A stretch of 31,536 nt of DNA, taken from positions 1-31,536 of the IMG/VR virus record IMGVR_UViG_3300044619_001363. The stretch is one strand, 5' to 3'. How positions within the stretch are numbered: position 1 is the stretch's first letter; each line of letters opens with the position of its first letter. The translations under genes were made by a program, and so were the position numbers. The stretch comes from a virus. Below, piece after piece: positions 1 through 31,536 of the stretch. The notes below the pieces were generated by a model. It had not been told where the DNA came from and did not search any database. It saw only the letters and a list, made by a program, of their open reading frames with translations.

Positions 1-32
1 TTTCATTGGTGGTGACCTTTCAGTTTTGAACG
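1..32. repeat. Terminal direct repeat, left copy (circular-closure overlap)
   Basis: Bases 1-32 are identical to 31505-31536. The repeat lies inside the major capsid gene and keeps its frame. This is expected of an assembly overlap from a circular or circularly permuted genome, rather than a biological terminal repeat placed between genes. The unique genome length is 31,504 bp. Confidence 0.95.
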
Positions 33-205
33 TACTTATTCGCGAAGAATTAGGTATTCAAATCGGTCTTGACGGAAATGACTTTATCAACAACAAGAAA
101 ACAATGCTTCTTGAAAAACGCGTTGTTCAGTTTGCTTCAGCGAACGACACTGGTTGTTTAATCAAAGGTCAATTCGACGTTGCAAAAGCGGCACTTGCTG
201 TTTAA
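1..205 (+). CDS. Major capsid protein, C-terminal part (continues from the right edge of the window)
   Basis: This is the 3' end of the HK97-fold major capsid gene that starts at 30489. Position 1 is the third base of a GAT codon, and reading from position 2 gives FIGGDLSVLNVLIREELGIQ and onward to TAA at 203-205. The last 32 bases of the window (31505-31536) equal bases 1-32 in the same reading frame. Joining the ends gives one uninterrupted 406-residue protein. The segment carries the C-terminal part of the A-domain/P-domain, which closes subunit contacts in HK97-like shells. It is followed at once by a strong hairpin terminator at 221-245. The family assignment comes from the N-terminal part and the gene order. 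Confidence 0.93.
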   Translation, partial: FIGGDLSVLNVLIREELGIQIGLDGNDFINNKKTMLLEKRVVQFASANDTGCLIKGQFDVAKAALAV

Positions 206-220
206 TCATTGAATAAAAAC

Positions 221-245
221 GAGGGGGTGAAATTCCCCCTCTTTT
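221..245 (+). terminator. Intrinsic terminator after the major capsid gene
   Basis: GAGGGGG (221-227) and CCCCCTC (235-241) form a perfect 7-bp stem with a 7-base loop TGAAATT, followed by TTTT (242-245). It starts 15 bases after the capsid stop codon and 13 bases before the next ATG. It probably uncouples very high capsid expression from the connector genes, with partial read-through feeding the downstream operon. Confidence 0.85.
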
Positions 246-258
246 AAAAATTTTCAAA

Positions 259-459
259 ATGGCAACAGCAAAAACAACCGAAGCAATCGCAACAGATGTA
301 GTTGCAACAGCTGAAGCGGTTCAAGAAGTAAAAGTTGAAAAAGGCAAATTGTACAAGTTCGAATCGAGCGGAAAATCGAAATACCTTAAAAAAGGTAAAC
401 GATACATTCTGACAGCTGAACTTTATCAATTATTCGTTAAAAAAGGTTACGGGAAATGA
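259..459 (+). CDS. Small basic virion-region protein (66 aa)
   Basis: I do not recognise a family. The first 23 residues are Ala/Thr-rich and acidic. The rest is basic and Tyr/Lys-rich (KGKLYKF, SKYLKKGKRYIL, FVKKGYGK), which suggests a short beta-rich fold that may touch DNA or capsid. It sits directly after the capsid gene and terminator, and its TGA overlaps the next ATG (456), so the two genes are translationally coupled. By position it could be a head decoration, head-completion or connector accessory protein, but that is inference only. The start ATG has an A/T-rich leader without a Shine-Dalgarno sequence. Confidence 0.75.
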   Translation: MATAKTTEAIATDVVATAEAVQEVKVEKGKLYKFESSGKSKYLKKGKRYILTAELYQLFVKKGYGK

Positions 460-959
460 GTTTAATCATTGCTGACGATTTTACTGGCAAATATGAAGTT
501 CATATAAGTCAATTCACAGCTGACAAGCTTCAGGAATATATTGACCGATATGAAACAAGCATTTTGAATAAATTGCTTGGTGTGGATCTTTACACTTTAT
601 TCATTGCCGACATAGTTTTACCAACGCCACAACCAATTTACGACAAGATTTTCTTGCCGTTTATTGAGCAAACGGAATGCGGTGAAATTTTGGAATCAAA
701 AGGAATGAAAGACTTGCTGACTGGAATGATTTACTTTTATTATGTTCGTGACCAGTATACTCAAATGAGTACGTTGGGAGCGGTTAAAAATAAAGGTGAG
801 AATTCAGAAAGCACAACGTACGTGATGAGCGGTTTGAATGCACGTTGGAACGAAGCGGTTGAATCGTATCGCGCAATTCAACGATACATTGAACTGAACA
901 AATCAGTTGATTATCCAACTTTCAAAGGACAAAGAGAATACCCAGCTTTAGCATTGTAA
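456..959 (+). CDS. Putative head-tail connector protein (167 aa)
   Basis: The protein is mostly helical with an opening IADDFTGKYEV, then a segment LQEYIDRYETSILNKLLGVD and a Tyr/Phe-rich helix LLTGMIYFYYVRDQY. This layout (helix-turn, an I.PF segment, a Y/F-rich helix, an ENSE..T loop, a C-terminal helical arm) resembles the head-tail connector proteins that follow the capsid gene in Bacteroidetes siphophages. Position supports this: capsid, small ORF, connector, tail completion, tail tube. The ATG overlaps the previous stop by four bases (ATGA). The connector function is inferred; no catalytic motif is expected or seen. Confidence 0.7.
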   Translation: MSLIIADDFTGKYEVHISQFTADKLQEYIDRYETSILNKLLGVDLYTLFIADIVLPTPQPIYDKIFLPFIEQTECGEILESKGMKDLLTGMIYFYYVRDQYTQMSTLGAVKNKGENSESTTYVMSGLNARWNEAVESYRAIQRYIELNKSVDYPTFKGQREYPALAL

Positions 960-962
960 AGA

Positions 963-1655
963 GTGAAAGACATTTATCAAATAGTAAAAGACGAAATTCA
1001 CGCAAAAATGAATTTGACAATCAACGTTGAAAGCGTTGCTTTGGTGTCACCTGACACTTACGCTTTGGTTGTTTGTTCAGTGAAATGGGCGCGTAAAGGT
1101 CTGACAATTACTGACGAAAATGGTCATTCTTTTGTTATTAGTTCGGTTGATCCTGAAACGAACACGCTTGTCGTTGTTGGTTCATTTGCTTGGTCAGGAA
1201 ACGGAATTCTTCAAGCTTACAAATTTTTTGTCGGAACACCTATTTCAACCAATGAGGAATGGAAGGCGTTCAATAGCGACGAAAGAAAGAAAGTTCCTTT
1301 CATTTGGCTGGTTGAACCGACTTCGGAACGATTCGCTACGTTAGAAAATTCCCTTGAAAGAACCAGTGATTTAAGAATCATTTTTCTTGACGACAACTTT
1401 GCTCGGAAATGGTTGACAACTGAAGTTCATGAAAACCGACTTCAATCAGTTTACAATTGTGTTGAACAATTTATTCGAACGATCCAGGATAACCCGATTT
1501 TCGGAAACTTACCTGAATACGACGTGAAAAACTTTACACGATTTGGAACTGAATCAACGAACGGCTTTACAGCTAATATCATTGACGCTGACTTAACTGG
1601 TGTCGAATTGCGGTTATCACTACCGATTTACAAAAAAAGTGAATGTTATTGTTAA
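963..1655 (+). CDS. Putative neck or tail-terminator protein, GTG start (230 aa)
   Basis: The reading frame opens at GTG (963-965), three bases after the upstream stop. The first in-frame ATG is 16 residues further in and would remove a good helix (KDIYQIVKDEIHAKM), so I prefer GTG. An N-terminal beta-rich region (residues 15-85, VNVES..LVSPDTYALVV) is followed by a mixed alpha/beta region with WLVEPTSERF and RIIFLDDNFARKW. It lies between the connector and the tail tube gene, where neck or tail-completion proteins are encoded. I cannot name the family and infer the role from position alone. Confidence 0.72.
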   Translation: MKDIYQIVKDEIHAKMNLTINVESVALVSPDTYALVVCSVKWARKGLTITDENGHSFVISSVDPETNTLVVVGSFAWSGNGILQAYKFFVGTPISTNEEWKAFNSDERKKVPFIWLVEPTSERFATLENSLERTSDLRIIFLDDNFARKWLTTEVHENRLQSVYNCVEQFIRTIQDNPIFGNLPEYDVKNFTRFGTESTNGFTANIIDADLTGVELRLSLPIYKKSECYC

Positions 1656-1682
1656 TTTTAAACAACTCAAAAAACAAATAAA

Positions 1683-2615
1683 ATGTCAGAATTTTGCACT
1701 TGCGGTGTTTCTTATGGTGAAACTGGTCTTGACGGCTGTCCAGTAATAGGAAGAACCCCGCACAACGTTATTATCATGCCGCGATACGCTGAAGACGGAA
1801 GTCTTAACAAGATTAACTTGAACTCACCTACAATCGGTGCGGACATTCAAGCTTTGGCGCAATTCACAACACCAGCGCAAGAAAGAATTTATCCTTTGCC
1901 GTTTGGTGAAAACTTCGTAATCACAAAAAGTGACACAATTTACGAAACTGGACCTTCAGGGAACAAATACAAAATCAAAGAAGGAATTCGTACAATTGCG
2001 TTTGAACTTTGGGACAAAGCTTCTTCAGTTCGAATGTTGGCTGAATTGAAAAAATTCGGTTGTTCACAACTTGCTTACTTTATTGTTGATATCGAAGGAA
2101 AACTTGAAGGATACAAAGACAGCGTTGATTCAACAGATTTTTACCCTTACCCAATGGAAACGTCAACATACAACGCGATTTTGATGTATGCAACGGATTC
2201 AGCGGTTCAAAAAATCATGTTGTCTTTTGACCAAACTCAATATTTCAACGACGGAAAAATCTATTATCTGACACCTTCAGATTTAGGTTATTCAGCGACG
2301 GAATTGAAAGGTCTTGTTCCAATCAACAGCGTTGTTTCGAATATCACAACAACTGGCGTTGAAGTTGCATTGTCAAAACCAGCTTATTCAGCAATCTTCG
2401 CTAACGCGACACCGTTGACTGGTTTAGTTTTGGCTAACTTCGCACTTTACGACGTTACTGGTGGCGCTCCAGTTGCAATTACTGGCGTTACTGAAGGTCC
2501 TGACGGAACTTACACGCTTGTTTATTCAGCTGTTGCTGGTCAAAACGATTTCGAACTTACAATTTCGGCGAATGGTTACGCGATTCCCGTAATTAGTTAC
2601 GTTGATCCAGCTTAA
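1683..2615 (+). CDS. Major tail tube protein with C-terminal Ig-like domain (310 aa)
   Basis: This is probably the tail tube subunit. It comes just upstream of the chaperone-like genes and tape measure, is followed by a terminator, and has a beta-rich core (residues about 30-215, with runs such as TKSDTIYETGPSGNKYKIKE). Residues about 216-305 look like a separate Ig-like or BIg-type beta sandwich of the kind often appended to tail tube proteins (VVSNITTTGVEVALSKPAYS through DFELTISANGYAIPVISYV). The N-terminus contains CTCGVSYGETGLDGCP, three cysteines in 16 residues, which is unusual for a tube protein. Function is inferred from position and fold pattern. Confidence 0.78.
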   Translation: MSEFCTCGVSYGETGLDGCPVIGRTPHNVIIMPRYAEDGSLNKINLNSPTIGADIQALAQFTTPAQERIYPLPFGENFVITKSDTIYETGPSGNKYKIKEGIRTIAFELWDKASSVRMLAELKKFGCSQLAYFIVDIEGKLEGYKDSVDSTDFYPYPMETSTYNAILMYATDSAVQKIMLSFDQTQYFNDGKIYYLTPSDLGYSATELKGLVPINSVVSNITTTGVEVALSKPAYSAIFANATPLTGLVLANFALYDVTGGAPVAITGVTEGPDGTYTLVYSAVAGQNDFELTISANGYAIPVISYVDPA

Positions 2616-2617
2616 CA

Positions 2618-2779
2618 ATGAATAAAACGGTTCTAACAATCAAACTCGGTCGCTCCGAATATAGTGTCGAATTCTTGAAAAGCGTAACTTTGAAGGAAGC
2701 AATCGAACATTTTGAACGACTTGGTGTTCACGAAGGACAAATCCGAAACGCTTGGAAACGAGCAAACGGAAAAAAATAG
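2618..2779 (+). CDS. Small conserved-looking ORF after the tail tube gene (53 aa)
   Basis: The ATG at 2618 lies two bases after the tail tube stop and the ORF ends with TAG at 2779. The product begins MNKTVLTIKLGRSEYSVEFL and then has a helical segment (TLKEAIEHFERLGVHEGQIR) and a basic tail ending NGKK. Codon use matches its neighbours (GAA, AAA, CGA). A terminator at 2800-2829 follows, so it is cotranscribed with the tail tube protein. It could be a small tail assembly factor; nothing in the sequence proves a role. Confidence 0.65.
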   Translation: MNKTVLTIKLGRSEYSVEFLKSVTLKEAIEHFERLGVHEGQIRNAWKRANGKK

Positions 2780-2799
2780 AACAATACGTGTTTAATGGC

Positions 2800-2829
2800 A
2801 AAAAGGGTGTGTAAAAGCACCCTTTTTTT
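2800..2829 (+). terminator. Intrinsic terminator after the tail tube unit
   Basis: AAAAAGGGTG (2800-2809) and CACCCTTTTT (2818-2827) pair perfectly around an 8-base loop, with the T-run extending to 2829. The A-run at the 5' side makes it potentially bidirectional. Together with 221-245 it shows that the two most abundant structural proteins are each followed directly by a terminator. Confidence 0.85.
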
Positions 2830-2844
2830 GTAAGTAAAAATTGA

Positions 2845-3303
2845 ATGGTTGTTGACTTTACAAGATTGGACAGATTATTTTCAGCGTTGGACAACCTGAC
2901 TGAAGATAAAATTTGGCTTTTTGCGGTCGACAAAGACGTTCAGGATGAAATTATCCGGATCAACACTGAAGACCAGCTTGAAGAAGAAGGAATTGATTCG
3001 CTTGGTAGAAAATTAGGTGATTACGCTCCGTCGACAATTGCTTACAAAAGGCGAAAAGGTCAACGTTATGACCATGTAACTTTAAAAGACGAAGGTGATT
3101 TTTACAATTCATTCAACGTCAAAGTGAACGTCAACGAAATAATCATTGACGCTGACGATTCCAGCAAATACAACAAACCGCTTTTTGAAGTTTGGGGTGT
3201 TGATGTTCTTGGATTGACTGACGACAATATGAACTATATTAAACAAATGATTCTTGAAAATTACATTAATTTCGTATTGAATGAATTACTTTCTGACAAT
3301 TGA
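2845..3303 (+). CDS. Putative tail completion / minor tail protein (152 aa)
   Basis: The N-terminal helices (residues 1-45) are acidic. A basic patch follows (LGDYAPSTIAYKRRKGQRYD), then VTLKDEGDFYNSFNVKVNVN, a pattern (LxxTGxFxxSF-like, then a beta hairpin, then an E.WG..VLGLTD segment) that recalls head-tail joining or virion morphogenesis proteins of the HK97 gp10/gpG type. I offer that as a resemblance only. It sits directly downstream of the tail-tube terminator, and the next ORF starts inside its last 23 bases. Confidence 0.68.
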   Translation: MVVDFTRLDRLFSALDNLTEDKIWLFAVDKDVQDEIIRINTEDQLEEEGIDSLGRKLGDYAPSTIAYKRRKGQRYDHVTLKDEGDFYNSFNVKVNVNEIIIDADDSSKYNKPLFEVWGVDVLGLTDDNMNYIKQMILENYINFVLNELLSDN

Positions 3304-3715
3304 TAAATTAACAATGGACCGTTGGCTGAAATGTCAGGAAGGTGATTTGACAGCTTTGCGAGTTGATCCAGGAATCGGAACTGAAGAACAAGATTTCGTT
3401 GCGTGGGAATTGGTGAATCAAAACTATGTTGAAACGTTTGGCGTAAGCCGAAAACACGTTCGATATTTGCAACTTCAAAAAGAACTTTTGCTTGTTCGAA
3501 TGGAATATTTGATTTCCGAAGACAAGTTTTTATTGAATAGAATTGACGACATTGAACGCGAAATGTCAACCGTATTTGTATCGGACCAACCGAACGCAAA
3601 TATCACAACAACCTTTATTCATTTATCCAAATTTATGGGGTATAGAATAACGGCTGAAACGATTTCGGTTCTTGAATTTTTTACAATGGTTGAAGAATAC
3701 GGAAAAAACAATTAA
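3281..3715 (+). CDS. Putative tail assembly chaperone-like protein (144 aa)
   Basis: This all-helical protein begins MNYFLTIDKLTMDRWLKCQE and has a long central helix (HVRYLQLQKELLLVRMEYLI). It lies between the tail completion gene and the tape measure, the usual place of tail assembly chaperones. The start is uncertain. ATG 3281 overlaps the upstream gene by 23 bases, while ATG 3314 has a more typical A-rich leader (AAATTAACA). I keep 3281 because LTIDKLTMDRWLKC reads as one continuous amphipathic N-terminal motif. I see no slippery sequence that would make a gpG/GT-type frameshift. Function is by position. Confidence 0.68.
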   Translation: MNYFLTIDKLTMDRWLKCQEGDLTALRVDPGIGTEEQDFVAWELVNQNYVETFGVSRKHVRYLQLQKELLLVRMEYLISEDKFLLNRIDDIEREMSTVFVSDQPNANITTTFIHLSKFMGYRITAETISVLEFFTMVEEYGKNN

Positions 3716-3718
3716 GAA

Positions 3719-6700
3719 ATGGCAAAGAAAATTTCAAAAATAGATATTGTTCAGGGCGACGTTTTAGCTGACTTGCGTTCGTCACTTGAAAAAACAAAAG
3801 CGCAAGGTGACCTTTTAAAAGCTTCTTTGATTGCCATTGACGAAGCAATGAAGAAACTCAAAGCTGACGCAAAAAGCTTGAAAGTAGACATTCAAAAAGT
3901 TGATCCGTCTGACACGAAACAACTGAATGACCTGAACAATAAGCAACGCGAAGCTAATAAATTGTTGCTGGAACAAGAAAAGATTCGTCAGGCGCAATTG
4001 AAAACAGAATTACAGATTGAACGCAATAAACAAGCGCAAATTCGAACTGAAAAAATGCTGAACAATGAAACGCAAAAAACGACTTCAGCATACAAAGAGC
4101 AATCGAAACTTTTGAATAAGCTTCGAAATGAATACAAAGACCTTGCGGTTCAGGGAAAAACAAACACAAAAGAAGCAAAAGACTTACTTGCACAAATTAC
4201 AAAACTTGACACCAAACTTAAAAGCGTTGACGCTTCAGTTGGACAATACCAGCGAAATGTTGGAAACTATGGTTCAGCGTGGGACAACTTAAAAAGCAAA
4301 TGGAAAAGTTTACTGGGTGTCGCTGGTCAACTTGGTCTTGCTATTGGTTTTGCTGAAGTTTTTTCAAAAGGAAAAAAGACTTTGGTTTCTTTTGATGAGG
4401 AAGCCGCAAATATTTCCAAAACTCTCGGTGTTACAAGTGAAGAAGCAAAAAAATTATCTCGGGAACTGACAAACATAGACACAAGAACAAGTATTGAACA
4501 ACTTCAACAGATTGCTGTCGTTGGTGGTCAAATTGGAATTACAAAAGACCAAATTGTTGGTTTTACAGAATCAATTGACAAATTGAATGTCGCTTTAGGT
4601 GATGAGTTTACTGGCGGTGCTGAAGAAATAACTTCTGTTGTTGGTGGTTTACGAAATGTTTTTTCCGATATCAAATCTGAAAACGTTTCAGATGACCTTT
4701 TGAAAATTGGAAATGCTCTTAATGTTTTGGGCGCTGAAGGTTCAGCAACGTCGCCAGTAATGGCTGATTTTGCTGGTAGAATTGGCGGTGTAGGTATTCC
4801 ATTAGGGTTGACAACTGGGCAAGTTTTAGGTCTTTCAGCAACTCTTCAAGAATTAAATGTAAATGCTGAACGAGGTGGAACAGCTGTAAGCGGTATTTTG
4901 AAAAAAATGGCTGTTGATACTGAAGGATTTGCAAAAGTTGCTGGTATGCCAGTAAAAGAATTCGAAAAATTGGTGAATACCGATTTAATGGGTGCTTTTA
5001 TGAAAGTTATCGAAGGAACTAAACAATTCAAAGGTAATGCCGTAGGTCTTGCCAAAGTTTTAGACGGTTTAAAACTTGACGGCGCTGGAGCAAGTGAAGT
5101 ATTTTTGAAATTAGGTTCAAATATAGACTTGTTAAAAACAAGAACTGATTCAGCAAACGAATCATTGACAAAAACTGATTCAATAACTGACGAATTCAAT
5201 AAAAAGAATGAAACACTTCAAGCTAAAATTGATAAACTTTCAAACGCTTTTGATAAATATGTTTTAGGAATTGACCAGTCAGGTTTTGTGACTGGAGCAT
5301 TTGGAAAATCACTCGATTTTCTTTCACGAAACTTGGAAACAATTCTTTCAGTCGTTGGTCGTTTGATCCGGTTGTGGATTGAATACAAAGCTGTTGTTAA
5401 GGCGCTTGAATTGAAGCAAAGTTTTGACGATTGGCGAAGTCAAAAGAAAGCAATTGAAGAAACTGGTGACGCTTTACAAGACGGCGCTGGAAAAGCTTCC
5501 GCATTTGGTTCAGCTTTGAAGTCAATCGGTTTTGCAATTGCGATTGATTTGGCTATTGAACTTGCAATGGCGTTTTATGACATTGCTTCAGGTGCGGCGG
5601 CGGCGCGTGAAGAACAAGCACGACTTGAAAAGACTTCGCAAGAATCACAAAAATTTGCAACTGAAAGAAGTCAAAAACGTCAAAAGGAACTTGAAAAAGA
5701 CATTTCCGCGCTTCAAAGATTGCGCAACGAAAACAAGATTACTGAAGAACAATTTTTAAAGCGTAAACAATATGCAATTAATCTGACACAAAAACAGATT
5801 CAGGAAGACATTAAAGCCGTTGCAAGTCGTCAAAAAACAAGTTTGGCAACAATTAAAGATTACGAACAACAAATTCGTGATTTGCAAGAACAAATTAGAT
5901 TGACACCACAATTGTCAGGTGATTACGGAAAACGAATTGAAACACTTACTGACGCGATTGCACAATTAAAAGCAAACGTTGCTGGTGGAAATGTTAAAAT
6001 TGCTGAATATCGAAAAGAACTTGAAGCAACAACTGAAGCTGGAAAAGACGCGGCTTCGGAAGTAAAAGCTTATTCAATTAATCTTGAAGACAACACTTCA
6101 CAAACGGAAAAAAACACCGAAAAAACAAAAAAGAACACCAAAGAAACCAAAGAAAAAACAAAGACGCTCAAAGACGCAAACGACGAAATCGAAAGAATGG
6201 TCAATCTTATGAAGGAAACGCAAGATTTGACCGACGAGATTGCTCTTTATGAAGCCGAAGCTGACGTTCAAAGCGCGATTCAATCACAACTGGATTCGAT
6301 AAACGAAAGCGGTCAATATTCCCTGGATCTAATCAATCAAAGAATTGACGCTGAATATGAGTTGAAAAAGGCAATTATCGAAAGGAATTACCTTGAACAA
6401 GTTGACGCGGCAACGAACGAACAAGAAGTGATTAACGCGCAAATGAAACGCGACTTCGAACTCGGTAAACTTGAAAAGGAACGTGTTGACCTGAAAAAAG
6501 ACGTGAATAAACAACTTGAAACGGCGCAAGAAGAACACGCCGACAAGATGTACCAACTGGATCAACAAGAAACTGAAGCGCAAAAAGAACAGCTAAAAAA
6601 ACGCGCTGAAAATCAACAAAAATATATTGATTTTACAACGAAATATCTTGAAAAAAACATTGATAAACGTATTGCGTTACTTGAAAAGGAAATCGAAGCA

Positions 6701-7348
6701 AGTCAGAAACAACAACAAATTCTTCAGGAACTCGCCGCAAATGGAAACATTCAAGCTTCGCAATCGTTAGCTGAACAAGAAAAAATTGAAGTTGAAGCAT
6801 TGCGCCGAAAAGAAAAACTTGAACGCAAAAAAGCACAACTTCAGTCAATCACAGCATTTTTGAACGCTTACACAAATGCAAGGGCTGAAGGGAAAACGCT
6901 CGGTGAATCACTTACAATTGCGCTCGGTGACAAAGCCGTACTTGACGCAATCATTGAAACGCTTCCGACATTCTTGGAAGGAACTGAAGACACTGGTCGC
7001 GGTGGCAATTTAGACGCTGACGGCGGTTTTCTTTCCGTATTACACCCTAACGAACGCGTAATGACCAAAGAACAAAATGCGGCTTTAATGGGAATGACAA
7101 ACGACGAAGTTGTGAAGATTGTTCAAAACGCTAAAATCAACCAAGTTGAACCAAAAGGTTGGGAAAATTTGGGTGTTCTTTCCGAATTAAACGGTTTGAA
7201 AGAAGAACTTCAAGACATTAAAAAAGCAATTGTGAACAAACCTGAAACGAATATTGAACTTGGTGAAATAGTTGGCGCAACAATGTCAATTGTGAAGTCA
7301 ATTAAGAAGGGCAATTCGGTAACTTACAACAAATACAAAGTAAAATAA
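3719..7348 (+). CDS. Tail tape measure protein, TP901 type (1209 aa)
   Basis: This is the largest gene in the window. Residues about 15-170 form a Lys/Gln/Glu-rich coiled coil. A VGQYQRNVGNYG motif (174-185) precedes a TP901-like tape measure core (about 225-420, with SREL.NIDTRTS, Gly-rich VVGGQIG and AGRIGGVGIPLGLTTGQVLG). Residues about 595-630 are hydrophobic (AIAIDLAIELAMAFYDIA) and may insert into a membrane during DNA entry. Residues about 635-1070 are again coiled coil. The C-terminus has GGFLSVLHPNERVMTKEQ, a segment common at tape-measure ends. At about 0.15 nm per residue it predicts a tail near 180 nm, which supports a siphovirus. The stop overlaps the next ATG (TAATG). Confidence 0.95.
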   Translation: MAKKISKIDIVQGDVLADLRSSLEKTKAQGDLLKASLIAIDEAMKKLKADAKSLKVDIQKVDPSDTKQLNDLNNKQREANKLLLEQEKIRQAQLKTELQIERNKQAQIRTEKMLNNETQKTTSAYKEQSKLLNKLRNEYKDLAVQGKTNTKEAKDLLAQITKLDTKLKSVDASVGQYQRNVGNYGSAWDNLKSKWKSLLGVAGQLGLAIGFAEVFSKGKKTLVSFDEEAANISKTLGVTSEEAKKLSRELTNIDTRTSIEQLQQIAVVGGQIGITKDQIVGFTESIDKLNVALGDEFTGGAEEITSVVGGLRNVFSDIKSENVSDDLLKIGNALNVLGAEGSATSPVMADFAGRIGGVGIPLGLTTGQVLGLSATLQELNVNAERGGTAVSGILKKMAVDTEGFAKVAGMPVKEFEKLVNTDLMGAFMKVIEGTKQFKGNAVGLAKVLDGLKLDGAGASEVFLKLGSNIDLLKTRTDSANESLTKTDSITDEFNKKNETLQAKIDKLSNAFDKYVLGIDQSGFVTGAFGKSLDFLSRNLETILSVVGRLIRLWIEYKAVVKALELKQSFDDWRSQKKAIEETGDALQDGAGKASAFGSALKSIGFAIAIDLAIELAMAFYDIASGAAAAREEQARLEKTSQESQKFATERSQKRQKELEKDISALQRLRNENKITEEQFLKRKQYAINLTQKQIQEDIKAVASRQKTSLATIKDYEQQIRDLQEQIRLTPQLSGDYGKRIETLTDAIAQLKANVAGGNVKIAEYRKELEATTEAGKDAASEVKAYSINLEDNTSQTEKNTEKTKKNTKETKEKTKTLKDANDEIERMVNLMKETQDLTDEIALYEAEADVQSAIQSQLDSINESGQYSLDLINQRIDAEYELKKAIIERNYLEQVDAATNEQEVINAQMKRDFELGKLEKERVDLKKDVNKQLETAQEEHADKMYQLDQQETEAQKEQLKKRAENQQKYIDFTTKYLEKNIDKRIALLEKEIEASQKQQQILQELAANGNIQASQSLAEQEKIEVEALRRKEKLERKKAQLQSITAFLNAYTNARAEGKTLGESLTIALGDKAVLDAIIETLPTFLEGTEDTGRGGNLDADGGFLSVLHPNERVMTKEQNAALMGMTNDEVVKIVQNAKINQVEPKGWENLGVLSELNGLKEELQDIKKAIVNKPETNIELGEIVGATMSIVKSIKKGNSVTYNKYKVK

Positions 7349-9054
7349 TGCGACATTTTTTGAACGATATTGAAATAGCGCCGCGCAATTTGCTTGACAT
7401 TGGTGTTGTTTCTGACTTTACAAATCGACCTGACGAACTTTCGCTGAATGTTGACAAGTTAGTTTTGCCGCGTGAAGCGCTCGGAATCATTCAAAACCAT
7501 TTGCAAACGCAAGGTGTCTTTGAGGGTATTCCATACCGGATCGAAATGGCGCAAGGTGTAACGCTTCAATACTATGTTGATTTAACTGAAAACGCTGTCT
7601 TCCGTGACTTTGAAATTGAAGTGACAATTAAAAGACGTATCGCAAAGGATTCATTCTTTGACCGCGCCGACGGAACTTCTTTCGAATTAATGGCGGCAAA
7701 AGGGACACAATTCCAATTTATTGACGTTCCTTTCTTAATTGTTCGCGACAATCTTGAAGAATCATTTGTTCAGTTGGCAATTTCAACGTACGTAATGACC
7801 AAAGAGTTGATCCAGGCGGCAAAAGATTTGGGTACGGCAATAACTGACTTTATTCAAGCGACGGTTGGCTCACCAGTTCCGCCGTTGGGCGCTGTGATTT
7901 CACTCGGTATCAAAGTAATTATTCAAGCCGCTTACACAGCCGCTGTTTTCATTGCTGTCGGTGAACTCGCTTCACAATTGATTCAGGTCTATTTTCCAAA
8001 CGTTCGATATTTGAAAGCGTGTAAAGTGAAGGAATTGATTTCGAAAGGCTGTCAATTTCTCGGATATCAATTTCAATCGAATCTTCTTGACAATTATTCG
8101 GGAGCAACGATTTTACCAGTTCCGCTTGTCAAAGAAAAAGTTTCAATCTTCGACAATCTTTCAAATTCATTAAGTGGCACGGCTTTCACAAAAGGATATC
8201 CAACAGCGCAAGATTCAACGCCGACACTCGGTTCATTGATTTCAGCAATTGAAACACAATGTAACGCCGAAACAAAAGTAGTAAACGGAATCGTTCAGCT
8301 TGAAAGACGCGATTACTGGCAAAATTTAACACCGAACGCAATCATTCCAGCTTTGGCGCTTCAGGCTGAACGTCAAGACGAATATACGTTGAACACTTCC
8401 GACATTTGGAAACGTTACTATATTCATTATCAATACGACTTGTCGGATATTCACACAATGGATTTCTTTGATCCGACCGACGCTGAATATAGCACCGAAC
8501 CAGCGAACGTTGTAAATGCTGACCTTGTTTCGATTAAAGGTTTGCACGATGTGAATATTCCTTTTGCTTTGGGTGTTCGTAAAAACAACCTGAATTTCGT
8601 TGAAAAAGCGGCGAAGGTGTTCTTCATTTTGGTTGACGCATTGACTTCAGTTTTGGGTTCAGGAACTAATTTCGCTGGAAGTATTGACAACCGGATCGGA
8701 ATGTTGCAAATCAGTCAGCAATTCTTCACGCAAACGAAATTTTTGTATTTGATTGGTAATAAACAACCAGCAAATTACACTTCTTTTGTCAGCGCGGCTG
8801 GTCTTTGGGACAAATTTCACTTCATTAATCAAATCCAATTGTATCAATTTCAAGTTCGAAGTGACGTTCGAACACGAATTTCAGAAAGTGATTTTGTAGC
8901 TTTGTTAAATAATAACTACGCGACAATTAACGGCGTTCGATGTGAAATTTTACGAATTGAGTACATTGACGAAAAGAGTTTCGCAAAAATAAATTATCGA
9001 CAACCTGACACTTACGCAACTGGTAAGGTCACAACGCTTACAATCAATGAATAA
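7348..9054 (+). CDS. Putative distal tail / baseplate protein (568 aa)
   Basis: This gene follows the tape measure with a one-base overlap, the usual slot for the distal tail protein or tail-tip hub. The N-terminal 130 residues are beta-rich (IPYRIEMAQGVTLQYYVDLT). Residues about 178-212 are unusually hydrophobic for a tail protein (GAVISLGIKVIIQAAYTAAV and on) and could be a membrane-active segment exposed on host contact. The C-terminal half is mixed alpha/beta and ends with a beta-rich region (EILRIEYIDEKSFAKINYRQ). I recognise no enzymatic motif. The tail-tip role comes from gene order. Confidence 0.78.
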   Translation: MRHFLNDIEIAPRNLLDIGVVSDFTNRPDELSLNVDKLVLPREALGIIQNHLQTQGVFEGIPYRIEMAQGVTLQYYVDLTENAVFRDFEIEVTIKRRIAKDSFFDRADGTSFELMAAKGTQFQFIDVPFLIVRDNLEESFVQLAISTYVMTKELIQAAKDLGTAITDFIQATVGSPVPPLGAVISLGIKVIIQAAYTAAVFIAVGELASQLIQVYFPNVRYLKACKVKELISKGCQFLGYQFQSNLLDNYSGATILPVPLVKEKVSIFDNLSNSLSGTAFTKGYPTAQDSTPTLGSLISAIETQCNAETKVVNGIVQLERRDYWQNLTPNAIIPALALQAERQDEYTLNTSDIWKRYYIHYQYDLSDIHTMDFFDPTDAEYSTEPANVVNADLVSIKGLHDVNIPFALGVRKNNLNFVEKAAKVFFILVDALTSVLGSGTNFAGSIDNRIGMLQISQQFFTQTKFLYLIGNKQPANYTSFVSAAGLWDKFHFINQIQLYQFQVRSDVRTRISESDFVALLNNNYATINGVRCEILRIEYIDEKSFAKINYRQPDTYATGKVTTLTINE

Positions 9055-9280
9055 TTACGCCAAAAACGCGCTTGAAACCGCTGAAGAACTCAAAAAAAAC
9101 CTTGACAAGTTGCTAAAAATTCAACGTCAAACGATTCATTCCTTGCCGAAAGAAGAACGCGAGAAACTTCAGTTCGTGAATAACGACATTAATCAAATAA
9201 TGAAAGCCGCAAAAGAAGGCGATTTTAATAAACTTCAAGAAATTTCCAACAAATATGCCAGTTCAACTAATAACGACTGA
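9047..9280 (+). CDS. Small helical protein within the tail operon (77 aa)
   Basis: This charged, fully helical protein (LETAEELKKNLDKLLKIQRQ, REKLQFVNNDINQIMKAAKE) is probably a short coiled coil. It overlaps the end of the upstream tail gene by 8 bases and the start of the next by 26 bases, so it is tightly coupled to both. No family is recognised. Possible roles are an assembly chaperone or spacer for tail-tip proteins. Confidence 0.68.
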   Translation: MNNYAKNALETAEELKKNLDKLLKIQRQTIHSLPKEEREKLQFVNNDINQIMKAAKEGDFNKLQEISNKYASSTNND

Positions 9281-11525
9281 ATTTTATGACAATTTCGGGA
9301 ATGGTCCGTTTGCGTCGTACGTTTCAAATGCTGGTGACCAGTTCACGGTTGTCCATACATTGCATACCAACATAAGACTTTCGTCGTTGACGAATCCGTT
9401 GTTCCTGGATCCGTCAATTAACACGATTCAAAGTTCTTCAATTTCATGGTTAACCGAGGGGTTCAGGGTTTCTGACTTGGTTCAATTCACACTTTATTCT
9501 TCAACTGGAACGATAATTCAACAATGGACCACAGCCGTCACGTATGTTGATGACACGATTCTCGATGTTAATTCTGTTCCTTATTGGTACGATTTGACCG
9601 TTGGTGAATTCATTGTGATTGAAGTGACGAATCGAAATCGTGACGACCTTGACGTTTTATTCAACCATGTTCAAAATGGCACGGCTGGGAATCAATATTC
9701 ACTTATTGACGGCGAAGCAACTCGCGCCGTTTTCGTTGGTGTTGACGCTTTATTTCCAGTCGGCGCAACAATTACGGGTTCTTTGGTTGGAAATCAGTCA
9801 GGTCAGTTTGTGTCGTCAGTTATTCTTGAAAAGTTGGCGAATCCTTCAACGTATCAAAAAGCCTATTCAATTACAATTCAATACGTCAATTCAGGAATTT
9901 ACGACCAAAATTGGTTTGACACTTCAGGATGTCTTAAAACGTACACCCAGCTTTTGTGGTCAGCTTCAACTGGCGAACTTTCGAATCGTTTTTCTTTGGT
10001 GATTAATCCTGACGCAAACACTGGCTGGTTTAATGAACCGAATAACACGTCGATTTTAGATTCTTCGTTGATTCAGGCAATTGACGAAATGGATTATTGC
10101 ACAACAAAACATTACAAAGTTATTGTTGACGGACCTTCAACAGATTTGGCAATCGGTTCAGCATACGTTTCACTTGACGAAACTTATTACAAAAATCAAC
10201 CGTTAAGTCAAAACAATATCACAATGCTTGTGCCGTCTGAAGATATTCTTTCAGGTGATAAAACAAGTTTTGCAAATGCTGACGGCGCACAATATGAAAT
10301 TCAAAATATTACAATTGCAACGGCTGGAACTGAACACACAATCGAATTTGATTTCGTTCCAAATACACAATTTGACGCATTTATGTCGGCGCGTGAGGTT
10401 GGTGACCGATTGTTTTATTTGTGGATCAAATGCGGAAATTCAAATTTACTCGCGTACGCGGACCAATTAACGTGCGAACCGCCAGTCGGAGCGCCGTTGA
10501 CAATGATTGACAAAACAACGTATTTTGACCATTCAGAAAATATCACAAGTCAAACTGGTGTTCAGGAACAATTTGAATTCAATACTGAAGACGACCTTGC
10601 TTTTTATGGCACTTTTTTACTGACAAAGGGCAACACCTACCAAAGCGTTCAGGCTGTTGTTGAAGCATTCAATTCAGTAACTGAAGACGCGTTCACGTTA
10701 TTACAAGTGAACTTTAATTTTTCAGCCGCGCAAATTTCAGGTGACGGAAGGTATTTATTGAATGAAACGCAAAGCGTTATTTCTTCGCTTCCAAACACGT
10801 CAGTAAAAAGAAACGCAACGATTCAACTTGTTCCGTCACTTGACACGCCAACTGAATACGGCGTTTCGGTTTATTTCCCTTTCCTTTTGCGTTGGGAATA
10901 TTGGCTTCAGCAATTGAACGCTTCGACAGACTTTTATCCGGATCAAAACAAGAATTGGTTTCCGTACGATAACACTGGCGACTGGTCAACTCGCCTTCGA
11001 ATCACTTTGACTGACGACCTGACGCACGATTTTACTGAAGAAATCACAATCAAAGATTACGATAGCGAACCAATTATCGACCAAACAATTGAACTTTACG
11101 TCGATTCAACAAACCAAAATGTTGGAATCGTTACCGAAGGTCAATTAATGCGAGTTGTTGCGACGCATACGCTTAACAATTTAACCGCTTGGAATCAATC
11201 GGAAATTTGGGGAATGATAACCGTCGAACCTTTTGAAAGCGGTCAACGTTGGATTCTTTCGTCGGTTGTTCCTTACGATAATAACGTCAATAACCCTCTT
11301 TATCCGTTATCTGGATCATTGGTAAATATCAGTTTCCCAACGCCTAACGTTGCGGTAATGGAATGTTTTTTCGATCCGACGCGAATAAATTTGGAAAATG
11401 GTGTTAAATTTACTACAAAAATCAAAGGCTGTAACGATTCACCTTTTGTTGTGATTGAAAAAACAACGACAGACGGCGACACGAAAACGACAACAGACGG
11501 CGACATTAAAACAATATCTTTGTAA
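9255..11525 (+). CDS. Large beta-rich tail/baseplate protein with a C-terminal KTTT repeat (756 aa)
   Basis: The product is dominated by beta-strand patterns, with many Thr/Ser/Asn and aromatic residues (LRITLTDDLTHDFTEEITIK), as in tail-tip and fibre-base proteins. The start ATG (9255) lies inside the small upstream ORF. The C-terminus is odd: after a cysteine-containing end (KGCNDSPFVVIE) there are two 8-residue repeats, KTTTDGDT and KTTTDGDI, then KTISL and the stop (11460-11522). The same kind of tail is found on the 48-aa ORF at 11813. No catalytic motif is seen. It most likely belongs to the tail tip or baseplate periphery. Confidence 0.8.
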   Translation: MPVQLITTEFYDNFGNGPFASYVSNAGDQFTVVHTLHTNIRLSSLTNPLFLDPSINTIQSSSISWLTEGFRVSDLVQFTLYSSTGTIIQQWTTAVTYVDDTILDVNSVPYWYDLTVGEFIVIEVTNRNRDDLDVLFNHVQNGTAGNQYSLIDGEATRAVFVGVDALFPVGATITGSLVGNQSGQFVSSVILEKLANPSTYQKAYSITIQYVNSGIYDQNWFDTSGCLKTYTQLLWSASTGELSNRFSLVINPDANTGWFNEPNNTSILDSSLIQAIDEMDYCTTKHYKVIVDGPSTDLAIGSAYVSLDETYYKNQPLSQNNITMLVPSEDILSGDKTSFANADGAQYEIQNITIATAGTEHTIEFDFVPNTQFDAFMSAREVGDRLFYLWIKCGNSNLLAYADQLTCEPPVGAPLTMIDKTTYFDHSENITSQTGVQEQFEFNTEDDLAFYGTFLLTKGNTYQSVQAVVEAFNSVTEDAFTLLQVNFNFSAAQISGDGRYLLNETQSVISSLPNTSVKRNATIQLVPSLDTPTEYGVSVYFPFLLRWEYWLQQLNASTDFYPDQNKNWFPYDNTGDWSTRLRITLTDDLTHDFTEEITIKDYDSEPIIDQTIELYVDSTNQNVGIVTEGQLMRVVATHTLNNLTAWNQSEIWGMITVEPFESGQRWILSSVVPYDNNVNNPLYPLSGSLVNISFPTPNVAVMECFFDPTRINLENGVKFTTKIKGCNDSPFVVIEKTTTDGDTKTTTDGDIKTISL
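11460..11522 (+). repeat. Tandem 24-bp repeat encoding (KTTTDGDx)2-KTISL
   Basis: Two 24-base units encode KTTTDGDT and KTTTDGDI, followed by a truncated third unit KTISL and the stop codon. A diverged copy lies at 11891-11956, where it ends the 48-aa ORF at 11813-11959 (KTTTTGEN, KTTTDGII, KTRTLI). The two blocks are also similar as DNA, which suggests duplication of a C-terminal module. Confidence 0.8.
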
Positions 11526-11526
11526 T

Positions 11527-11811
11527 ATGGAAAACGATTTGAGAATAATTTCGGGCGGCGCTGGTTCATTTGTTTTGAACGATACGTCTGAATTTACTGG
11601 AAACTTTGACGCAATTGTTGTTCTTGAAGACACAATTATTTCGTCAATTAAAATTGAAGACGTTGACGTAACTTCTGAATACATTGCCAACGCTTCAACC
11701 GCTGTCAAACTTGGTGCAATCATTCGACCAAAGAATCCTAATTCTTTTGAAGTTCCGAACAAATTCAGTTCGGTTCAATTGTCTTCAGGAAGCGTCGTAA
11801 TAGTTTTGTGA
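11527..11811 (+). CDS. Small beta-rich tail protein (94 aa)
   Basis: The ATG at 11527 lies one base after the upstream stop. An in-frame ATG at 11455 would sit inside the upstream repeat and give a low-complexity basic leader, so I reject it. The product opens MENDLRIISGGAGSFVLNDT and continues with alternating beta strands (FDAIVVLEDTIISSIKIEDV) to an apolar C-terminus (SVQLSSGSVVIVL). It looks like a single small beta sandwich or trimeric beta element of a tail spike or cap. The family is not recognised. Confidence 0.75.
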   Translation: MENDLRIISGGAGSFVLNDTSEFTGNFDAIVVLEDTIISSIKIEDVDVTSEYIANASTAVKLGAIIRPKNPNSFEVPNKFSSVQLSSGSVVIVL

Positions 11812-11812
11812 T

Positions 11813-11959
11813 ATGTTTGGCTTTTTTTACTCGGTTTTATACCCAATTAAGTTTTTCGGCGGCGGTTCGACACCAGTCAACCCATTCGCCAAAACAACGA
11901 CAACTGGCGAAAACAAAACTACAACTGACGGAATAATCAAAACAAGAACTTTAATTTAA
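11813..11959 (+). CDS. 48-aa ORF with hydrophobic N-terminus and duplicated KTTT tail
   Basis: ATG 11813 immediately follows the upstream stop and TAA ends at 11959. The N-terminal half is aromatic and hydrophobic (MFGFFYSVLYPIKFFGGG). The C-terminal half is a repeat module (AKTTTTGENKTTTDGIIKT then RTLI) matching the end of the 756-aa tail protein at 9255-11525. Codon use is typical of the genome. The shared module suggests that the two products bind a common partner or are processed alike. The aromatic N-terminus could dock on the tail or a membrane. The biological role is unknown. Confidence 0.65.
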   Translation: MFGFFYSVLYPIKFFGGGSTPVNPFAKTTTTGENKTTTDGIIKTRTLI

Positions 11960-11966
11960 AATAAAA

Positions 11967-14234
11967 ATGGAAATCAATCAATACCCTTTGGAAAGCTTTA
12001 CATTTCAAGATAATGACTATTATGACATTGATTTTTGGACTGGAAGCGGTTATCAAACTAAAAAAATTCTCGGATCAACAATAAAAGCTGGAATTGCGGC
12101 GGCTGTTGAAACACTATACAACGCCGACGGAAGCATTAATTCCAACCGAGTAATTGATTTGAATAGTCATTTGTTGACATTCAGCGGAACAAATTCAAGT
12201 GAACAATACAAAGTTCAATTCAACGACGGTGCTGGAACTTCTTCAGTTTTCCTTCAAACTTTAGCGCAAATCTATTGTGAATTATTAACAAGCGCCAGTT
12301 CAAATGTTGCTTCGTTTGATTTGAATCCAGTTTCGACACAATTAAAAATTCAAGACGGAACAAATGAATCACGTTTTGAAGTTACAATTTACAATTCAGC
12401 CATTAATTTCAACGACGGTGTGACAAATCACCGAGTTGCGGCGAATGCAAACGGTATTGAAATAAATTCTTCATATTTTTTACCAGCAACAGACGGAACG
12501 GCTGGTCAGTTTATTAAAACTGACGGATTTGGAACATTGTCATGGTCTGACTTGCCAACAACAACCGTTTCATGGGGTGACATTGTTGGAACACTTGCGG
12601 ACCAAACTGACCTTCAAACAGCGCTTGACGCAAAATTAAACGATCCTGAAGGAATCGCGTCACAATACATTCGAGGCGACGGAACACTTGCTGACTTTCC
12701 GACTTTAACTGGTGGCGGTTCGGCTGTTTCACTTTATTTGAATGGCGGCGTTTCACAAGGCACAATTTTAGGCGGTCAATATTATCAACTTTCTAATATT
12801 GCGAACCTTGGACCGAGCGCTGACTTTATTCTAAATGCTGACGGATTGATTGCACAATTCATTACTGACGTTAATGAACCGAATGTTATTAATATTCCAG
12901 CGGGAAACTGGCATACTGAATTTTATTTTAGCGCGTCTTCGGGCGGCGGTGTTCCGAACTTTTATTGTGAAATTTACAAATACGACGGAACAGCTTTCAC
13001 GCTTCTTGGTAGCAATTCAGCAAACCCTGAAAACATTATTGGTTCGGCTGTTGATTTATATTACACCGCTGTTGCAATTCCTGAAACAACTTTAACACCA
13101 ACGGACAGAATCGCAATTCGTGTTTTTATTTCACACGCTGGACGAACGATAACGTTACACACGCAAGACAATAACCTTTCTGAAGTTATAACAACAATTT
13201 CAACTGGTTTAACGGCTTTGAATGGTTTAACTGACCAAGTTCAGTATTTCGCAACCGGATCAACTGGCACTAATTTCAACATTACTTCGTCAGGTGACAC
13301 GCATACTTTCAACATTCCAATTTCAAGCGCGGCAAATACTGGTTTGTTAAATTCAACTGACTATACAAGTTTCAGTGGCAAACAAGACGCAATTACATTG
13401 ACGACAACTGGAACTTCAGGCGCGGCGACATTTATTGGAAACACGCTGAACGTTCCAAATTATTCAAGCGGTACTGATACAAATATTTACAATACTGACG
13501 GAACGCTGACAGCTGACCGAGTAATGACACAAAACAACTTTACTTTAACACTTGACGGCGGAACAACATCAACTGGTTCAAATTTGTTTTTGAAAACAAA
13601 CGCGGCAAATAGAGCAAAAGCGTTAAATTTTCAAGTTGGTTCAGGTCTTCGTTGGAAACAACGCGTTTCAGGTGTTGAAATAGGAAGTGATGACGGAAGC
13701 GTTCTTGCATTTGATTACTATTCTGACGCTGGAACTTTTAAAGGAACAGCGCTTCAATTGAATAGAACTGACGGAAGTCTTCGTTTGAATGGAGCGTACA
13801 ATTTACCGACAGCGGCTGGATCAAATGGTCAGGTAATGCGAACAAATGGTTCAGGAATTGTTTCCTTTCAATCATTACCAGCTGAAGTGCAAGTTGCGGC
13901 AAGTGACGAAATTTCGGCTTTGACCGTTGGTAATGGAAAAACGACATTCAGAATGCCGTACGCAATGACATTGACTGGAATCCGTGCTTCATTAACAACA
14001 GCGCAAACGAGCGGCACAATTTTCACGGTTGACGTAAAACAAAACGGCGTTTCTGTTTTAAGCACGTTGCTAACAATTGACAACACTGAAAGAACTTCAA
14101 CGACAGCGGCAACACCAGCGGTGATTTCAACGAGCGCTTTGACAGACGATTCTGAAATTCGTATTGATATCACTCAAATTGGTGACGGAACGGCAAAAGG
14201 ATTGAAAGTAACTTTATTAGGAACAAGGTCATGA
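11967..14234 (+). CDS. Tail fibre / receptor-binding protein (755 aa)
   Basis: This is the probable host-recognition fibre. It contains fibre-type repeats: YNADGSINSNRVIDLNSHLL (residues about 51-70) recurs as YNTDGTLTADRVMTQNNFTL in the C-terminal third. A second pair is LPATDGTAGQFIKTDGFGTL and LPTAAGSNGQVMRTNGSGIV, the shaft-like segments common in Bacteroidetes and marine phage fibres. The last 110 residues (from SDEISALTVGNGKTTFRMPY) match a widespread C-terminal beta-sandwich of phage fibres that ends in KGLKVTLLGTR. The N-terminal 40 residues probably attach to the tail. The gene overlaps the next ATG by four bases. Confidence 0.88.
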   Translation: MEINQYPLESFTFQDNDYYDIDFWTGSGYQTKKILGSTIKAGIAAAVETLYNADGSINSNRVIDLNSHLLTFSGTNSSEQYKVQFNDGAGTSSVFLQTLAQIYCELLTSASSNVASFDLNPVSTQLKIQDGTNESRFEVTIYNSAINFNDGVTNHRVAANANGIEINSSYFLPATDGTAGQFIKTDGFGTLSWSDLPTTTVSWGDIVGTLADQTDLQTALDAKLNDPEGIASQYIRGDGTLADFPTLTGGGSAVSLYLNGGVSQGTILGGQYYQLSNIANLGPSADFILNADGLIAQFITDVNEPNVINIPAGNWHTEFYFSASSGGGVPNFYCEIYKYDGTAFTLLGSNSANPENIIGSAVDLYYTAVAIPETTLTPTDRIAIRVFISHAGRTITLHTQDNNLSEVITTISTGLTALNGLTDQVQYFATGSTGTNFNITSSGDTHTFNIPISSAANTGLLNSTDYTSFSGKQDAITLTTTGTSGAATFIGNTLNVPNYSSGTDTNIYNTDGTLTADRVMTQNNFTLTLDGGTTSTGSNLFLKTNAANRAKALNFQVGSGLRWKQRVSGVEIGSDDGSVLAFDYYSDAGTFKGTALQLNRTDGSLRLNGAYNLPTAAGSNGQVMRTNGSGIVSFQSLPAEVQVAASDEISALTVGNGKTTFRMPYAMTLTGIRASLTTAQTSGTIFTVDVKQNGVSVLSTLLTIDNTERTSTTAATPAVISTSALTDDSEIRIDITQIGDGTAKGLKVTLLGTRS

Positions 14235-14815
14235 TAATAAACCCATACGTGTATAAAAATCCAGTTTGTGTTCCGACAACTGGCGGTTCTTCATTAATAG
14301 CAAGTGGAACGACAAACGTTTTTGAAGCACCAGCCTATGGACTTTACAATTATTCATGGTCTTCTTTTATTTACACGGCTGGTTTAATTGGTGCGGCGCG
14401 TCAGATTACTGGAATTCAAATTGAAGTTAATGGTTATTCAACGCCTTACACCTTCAACAATCAAACAATAAAACTCGCGCATTTAGCACCAGCAACAACA
14501 ATTTTCGACACCGCACCAGCCATAAATTGGTCGGATATGCCAGTCAGTGACGTGACAATTGTAAAAGAATTCAACTGGATAATTACAGCGAACGGAATAA
14601 TTGACATAAATTTCGACACAAATTTTTGTTACAACGGAACTTCGAATTTAATTATCGGTTGGGAAAATCGTGACGGAACTTGGACTTCGGGGTATGGTTG
14701 GGGCGAAACAATAAGTTCTTCAAGTTCAGGCGCAATTGCTTTTCTTGACGCAAATTACCCAACTGGAAACGGAACAAGAATTTCAAACAGATTGAATTTA
14801 AGACTTAAATATTGA
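14231..14815 (+). CDS. Beta-rich virion surface protein, possible fibre accessory (194 aa)
   Basis: The product begins MIINPYVYKNPVCVPTTGGS, an opening style common in phage virion proteins. It continues as an aromatic, beta-rich domain (ITGIQIEVNGYSTPYTFNNQ, LIIGWENRDGTWTSGYGWGE), a composition typical of carbohydrate-facing or galactose-binding-like folds. It overlaps the fibre gene by four bases (ATGA), so it is coupled to it. It may be a fibre tip, adhesin or fibre chaperone. I cannot assign a family. Confidence 0.75.
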   Translation: MIINPYVYKNPVCVPTTGGSSLIASGTTNVFEAPAYGLYNYSWSSFIYTAGLIGAARQITGIQIEVNGYSTPYTFNNQTIKLAHLAPATTIFDTAPAINWSDMPVSDVTIVKEFNWIITANGIIDINFDTNFCYNGTSNLIIGWENRDGTWTSGYGWGETISSSSSGAIAFLDANYPTGNGTRISNRLNLRLKY

Positions 14816-14819
14816 TAAA

Positions 14820-15050
14820 ATGGTTGACAGACAAGCTTTGGTTGAAGAACTTGAACAATACGGAAACGTTGTTTTTTGCGACGAAAATTCTGAACTTTCT
14901 TATGTTGTTGTAATGTCAGATTGGACAGCTGACGAAGCTACATTCGAAGCAATTGCGAACATTTACATTGTTCCCGATTTTCCTGAAATGTCTGTTTTGA
15001 CATTGGTTGACGGCGTTTTAAAAGCACAATTCAACAAACAAAGAGTTTAA
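14820..15050 (+). CDS. Small acidic protein of the tail operon (76 aa)
   Basis: This acidic protein opens with a helix (MVDRQALVEELEQYGNVVF) followed by alternating strands (ELSYVVVMSDWTADEATFEA, MSVLTLVDGVLKAQF). The size and position after fibre genes would suit a fibre assembly chaperone, but that is inference. It starts four bases after the upstream stop and ends three bases before the next ATG. Codon use is native. Confidence 0.7.
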   Translation: MVDRQALVEELEQYGNVVFCDENSELSYVVVMSDWTADEATFEAIANIYIVPDFPEMSVLTLVDGVLKAQFNKQRV

Positions 15051-15053
15051 AAA

Positions 15054-16226
15054 ATGGCGTGTGATTGTTTAATAGTTACATTTCGTGAACAAGGTGCTTC
15101 AACACAAGTTTATGAACTGAATCCAGTCGGTCAATATTTGGGATTTGATTATTTCGAATTTCCATTCTTTAGCGGCGGCGGCGGTTTATTAACAATTTGG
15201 TACAACGAACCGACGAATCAATGGGTAATGACAAACGCTGGTGTTGGTTCTTTGAGCGGTGTTGTAGGTTATTTTGATAACGTTGACGAACCGCCTTGTG
15301 CGATTGGTGAATGGACAATCATTTCGCCAAAAATTGAACAATTTATTGTTGAAAAATGCGTTGAAGGTTGCACACCAGTTGAAGACAGAATTTTCAGACA
15401 ATACGCTTCGATCCGGTTGCCGCGTGTTTTTGAAGAAGAAGACCGAGGTTTTGCGCGTTGCTGTTGTGTTGTTCCAGTTCTTGCGTCAAGTTCTTCTGAC
15501 ACTTGGAAAAACGATAAAACTTCAGCGTGGATCAAATTATCTTCTTTGACTGACATTGCCGAAGCTAAACTTTATAAAGACGGAATTGAAACAACTTATT
15601 CACCGACGGCGGTTTCATTTGTGAATGAACCTTTTGCTTTTTACTGGACCATTAACTGGAACGACGTACTTAATTCTGACGGCGCTGGGTGTTACACCTT
15701 AAAAATAAGTTATGACATTTCAGGCGTTCAATTGACGTTTACATGGGGAATTTACGAACTGAAGCCATTCACGACAGAAACGGCAAATTTTACAGCGCGA
15801 GTTCGTGCATTTTACAACGATTACAACGAAGTCGAACAAATTGATTTTACGAATTCAATGGTCGAAGACAGCTGTCGTTTTTATGGGTTCATTGGTAACC
15901 GTCAACCGAACATGATAACAGATAACCTAATTTATCAAAATCGGGAAATGAAGAAAGTAATTCGTGAGAATTTGAACACTTACGAAATTATCACTGATCC
16001 AACTTGTGAAGGCATTATTCGAAAGCTGACGGACAATTTGCTTTTATCCGAAAATGAATTATTTTTGTCAGATTACAACGCGGCGAATCATTCGTACCGT
16101 TTTCAGGATTTACCAGCAATAGTTGAAAATTCACCTGAAATAACGTATTACGAAGGTTCACGCGAAGCGAGTTTGAAATGTGTGGCTGGGGACAAATTTA
16201 AAGACCAAAGAACGTATTACAGATAA
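15054..16226 (+). CDS. Cysteine-rich virion protein (390 aa)
   Basis: The protein is beta-rich and has many cysteines (MACDCLIVTF at the start, EKCVEGCTP, FARCCCVVP with three in a row, and later single Cys). That is unusual in a cytoplasmically assembled virion and hints at metal binding or a structural role. The N-terminal region has a Gly-rich loop FFSGGGGLLTIWYN. The C-terminal third is helical and ends near KCVAGDKFKDQRTYYR. It is the last gene of the tail module before lysis. It could be a tail-tip or fibre component. The family is not recognised. Confidence 0.74.
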   Translation: MACDCLIVTFREQGASTQVYELNPVGQYLGFDYFEFPFFSGGGGLLTIWYNEPTNQWVMTNAGVGSLSGVVGYFDNVDEPPCAIGEWTIISPKIEQFIVEKCVEGCTPVEDRIFRQYASIRLPRVFEEEDRGFARCCCVVPVLASSSSDTWKNDKTSAWIKLSSLTDIAEAKLYKDGIETTYSPTAVSFVNEPFAFYWTINWNDVLNSDGAGCYTLKISYDISGVQLTFTWGIYELKPFTTETANFTARVRAFYNDYNEVEQIDFTNSMVEDSCRFYGFIGNRQPNMITDNLIYQNREMKKVIRENLNTYEIITDPTCEGIIRKLTDNLLLSENELFLSDYNAANHSYRFQDLPAIVENSPEITYYEGSREASLKCVAGDKFKDQRTYYR

Positions 16227-16230
16227 AAGA

Positions 16231-16521
16231 ATGGACCAGTTAATTATTCCGATTTTTTCAGTTGTTTTTTCCATTATTGGATATTTTTTGAAGCAAGTTC
16301 ACAGCGACTTGAAAAAGGTCCGCGAAGACCTTCAGAAAGTAGTGACTGAAAACGGAAAGAATCGAGGTCGAATTGAACTCGTTGAACAAGAAAACCGTCT
16401 GAAGCTTCAAAGAATTGAAGAAGTCACGCAAAATGAAATCAAACATTTGGCTGAACAAGTAAATGAATTGACAACGCAAGTTCGTCGATTGATTGAACTG
16501 AACACACGACAAACTAATTAA
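16231..16521 (+). CDS. Membrane-anchored coiled-coil protein of the lysis cassette (96 aa)
   Basis: ATG 16231 follows the previous stop by four bases; a longer in-frame ORF from 16180 would overlap the upstream gene and is rejected. Residues 3-20 form one hydrophobic segment (LIIPIFSVVFSIIGYFL), followed by a charged coiled coil to the end (SDLKKVREDLQKVVTENGKN). This N-anchor plus long coiled coil next to a holin and endolysin resembles accessory lysis proteins such as holin-like or inner-membrane spanin-like proteins. The exact role is inferred from context. Confidence 0.75.
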   Translation: MDQLIIPIFSVVFSIIGYFLKQVHSDLKKVREDLQKVVTENGKNRGRIELVEQENRLKLQRIEEVTQNEIKHLAEQVNELTTQVRRLIELNTRQTN

Positions 16522-16523
16522 AT

Positions 16524-16736
16524 ATGAAAGAATTGAAAGAACGCTGGAATTCAAAGACACCTACATTTTGGAAAAAGGTCCAAAAAATTGGTGTCGCTTG
16601 TGGTATTGTTGGTGCGGCTATTGTCAGCGCTCCGATTGCATTACCAGCCGCTATTGTTTCAGTCAGTGGTTATTTGATTGTTGCCGGATCGTTGACAGCG
16701 GCTTTGTCACAACTTACAAAAGACGACAGCAAATGA
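16524..16736 (+). CDS. Putative holin (70 aa)
   Basis: This is a small, basic-ended protein with two hydrophobic segments, residues about 21-38 (KIGVACGIVGAAIVSAP) and 41-62 (PAAIVSVSGYLIVAGSLTAA), split by a short Pro-containing turn, and a short polar tail (SQLTKDDSK). Size, topology and position next to the endolysin gene fit a class II holin of Bacteroidetes phages, which would permeabilise the inner membrane at the end of infection. The stop overlaps the endolysin ATG (ATGA at 16733). Confidence 0.82.
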   Translation: MKELKERWNSKTPTFWKKVQKIGVACGIVGAAIVSAPIALPAAIVSVSGYLIVAGSLTAALSQLTKDDSK

Positions 16737-17182
16737 AGCTTTCCGAACACGTAACGATTAAAGAATTCGAAAGAAGTGATGTCGCTACGAATTACGGCAT
16801 TGACAACACAATGGATTCGTTTCAAATCGAAAGGGCAATTGACTTGTGTGAAAATGTCTTTGAACCGATTAGAAAGAAGGTAGGCGGTCCAATAAGAATC
16901 AACAGCGGTTATCGTTCACCAGCCGTGAATAAACGCGCTGGTGGCGCGAAGACAAGCCAACATTGCGCTTTGAATGGCGCGGCTATGGACCTGGATCTTC
17001 ACGACCGAGAATTGTTTGAATGGATAATTGCGAACGTTGAATTCGACCAAGCAATTTTTGAATTTGGAAATGACACAAAAGCGCTTTGGTTTCATTTGAG
17101 TTACAATAAAGGAAGAAACCGCCGTCAGGCTTTACGAGCAATCAAAAAAGCTGGAAAGACGGTTTACATTCCATTTGTTTAA
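16733..17182 (+). CDS. Endolysin, M15-type zinc peptidase (149 aa)
   Basis: This is a D-Ala-D-Ala carboxypeptidase-like (Peptidase M15) endolysin that cleaves peptidoglycan cross-links. IRINSGYRSPAVNKRAGG (residues about 55-71) is the typical strand and substrate loop. Zinc ligands are probably His77 (TSQH), Asp86 (AAMD) and His121 (WFHLSY). The usual SxHxxGxAxD spacing is two residues longer here (H-x4-G rather than H-x2-G). I chose ATG 16733 because it overlaps the holin stop (ATGA) and gives a full domain; a longer frame from 16568 would run antisense to sense with the holin. No signal peptide is present, consistent with export through the holin. Confidence 0.92.
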   Translation: MKLSEHVTIKEFERSDVATNYGIDNTMDSFQIERAIDLCENVFEPIRKKVGGPIRINSGYRSPAVNKRAGGAKTSQHCALNGAAMDLDLHDRELFEWIIANVEFDQAIFEFGNDTKALWFHLSYNKGRNRRQALRAIKKAGKTVYIPFV

Positions 17183-17183
17183 C

Positions 17184-17191
17184 TATCTTTG
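17184..17191 (+). promoter_or_regulatory. TAnnTTTG -7 box just after the endolysin gene (weak)
   Basis: TATCTTTG begins two bases after the endolysin stop. It would start a transcript of about 60 nt ending at the terminator 17231-17259, so a small RNA is possible. No TTG-type -33 element lies at the right distance. The 8-mer is frequent by chance in this AT-rich DNA, so confidence is low. Confidence 0.3.
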
Positions 17192-17230
17192 TTTAAGTCT
17201 TGCCAAGGACCAAGTAGATTTTTCAGTTTA

Positions 17231-17259
17231 AACCAATCCGTCAAAGGGTTGGTTTTTTT
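17231..17259 (+). terminator. Intrinsic terminator of the late (structural/lysis) operon
   Basis: AACCAATCC (17231-17239) pairs with GGGTTGGTT (17246-17254) through nine base pairs including one G-U, with a 6-base loop and a following T-run to 17259. It lies 49 bases after the endolysin stop and closes the late operon. Confidence 0.88.
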
Positions 17260-17262
17260 ATT

Positions 17263-17270
17263 TACCTTTG
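17263..17270 (+). promoter_or_regulatory. TAnnTTTG -7 box between two terminators (weak)
   Basis: TACCTTTG lies four bases after the late terminator and about 70 bases before a second terminator. If used, it would drive a short non-coding RNA of about 90 nt (17277-17363). No -33 element at a suitable distance is visible. Confidence 0.3.
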
Positions 17271-17279
17271 AAACGTTTT

Positions 17280-17307
17280 GTTCATAGTCTGAACCCAGTT
17301 GTTCAGA
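17280..17307 (+). ncRNA. Two mutually exclusive hairpins inside a possible small RNA
   Basis: TGAAC at 17290-17294 can pair with GTTCA at 17280-17284 (5 bp, 5-base loop). As part of TCTGAAC (17288-17294) it can instead pair with GTTCAGA (17301-17307; 7 bp, 6-base loop). The region is flanked by a TAnnTTTG box upstream and an intrinsic terminator downstream. No ORF of useful size is present. This is a candidate only. Confidence 0.35.
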
Positions 17308-17333
17308 ATAGTGTTTAATTGTTAGATACAAGG

Positions 17334-17363
17334 AAGCCGATTGATTTTGTCAGTCGGCTTTTT
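17334..17363 (+). terminator. Second intrinsic terminator in the control region
   Basis: AAGCCGATTGA (17334-17344) pairs with TCAGTCGGCTT (17350-17360) over eleven base pairs (one G-U) with a 5-base loop, followed by TTTG. It is the strongest hairpin of the region and lies only 75 bases after the previous terminator, so it either ends a separate small transcript or insulates the early operon. Confidence 0.88.
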
Positions 17364-17406
17364 GTTTCTCTCAAAAAAATAAATTAAAAAAAATTGTGTA
17401 AAAGTA

Positions 17407-17435
17407 TTGTGGATTAAAAAACTTGCGTATATTTG
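17407..17435 (+). promoter_or_regulatory. Early-operon promoter, Bacteroidetes type
   Basis: TTG (17407-17409) and TATATTTG (17428-17435) are separated by 18 bases, close to the Bacteroidetes -33/-7 arrangement (TTG, about 19 bases, TAnnTTTG). Transcription would begin near 17440, about 30 bases before the first early ORF (17471). This is one of the two best promoter matches in the window. Confidence 0.7.
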
Positions 17436-17470
17436 TAAGGTCAATAAGGCACAAAACAAAACACAATAAC

Positions 17471-17560
17471 ATGAAACAAAACACAAAATTTGAAATGACA
17501 GCGGCGCTTTTTGCTGGTTGTTTAGTTATCGGAATCACTCTTTATTTAGCAACAATTTAA
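17471..17560 (+). CDS. 29-aa single-pass membrane peptide
   Basis: ATG 17471 to TAA 17560 encodes MKQNTKFEM followed by a hydrophobic span (TAALFAGCLVIGITLYLATI). It is the first ORF after the early promoter, has an A/C-rich leader (CACAATAAC) like its neighbours, and uses native codons. Very small membrane peptides made first in infection often act on host envelope or superinfection processes, but no function can be assigned here. Confidence 0.6.
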   Translation: MKQNTKFEMTAALFAGCLVIGITLYLATI

Positions 17561-17572
17561 ACACGAAACAAA

Positions 17573-17785
17573 ATGAAAAATCTAACTTCAAACGAACAAT
17601 TATTACTGGACAATATCATTTTCGTAAAAGATTTGATCCAGGCTAAAATCAACGGATTCGAAAAAGGAATCGAAATTTTAGGTGACGACATTACTGAAGA
17701 AGTAAAATCGAAAGCTGAATTTGCAATTTATGAACTCAAAGATTTGAAAAAACACGTTGAAAATATCATTCCGTCAAAAAACTAA
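17573..17785 (+). CDS. Small early protein, helical (70 aa)
   Basis: The protein is helical with LTSNEQLLLDNIIFVKDLIQ and FAIYELKDLKKHVENIIPSK. It lies second in the early operon with an ACAAA leader before ATG. No family is recognised. It resembles its downstream neighbour in character (acidic/basic helical early protein with a KDL..K..E motif), so the two may be functionally linked. Confidence 0.68.
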   Translation: MKNLTSNEQLLLDNIIFVKDLIQAKINGFEKGIEILGDDITEEVKSKAEFAIYELKDLKKHVENIIPSKN

Positions 17786-17796
17786 ATTTAAACACC

Positions 17797-18129
17797 ATGA
17801 AAACAAAACACCAAGTAGTTCAATTTATCGTTGACCTTTCTGAAGAAAACGAAAATCTGACAAAAAGCGTTCTCGGTAATGCTGTCGTTGAAAGCGCAAA
17901 ACGTGCGTTAAATTCAAAACCTGACGTAAAGACCTTAAAAATTGTAGCTGAAAGTATTCTGTTCATTTCAAAATGTATTGAAGACCTTGAAAAAGAACTT
18001 TGTGAAATGAAAGCGCACAACGATAAAAAAGGAATTCTTTTCGAATATCGCGACCAAGATATTCAAGGCGTTGAACGATTGATTCGAAAATATTACGAAA
18101 GTCTAAACAAAGTAATTCGCGAAATATGA
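17797..18129 (+). CDS. Small early protein, helical (110 aa)
   Basis: This mostly helical protein (VVQFIVDLSEENENLTKSVL, LKIVAESILFISKCIEDLEK) ends in a long helix (DIQGVERLIRKYYESLNKVI). It has two cysteines and no recognised motif. Its TGA (18127-18129) overlaps the next ATG (18126), so translation is coupled. It is probably an early host-takeover or regulatory protein, by position only. Confidence 0.7.
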   Translation: MKTKHQVVQFIVDLSEENENLTKSVLGNAVVESAKRALNSKPDVKTLKIVAESILFISKCIEDLEKELCEMKAHNDKKGILFEYRDQDIQGVERLIRKYYESLNKVIREI

Positions 18130-18284
18130 AAACCAAAACCAAAAAACAAAATACATTCTTTCCGCTTCCAGTTCCAGTTTTGAGAATGGCGCGTTGGTGG
18201 AAGGAAAAAAGCTTTTCACATGATAAAGGCGGTTCGTTTAATGTCGAACACTATTTGAAAGTACAAAACGCAAGATTCGAATAA
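18126..18284 (+). CDS. Small basic early protein (52 aa)
   Basis: ATG 18126 overlaps the preceding stop (ATGA) and TAA ends at 18284. The product starts with a highly basic tail (MKTKTKKQNTFF), then a Pro-rich PLPVPVLRMARWWKEKSF and an aromatic C-terminus. The ATGA junction upstream and the ATG one base downstream (18286) argue that it is a real gene. The basic Trp-rich character suggests nucleic-acid or protein binding; no family is recognised. Confidence 0.62.
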   Translation: MKTKTKKQNTFFPLPVPVLRMARWWKEKSFSHDKGGSFNVEHYLKVQNARFE

Positions 18285-18285
18285 T

Positions 18286-18723
18286 ATGAACACAGAAAAA
18301 AAGCAAGACTTGCGAACTCGGTTTCACATTGACAAATTGCGAGAATTCTTTCCTGAAAACTATTGTTTTGATCCGAACAACGTTTTGAAAATTTGCCCTT
18401 TCACGTTGACCGAAATTCGAATGACAACAAGAAAAAAAGAGGTTGTTCAATGGCGACAAATTTTGATTGCGTTCAAATACGCTTCAGGATCAACTTTCGA
18501 AGCCGCTGGTCAATTTGTCGGAAACAAGGACCATTCAACGTGCGTTCACTCTTTAAAAAAAGTAATCAACGCGCTGGAAGGATATGACAGCGCAATGAAA
18601 TTAAAGATTGACGAAATAGTTGCTGGAACAGAAAGATTTTTTTACGCAACTGACGACCATACAAAAAACGAAGTTAACGCTTTGCGTCTTATGGAACAGC
18701 AAATCAGTAAATTTTTAAATTGA
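18286..18723 (+). CDS. DnaA domain IV (DNA-binding) protein lacking the AAA+ domain (145 aa)
   Basis: Residues about 47-112 match the C-terminal DNA-binding domain of DnaA. A basic helix (TTRKKEVVQWRQILIAFKYA) is followed by a helix-turn-helix and the signature GNKDHSTCVHSLKKV (79-93), compare GRDHSTVxHAxxKI in DnaA. The AAA+ and domain I parts are missing. The protein could bind DnaA-box-like sites to recruit or block host DnaA, direct phage origin melting, or regulate early genes. The C-terminal 35 residues are a charged helix. Similar stand-alone DnaA_C proteins occur in Bacteroidetes phages. Confidence 0.85.
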   Translation: MNTEKKQDLRTRFHIDKLREFFPENYCFDPNNVLKICPFTLTEIRMTTRKKEVVQWRQILIAFKYASGSTFEAAGQFVGNKDHSTCVHSLKKVINALEGYDSAMKLKIDEIVAGTERFFYATDDHTKNEVNALRLMEQQISKFLN

Positions 18724-18727
18724 AGCA

Positions 18728-18964
18728 ATGAATCAAAAACCGAGAAAAAAAGTAACGCTTGAAGTTGAATTCAATTCGTTCAATGAACTTCAGTTTGTAT
18801 TGAATAAAGTTCTTGGAATGGCAAAGAATCACCAGCAAAGCGAACGTCAGGCAATAGCTGGATCAATTTACGAATATACGTTCGAAATCATTCCTGACGA
18901 ATCCAATTATCGAGTTGAAATAATCAACGGAAAGCGTTGTTTAGTAATCAAATCAAAACTTTAA
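18728..18964 (+). CDS. Small early protein (78 aa)
   Basis: The fold looks alpha/beta: a beta strand after a basic tail (KKVTLEVEFNSFNELQFVLN), a helix (LGMAKNHQQSERQA), then strands (IYEYTFEIIPDESNYRVEII). It starts four bases after the DnaA-like gene and is probably cotranscribed with it. No family is recognised. Confidence 0.68.
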   Translation: MNQKPRKKVTLEVEFNSFNELQFVLNKVLGMAKNHQQSERQAIAGSIYEYTFEIIPDESNYRVEIINGKRCLVIKSKL

Positions 18965-18975
18965 AATCACTAAAA

Positions 18976-19266
18976 ATGACAACAAAAACAGCAATCTTTA
19001 CATCTGAAAGAAAGGAACGGTTTAGAACGATTCCTTCACAAGTTCAATACATTCCAGTCGGAATGGATTTGAACGATTACGAAATTGTCGGATATTTGAA
19101 TGGCGAACGCTTGGACAAATGCGCAACGCTTTCAATTGAACACTTCGGAACGGTTCAACATATTACGTCAAGCCAAAACGCGATTAACGGAAAACAATTC
19201 GAACATTTTGTCGGACACAATCACCAAAGCAAACGTTTCACGATTTTTGTAATGAAAAAGAAATGA
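18976..19266 (+). CDS. Small early protein upstream of the methyltransferase (96 aa)
   Basis: I chose ATG 18976 (leader CACTAAAA) over an in-frame ATG at 18937 that lies inside the upstream gene. The protein is beta-rich with a His-rich C-terminal half (IEHFGTVQHITSSQ, FEHFVGHNHQSKRFTIFV). Its TGA overlaps the methyltransferase ATG (ATGA at 19263), so it is translationally coupled to it. It may be an accessory of the modification enzyme or a DNA mimic/anti-restriction protein, but nothing proves this. Confidence 0.68.
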   Translation: MTTKTAIFTSERKERFRTIPSQVQYIPVGMDLNDYEIVGYLNGERLDKCATLSIEHFGTVQHITSSQNAINGKQFEHFVGHNHQSKRFTIFVMKKK

Positions 19267-20426
19267 AAGATCCAGGTTCAAAAATCAAAGTTGGTTCAGA
19301 CTTCAGCGGCGTTGGCGCGTTCAACCAAGCATTGAACCGTTTGGGAATTAATTACGAAGAAATTTTTGCTTGTGACCGTGACAAGTATGCGCGTCAAACA
19401 TTCGTTCACAATTACGGCGAACCGAAATATTTCCCGACAGACGTTTATGAACGTCAAATTCCAGCTGAATCACTTGACGTTTATATGACTTCGCCGCCTT
19501 GTCAAGCTTTTTCAATGGCTGGTCGTCGTTTGGGAAAAGAAGACAAACGCGGAATTCTATTTTTTAACTCGCTTGAATTCATTCAGGAAAACAAACCGCG
19601 CTTCTTTATTTTTGAAAACGTCAAAGGTCTTTTGTCAGATAACAGCGGAAAAACTTTTCAAGAATGGATCAACTTTCTTGGTGGCAAATCTGTGAACGGT
19701 TTGCCAGTTTTATTTCCATTCGAAGACTCGGTTGATTATCATTTGTACTGGAGCGTTTTAAATGCAAAAGAACACGGTGTTCCACAAAACCGCGAACGCG
19801 TTTTTTTGGTTGGCATTCGTGACGACATTGACAACAATTTTCGCTTTCCAAAGGAAGAACATTTGACAAAACGATTGAAAGACGTTCTTGAAGAAAACGT
19901 TGACAAAAAGTATTTTTTAAGTGAAAAGTTAATTAATGGTTTTTTATTTAAAGAAAATGAAATCGAATGTGAGAATAAATCTTGTTTTAAAATTAAATCG
20001 AACAATTCCAAAGGTTACGAAATTGCTGAAATCGGCGACAGCATAAGACTTGCACACCCAAACAGCGAAACAAGTCGAGGAAGAATTTGTAAGGAAGTAA
20101 GCCACACTTTGGATTGCGGATCAAATGAAGGTATTATATTGAATAAATATCAAAAAGAAATTGAAAAATCAATTGAACAAGAAATTTGTACAACGCTTGA
20201 CGCGAGTTATTACAAAGGATTTGGAATACGACAAGGCAATTGTCGACAAGTTGTAAATGATAATTTTTCAATTCGACGACTTACACCTCGCGAATGTTTC
20301 CGATTAATGGATTTTCCTGATATGTTTGATTTTTCAGTTGTAAGTGATTCACAAGCGTATAAACAAGCTGGTAATTCAATCGTTGTCAATGTGCTTTTCA
20401 AGATACTCAAAAACTTAAATTTATGA
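19263..20426 (+). CDS. DNA cytosine-5 methyltransferase (387 aa)
   Basis: The enzyme transfers a methyl group from S-adenosylmethionine to cytosine C5. All key motifs are present: I DFSGVGAF (13-20, AdoMet loop), IV SPPCQAFS (77-84, catalytic Cys80), VI FENVKGL (117-123), VIII PQNRERVFLVGI (174-185), IX IRRLTPRECFRLMDFPD (337-353) and X YKQAGNSI (366-373). Residues about 200-335 form the target recognition domain. There is no restriction enzyme next to it, so it acts as an orphan. Word use in the genome (GATC, CCGG and CCWGG present only within GGATC/GATCC) suggests it recognises GGATC/GATCC; this is inference. Its stop overlaps the VRR-NUC start by four bases. Confidence 0.96.
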   Translation: MKDPGSKIKVGSDFSGVGAFNQALNRLGINYEEIFACDRDKYARQTFVHNYGEPKYFPTDVYERQIPAESLDVYMTSPPCQAFSMAGRRLGKEDKRGILFFNSLEFIQENKPRFFIFENVKGLLSDNSGKTFQEWINFLGGKSVNGLPVLFPFEDSVDYHLYWSVLNAKEHGVPQNRERVFLVGIRDDIDNNFRFPKEEHLTKRLKDVLEENVDKKYFLSEKLINGFLFKENEIECENKSCFKIKSNNSKGYEIAEIGDSIRLAHPNSETSRGRICKEVSHTLDCGSNEGIILNKYQKEIEKSIEQEICTTLDASYYKGFGIRQGNCRQVVNDNFSIRRLTPRECFRLMDFPDMFDFSVVSDSQAYKQAGNSIVVNVLFKILKNLNL

Positions 20427-20809
20427 AAAATCAACCTGAATTTGAACTTCAAAAGGCTGTGTGTAACTACTTAAATATTCAATACAAAGAAGTTTTATAT
20501 TTGAGCGACACGATTGCGAATTTACATTTGACAATTCCGCAACGTGTCAGGAATTCTTCGATTCAGAAACGCGGTTTTCATTGTCCGGATCTTTTGATTC
20601 TGAAACCGAATAACCGATTCAGCGGTTTGTTTATTGAGTTGAAAGCAAAATCACCTTTCAAGAAAGACGGTTGTCTTTTGAAATCGGAACATTTGGCAAA
20701 TCAACAACACACTATTGACCAGTTGAATCGACTTGGATATTACGCAACTTTTTCAGTTGGGTTTGAAGACACGAAAAAAATAATTGACGAATACATGGCA
20801 TTCAAATAA
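20423..20809 (+). CDS. VRR-NUC family nuclease (128 aa)
   Basis: This is a PD-(D/E)xK nuclease of the VRR-NUC type, with motif CPDLLIL (residues 51-57) followed by the catalytic GLFIELKAK (69-77). The conserved helix LANQQHTIDQLNRLGYYATF and the YATFSVGFEDT..II.EY end follow. Stand-alone phage VRR-NUC proteins are usually Holliday-junction or branched-DNA nucleases, used in replication or recombination. It overlaps the methyltransferase stop by four bases, so the two are made together. The alternative, a restriction partner, is less likely because the family is structure-specific. Confidence 0.88.
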   Translation: MKNQPEFELQKAVCNYLNIQYKEVLYLSDTIANLHLTIPQRVRNSSIQKRGFHCPDLLILKPNNRFSGLFIELKAKSPFKKDGCLLKSEHLANQQHTIDQLNRLGYYATFSVGFEDTKKIIDEYMAFK

Positions 20810-20813
20810 ATTG

Positions 20814-20821
20814 TATTTTTG
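20814..20821 (+). promoter_or_regulatory. TAnnTTTG -7 box in front of the structured RNA
   Basis: TATTTTTG lies five bases after the VRR-NUC stop. Transcription would start near 20826-20829, just at the start of the structured leader. No TTG is found at the -33 distance (the nearest is about 27 bases upstream). The case rests on the box plus its position before a terminator-bounded RNA. Confidence 0.4.
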
Positions 20822-20823
20822 TG

Positions 20824-20922
20824 CAAATGGTTCAGGTCTCACGTTATATGAACTTTAAAAAATTATTGCCCAATCATTTGAAAGCGACGTGAGACCCGCG
20901 AGTAGAATGGTTGGGTTTTTTA
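20824..20922 (+). ncRNA. Pseudoknotted leader / ncRNA with competing pairings and terminator
   Basis: Three pairings are visible. Stem S1: GGTCTCACGT (20835-20844) with ACGTGAGACC (20887-20896), ten perfect pairs. P2: CCCAATCATT (20869-20878), in the loop of S1, with AATGGTTGGG (20906-20915), ten pairs with one G-U, followed by TTTTTT; with S1 this is an H-type pseudoknot and acts like a terminator. P3: CAAATGGTT (20824-20832) with AATCATTTG (20872-20880), nine pairs with one G-U, which excludes P2. Mutually exclusive P2/P3 is the layout of an attenuator. It lies directly before the replication gene (ATG 20936). There is no ORF inside. I do not recognise a known RNA family. Confidence 0.75.
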
Positions 20923-20935
20923 TTTATTTTTTATC

Positions 20936-21733
20936 ATGGCAACTGGAAAAAACAAAGTAATTGTTTACGCGGATTGGATTAGCTTATTTGATAAATTGAC
21001 AAATGAAGAAGCTGGAAAGCTAATAAAACACTTTTTCAATTACGTCAATGACATGAATCCAGTTTGTGAAGACAGATTGATTGAATTATTATTTGAACCA
21101 ATCAAAGCAACTTTAAAACGTGACCTTCAAAAATGGGAAGAAAAAACTGACGTGAATCGTGAAAATGGAAGGAAAGGCGGTCGACCAAAAAAAACCGAAC
21201 AAAACCCAAATAAACCGAACGGTTTTTTTGAAACCCAAAATAACCCAAAAAAAGGCGTTAGTGATAGTGTAAGTGATAGTGTAAGTGATAGTGTAAGTGA
21301 TAGTGTTAATGTAAATGATAGTATTTCTTTTAAAAAAGAAACAAAATTTATATTTAAAGCTGAACTTTTGAAATTAAATTCCGACGAACAACTGGTCGAC
21401 GAATGGCTTTCGATCCGGAAATTCAAGAAGGCAAGAAACACCGAAACTTCATTCAAGGCATTTGTAAGGGAATTAATGAAATCAAAATTACCAGTGAATG
21501 AAGTTTTAAGAATTTGCGTCGAAAGAAGCTGGTCAGGATTTGACGCGACCTGGATCAACAACATAAAAAACAACAACAATGCAAACACACAACAACCAAT
21601 TAGCAACGAAGAACGAAGAAGAAGCTATCTTGAAAGAGTTCTTCACGGAAATAATGAACCAATTGACAGCCAAAGGTCACACAATGGCGAGGATAACAGC
21701 GCCTTTGATGTTGTCGAAATCGTCGAAAGTTGA
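20936..21733 (+). CDS. Putative replication initiator / replisome organiser (265 aa)
   Basis: The N-terminal domain (residues 1-75, VIVYADWISLFDKLTNEEAG through LIKHFFNYVNDMNP) is typical of Bacteroidetes-phage proteins found in replication modules and resembles phage replisome organisers. A basic linker (NGRKGGRPKKTEQNPNKP) is followed by a repeat tract (SDSVSDSVSDSVSDSV) encoded by 12-bp DNA iterons, then a C-terminal helical domain (ELLKLNSDEQLVDEWLSIRK) that may load helicase. The layout, with iterons plus an AT-rich stretch inside the initiator gene, resembles lambda O and its origin. The next gene starts within its last 155 bases in another frame. Confidence 0.75.
   Translation: MATGKNKVIVYADWISLFDKLTNEEAGKLIKHFFNYVNDMNPVCEDRLIELLFEPIKATLKRDLQKWEEKTDVNRENGRKGGRPKKTEQNPNKPNGFFETQNNPKKGVSDSVSDSVSDSVSDSVNVNDSISFKKETKFIFKAELLKLNSDEQLVDEWLSIRKFKKARNTETSFKAFVRELMKSKLPVNEVLRICVERSWSGFDATWINNIKNNNNANTQQPISNEERRRSYLERVLHGNNEPIDSQRSHNGEDNSAFDVVEIVES
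21258..21358 (+). repeat. 12-bp iterons plus AT-rich palindrome: candidate replication origin
   Basis: Unit TAAGTGATAGTG is present four times head to tail: 21258-21269 (one mismatch), 21270-21281, 21282-21293 and 21294-21305. A fifth degenerate copy is at 21312-21323 after a 6-base spacer. An AT-rich region follows directly (21324-21358), containing the palindrome TTTCTTTT-AA-AAAAGAAA. Repeats followed by an AT-rich unwinding region inside an initiator gene is the classic phage origin design. Confidence 0.65.
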
Positions 21734-22337
21734 AGAATCGCGTGAAGAATGCATTCGAATATTGATTTCCAGTTGTGAAATATTGTTCGGTCTTCGCGCT
21801 GAAAATCTTTCACCTGAACTTTGGAACATTTCATTTGCGTCGATTTGCGAACGTTTCGTCGGCATAACGATAACAGACATTCAAAACGCTTTCAGATACG
21901 CTGTAATCGAAAAAAAAGCCTATCAAACGCTAACGCGCGACGAATTGCTTGAACCGATTTCACAATATTGGAAGAATAAAGTGATTTTGCTGAATGAAAT
22001 CGACGTAATTCGACGCAAAAATGAAGAAGAATTGAACTCGATCCGATTGGAACAAAAATTTCGCGAAGAATCAAAGAAAATTTATTTGGAATCATTGACC
22101 GTTGGAAGCTGGAAAGGCGACGAATTTCAGGCTGACGCAATTGCTCGGAACTTTGCCGAATGTTTTTCGCAAGAAGACAAAAATGAATTCATGAGTTTGG
22201 CGAAAATGGAATTCGCACGACGAAAAAAAGCCGCTGAAGGAAATCAATTTGAACTTGTTCCGAGTTGGCAAAAGATTTTTTCGCGCATTTACGTTGAAAA
22301 TTGCATTCAGAAACGAATCAAATTTGTAAATACATGA
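21579..22337 (+). CDS. Putative replication-module protein (252 aa)
   Basis: The protein is helical throughout, with a central domain (ELWNISFASICERFVGITIT, then DIQNAFRYA) and a charged helix (KNKVILLNEIDVIRRKNEEE). No Walker motifs are visible, so it is not a complete helicase or loader ATPase. The start is uncertain: ATG 21579 has a good leader (AAAACAACAACA) but overlaps the upstream gene by 155 bases. In-frame ATGs at 21654, 21684 and 21708 would shorten the overlap. It is coupled to the PP-loop gene downstream by an ATGA overlap at 22334. The role in replication is inferred from its neighbours. Confidence 0.68.
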   Translation: MQTHNNQLATKNEEEAILKEFFTEIMNQLTAKGHTMARITAPLMLSKSSKVEESREECIRILISSCEILFGLRAENLSPELWNISFASICERFVGITITDIQNAFRYAVIEKKAYQTLTRDELLEPISQYWKNKVILLNEIDVIRRKNEEELNSIRLEQKFREESKKIYLESLTVGSWKGDEFQADAIARNFAECFSQEDKNEFMSLAKMEFARRKKAAEGNQFELVPSWQKIFSRIYVENCIQKRIKFVNT

Positions 22338-23167
22338 CCACAATAAACAGCATTTCAGGCGGAAAAACTTCAGCATTTATTGCCGCAAATTATCCAGCCG
22401 ATTACAATTTATTTTCACTCGTAAGAACTGACGACAAAAATTGTTTGTTTCCTGACATGAAAATTCGTCAAATTGTAAGTGACAAAATCGGTCGTGAATT
22501 CATTGGAACACTTGAAGAAGATACAATTATTTATACAATGTTAGACCTTGAACAATTTATCGGATCAAAAATAACTTGGTTAAGCGACAAAACTTTTGAA
22601 GAAGTAATTAATGAACATTCAAAATATTTACCGAATGTAATGACAAGATATTGCACGGTTGATATGAAAATAAAACCGATTGCCCAGTGGTGTTATGAAA
22701 ATACAGATTTACCAGTTGAAATGCGAATCGGTTTTCGTGCGAATGAAATGAACCGCGCAAAAAATATGCTTGAAAGACAAATAAACGGTGTTGAAAATTT
22801 CAAATTTCAGGTATCTGAAAAAAATGGAAGAAAGAAATGGAAGGAATTACCGTACAGAATTGTCAATTTTCCTTTAATTACTGACGCTATTTTTAAAGAT
22901 AAAATTGAAAATTTTTGGATTGATAAACCAGTTCGATTTGCATACAGAAATAATTGTGTCGGGTGCTTCCATAGAAACGAAATTATGTTGAAGCACATGA
23001 GCGAAAAAGCTGAAAAGCAATTTAATTGGTTTATTGAACAAGAACAAAAAAACGGCTCAACGTTTAAGAAGGGAATTACTTACGAAAAAATTAAAAAACA
23101 TAAACTTCAATTGGATCTTTTCGATTCAGATTTTCAAGATTGTGATTCAGGATTTTGCGGTTTATGA
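22334..23167 (+). CDS. PAPS-reductase-like PP-loop protein (277 aa)
   Basis: ATG 22334 overlaps the previous stop and starts MTTINSISGGKTSAFIAANY, with the PP-loop SGGKTS at residues 8-13, the ATP-pyrophosphate-binding signature of PAPS reductase / DndC-type enzymes. RYCTVDMKIKPIAQW (residues about 111-125) matches the family's R-x-C-T..KI.P segment. Cysteines in NNCVGCFHRNE and the C-terminal CDSGFCGL could hold an iron-sulfur cluster. Phage members are common but their substrate is unknown. Sulfur or nucleotide modification chemistry, such as DNA or tRNA thiolation, is a reasonable guess. An in-frame ATG at 22301 is inside the previous gene and is rejected. Confidence 0.88.
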   Translation: MTTINSISGGKTSAFIAANYPADYNLFSLVRTDDKNCLFPDMKIRQIVSDKIGREFIGTLEEDTIIYTMLDLEQFIGSKITWLSDKTFEEVINEHSKYLPNVMTRYCTVDMKIKPIAQWCYENTDLPVEMRIGFRANEMNRAKNMLERQINGVENFKFQVSEKNGRKKWKELPYRIVNFPLITDAIFKDKIENFWIDKPVRFAYRNNCVGCFHRNEIMLKHMSEKAEKQFNWFIEQEQKNGSTFKKGITYEKIKKHKLQLDLFDSDFQDCDSGFCGL

Positions 23168-23186
23168 AAAAAAAGTAAAGAAATTA

Positions 23187-23216
23187 TTTGTAATTAATTA
23201 AAAAGAATTATCTTCG
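23187..23216 (+). promoter_or_regulatory. Promoter of the recombination operon
   Basis: TTTG (23187-23190) and TATCTTCG (23209-23216; one mismatch to TAnnTTTG) are separated by 18 bases in the only gap (23168-23240) of this region. The first ATG follows 24 bases later at 23241. Spacing and both boxes fit Bacteroidetes promoters. Confidence 0.62.
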
Positions 23217-23240
23217 CTGAAACAATTAACACAAAACAAA

Positions 23241-23591
23241 ATGAATTCAATGACACTTCAAGAACTTAAAGTTTGGCTTTCAACAAACAAAAATCTGTTG
23301 AAAGGTTTGAACATTCGCGTGACGACGGCAAGAACGTCAACGCCATTCAACACGTTAAAAGCTTTCGGTGAATATATTCTTCGCCTTGAAAAAGAAAATT
23401 ACACCAGCGCGAGAATAGGCGGTTTTCATTACGCGAAAAATCCTTTTCAGCAGTCATTCAATAACGACCATATTGAAAAACTTTCAGCTGGAAACATTTC
23501 AGGAATTGAAATTTCTGTTGGCGGCGGTTTGACAAAATCACAAGCGTCAAATCTTGCACGTCACAAGACACAAAAACTTCGAAACAGATAA
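23241..23591 (+). CDS. Protein of unknown function ahead of RecT (116 aa)
   Basis: The N-terminal helices (MTLQELKVWLSTNKNLLKGL) are followed by NIRVTTARTSTPFNTLKAFG and a Gly-rich basic C-terminus (ISVGGGLTKSQASNLARHKT, then RNR). It is the first gene after the promoter 23187-23216 and 31 bases before recT. A link to recombination, for example as a single-strand DNA accessory, is suggested by position only. It contains one of only three GCAG words in the genome (23450-23453). Confidence 0.72.
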   Translation: MNSMTLQELKVWLSTNKNLLKGLNIRVTTARTSTPFNTLKAFGEYILRLEKENYTSARIGGFHYAKNPFQQSFNNDHIEKLSAGNISGIEISVGGGLTKSQASNLARHKTQKLRNR

Positions 23592-23622
23592 CTAAAATTT
23601 TTAACAACCAAAAATCACAAAA

Positions 23623-24447
23623 ATGTCAAATTTAACAATCAAATCAATCTTTGAAAAAGACGCGGTGAAATCTAAGATGAACGAACTTCTTGGAAGCCGC
23701 GCGAGTGGATTCGTGACTTCAGTTCTTCAAGTTACGTCGAACAATGCGCTTTTATCCAAAGCTGAACCGATGTCGGTATACAATGCCGCAATGACAGCCG
23801 CCGCGCTTGACCTTCCAATCAATCAAAATCTTGGTTTTGCTTGGATCGTTCCGTACAAAGGTCAAGCCCAGTTTCAAATGGGTTGGAAAGGATACGTTCA
23901 ACTTGCTCAAAGAACTGGTCAATACAGCCGAATAAATGTCGTGAAAGTTTACGAAAACCAGTTCAAAGGGTTCAGCGCATTACATGAAGAACTTGACGCT
24001 GACTTTAATCTTGCTCCTGAAGGTCAGGTTGTAGGTTATGCGGCTTACTTTAAATTGATAAACGGATTCGAAAAAACGACGTACTGGTCAAAAGACCAAG
24101 CCGCCGAACATGGAAAACGTTTTTCGCAAACGTTTAACAACGGTCCATGGAAGTCAGACTTTGACGCTATGGCAATGAAATCTTTATTGAAACACACGCT
24201 TTCGAAATGGGGTATTTTATCAATTGAAATTCAGAAAGCAAACATTGCTGACCAAGCTGTGATTAATGACTTTGAAACGAATGACGTTGACTACGTTGAC
24301 GCTGGTGAAGCTTTGCCAACAATGTCAATTTCTGACCTTGAAAAAGCACAATCTGAAATAAAAGCTGGAAATACAACCGTCGAAAATATTTCAATGATTT
24401 TTGACCTGACTGACGAACAACTTAATGAACTTGAAAATGAAAACTAA
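23623..24447 (+). CDS. recT: RecT family single-strand annealing protein (274 aa)
   Basis: This recombinase binds single-stranded DNA left by an exonuclease and anneals it to a complementary strand. Family features: an early conserved segment (SNNALLSKAEPMSVYNAAMT, residues about 39-58), AALDLPINQNLGFAWIVPYK (60-79), FQMGWKGYVQLAQRTGQY, and YWSKDQAAEHGKRFS with a W.S.F..MA.KT..K-like end (NGPWKSDFDAMAMKSLLKHT). The acidic C-terminal tail (about 230-274) is typical. The next gene, a PD-(D/E)xK-like exonuclease, begins inside its last codons. Confidence 0.95.
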   Translation: MSNLTIKSIFEKDAVKSKMNELLGSRASGFVTSVLQVTSNNALLSKAEPMSVYNAAMTAAALDLPINQNLGFAWIVPYKGQAQFQMGWKGYVQLAQRTGQYSRINVVKVYENQFKGFSALHEELDADFNLAPEGQVVGYAAYFKLINGFEKTTYWSKDQAAEHGKRFSQTFNNGPWKSDFDAMAMKSLLKHTLSKWGILSIEIQKANIADQAVINDFETNDVDYVDAGEALPTMSISDLEKAQSEIKAGNTTVENISMIFDLTDEQLNELENEN

Positions 24448-25324
24448 AAAATTTCGCTGTTCTTCATTCGGTCGTTTAATGACTGGCGCGGTGCTTCCAA
24501 CCGCGTCACGTCTGACCGAAGCGCAACAAAAAGAACTTTCAACACTATTGGAAAAAATAAAGCTGACGGATATCCAAGCCAAAAAACGCGACGAATTGAT
24601 TTCAAAACGTGACACGCCAGTTCAACCGAAACTTTCTGAAGGTGCGAAAACGTATATTGAAGAAGAATTTTTAAAAGACCGTTTTGATTACGGTTTCAGA
24701 TTCACAAATCGATTCGTTGAAAAAGGAAAGGAAGTTGAAGAACGTTCGATTCGTCAAGTAGGCGCGTTTCTCGGTTATCCGTTTGCAACAAAAGCGCCTG
24801 AAAAATATCTTGAAAACGATTTCATTTGTTCTTCGGGTTACGATTGGAAAGTAAAGAAATTTGTTTTCGACCAAAAAAATGTTTGGTCACCTTCAGGATT
24901 GAAGCTTTTTGAAAATGACAAAGACATTGCGGTTTATGAGTGGCAAATTCGCGGTTACGCAATGCTAATAAATGAACTTGAAAACGAATCAATTGAAGCT
25001 GGTGCGGTCATTCGAACCTTAATGAATCCTTCAGCTGAACTAATTTTTAAACAAGCACGTCTTCTTTGGGTTGAAGCTGGGAATAATTACAATGACGAAA
25101 TACCTGAATCGTTTCTTCTTGAAGTTGAAAAGGAATTCGATTTCGAAGGTAAGTTTCCAAACATTGCCGACAGAATGAAAATTCACCGAGTTGAATGCAC
25201 ACAAGAACACTTTGATTTGATTAAGGTATACGTCAAACTCGCGCAAGATTATTACAATTCGCTTGAATCAATCTGTTCGAATGTCAACGATAATGCAATA
25301 AATTTTTTCAGAAATGCGAATTAA
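24437..25324 (+). CDS. Putative YqaJ/RecE-like exonuclease, RecT partner (295 aa)
   Basis: This protein is probably the 5'-3' exonuclease that supplies single strands to RecT. FVEKGKEVEERSIRQVGAFL (residues about 92-111) fits the conserved helix with G..VE, FICSSGYDWKV and FVFDQKNVWS could hold the catalytic Asp and Lys, and VYEWQIRGYAMLIN matches the Y..Q..GYM helix of YqaJ-like enzymes. The canonical E-x-K is not clear (DQK instead), so the active site is tentative. I prefer ATG 24437; ATG 24425 is only four codons longer and overlaps RecT more. Confidence 0.8.
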   Translation: MKTKKFRCSSFGRLMTGAVLPTASRLTEAQQKELSTLLEKIKLTDIQAKKRDELISKRDTPVQPKLSEGAKTYIEEEFLKDRFDYGFRFTNRFVEKGKEVEERSIRQVGAFLGYPFATKAPEKYLENDFICSSGYDWKVKKFVFDQKNVWSPSGLKLFENDKDIAVYEWQIRGYAMLINELENESIEAGAVIRTLMNPSAELIFKQARLLWVEAGNNYNDEIPESFLLEVEKEFDFEGKFPNIADRMKIHRVECTQEHFDLIKVYVKLAQDYYNSLESICSNVNDNAINFFRNAN

Positions 25325-25547
25325 CGAACAAACCAAACTTGAAAAAGACTTCATTGAACGCGTCAACAAATTTTCGGCGCGTTCAGGAATGTCACCAGCT
25401 TCTTTAATGAGAGAAATCGGAAATATGAATTCGAAAAAATTCAAAGATTTTCTTGAAGGAACTGGATCGATAAATTCCCGAACAATGGGTTTAATCACTG
25501 AAATAATTGACAACCATGAAAAAAAGAAGTCACCGAAAAGAAAATGA
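25314..25547 (+). CDS. Small HTH-like DNA-binding protein (77 aa)
   Basis: The product carries an XRE-like helix-turn-helix pattern: FIERVNKFSARSGMSPASLM, then REIGNMNSKKFKDFLEGTGS and a C-terminal helix ending KKKSPKRK. It would suit a Cro-like or transcriptional switch protein, and it is the only phage repressor-sized HTH in the window. It overlaps the exonuclease gene by 11 bases, and a further small ORF starts within its end. No CI-type repressor is present, so it is more likely a timing regulator than a lysogeny switch. Confidence 0.7.
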   Translation: MRINEQTKLEKDFIERVNKFSARSGMSPASLMREIGNMNSKKFKDFLEGTGSINSRTMGLITEIIDNHEKKKSPKRK

Positions 25548-25668
25548 TTTTCTTCATTTGAGTTACCGACGTTTTCGAAGGTCAACAGACTGGGTTCGGA
25601 AATGGATATTTTCAGCCGACGTTCATTTTCCGCATTATCAATTTGAACGATTAAACCCTGAAGAATGA
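25516..25668 (+). CDS. Small basic protein (50 aa)
   Basis: ATG 25516 lies inside the end of the HTH gene and TGA ends at 25668. The product is basic and aromatic (MKKRSHRKENDFLHLSYRRF, then RRSTDWVRKWIFSADVHFPH). It is coupled to its neighbours: a 32-base overlap upstream and an ATGA overlap (25665) downstream. Codon use (CGA, GAA, TTT) looks native. The family is unknown; nucleic-acid binding is possible from charge. Confidence 0.55.
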   Translation: MKKRSHRKENDFLHLSYRRFRRSTDWVRKWIFSADVHFPHYQFERLNPEE

Positions 25669-25739
25669 AATTAGCATTCAAAATAATTATTCACGCCCTC
25701 GCAATTTTTGGCGTGTTGCATTTAATATTTAACTTTTAA
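25665..25739 (+). CDS. 24-aa hydrophobic peptide
   Basis: ATG 25665 overlaps the previous stop (ATGA) and TAA ends at 25739. The product, MKLAFKIIIHALAIFGVLHL then IFNF, is one short membrane helix with a basic N-terminus. The coupled start is the main support. The function is unknown; small phage membrane peptides can act in superinfection exclusion. Confidence 0.45.
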   Translation: MKLAFKIIIHALAIFGVLHLIFNF

Positions 25740-25750
25740 AACAGAATAGA

Positions 25751-25975
25751 ATGAAAACAGCAGTAGAATGGTTGAGAAACCAAATTGAAGAAGATAGTGA
25801 CACTACTTTCCATAACCTTAATTGGGATAGGTTTGATGAGTTAATTGAACAAGCCAAAGAAATGGAAAAAGAGCAGATAATAGAGTCCTACTCAAGCGGA
25901 TATACAGACTCTTCAAATGAATATAGATTTAACAGAGAGTATTATAGTACAAAATATACTTTAAAATCAGAGTAA
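25751..25975 (+). CDS. Small MKTAVEW family protein, probably acquired recently (74 aa)
   Basis: The product starts MKTAVEWLRNQIEEDSDTTF and has FDELIEQAKEMEKEQIIESY, the hallmark pattern of a small protein common in Flavobacteriia phages and prophages. Its function is unknown. Base and codon use differ from the neighbours: GAG four times, CAG, AGG and two ATA in 74 codons, where the rest of the genome favours GAA, CAA and CGA. It holds two of the three GCAG words of the whole genome (25760 and 25873). Both observations suggest recent horizontal transfer. Confidence 0.78.
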   Translation: MKTAVEWLRNQIEEDSDTTFHNLNWDRFDELIEQAKEMEKEQIIESYSSGYTDSSNEYRFNREYYSTKYTLKSE

Positions 25976-25976
25976 G

Positions 25977-26237
25977 ATGAAAAAAATTGTATTTGAACTT
26001 TTATTCTTCACTTTTTGGTGTTTTGTCTTCATTATTTTGATGTTTAAATTGATCCGAAGCTGTGAAAAAGAACACAGAAAACTTGAACTTGAATCAAATC
26101 GAAAAACTCAAAAAACTCAAATTGAACACAAAAAGTTTAAATTTGAAGAACCGAATGACTGGTTTGAAGACAAATCAATCAGTCAACGAAAACTTGAAAC
26201 AATTGACAGAATTTTTGAATTTAAACCCATTGATTAA
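25977..26237 (+). CDS. Single-pass membrane protein with charged tail (86 aa)
   Basis: The N-terminal hydrophobic segment (residues about 4-27, VFELLFFTFWCFVFIILMFK) is followed by a charged helical tail (CEKEHRKLELESNRKTQKTQ, then IEHKKFKFEEPNDWFEDKSI). Another ORF in a different frame overlaps its C-terminal part and continues to 26325. The nested pair recalls overlapping spanin genes, but the partner has no lipobox, so this is not strong. The topology is uncertain because basic residues flank the membrane segment on both sides. Confidence 0.62.
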   Translation: MKKIVFELLFFTFWCFVFIILMFKLIRSCEKEHRKLELESNRKTQKTQIEHKKFKFEEPNDWFEDKSISQRKLETIDRIFEFKPID

Positions 26238-26325
26238 ATTGTTAATCGGTACGGCAATCGTTTTCTTCGCGTTAATGATTGCCGTCATTTTATTTTTTTT
26301 ACCCCCAAACGACGACAGAAAATGA
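26155..26325 (+). CDS. Small membrane protein overlapping the previous gene (start uncertain)
   Basis: The clearly coding part is the 3' end, beyond the previous stop: PLIKLLIGTAIVFFALMIAV followed by ILFFLPPNDDRK, one long hydrophobic segment. The stop (26323-26325) overlaps the next ATG (26322). In-frame ATGs are at 26062 and 26155; both put the start well inside the previous gene, and TTG codons at 26194-26239 are other options. I give 26155 as a compromise with low confidence. Confidence 0.45.
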   Translation: MTGLKTNQSVNENLKQLTEFLNLNPLIKLLIGTAIVFFALMIAVILFFLPPNDDRK

Positions 26326-26594
26326 TTATCAAAGAAATATTTGCAACGTTCGCGCTTTTGATTCTTTACGCATTGTATCGAATCAGTCACTTTTTTATTC
26401 TCACCAGACGAATTGACACCTTCACAGACTGGATCAACACAGACCGACGCGACGACTTCGGTGTCATGTTGTTCTTTGTCATTTCCTTTTTCCTAATTTT
26501 GTTCTTCGGGTTCTTTATCACGCTTTTAATTTACGTCGGAATATTCGCTTTAAATTTGCTTTTCGTGTTCATTAAGAGCGTCACAAAGATTTGA
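26322..26594 (+). CDS. Multi-pass membrane protein (90 aa)
   Basis: There are two to three hydrophobic segments: residues about 2-29 (IFATFALLILYALYRISHFF), then a charged loop (RRIDTFTDWINTDRRDD), and about 47-85 (VMLFFVISFFLILFFGFFIT, ending NLLFVFIKSV). It could be a second holin-like or an envelope-acting protein located just upstream of the terminase. It overlaps the previous stop by four bases. The family is not recognised. Confidence 0.65.
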   Translation: MIIKEIFATFALLILYALYRISHFFILTRRIDTFTDWINTDRRDDFGVMLFFVISFFLILFFGFFITLLIYVGIFALNLLFVFIKSVTKI

Positions 26595-26614
26595 ATATTC
26601 AATTTTTTTCAATC

Positions 26615-26890
26615 ATGGACAAACGACAAAACAACGGCGGTGCGCGTGAAAACGCTGGAAGGAAAAAAAGAAGCGAAGAACAAGCACTTGTTGAACGATT
26701 AACGCCATTTGACGACACAGCTTTCGTTGCATTAAAAGACAATCTTGAAGCTGGTGAAAAGTGGGCGGTTGAATTGTTCTTCAAATACCGTTTTGGAATG
26801 CCGCGTCAAATGCTTGACGTAACCAGCAACGGCAACGATATCACAGCGCCTTTAATTTCATTCAAGAAATTCAATCCAAATGCCGAATGA
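26615..26890 (+). CDS. terS: Terminase small subunit (91 aa)
   Basis: The N-terminal GGARENAGRKKRSEEQA is the typical opening of many phage small terminases. A helical region (FDDTAFVALKDNLEAGEKWA) with a conserved YRFGMPRQ segment follows. It binds the packaging site and delivers DNA to TerL. ATG 26615 (leader TTTTTTTCAATC) fits better than an upstream in-frame ATG at 26591, which adds MNIQFFSI and overlaps the membrane gene. It overlaps terL by 11 bases. Confidence 0.82.
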   Translation: MDKRQNNGGARENAGRKKRSEEQALVERLTPFDDTAFVALKDNLEAGEKWAVELFFKYRFGMPRQMLDVTSNGNDITAPLISFKKFNPNAE

Positions 26891-28160
26891 AATCGAAATC
26901 AGTCACAAGTTTGAACCTTTATTTGACCTTCTTGACGATAATTCTTTTAACGAAGTCGATACGATTGTATTAACTGGCGGTCGTGCTTCAAGTAAGTCTT
27001 TCAACGTTGCGCTGTTAACTTTAATCGGTGTCGTTGAAAAAGGTTGGAAAGTATTGTATAGTCGCTTCACAAATACGTCAATCGGTGATTCAATCAAATC
27101 TGAAGTCAGTGATAAAATTGAATTGCTCGGTTACGAAAACAAAATTGTCGATAATCAATACAGAATCGATTCACGCGTTTCAGACGGTTCAATTTCATTC
27201 AAGGGAATCAAAACCGGATCAAAAGGTCAAACAGCAAATTTGAAATCATTGTCGGGTTTCAATTGTTTTGTCGTTGACGAAGCTGAAGAAATACCCAGTT
27301 ATGAAACTTTCAAGAAAGTCTTTTATTCAATTCGTTCGGTCCACAAAAGAAATATTTCAATTCTTATTCTGAACCCAACATTAAAAACGCACTGGATATA
27401 CAAGGAACTATTCAAGAAAAAAAACGTTCCTGAAGGCTTTTGTGGCGTTGTTGATAACGTTCTTTACATTCATTCAAGTTACCTTGACGTAAACCCGAAG
27501 TTCATTCCTGAAAACATTCGGCGCGATTACGAACGAATGAAAGCCGAAGAACCTGAAGTTTACAAAAATGTTGTTCTTGGTGGCTGGGTAAATGAGCAAG
27601 AAGGCGCATTGTTTAAACGCTCCGAATTAAATTACTTTGATCCAAGTCAATTTGATTGGTCCGAATCAATTGGAAAGATTGCATTCATTGATGTAGCTGA
27701 CACTGGTGAAGACAATCACGCTGTTCCGATTGGTTCAATAGTTGGAAATCGAATTTACATTCAAGATGTAATTTTTACCAAATTAGGAACTGACGTAAAC
27801 GTGGACCTGACAGCTTCATTTCTAAATGAACACAAACCCGAATTCGTCCGGATCGAATCAAACTTCGGCGGCAACATGTATCTATCTTTGCTCCAGCCAA
27901 AAGTACAAGACGACATTACGCTTCTTGCAATTAGGGCAACGACGAACAAAATTGGTCGAATCATTCAACTTTCAGGTTTTATGAAAAAATATTGCTATTT
28001 CCGAAACGATATTGAAATCGGTTCAGATTACGATAAATTTCTTGAAAACATATTTGAATTCACGGCTGACGGAAAAGCACCGCACGACGACGCTCCTGAC
28101 GCGCTTGAAGGTCTTTGTTCAATGGCGCGTTCATTTCACCCTTATCTGTGGCAAGAATGA
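26880..28160 (+). CDS. terL: Terminase large subunit (426 aa)
   Basis: This is the DNA-packaging motor, of the PBSX-like family. The ATPase domain has Walker A GGRASSKSF (residues about 33-41), Walker B CFVVDEAEEIP (about 128-138) and a coupling segment ILILNPTLKTHWIYKE. The RNaseH-like nuclease has IAFIDVADTGEDNHA (about 266-280), FVRIESNFGG (about 321-330) and a catalytic HDDAPDALEG motif near residue 402. Length and motif order are complete. It is followed by a minus-strand terminator rather than a clear plus-strand one. Confidence 0.96.
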   Translation: MPNEIEISHKFEPLFDLLDDNSFNEVDTIVLTGGRASSKSFNVALLTLIGVVEKGWKVLYSRFTNTSIGDSIKSEVSDKIELLGYENKIVDNQYRIDSRVSDGSISFKGIKTGSKGQTANLKSLSGFNCFVVDEAEEIPSYETFKKVFYSIRSVHKRNISILILNPTLKTHWIYKELFKKKNVPEGFCGVVDNVLYIHSSYLDVNPKFIPENIRRDYERMKAEEPEVYKNVVLGGWVNEQEGALFKRSELNYFDPSQFDWSESIGKIAFIDVADTGEDNHAVPIGSIVGNRIYIQDVIFTKLGTDVNVDLTASFLNEHKPEFVRIESNFGGNMYLSLLQPKVQDDITLLAIRATTNKIGRIIQLSGFMKKYCYFRNDIEIGSDYDKFLENIFEFTADGKAPHDDAPDALEGLCSMARSFHPYLWQE

Positions 28161-28161
28161 C

Positions 28162-28188
28162 AAAAAAAAAGCGCAATGTTCTTGCGCC
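28162..28188 (-). terminator. Terminator of the reverse-oriented portal gene
   Basis: GCGCAA (28171-28176) and TTGCGC (28182-28187) form a 6-bp stem with loop TGTTC. On the minus strand it is followed by nine T (complement of 28162-28170), so it ends leftward transcripts from the portal gene about 60 bases after its stop. On the plus strand only A follows, so it does not look like a TerL terminator. Confidence 0.75.
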
Positions 28189-28248
28189 AAAAAACCGAAA
28201 GAATCACTAAACTTTCATTTTTTAGTTAGATTTCGAAACCTGGATCGT

Positions 28249-29457
28249 TTACAAATTGATTATTTGCTTCAGGTCGTCAATTGAATATGCACCGATTTCA
28301 GTCAATGTTTTCATTGCGTTAGCTTTCTTTTCAAGAACTTCAGCTTTTTCTTTTTCGTTTTCCTGAAGAACTGAAATGTGAGAATAATCGAGTTCCAACC
28401 ATTCGCCTTTTTCAATCAATTTGAATAGCTGTGAGCGGTTCATTGCGAGTTCTTCGGCTTCGGGAATGATTGTTGACTGGTATGCTTGTTTAATTCCTTC
28501 AGCAAGGTTTTCGTAAGTTGAACCAGTCTGACGAGAAAAAATGTTTGCATTCAATCCGTATGCGTCGATTATCGTTAAAAAGTCGTCGTTGATTTCTTCG
28601 AACAACATTAAGTCTTTTGTCGGGAAAGTCATCGGTTGCCAGTTTAACGACGTGTTTGTCATTATCGTATGCATTTGACCTTCTTCAATTCCATAAAGAC
28701 GTTGATATTCGTCGTTCAATCTTTGACGTTCTTTTTCTGTCAATGGAATGGATCCGGATTGGTCCTTTGATTGATTCGATAAAATACCAAGCGCACCTTT
28801 TCGGTTGATAATAACGTTTCGGAAACCATAAGCGCCGCGAATGTTTGAAATCGGCATAAAGAGCGAAGTCATGGGTGATTCACCTTTCACTGGGTTTTTT
28901 GAAGAAACGTAACGAGTTTGATTGATTTCGTTTGTGTTGAATTTTACACCGCTTCCGTCAAGATATTCGTATCCAGTAATGATTCCTTCAATTGTCGTTT
29001 GTGCATACCATTTGCCCGAAACGTTGATTTGCATTTGAGCGGCTGGTAAATTTGTTAACCCTTGTGGAAATGAAGTCGGCAAACCGCGAAGAATGTATTC
29101 GTAATTATTTCCGTAGACACATTTGTTTTCGTTCCATTGACGAATGTGGTCGTTTCCATTTACCAACGGATTCGGATTTTCCAAAAGCTTTACAACTGGT
29201 GAATCAGTTATTTCAAGAACATTTCCATATCTGTCACTTTTGTAATGCTTCCAAACACCTGAAGCGAGTAAATAACCGCGTCTTTGAATGACAGCGTAAA
29301 GCTGTGGTGTTGTTATATATACATTGTAAGCGTCCCATGAATCGGGCGAAAGCCATTGTGGTTGACCAGTCAGAATTTGTGCGGTTTGTGTTCTTGGTGT
29401 TTTAGTGTAACTGAAGCCAAAAAGGGAATTTATGAGTGACAAGGGCGTGAAATCCAT
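28249..29457 (-). CDS. Portal protein, encoded on the opposite strand (402 aa)
   Basis: This HK97-type portal is the twelve-subunit ring at the DNA entry vertex. The N-terminal part has YITTPQLYAVIQRRGYLLAS and LLENPNPLVNGNDHI, a classical portal opening. The central part has MTSLFMPISNIRGAYGFRNV and NRKGALGILSNQSKDQSGSI, and the later part FSRQTGSTYENLAEGIKQAY (stem/clip region) with a helical C-terminus. ATG at 29457 gives MDFTPLSLINSLFGFSYTKT. An ATG nine codons earlier would overlap the promoter box and is rejected. It is the only minus-strand gene in the genome, with its own promoter and terminator. Confidence 0.93.
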   Translation of the reverse strand: MDFTPLSLINSLFGFSYTKTPRTQTAQILTGQPQWLSPDSWDAYNVYITTPQLYAVIQRRGYLLASGVWKHYKSDRYGNVLEITDSPVVKLLENPNPLVNGNDHIRQWNENKCVYGNNYEYILRGLPTSFPQGLTNLPAAQMQINVSGKWYAQTTIEGIITGYEYLDGSGVKFNTNEINQTRYVSSKNPVKGESPMTSLFMPISNIRGAYGFRNVIINRKGALGILSNQSKDQSGSIPLTEKERQRLNDEYQRLYGIEEGQMHTIMTNTSLNWQPMTFPTKDLMLFEEINDDFLTIIDAYGLNANIFSRQTGSTYENLAEGIKQAYQSTIIPEAEELAMNRSQLFKLIEKGEWLELDYSHISVLQENEKEKAEVLEKKANAMKTLTEIGAYSIDDLKQIINL

Positions 29458-29481
29458 ACAAAAAAAAATATTTGTTTCGAA

Positions 29482-29489
29482 CAAAATTA
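29482..29489 (-). promoter_or_regulatory. Minus-strand TAnnTTTG box for the portal gene
   Basis: Read on the minus strand, 29489-29482 is TAATTTTG, 25 bases before the portal ATG (29457). Transcription would start near 29475, which rules out the longer ATG at 29484 as a start. A -33 TTG at the ideal spacing is not seen. Confidence 0.5.
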
Positions 29490-29519
29490 AGTTTTTTAAC
29501 CAATAAATTTGAAAATTCT

Positions 29520-29527
29520 TACATTTG
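29520..29527 (+). promoter_or_regulatory. Plus-strand TAnnTTTG box for the capsid operon
   Basis: TACATTTG ends 16 bases before the first ATG of the protease/capsid operon (29544). With 29482-29489 it forms a divergent promoter pair in a gap of less than 90 bases. No convincing -33 element is visible. Confidence 0.45.
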
Positions 29528-29543
29528 TCAGAATAATTTGATT

Positions 29544-29636
29544 ATGACAAAGACCAAATTGACACCTGAACAGCTTGAAACTATTAAAGCTGTAAAGAAA
29601 AAAAAGGTTACCGATAACGAAATAGTAAAGAAATGA
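29544..29636 (+). CDS. 30-aa basic peptide ahead of the protease
   Basis: ATG 29544 to TGA 29636 encodes MTKTKLTPEQLETIKAVKKK followed by KVTDNEIVKK. It is a single charged helix, and it overlaps the protease ATG by four bases (ATGA at 29633). Tiny Lys-rich ORFs with a KVTDNEIVKK-like end occur at this place in related phages as I recall them. The short distance to the promoter box and the coupled stop support it. Its function is unknown. Confidence 0.55.
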   Translation: MTKTKLTPEQLETIKAVKKKKVTDNEIVKK

Positions 29637-30475
29637 AATTGCCACAATTCAAAAATAAAGCTGAAGAAATCGAGTACATTGTTGCCAACAAAGAAATGTT
29701 GATTGCGACAAAAAAGATGTCAAATAAGCACACAGACGCGATTCATTTCATTCCGACAATCGATAAAACAGAAACTTCAAAAGCTGTTCTTTCAGGTCCA
29801 GTTGATCCGGTTCTTAACAATTACGAAGAACCAATTGAAGAACCAACACGATTGAAAGCGCGACTTGTTTTGAACACGACGCGAATAATGGATTCACACT
29901 TTGACGTTCACATTGACGGTCTTTGGAATAAAACGCTGAAGGAACAACGACTTCTTTATTTGCTCCAAGAACACGACATGAGTTTTGAAGGAATAATTTC
30001 AGACAATATCAAAACTTCGGTTGAATTGTTAGATTGGTCAAGCGTTGGAATCAAAGCCGCTGGACAAACACAAGCGTTGATTTTTGACGTTGAGATCCCT
30101 GAAGAACGTAATGAATTCATGTTTGAACAATATAAAAATGGGTACGTGAAAAATCATTCAGTTGGAATGCGTTATGTGAAAGTCGAACTTGCCGTTAACG
30201 ACGAACGTTATCCTGAAGAATTCAAAATTTGGAATAAATACATTGACCAAGTTGTCAATCGAAAAGACGCTGAAGCTGTTGGATATTTTTATCCAGTTCT
30301 TGAAGCGAAATTGATTGAAGGTTCAGCCGTTCCAATGGGTTCAAATTACGCGACACCAGTTCTTTCTATTGAAGAAAAAAATATTCAGCCGTCAGATAAT
30401 GACACTGAAAAAACCGAGCCGTCAATCGTTGACACTCAAATCAAACCAAATAGTTTATTTATTAATTTACTCTAA
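29633..30475 (+). CDS. Prohead serine protease (280 aa)
   Basis: This protein is probably the head maturation protease (S78/HK97 gp4-like) that trims scaffold and capsid N-termini. RIMDSHFDVHIDGLWNKTLK (residues about 84-103) resembles the typical start of the fold, QEHD (about 113-116) supplies the likely catalytic His, and NHSVGMRYVKVEL (about 174-186) carries the likely nucleophile Ser. LIEGSAVPMGSN matches the conserved E-x-S..P..N segment. The last 50 residues are low complexity. It is encoded just before the capsid gene, as expected. Confidence 0.88.
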   Translation: MKLPQFKNKAEEIEYIVANKEMLIATKKMSNKHTDAIHFIPTIDKTETSKAVLSGPVDPVLNNYEEPIEEPTRLKARLVLNTTRIMDSHFDVHIDGLWNKTLKEQRLLYLLQEHDMSFEGIISDNIKTSVELLDWSSVGIKAAGQTQALIFDVEIPEERNEFMFEQYKNGYVKNHSVGMRYVKVELAVNDERYPEEFKIWNKYIDQVVNRKDAEAVGYFYPVLEAKLIEGSAVPMGSNYATPVLSIEEKNIQPSDNDTEKTEPSIVDTQIKPNSLFINLL

Positions 30476-30488
30476 AAACACAAATCAA

Positions 30489-31536
30489 ATGTTTGTAGAA
30501 AAAACAATTGAAGAAGTAAGCGCAATGTCAATGACTGAACAAGCGGCTTACCTTACGGAAAAAAAGGCACACGAACTGAATGTTCGTAAGGCTGAAATCG
30601 AAGCGGCTATTGCTGACGCTAAAAAAGAAACTTCAGGTGAACTTGAAGCTTTGAAAGCTGAATTGAACAACGTAGCGGTTGAATTGAAAGGATTGAAAGA
30701 AGCACCAGCAAAAGTTGAAGGTGCGAAAACAATCGGTCAGGCTTTGACAAACGCTTTGAAAGCGGCTGAAGCTGACATTAAAAAAGCAATCGACGGAAAA
30801 CAAGACGCGGCAATTAAAGCTGTAATCACAATGTCAGTTGACGATACAATCGGCGCTGGTCCAACACAAGTGACCATTACTGACAACACTGGAATCATTT
30901 CACCAATAAGAAAACGCGAATTGCGTTATTTGGCAAATGTTTCTGTCGGATCAACTTCAGGAAACCGCGCTCTTTGGATCGAAGAACTTGACGAAGAAGG
31001 GAATCCAATCATGTTGGCTGAAGGTGCAACAAAACCTGAAGCTTCAGTTCGTTACGAAGAAAGAACAGCAAACGTTAAGAAAATCGCTGTTTATGGAAAA
31101 GTAACGACTGAAATGATGTCTGACTTGCCACAATTGATTTCGTACATTCAAAACAACTTAATGAAGCGTTTGGACATCGTTCTTGAAGACAACTTCTTCA
31201 ACGGTGACAACCTTGGTGATAACTTGAACGGAGCGTTCAATCTTGCTACACCTTGGGCGGCTGGTGCTTTAGCTGGAACAATCGTTTCACCTTCAGATTA
31301 CGACGTTGTTGAATCAGTTGCGCTTCAATGTGAACTTGCTTTCGGAATGCCGACAGCTATCTTCGTGAATCCAGCTGTGGTTGCACGAATGAGATTGACA
31401 AAAGATTCAGTTGGTCAGTATGTTTTGCCAGTTTTCGCAACAGCAAACGGATTGGAAGTTTCAGGAATGCGAGTAATTCCAACGACAGCCGTAACTGGTG
31501 AAGATTTCATTGGTGGTGACCTTTCAGTTTTGAACG
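30489..31536 (+). CDS. Major capsid protein, N-terminal part (HK97 fold; continues at position 1)
   Basis: This is the shell subunit. Residues about 15-85 form a charged coiled coil (EIEAAIADAKKETSGELEAL), like the HK97 delta domain, probably removed by the upstream protease after scaffolding. The fold then follows, with NTGIISPIRKRELRYLANVS, VYGKVTTEMMSDLPQLISYI and LEDNFFNGDNLGDNLNGAF, typical of the spine helix and P-domain region. The gene runs off the right edge and continues in frame at 1-205, so the full protein is 406 residues. ATG 30489 has leader CAAATCAA. Confidence 0.93.
   Translation, partial: MFVEKTIEEVSAMSMTEQAAYLTEKKAHELNVRKAEIEAAIADAKKETSGELEALKAELNNVAVELKGLKEAPAKVEGAKTIGQALTNALKAAEADIKKAIDGKQDAAIKAVITMSVDDTIGAGPTQVTITDNTGIISPIRKRELRYLANVSVGSTSGNRALWIEELDEEGNPIMLAEGATKPEASVRYEERTANVKKIAVYGKVTTEMMSDLPQLISYIQNNLMKRLDIVLEDNFFNGDNLGDNLNGAFNLATPWAAGALAGTIVSPSDYDVVESVALQCELAFGMPTAIFVNPAVVARMRLTKDSVGQYVLPVFATANGLEVSGMRVIPTTAVTGEDFIGGDLSVLN
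31505..31536. repeat. Terminal direct repeat, right copy
   Basis: This is identical to bases 1-32 and in the same capsid reading frame. It marks the circular join of the assembly. Confidence 0.95.

What the first reader, a model, noticed from the sequence alone, without database searches (positions are those of the whole stretch)
19263..20426. Predicted specificity of the phage C5 methyltransferase: GGATC/GATCC
In GATCC the fourth base (C) is the last C of GATC and also the first C of an overlapping CCGG or CCWGG; the fifth base is the second C of those words. One m5C mark in GATCC could therefore shield all three words. GGCC cannot overlap GATCC in this way, and GGCC is entirely missing. The one modification gene in the genome is a complete C5 methyltransferase, so the word pattern gives a direct guess at its target. 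Such an asymmetric 5-bp m5C specificity in an orphan phage enzyme would be unusual.
Basis: inference. Interest (0 to 1): 0.92.

Follow-up and report, generated by a model that had tools for sequence, protein, structure and literature searches.

The report
Phage methylase probably marking GATCC sites
This virus of bacteria has purged several DNA words that bacterial cutting enzymes attack, except where they overlap the five-letter word GATCC, and it carries a DNA-methylating enzyme built from swappable recognition cassettes, one of which goes with the same GATCC exemption in two unrelated viruses; several close relatives without the enzyme keep the pattern, so the link is likely but not proven.

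Summary
The word pattern is real and extreme. All 54 GATC are inside GGATC/GATCC (a synonymous-codon null gives 42 outside), as are all 14 CCGG and all 10 CCWGG; GGCC is absent. GATCC itself is not depleted. The ORF at 19263-20426 is a complete C5 methyltransferase. Its variable region holds at least two recognition cassettes from a phage enzyme family that shuffles such cassettes, like the multispecific Bacillus phage enzymes. One cassette ('KYQ', residues 294-331) recurs in two unrelated phages with the same rule: G014 (25 of 26 GATC inside GATCC) and G026, whose enzyme has only this cassette (23 of 24). No KYQ-negative methylase phage outside the window's own family (57 contigs) shows the rule. 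The gene is probably ancestral and recently lost or swapped in those relatives, so they weaken the claim without refuting it. GATCC remains the best guess for the target (about 0.55). Host-supplied protection is the main rival. An excess of GATCCGG and GATCCWGG is unexplained.

The parts
19263..20426 (+). orphan C5 methyltransferase gene, 387 aa, ATG start, stop codon included
   Evidence: TIGR00675 dcm 3.8e-71
19293..19322 (+). motif I region, GSDFSGVGAF, residues 11-20
   Evidence: invariant columns; position computed from residue number
19491..19505 (+). motif IV catalytic loop SPPCQ, residues 77-81
   Evidence: aligns with M.HhaI PCQ
19614..19622 (+). motif VI ENV, residues 118-120
19785..19799 (+). 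motif VIII QNRER, residues 175-179
19995..20132 (+). recognition cassette C, residues 245-290 (KSNNSKGYEIAEIGDSIRLAHPNSETSRGRICKEVSHTLDCGSNEG)
   Evidence: shared with L002, L003, L004
20142..20255 (+). recognition cassette KYQ, residues 294-331 (NKYQKEIEKSIEQEICTTLDASYYKGFGIRQGNCRQVV), the candidate GATCC reader
20274..20378 (+). motifs IX and X, RRLTPRECFRLMDFPD to QAYKQAGNS, residues 338-372
18979..19266 (+). conserved upstream neighbour of the methylase locus
   Evidence: directly abuts the downstream neighbour in L209 and L211, which lack the methylase
20423..20809 (+). conserved downstream neighbour, VRR-NUC / resolvase-like small protein; also present in relatives without the methylase, so not a cognate restriction enzyme
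585..30980 (.). 54 GATC sites spread over the genome (first at 585, last at 30977), every one inside GATCC or GGATC
2955..29810 (.). 14 CCGG sites (2955 to 29807), every one as GATCCGG or CCGGATC
1484..28243 (.). 10 CCWGG sites (1484 to 28239), every one as GATCCWGG or CCWGGATC

Best explanation
The gene makes an orphan phage C5 methyltransferase whose recognition region is a tandem of swappable cassettes. The KYQ cassette most likely directs methylation of GATCC, probably at the first C of its CC on the GATCC strand, because that is the one base shared with overlapping GATC, CCGG and CCWGG. Marked sites are spared by host restriction enzymes, so the phage keeps those words only in GATCC and has lost them elsewhere by selection; GGCC cannot be shielded and is gone. 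Shown: the word pattern, the exemption of GATCC, the cassette architecture (by sequence) and the co-occurrence of KYQ with the rule in unrelated phages. Inferred: the enzyme's activity, its target, the base marked and the identity of the host enzymes. The gene sits at a locus that is exchanged or lost quickly, so genome-wide word content lags behind gene content.
For: Pattern far beyond synonymous and dinucleotide nulls. GATCC at about neutral frequency while other GATC are absent: 54 inside vs 37 expected, 0 outside vs 72 expected; similar in G001, G003, G008 and G034. G014 shares no other gene with the window at E<1e-8 and has 25 of 26 GATC in GATCC. G026, whose 323-aa enzyme has KYQ as its only cassette, has 23 of 24. 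G028 and G031 (KYQ) show partial exemption. None of 57 KYQ-negative methylase contigs outside the window's family passes p<1e-6, against 4 of 15 KYQ-positive (Fisher p 0.0013); one of those four, G033, shows enrichment only. GATC-avoiding phages without a C5 enzyme mostly avoid GATCC too (G011 0 vs 27 expected, L055 0 vs 12, L068 0 vs 14). Window versus a 96%-identical relative without the enzyme: plain GATCC kept at 25 of 28 covered sites, but GATCCWGG at 0 of 8; that relative has no CCWGG.
Against: Close relatives without the enzyme keep the GATC rule: G008 0 of 37 outside, G034+G004 0 of 43, G007 0 of 12, G009 1 of 16; in G034+G004 all 10 CCGG are also in GATCC. G003 and G002 carry the enzyme without KYQ and keep the rule. 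KYQ phage G029 keeps GATC only in GATCTGG, and L129, L131 and G027 show no GATCC rule. Over all KYQ-positive vs negative lineages the GATCC log-odds does not differ (p 0.24); the association rests on the strict cases. KYQ was picked as the candidate after looking at these data. G008 holds two GATCCWGG sites without the enzyme. Excess GATCCGG and GATCCWGG is unexplained. No methylation data.
Confidence: 0.55

Rival explanations
1. GATCC is protected by something other than this gene, most simply a methylase of the usual host (for example a resident GGATC/GATCC enzyme), and the phage enzyme has another target. Phages grown in that host would carry marked GATCC whatever genes they hold.
For: Four close relatives without the C5 enzyme keep the rule. 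G003 and G002 keep it without KYQ. No other modification gene is recognisably shared by all family members: the N6/N4 methylase is in G034 and G001 only, and the PAPS-reductase-like gene region is missing from the alignments to G001, G003, G008 and G004.
Against: The rule also appears in two phages unrelated to the window that share only the methylase, both with KYQ. Unrelated GATC-avoiding phages without a C5 enzyme do not spare GATCC, though their hosts are unknown. An adenine mark would not by itself shield the adjoining CCGG and CCWGG.
Confidence: 0.25
2. The GATCC reader is cassette C, or the pair C plus KYQ, rather than KYQ alone.
For: C is the only cassette shared by all four methylases of the window's family; G014 has a C-like cassette too.
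Against: G026 has the rule with KYQ alone. Phages with C-like cassettes and no KYQ lack the rule: L176 9 of 12 outside, L190 11 of 11 outside, L108 84 of 167 outside.
Confidence: 0.1
3. The host restriction enzymes themselves do not cut GATC, CCGG or CCWGG next to GATCC context, so no phage modification is needed.
For: Would explain why relatives without the enzyme keep the rule.
Against: Three different words would all have to be spared in the same context, and such flank exclusion is not a usual property of Type II enzymes (general knowledge). Other GATC-avoiding phages avoid GATCC too.
Confidence: 0.06
4. GATCC(A)GG is a positively selected functional motif (protein-binding or packaging signal) and the avoidance of near-matches follows from that.
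For: GATCCGG and GATCCWGG exceed even the conditional null, and many window copies arose by several changes at one site relative to G008.
Against: Only 24 of 56 GATCC are followed by GG or WGG. Positions turn over quickly: only 2 of 21 covered GATCCGG/GATCCWGG are shared with the 96%-identical relative. GATC and CCGG avoidance alone is typical of restriction.
Confidence: 0.04

Closest known systems
Multispecific C5 methyltransferases of Bacillus phages (SPbeta, SPR, phi3T, H2)
   Same: One C5 catalytic core with several target recognition domains in tandem in one polypeptide, used by phages against several restriction systems (reviewed in PMC12707154; PMC8936443).
   Different: Here short cassettes are shuffled in many combinations among environmental phages; the inferred target is the asymmetric GATCC, whereas PMC8936443 states that the multiple targets of the Bacillus phage enzymes are fully methylated sites. 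No specificity was measured here.
M.BatI, orphan prophage C5 methyltransferase of Bacillus anthracis (GCDGC)
   Same: Orphan, phage-borne C5 enzyme that marks one class of its sites on one strand only (PMC8936443).
   Different: M.BatI has a single, short recognition domain, and its target differs.
Methyltransferases of lactococcal 936-type phages (M.Phi93DAM and others)
   Same: Phage-encoded orphan enzymes shown to protect against restriction, GATC included (PMC4190342).
   Different: Different enzymes: M.Phi93DAM is an adenine methylase that marks GATC regardless of flank.
Restriction-site avoidance in prokaryotic viruses
   Same: Recognition sites of Type II systems, GATC among them, are commonly avoided (PMC6286503).
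   Different: Here avoidance is absolute except in one flanking context; a word search of that paper found no use of 'overlap' or 'orphan'.

Membership tests
DNA (cytosine-5) methyltransferase (PF00145) | conserved motifs I, IV (PCQ), VI (ENV), VIII (QxRxR), IX and X in order | tested here: met
   PF00145 E 1.3e-67; alignment to M.HhaI; invariant columns
DNA (cytosine-5) methyltransferase (PF00145) | transfers a methyl group to C5 of cytosine in DNA | not testable with these tools
   needs expression or methylome data
Multispecific multi-TRD phage C5 methyltransferases | two or more recognition domains in tandem between motifs VIII and IX of one polypeptide | tested here: met
   by sequence only: cassettes C and KYQ both present; cassettes occur in other combinations and KYQ alone in G026. 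The structure model is uninformative here (residues 211-337 below 50 pLDDT)
Multispecific multi-TRD phage C5 methyltransferases | each recognition domain gives its own methylated target | not testable with these tools
   only an inference (GATCC for KYQ) is available
Orphan phage methyltransferase | no cognate restriction enzyme next to it | tested here: met
   neighbours are a small conserved protein and a resolvase-like nuclease that is also present in relatives without the methylase
GATCC-specific C5 methyltransferase (this proposal) | GATCC exempt from avoidance where the enzyme is carried and not where it is absent | tested here: inconclusive
   exempt in carriers of three unrelated lineages, mostly not exempt in unrelated GATC-avoiding phages without a C5 enzyme, but exempt in close relatives without the enzyme
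Dcm-type CCWGG or HpaII-type CCGG methyltransferase | CCWGG or CCGG tolerated in all contexts | tested here: not met
   both words absent outside GATCC in the window; an inference from words, not an assay

The most novel reading that the evidence does not exclude
Environmental phages trade short recognition cassettes on a common C5 methylase core, and a cassette can leave a readable trace in the genome: an otherwise forbidden restriction word survives only in one extended context (GATCC with KYQ here; GATCTGG in G029 and GATCG in L190/L191 are cases not yet assigned to a cassette). KYQ would be an asymmetric m5C reader of GATCC, unreported in what I could search, and such traces would let specificities be read from genomes without methylomes.
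Probability: 0.35. Interest if true: 0.78.

Novelty: new variant of a known kind. Interest (0 to 1): 0.6.

Why it matters
That would give a sequence-only way to assign targets to the recognition cassettes of m5C enzymes in uncultured phages, and a natural collection of swappable cassettes on one scaffold, including a single-cassette enzyme that can be tested directly. It would also be an unusual asymmetric 5-bp m5C target in an orphan enzyme that shields three restriction words with one mark.

Tried and rejected
Chance: rejected by two nulls. Cassette C as the GATCC reader: disfavoured by phages with C-like cassettes and no rule, and by G026. Decoding other cassettes by comparing 4- and 5-mer frequencies between carriers and non-carriers: exploratory, dominated by base composition and host, nothing reliable. 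Simple presence/absence of words such as GCGC against cassettes: no consistent link seen in the table. Excess of GATCCGG and GATCCWGG as an artefact of banning other words: explains part, not all. Structure prediction of the recognition region: too low confidence, so no fold search was run. Finding the enzyme in bacterial genomes: no relative in one genome-contig scan. KYQ cassette in named phages: no match. A published GATCC/GGATC-specific C5 enzyme: two text searches found none that I recognised as such; REBASE could not be consulted and the one hit was not read.

Full report
Observation. The window is a virus record of 31,536 bases with a 30-base repeat joining its two ends. The ORF 19263-20426 is a complete C5 methyltransferase. 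All 54 GATC lie in GATCC/GGATC, all 14 CCGG are GATCCGG/CCGGATC, all 10 CCWGG are GATCCWGG/CCWGGATC, and GGCC is absent. In 300 synonymous-codon shuffles GATC outside the context averaged 42 (minimum 28) and CCGG outside averaged 39 (minimum 25). GATCC itself is not depleted: 54 GATC inside against 37 expected from composition, while 72 would be expected outside. The genome also avoids many other words, so it is under heavy and varied word selection, most simply from several restriction systems.

The enzyme family. Relatives from IMG/VR share a near-constant catalytic core but differ in the stretch between motifs VIII and IX, which is assembled from short cassettes in many combinations. This resembles the tandem recognition domains of Bacillus phage enzymes (PMC12707154, PMC8936443). 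The window has two recognisable cassettes, C (residues 245-290) and KYQ (294-331). G001 (L002) has a third plus C plus KYQ; G003 (L004) and G002 (L003) have C but not KYQ. The structure model was not confident in this region.

Independent test across phages. Searching with each cassette separately gave 46 KYQ loci and 23 C-like loci. G014 shares only the methylase with the window and has 25 of 26 GATC inside GATCC. G026 carries a 323-aa enzyme with KYQ as its only cassette and has 23 of 24 inside. L130 has 8 of 9 on a short contig. G028 and G031 show partial exemption. KYQ carriers that do not follow the rule are G027, where GATC is not avoided, L129 and L131, and G029, which follows a different rule. 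Counting the window lineage once, 4 of 15 KYQ-positive and 0 of 57 KYQ-negative contigs pass p<1e-6 (Fisher p 0.0013); one of the four, G033, is only enriched. The rank test over all lineages is not significant (p 0.24), as could happen if the rule shows only where hosts cut GATC. KYQ was chosen after seeing the data, so these p-values are optimistic. Phages that avoid GATC and have no C5 enzyme mostly avoid GATCC as well (G011 0 against 27 expected, L055 0 against 12, L060 0 against 8, L068 0 against 14).

Evidence against, from close relatives. G008 (31.3 kb, 96.4% identical to G001 and G003) has a GNAT gene in place of the methylase between the same neighbours, yet 0 of 37 GATC outside GATCC. 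G034, about 96% identical to the window, has nothing between those neighbours, and with G004 from the same metagenome shows 0 of 43 GATC and 0 of 10 CCGG outside GATCC; the two contigs differ by 2.4% where they overlap, so they may not be one genome. G007 lacks the gene at the locus with 0 of 12 GATC outside, and G009 has another ORF there with 1 of 16 outside. I read it as recent loss or exchange: the gene's divergence between window and G001 (84%) matches that of the genome (83%), its place and neighbours are the same, and the locus varies between relatives. But four such tips, all still clean, is uncomfortable, and host-supplied protection of GATCC is the natural alternative.

A natural comparison. 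Between the window (with enzyme) and G034/G004 (without), plain GATCC sites are kept at 25 of 28 covered positions, as expected from 96% identity (random 5-mers 83%). GATCCWGG is kept at 0 of 8 and GATCCGG at 2 of 13 (random 7- and 8-mers 79% and 76%). The relative without the enzyme has no CCWGG, which fits loss of protection for that word, but it has its own GATCCGG, and G008 has two GATCCWGG, so the evidence is mixed.

An unexplained excess. With the avoided words banned in a codon-swap simulation, GATCCGG should number 5.2 +/- 1.4 and GATCCWGG 2.7 +/- 1.1; there are 14 and 10. Many window copies replace quite different sequence in G008. Possibilities are preferential methylation of GATCC followed by RG, or a selected motif; neither is tested.

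Mechanism. For one mark to shield all three words it must lie on the GATCC strand at the first C of the CC: the next C is not in GATC, and the C of the opposite GGATC strand is not in CCGG or CCWGG. GGCC cannot contain that base. In most overlaps only one strand of the restriction word would be marked; whether the host enzymes respect that is unknown.

Verdict. Observation confirmed. Interpretation partly supported: GATCC is the best guess for the target of one of at least two cassettes, at about 0.55. The decisive test is the methylome of the expressed window and G026 enzymes.

Noticed in passing
G029 = IMGVR_UViG_3300024581_000905 (L134, L201, L202): All 42 GATC are GATCTGG/CCAGATC (0.9 expected), and 42 of 65 CCAG are in CCAGATC: a second, different protected context in a phage with KYQ and another cassette.
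   Followed up: partly
L190 and L191: All GATC (11 of 11 and 8 of 8) lie in GATCG/CGATC, a third kind of context rule (read from the lists).
   Followed up: no
window, whole genome: CTCC/GGAG is strongly avoided and all 17 survivors are GCTCC; G008, G001 and G003 have nearly none.
   Followed up: partly
window, G001, G003, G008, G026: CAGG occurs almost only as TCAGG (61 of 63 in G001, 65 of 69 in G008; in G026 all 60), with ACAGG and GCAGG absent or nearly so.
   Followed up: no
L096:3052-3612 (G008): A GNAT acetyltransferase replaces the methylase at the same locus; a modification role is possible but untested; no match in named phages.
   Followed up: partly
L219:1612-2247 (G034) and L098:19281-19907 (G001): N6/N4 DNA methylase (PF01555) with a variable middle part, inserted upstream of the C5 locus in two relatives, absent from the window.
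   Followed up: partly
window 22334-23167: PAPS-reductase-like gene (phrog_424, 1.8e-21; no Pfam hit) in a region missing from the alignments to G001, G003, G008 and G004.
   Followed up: no
window vs G008: Large lineage-specific word changes, e.g. ACCGT 30 vs 1, ATGTTG 24 vs 1, TATAA 11 vs 57 in aligned DNA, suggesting rapid turnover of word selection.
   Followed up: no

Follow-up and report, generated by a model that had tools for sequence, protein, structure and literature searches.

A candidate replication origin built from upstream repeats and an ordered hexamer array inside a phage DUF6291 initiator gene

The DUF6291 initiator gene and its surroundings

The window, meaning the whole 31,536-nt stretch of DNA that was analysed, ends on the right in an open reading frame (30315-31535) that continues at the left end (1-205) with the peptide overlap FIGGDLSVLN, which suggests that the window is a circularly permuted, near-complete phage genome. 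The host is probably a member of the Bacteroidota. The candidate origin lies within a plus-strand gene for a 265-aa protein (20936-21733), which the original prediction had called an initiator gene. Homology bears this out: the protein matches DUF6291 (PF19808) in Pfam with an E-value of 1.4e-24 and a score of 86.5 bits against a gathering score of 27.2, and it matches the PHROG families 'primosomal protein' (4.2e-29) and 'replication initiation O-like' (1.7e-18), the O-like match being limited to residues 66-248. DUF6291 is the only family to reach the Pfam cut-off; the N-terminal DNA-binding domain of the lambda O family does not.

The N-terminal DUF6291 domain (codons 8-85; 20957-21190, plus strand) is predicted to form three helices, the last of them long (47-81). 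It overlaps a putative specificity segment (codons 74-86, the RENGRKGGRPKK region; 21155-21193, plus strand), proposed because the type of this segment goes with the class of the repeats downstream. A C-terminal O-like helical domain (codons about 134-213; 21335-21574, plus strand) is indicated by the PHROG match and an AlphaFold model. The AlphaFold models have a mean pLDDT of 80.6 for DUF6291 and 64.2 for the whole protein; in the latter, helices occupy both ends and the middle (about residues 87-135) is of low confidence and disordered. Both models are all-helical, without strands, in comparison with the winged-helix Rep fold. Neither model matched the PDB at E<=0.001, and a sequence search found no solved relative (best E-value, 0.14).

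The next gene (21579-22337, plus strand; 252 aa) starts inside the initiator gene and is a candidate helicase loader by position only; its product matches no Pfam family above the cut-off. The corresponding gene encodes a DnaC-like protein, a P-like protein, a primase, or a primase/helicase in four of the seven annotated DUF6291 phages viewed, and it is hypothetical in two others. Two genes past the initiator, 22334-23167 matches a phage phosphoadenosine phosphosulfate reductase family (phrog_424, E-value 1.8e-21). A small protein encoded at 18286-18723 matches DnaA domain IV (Bac_DnaA_C, E-value 7.8e-9), and a DnaA-like gene is also close to the initiator in phi13:2 and P12002L. The portal gene (28249-29484) has minus-strand orientation although both the terminase gene beside it and the genes to its right are on the plus strand, in what looks like an inversion.

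The region upstream of the initiator gene (20828-20925) contains two hairpins whose loops are able to pair, as a pseudoknot or a kissing interaction, with a T-run after the second hairpin. Among 121 upstream sequences from relatives, counted with near-duplicates, 16 fit a strict version of this two-hairpin pattern, and none of 2420 shuffles does; the sequence in the window falls short of the strict version. In nine aligned sequences including the window, the covariation score is 0.424 compared with 0.199 for shuffled sequences, a value reached in 0 of 500. The element has no match in Rfam and is a candidate for a new regulatory RNA or attenuator.

A hexamer array conserved at the DNA level

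The original prediction had described, in the middle of this gene, four head-to-tail copies of a 12-bp iteron plus one degenerate copy. The repeats are real and span 21258-21323, but the copies number three exact, one near-exact, and one degenerate: TAAGTGATAGTG is exact at 21270, 21282, and 21294 and has one mismatch at 21258, and the last copy (21312, two mismatches) is not head-to-tail, being separated from the rest by a 6-bp half unit (21306-21311). Tandem Repeats Finder reports a period of 12 with 3.9 copies and 100% matches, and five matches with up to two mismatches arise in 1 of 100 shuffles (mean, 1.37). The hexamer is a better description of the unit than the 12-mer. Eleven in-register GWWANT hexamers, which include the 12-mers, occupy 21257-21322 on the plus strand according to Tandem Repeats Finder and motif counts, and the nine in-register triple hexamers of the form GWWANW found in the window all lie within this array, compared with 0.08 expected. 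Close relatives retain the hexamer class and not the 12-mer; L003, for instance, carries GATAGT repeats. The array of the more distant L006 mixes GTAAAT and GATAAT. The length of the array ranges from 18 to 78 bp among relatives.

We collected DUF6291 genes with residues 1-105 of the N-domain, a query free of the repeat; 80 viral loci were kept, and at least 475 further DUF6291 loci matched. Of the 80 viral genes found by the N-domain alone, 71 contain four or more GWWANW hexamers in a run. Adding the window and ten loci obtained by other searches brought the total to 91 genes, which were reduced to 54 by removing near-duplicates according to 4-mer overlap (L039, an incomplete gene, was dropped). 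The run is present in 45 of these 54 genes (36 of 44 from the N-domain search and 9 of 10 from the others), and only one such run occurs elsewhere in 367 kb of the deduplicated viral loci. In a bacterial genome set, 21 of 32 DUF6291 genes carry the run and none occurs elsewhere in 296 kb. Of the 54 viral genes, 9 lack the strict four-hexamer run, as do 11 of the 32 from bacterial genomes, among which one is masked.

Array codons were counted in 50 deduplicated viral genes, an array being taken as two or more consecutive [VD][SNT] dipeptides. Array Ser is encoded by AGT in 105 of 105 codons, compared with 121 of 557 (22%) for the other Ser codons of the same genes, and array Asn by AAT in 118 of 118, compared with 463 of 804 (58%). 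Asp is GAT in 119 of 122 array codons and in 497 of 687 elsewhere in the same genes, and Val is GTA or GTT in 143 of 143. The arrays of the genome set show Ser as AGT (25/25), Asn as AAT (69/72), Asp as GAT (50/51), and Val as GTA or GTT (89/90), slightly looser than the viral arrays, with AAC in 3 of 72 Asn codons, GAC in 1 of 51 Asp codons, and GTG in 1 of 90 Val codons. Counted per array, the viral arrays use exclusively AGT for Ser in 27 of 27, AAT for Asn in 33 of 33, and GAT for Asp in 43 of 45, and those of the genome set in 9 of 9, 15 of 17, and 20 of 20, respectively.

Comparison of the window with close relatives gives a similar result. Across the linker, array, and AT-rich flank, unchanged residues keep identical codons in 43 of 43 positions in L003, 42 of 42 in L004, and 39 of 39 in L005, compared with 66 of 121, 73 of 118, and 67 of 120 (55-62%) in the domains, where the overlap with the next gene was excluded. 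The more distant L006 shows 27 of 31 in the linker region and 36 of 65 in the domains. The uniform codons of the array and the identical codons at unchanged residues agree with the original proposal that the DNA rather than the peptide is under selection. Relatives that keep the peptide without the DNA unit would speak against it; this was checked, and the opposite, conservation at the codon level, was seen. These comparisons support the conclusion that selection acts on the DNA of the array and not on the peptide.

An alternative is that the array is merely a low-complexity protein linker generated by replication slippage, with the codon uniformity as a by-product. The variable length of the array (18-78 bp) and the predicted disorder of the linker fit slippage, which would also be expected to homogenise a single array, but slippage does not account for AGT as the only Ser codon in all 27 viral Ser-bearing arrays, for the identical codons at unchanged residues here and not elsewhere in the gene, or for the upstream motifs described below, which occur in three frames and both orientations with many 10- and 20-bp steps that are not codon multiples. 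We regard slippage as extremely improbable.

The array is followed by an AT-rich flank (21323-21358, plus strand), recognised from the sequence and the stability profile. The AT-rich stretch that the original prediction had placed after the repeats is confirmed by duplex stability in 100-bp segments: the segment from 21282 is the second least stable in the window among those more than 150 bp apart, and a stability below that of the segment from 21257 is found in only 0.12% of all 100-bp segments. When the loci of relatives are ranked by stability, the lowest 10% includes the 100-bp segment beginning at the array start in 51 of 75 cases, the one beginning at the array end in 23 of 75, and the one immediately upstream of the array in 0 of 76. 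An easily melted stretch after stable binding sites is the classic anatomy of an origin. The predicted 18-base inverted repeat is also present, as TTTCTTTT-AA-AAAAGAAA (21324-21341), with 8-bp arms (21324-21331 and 21334-21341) around AA and 16 of 18 bases paired. By a strict pattern, 6 of 76 genes, that of the window among them, have a similar inverted repeat within 60 nt past the array, and it falls in two reading frames; G-bearing variants (L084, L092, and L115) lie outside this count. The pattern is found nowhere else in the 48.9 kb that the 76 genes make up. In the close relative L005, little of the AT-rich flank is left. The inverted repeat may be a lineage-specific accessory part, not a general one.

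Upstream repeats, protein subclasses, and the distribution of the array

Motif counts reveal five copies of AACC(C/G)AA on the plus strand directly upstream of the array (21193-21248), spaced 10-19 bp: AACCGAA at 21193-21199, AACCCAA at 21203-21209, AACCGAA at 21213-21219, and AACCCAA at 21232-21238 and 21242-21248, the last beginning 15 bp before the array. An inverted half-site, CGGTTT (21220-21225, minus strand), forms the dyad AAACCG-AA-CGGTTT with the third copy. The window holds 27 copies in all, 22 of them scattered outside the cluster, with 15.5 expected, and what is special about the motif in the window is the cluster only, not the overall number.

Related repeats were examined in 76 genes, after 10 of 86 genes lacking a three-hexamer run had been dropped; the L102 linker is masked. 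Protein subclasses were set by eye after the sequences had been viewed, and the association of subclass with motif is descriptive. Of the 35 linkers in the GGRP subclass, to which the window belongs, 29 contain AACCCA/TGGGTT, with 106 copies in total compared with 2.3 expected from the rest of the genes. At least two copies of AACCCA are present in 27 of 35 GGRP genes and in 0 of 41 others, TCGC(A/T) is present in 13 of 13 GNLKRW, 3 of 5 RW, and 1 of 13 ASAEKR genes, (T/C)CAAC(A/T) in 9 of 13 ASAEKR genes and 1 of 63 others, and AAGC(A/C) in 4 of 4 GGLKSG, 4 of 6 unclassed, and 10 of 35 GGRP genes, all according to these by-eye subclasses. The kind of repeat and the protein segment that follows the DUF6291 helices vary together, a covariation that partly reflects shared descent. 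Very regular upstream repeats are also seen in other array genes; in L196 (9970-10080), four 11-bp AAACCAAAATG-type copies precede the array.

The spacing of the upstream repeats often follows the helical repeat. The most frequent same-strand steps are 10 bp (20), 20 bp (20), and 9 bp (17) for ACCCA in GGRP genes (n = 66), 10 (22), 9 (15), and 20 (11) for TCGC in GNLKRW genes (n = 58), and 9 (14), 10 (11), 20 (5), and 30 (5) for CAAC in ASAEKR genes (n = 40). Steps not divisible by three make up 42 of 66, 38 of 58, and 18 of 40, respectively. AACCCA falls in frames 0, 1, and 2 of the GGRP linkers 36, 31, and 24 times and is inverted 15 times; changes of frame such as these are not expected of a peptide repeat, and for the upstream repeats they weigh heavily against slippage. 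Between the last repeat and the first hexamer, the distance is 5 in all 13 GNLKRW genes and in 9 of 11 motif-bearing ASAEKR genes, and it is 13 or 14 bp in 20 of 28 motif-bearing GGRP genes (20 of 35 overall).

Hexamer runs are present in seven annotated phages that have DUF6291 in common and differ in the C-terminal part of the protein, whereas three O-like relatives with other N-domains (Polaribacter P12002L, Acinetobacter Brutus, and an Escherichia phage) have no three-hexamer run on either strand. Judged by these sequences, the array goes with the N-domain and not with the C-domain. Similarity clustering places 76 N-domains in one cluster and 72 C-terminal parts in 18, the largest with 38 members and the number a rough one from single linkage with low-complexity sequence unmasked, and the junction is at the array. 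Such a pattern is what would be seen if the linker were chiefly a recombination joint for the exchange of C-terminal domains between phages. Exchange, however, requires shared sequence and not a fixed distance from repeats to array, phasing, or low stability, and it may itself result from a shared DNA element, so we consider this explanation very improbable.

A scan that began from the array (six GWWANT hexamers; 80 loci kept) found at least 81 arrays. Among the matches listed, at least 59 arrays lie in DUF6291 open reading frames according to the family profile, all 59 in the sense direction, and two more array genes (L165 and L175) are DUF6291 by Pfam and were missed by that profile. The remaining 20 arrays among the matches listed include some in other initiators, among them a DUF1376-like family (below the Pfam cut-off), and six found in short open reading frames only (L143, L157, L162, L177, and L205 twice). 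A later scan found one DUF6291 open reading frame, L362, with an antisense run. In a PHROG search of 10 array-bearing proteins, L174 and L202 had no matching family. A control with reversed order (GTNAWW x6) gave 82 arrays among the loci kept, 14 of them in DUF6291 open reading frames; 12 of the 14 double as sense GWWANW runs, mostly GATAGT, and the other two are in L389 (sense GACAAT repeats) and L362 (antisense to the gene). This control is weaker than intended because the GTNAWW and GWWANW patterns overlap.

The DUF1376-like family was collected by an N-domain-first search (80 loci, 13 after deduplication). In these genes, CATATG repeats adjoin GAAAAT-type hexamers, with at least four hexamers in 8 of 13, and no such run occurs in 69 kb of these loci outside the gene. 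Array Asn is AAT in 40 of 40 codons compared with 58%, and of the 77 DUF1376-like genes having both elements, 73 have CATATG beginning 6 bp ahead of the array. The two N-domains show no significant similarity by hhalign (probability 1.5%, E-value 0.033). Both families touch phrog_6451, and a remote kinship is possible. The presence of similar arrays in the DUF1376-like family means that the array is not the mark of one initiator family.

These results bear on which repeats the initiator would bind as duplex DNA. The 12-mers stand head-to-tail, are specific in sequence, and in the examined loci hardly occur outside the initiator gene; they could be its iterons, with the AACC(C/G)AA repeats secondary. 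However, the array keeps one consensus across protein subclasses in which the upstream repeat and the basic segment change together, it recurs next to different repeats in the separate DUF1376-like family, it has the lowest duplex stability within the region, and its 6-bp step is not helically phased, in contrast to the 10- and 20-bp steps common among the upstream copies. The 12-mer as iteron is unlikely on these grounds and given the retention of the hexamer class alone in close relatives; the subclass-specific, helically phased repeats that adjoin the array upstream had been overlooked in the original prediction. Comparison of the sequences suggests that the AACC(C/G)AA copies are likelier to be the iterons than the 12-mers.

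The proposed origin and its relation to known origins

From these sequence features, we conclude that the linker of the DUF6291 initiator gene is probably the replication origin of the phage, or one of its origins, in a bipartite form consisting of iterons and an unwinding array. The conservation at the DNA level, the helical phasing, the usually fixed junction, the low duplex stability, and the association with initiator genes support this reading; that the protein binds, that the DNA melts and one strand is captured, that a helicase is loaded, and that the site acts as an origin are inferred. The N-terminal part of the initiator would bind the five iterons (10-19 bp apart, with the inverted half-site) as double-stranded DNA, with a specificity probably provided by the basic segment past the DUF6291 helices. 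Binding would strain the neighbouring GWWANT array and AT-rich flank and lead to melting. Either the initiator or a partner would then hold the exposed ordered strand, and a helicase loader or the helicase would be recruited by the C-terminal domain. The predicted disorder of the linker in the protein would leave its codons free to carry origin DNA. As to what reads the hexamers, we favour a shared factor, given their independence from the iteron class; reading through the initiator's own single-strand binding is possible. Cumulative GC skew rises across most of the window with no turning point at 21 kb and is uninformative on the origin.

Initiators commonly repress their own genes, and iteron-like sites alone are no proof of an origin. 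The repeats could accordingly be an in-gene operator for autoregulation or copy control, but that would leave unexplained both the conserved hexamer array of low stability that adjoins the sites and its place inside the initiator genes of two families, and we judge an operator without origin function to be quite improbable.

The best reading is a bipartite in-gene origin with a lambda-like plan and new parts. The parallel with lambda O/ori drawn in the original prediction holds, in that repeats and AT-rich DNA separate the N-terminal from the C-terminal portion of an initiator gene and the C-terminal part of the 265-aa protein matches the O-like PHROG. Unlike in lambda, the N-domain here is DUF6291, the repeats have a 7-bp core and are mostly 10 bp apart, and the AT-rich part is an ordered hexamer array common to many initiators. 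Lactococcal phage TP901-1 rep resembles the window in having three in-gene direct repeats, 15 bp apart, and differs in having no three-hexamer GWWANW run on either strand. The gene is annotated as 'replication protein, experimental', and its in-gene repeats are reportedly necessary for replication. According to the passages of PMC7466680 on lambdoid and Stx phages, oriLambda likewise lies in the middle of gene O, with iterons followed by an AT-rich region, and two additional iterons in Stx phages amount to 13 more O residues. The SPP1 oriL (gene 38) is alike in layout, with direct repeats and an AT-rich unwinding element within the gene for the origin-binding protein; unlike the window, it has no hexamer array in the passages of PMC6316719 that describe it.

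Similarities extend to bacterial and plasmid origins. Bacterial oriC places DnaA boxes before the DnaA-trio (BUS), that is, double-stranded sites before a short-period repeat, the DnaA-trio (3'-GAT-5') having a period of 3 and being read by DnaA, as outlined in excerpts of PMC8287927. The array here has a period of 6 and another sequence, and DnaA boxes are absent nearby. Identity of the array with the DnaA-trio is ruled out by the period of 6 and by the sequence, compared by eye with the 3'-GAT-5' consensus. DnaA-box-like sites (TTWTNCACA) number 3 in the window compared with 8.15 expected, with none within 3 kb of the array, and with these sites not enriched we found no role for the DnaA-like protein. 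In the RK2 and F plasmids, as summarised in parts of PMC4081077, the initiator binds duplex iterons as well as one strand of the repeats in the DUE, a pair of activities that the initiator here may share; the DUE repeats there are 13-mers or 8-mers of other sequence, in contrast to hexamers in the initiator coding sequence here.

More tentatively, GWWANT arrays could be a general phage origin element, an oriented period-6 signal for unwinding or loading that follows any iterons, is read by a conserved host or replisome factor rather than the initiator, occurs in separate initiator families, and is a counterpart of the DnaA-trio. DUF6291 is unmentioned in the open-access literature searched, and no description of the hexamer arrays was found in the mainly open-access literature searched. 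To our knowledge, the origins of most metagenome-only phages are unknown. If the proposed reading is right, subclass repeats together with a GWWANT run in an initiator gene would be a rule for locating the origin in hundreds of phages and prophages, a function would be suggested for DUF6291, and the matched sets of protein segments and DNA repeats would allow a recognition code to be derived. If true, an ordered period-6 unwinding element common to different initiators would bear on how DNA is opened by initiators that lack AAA+ domains.
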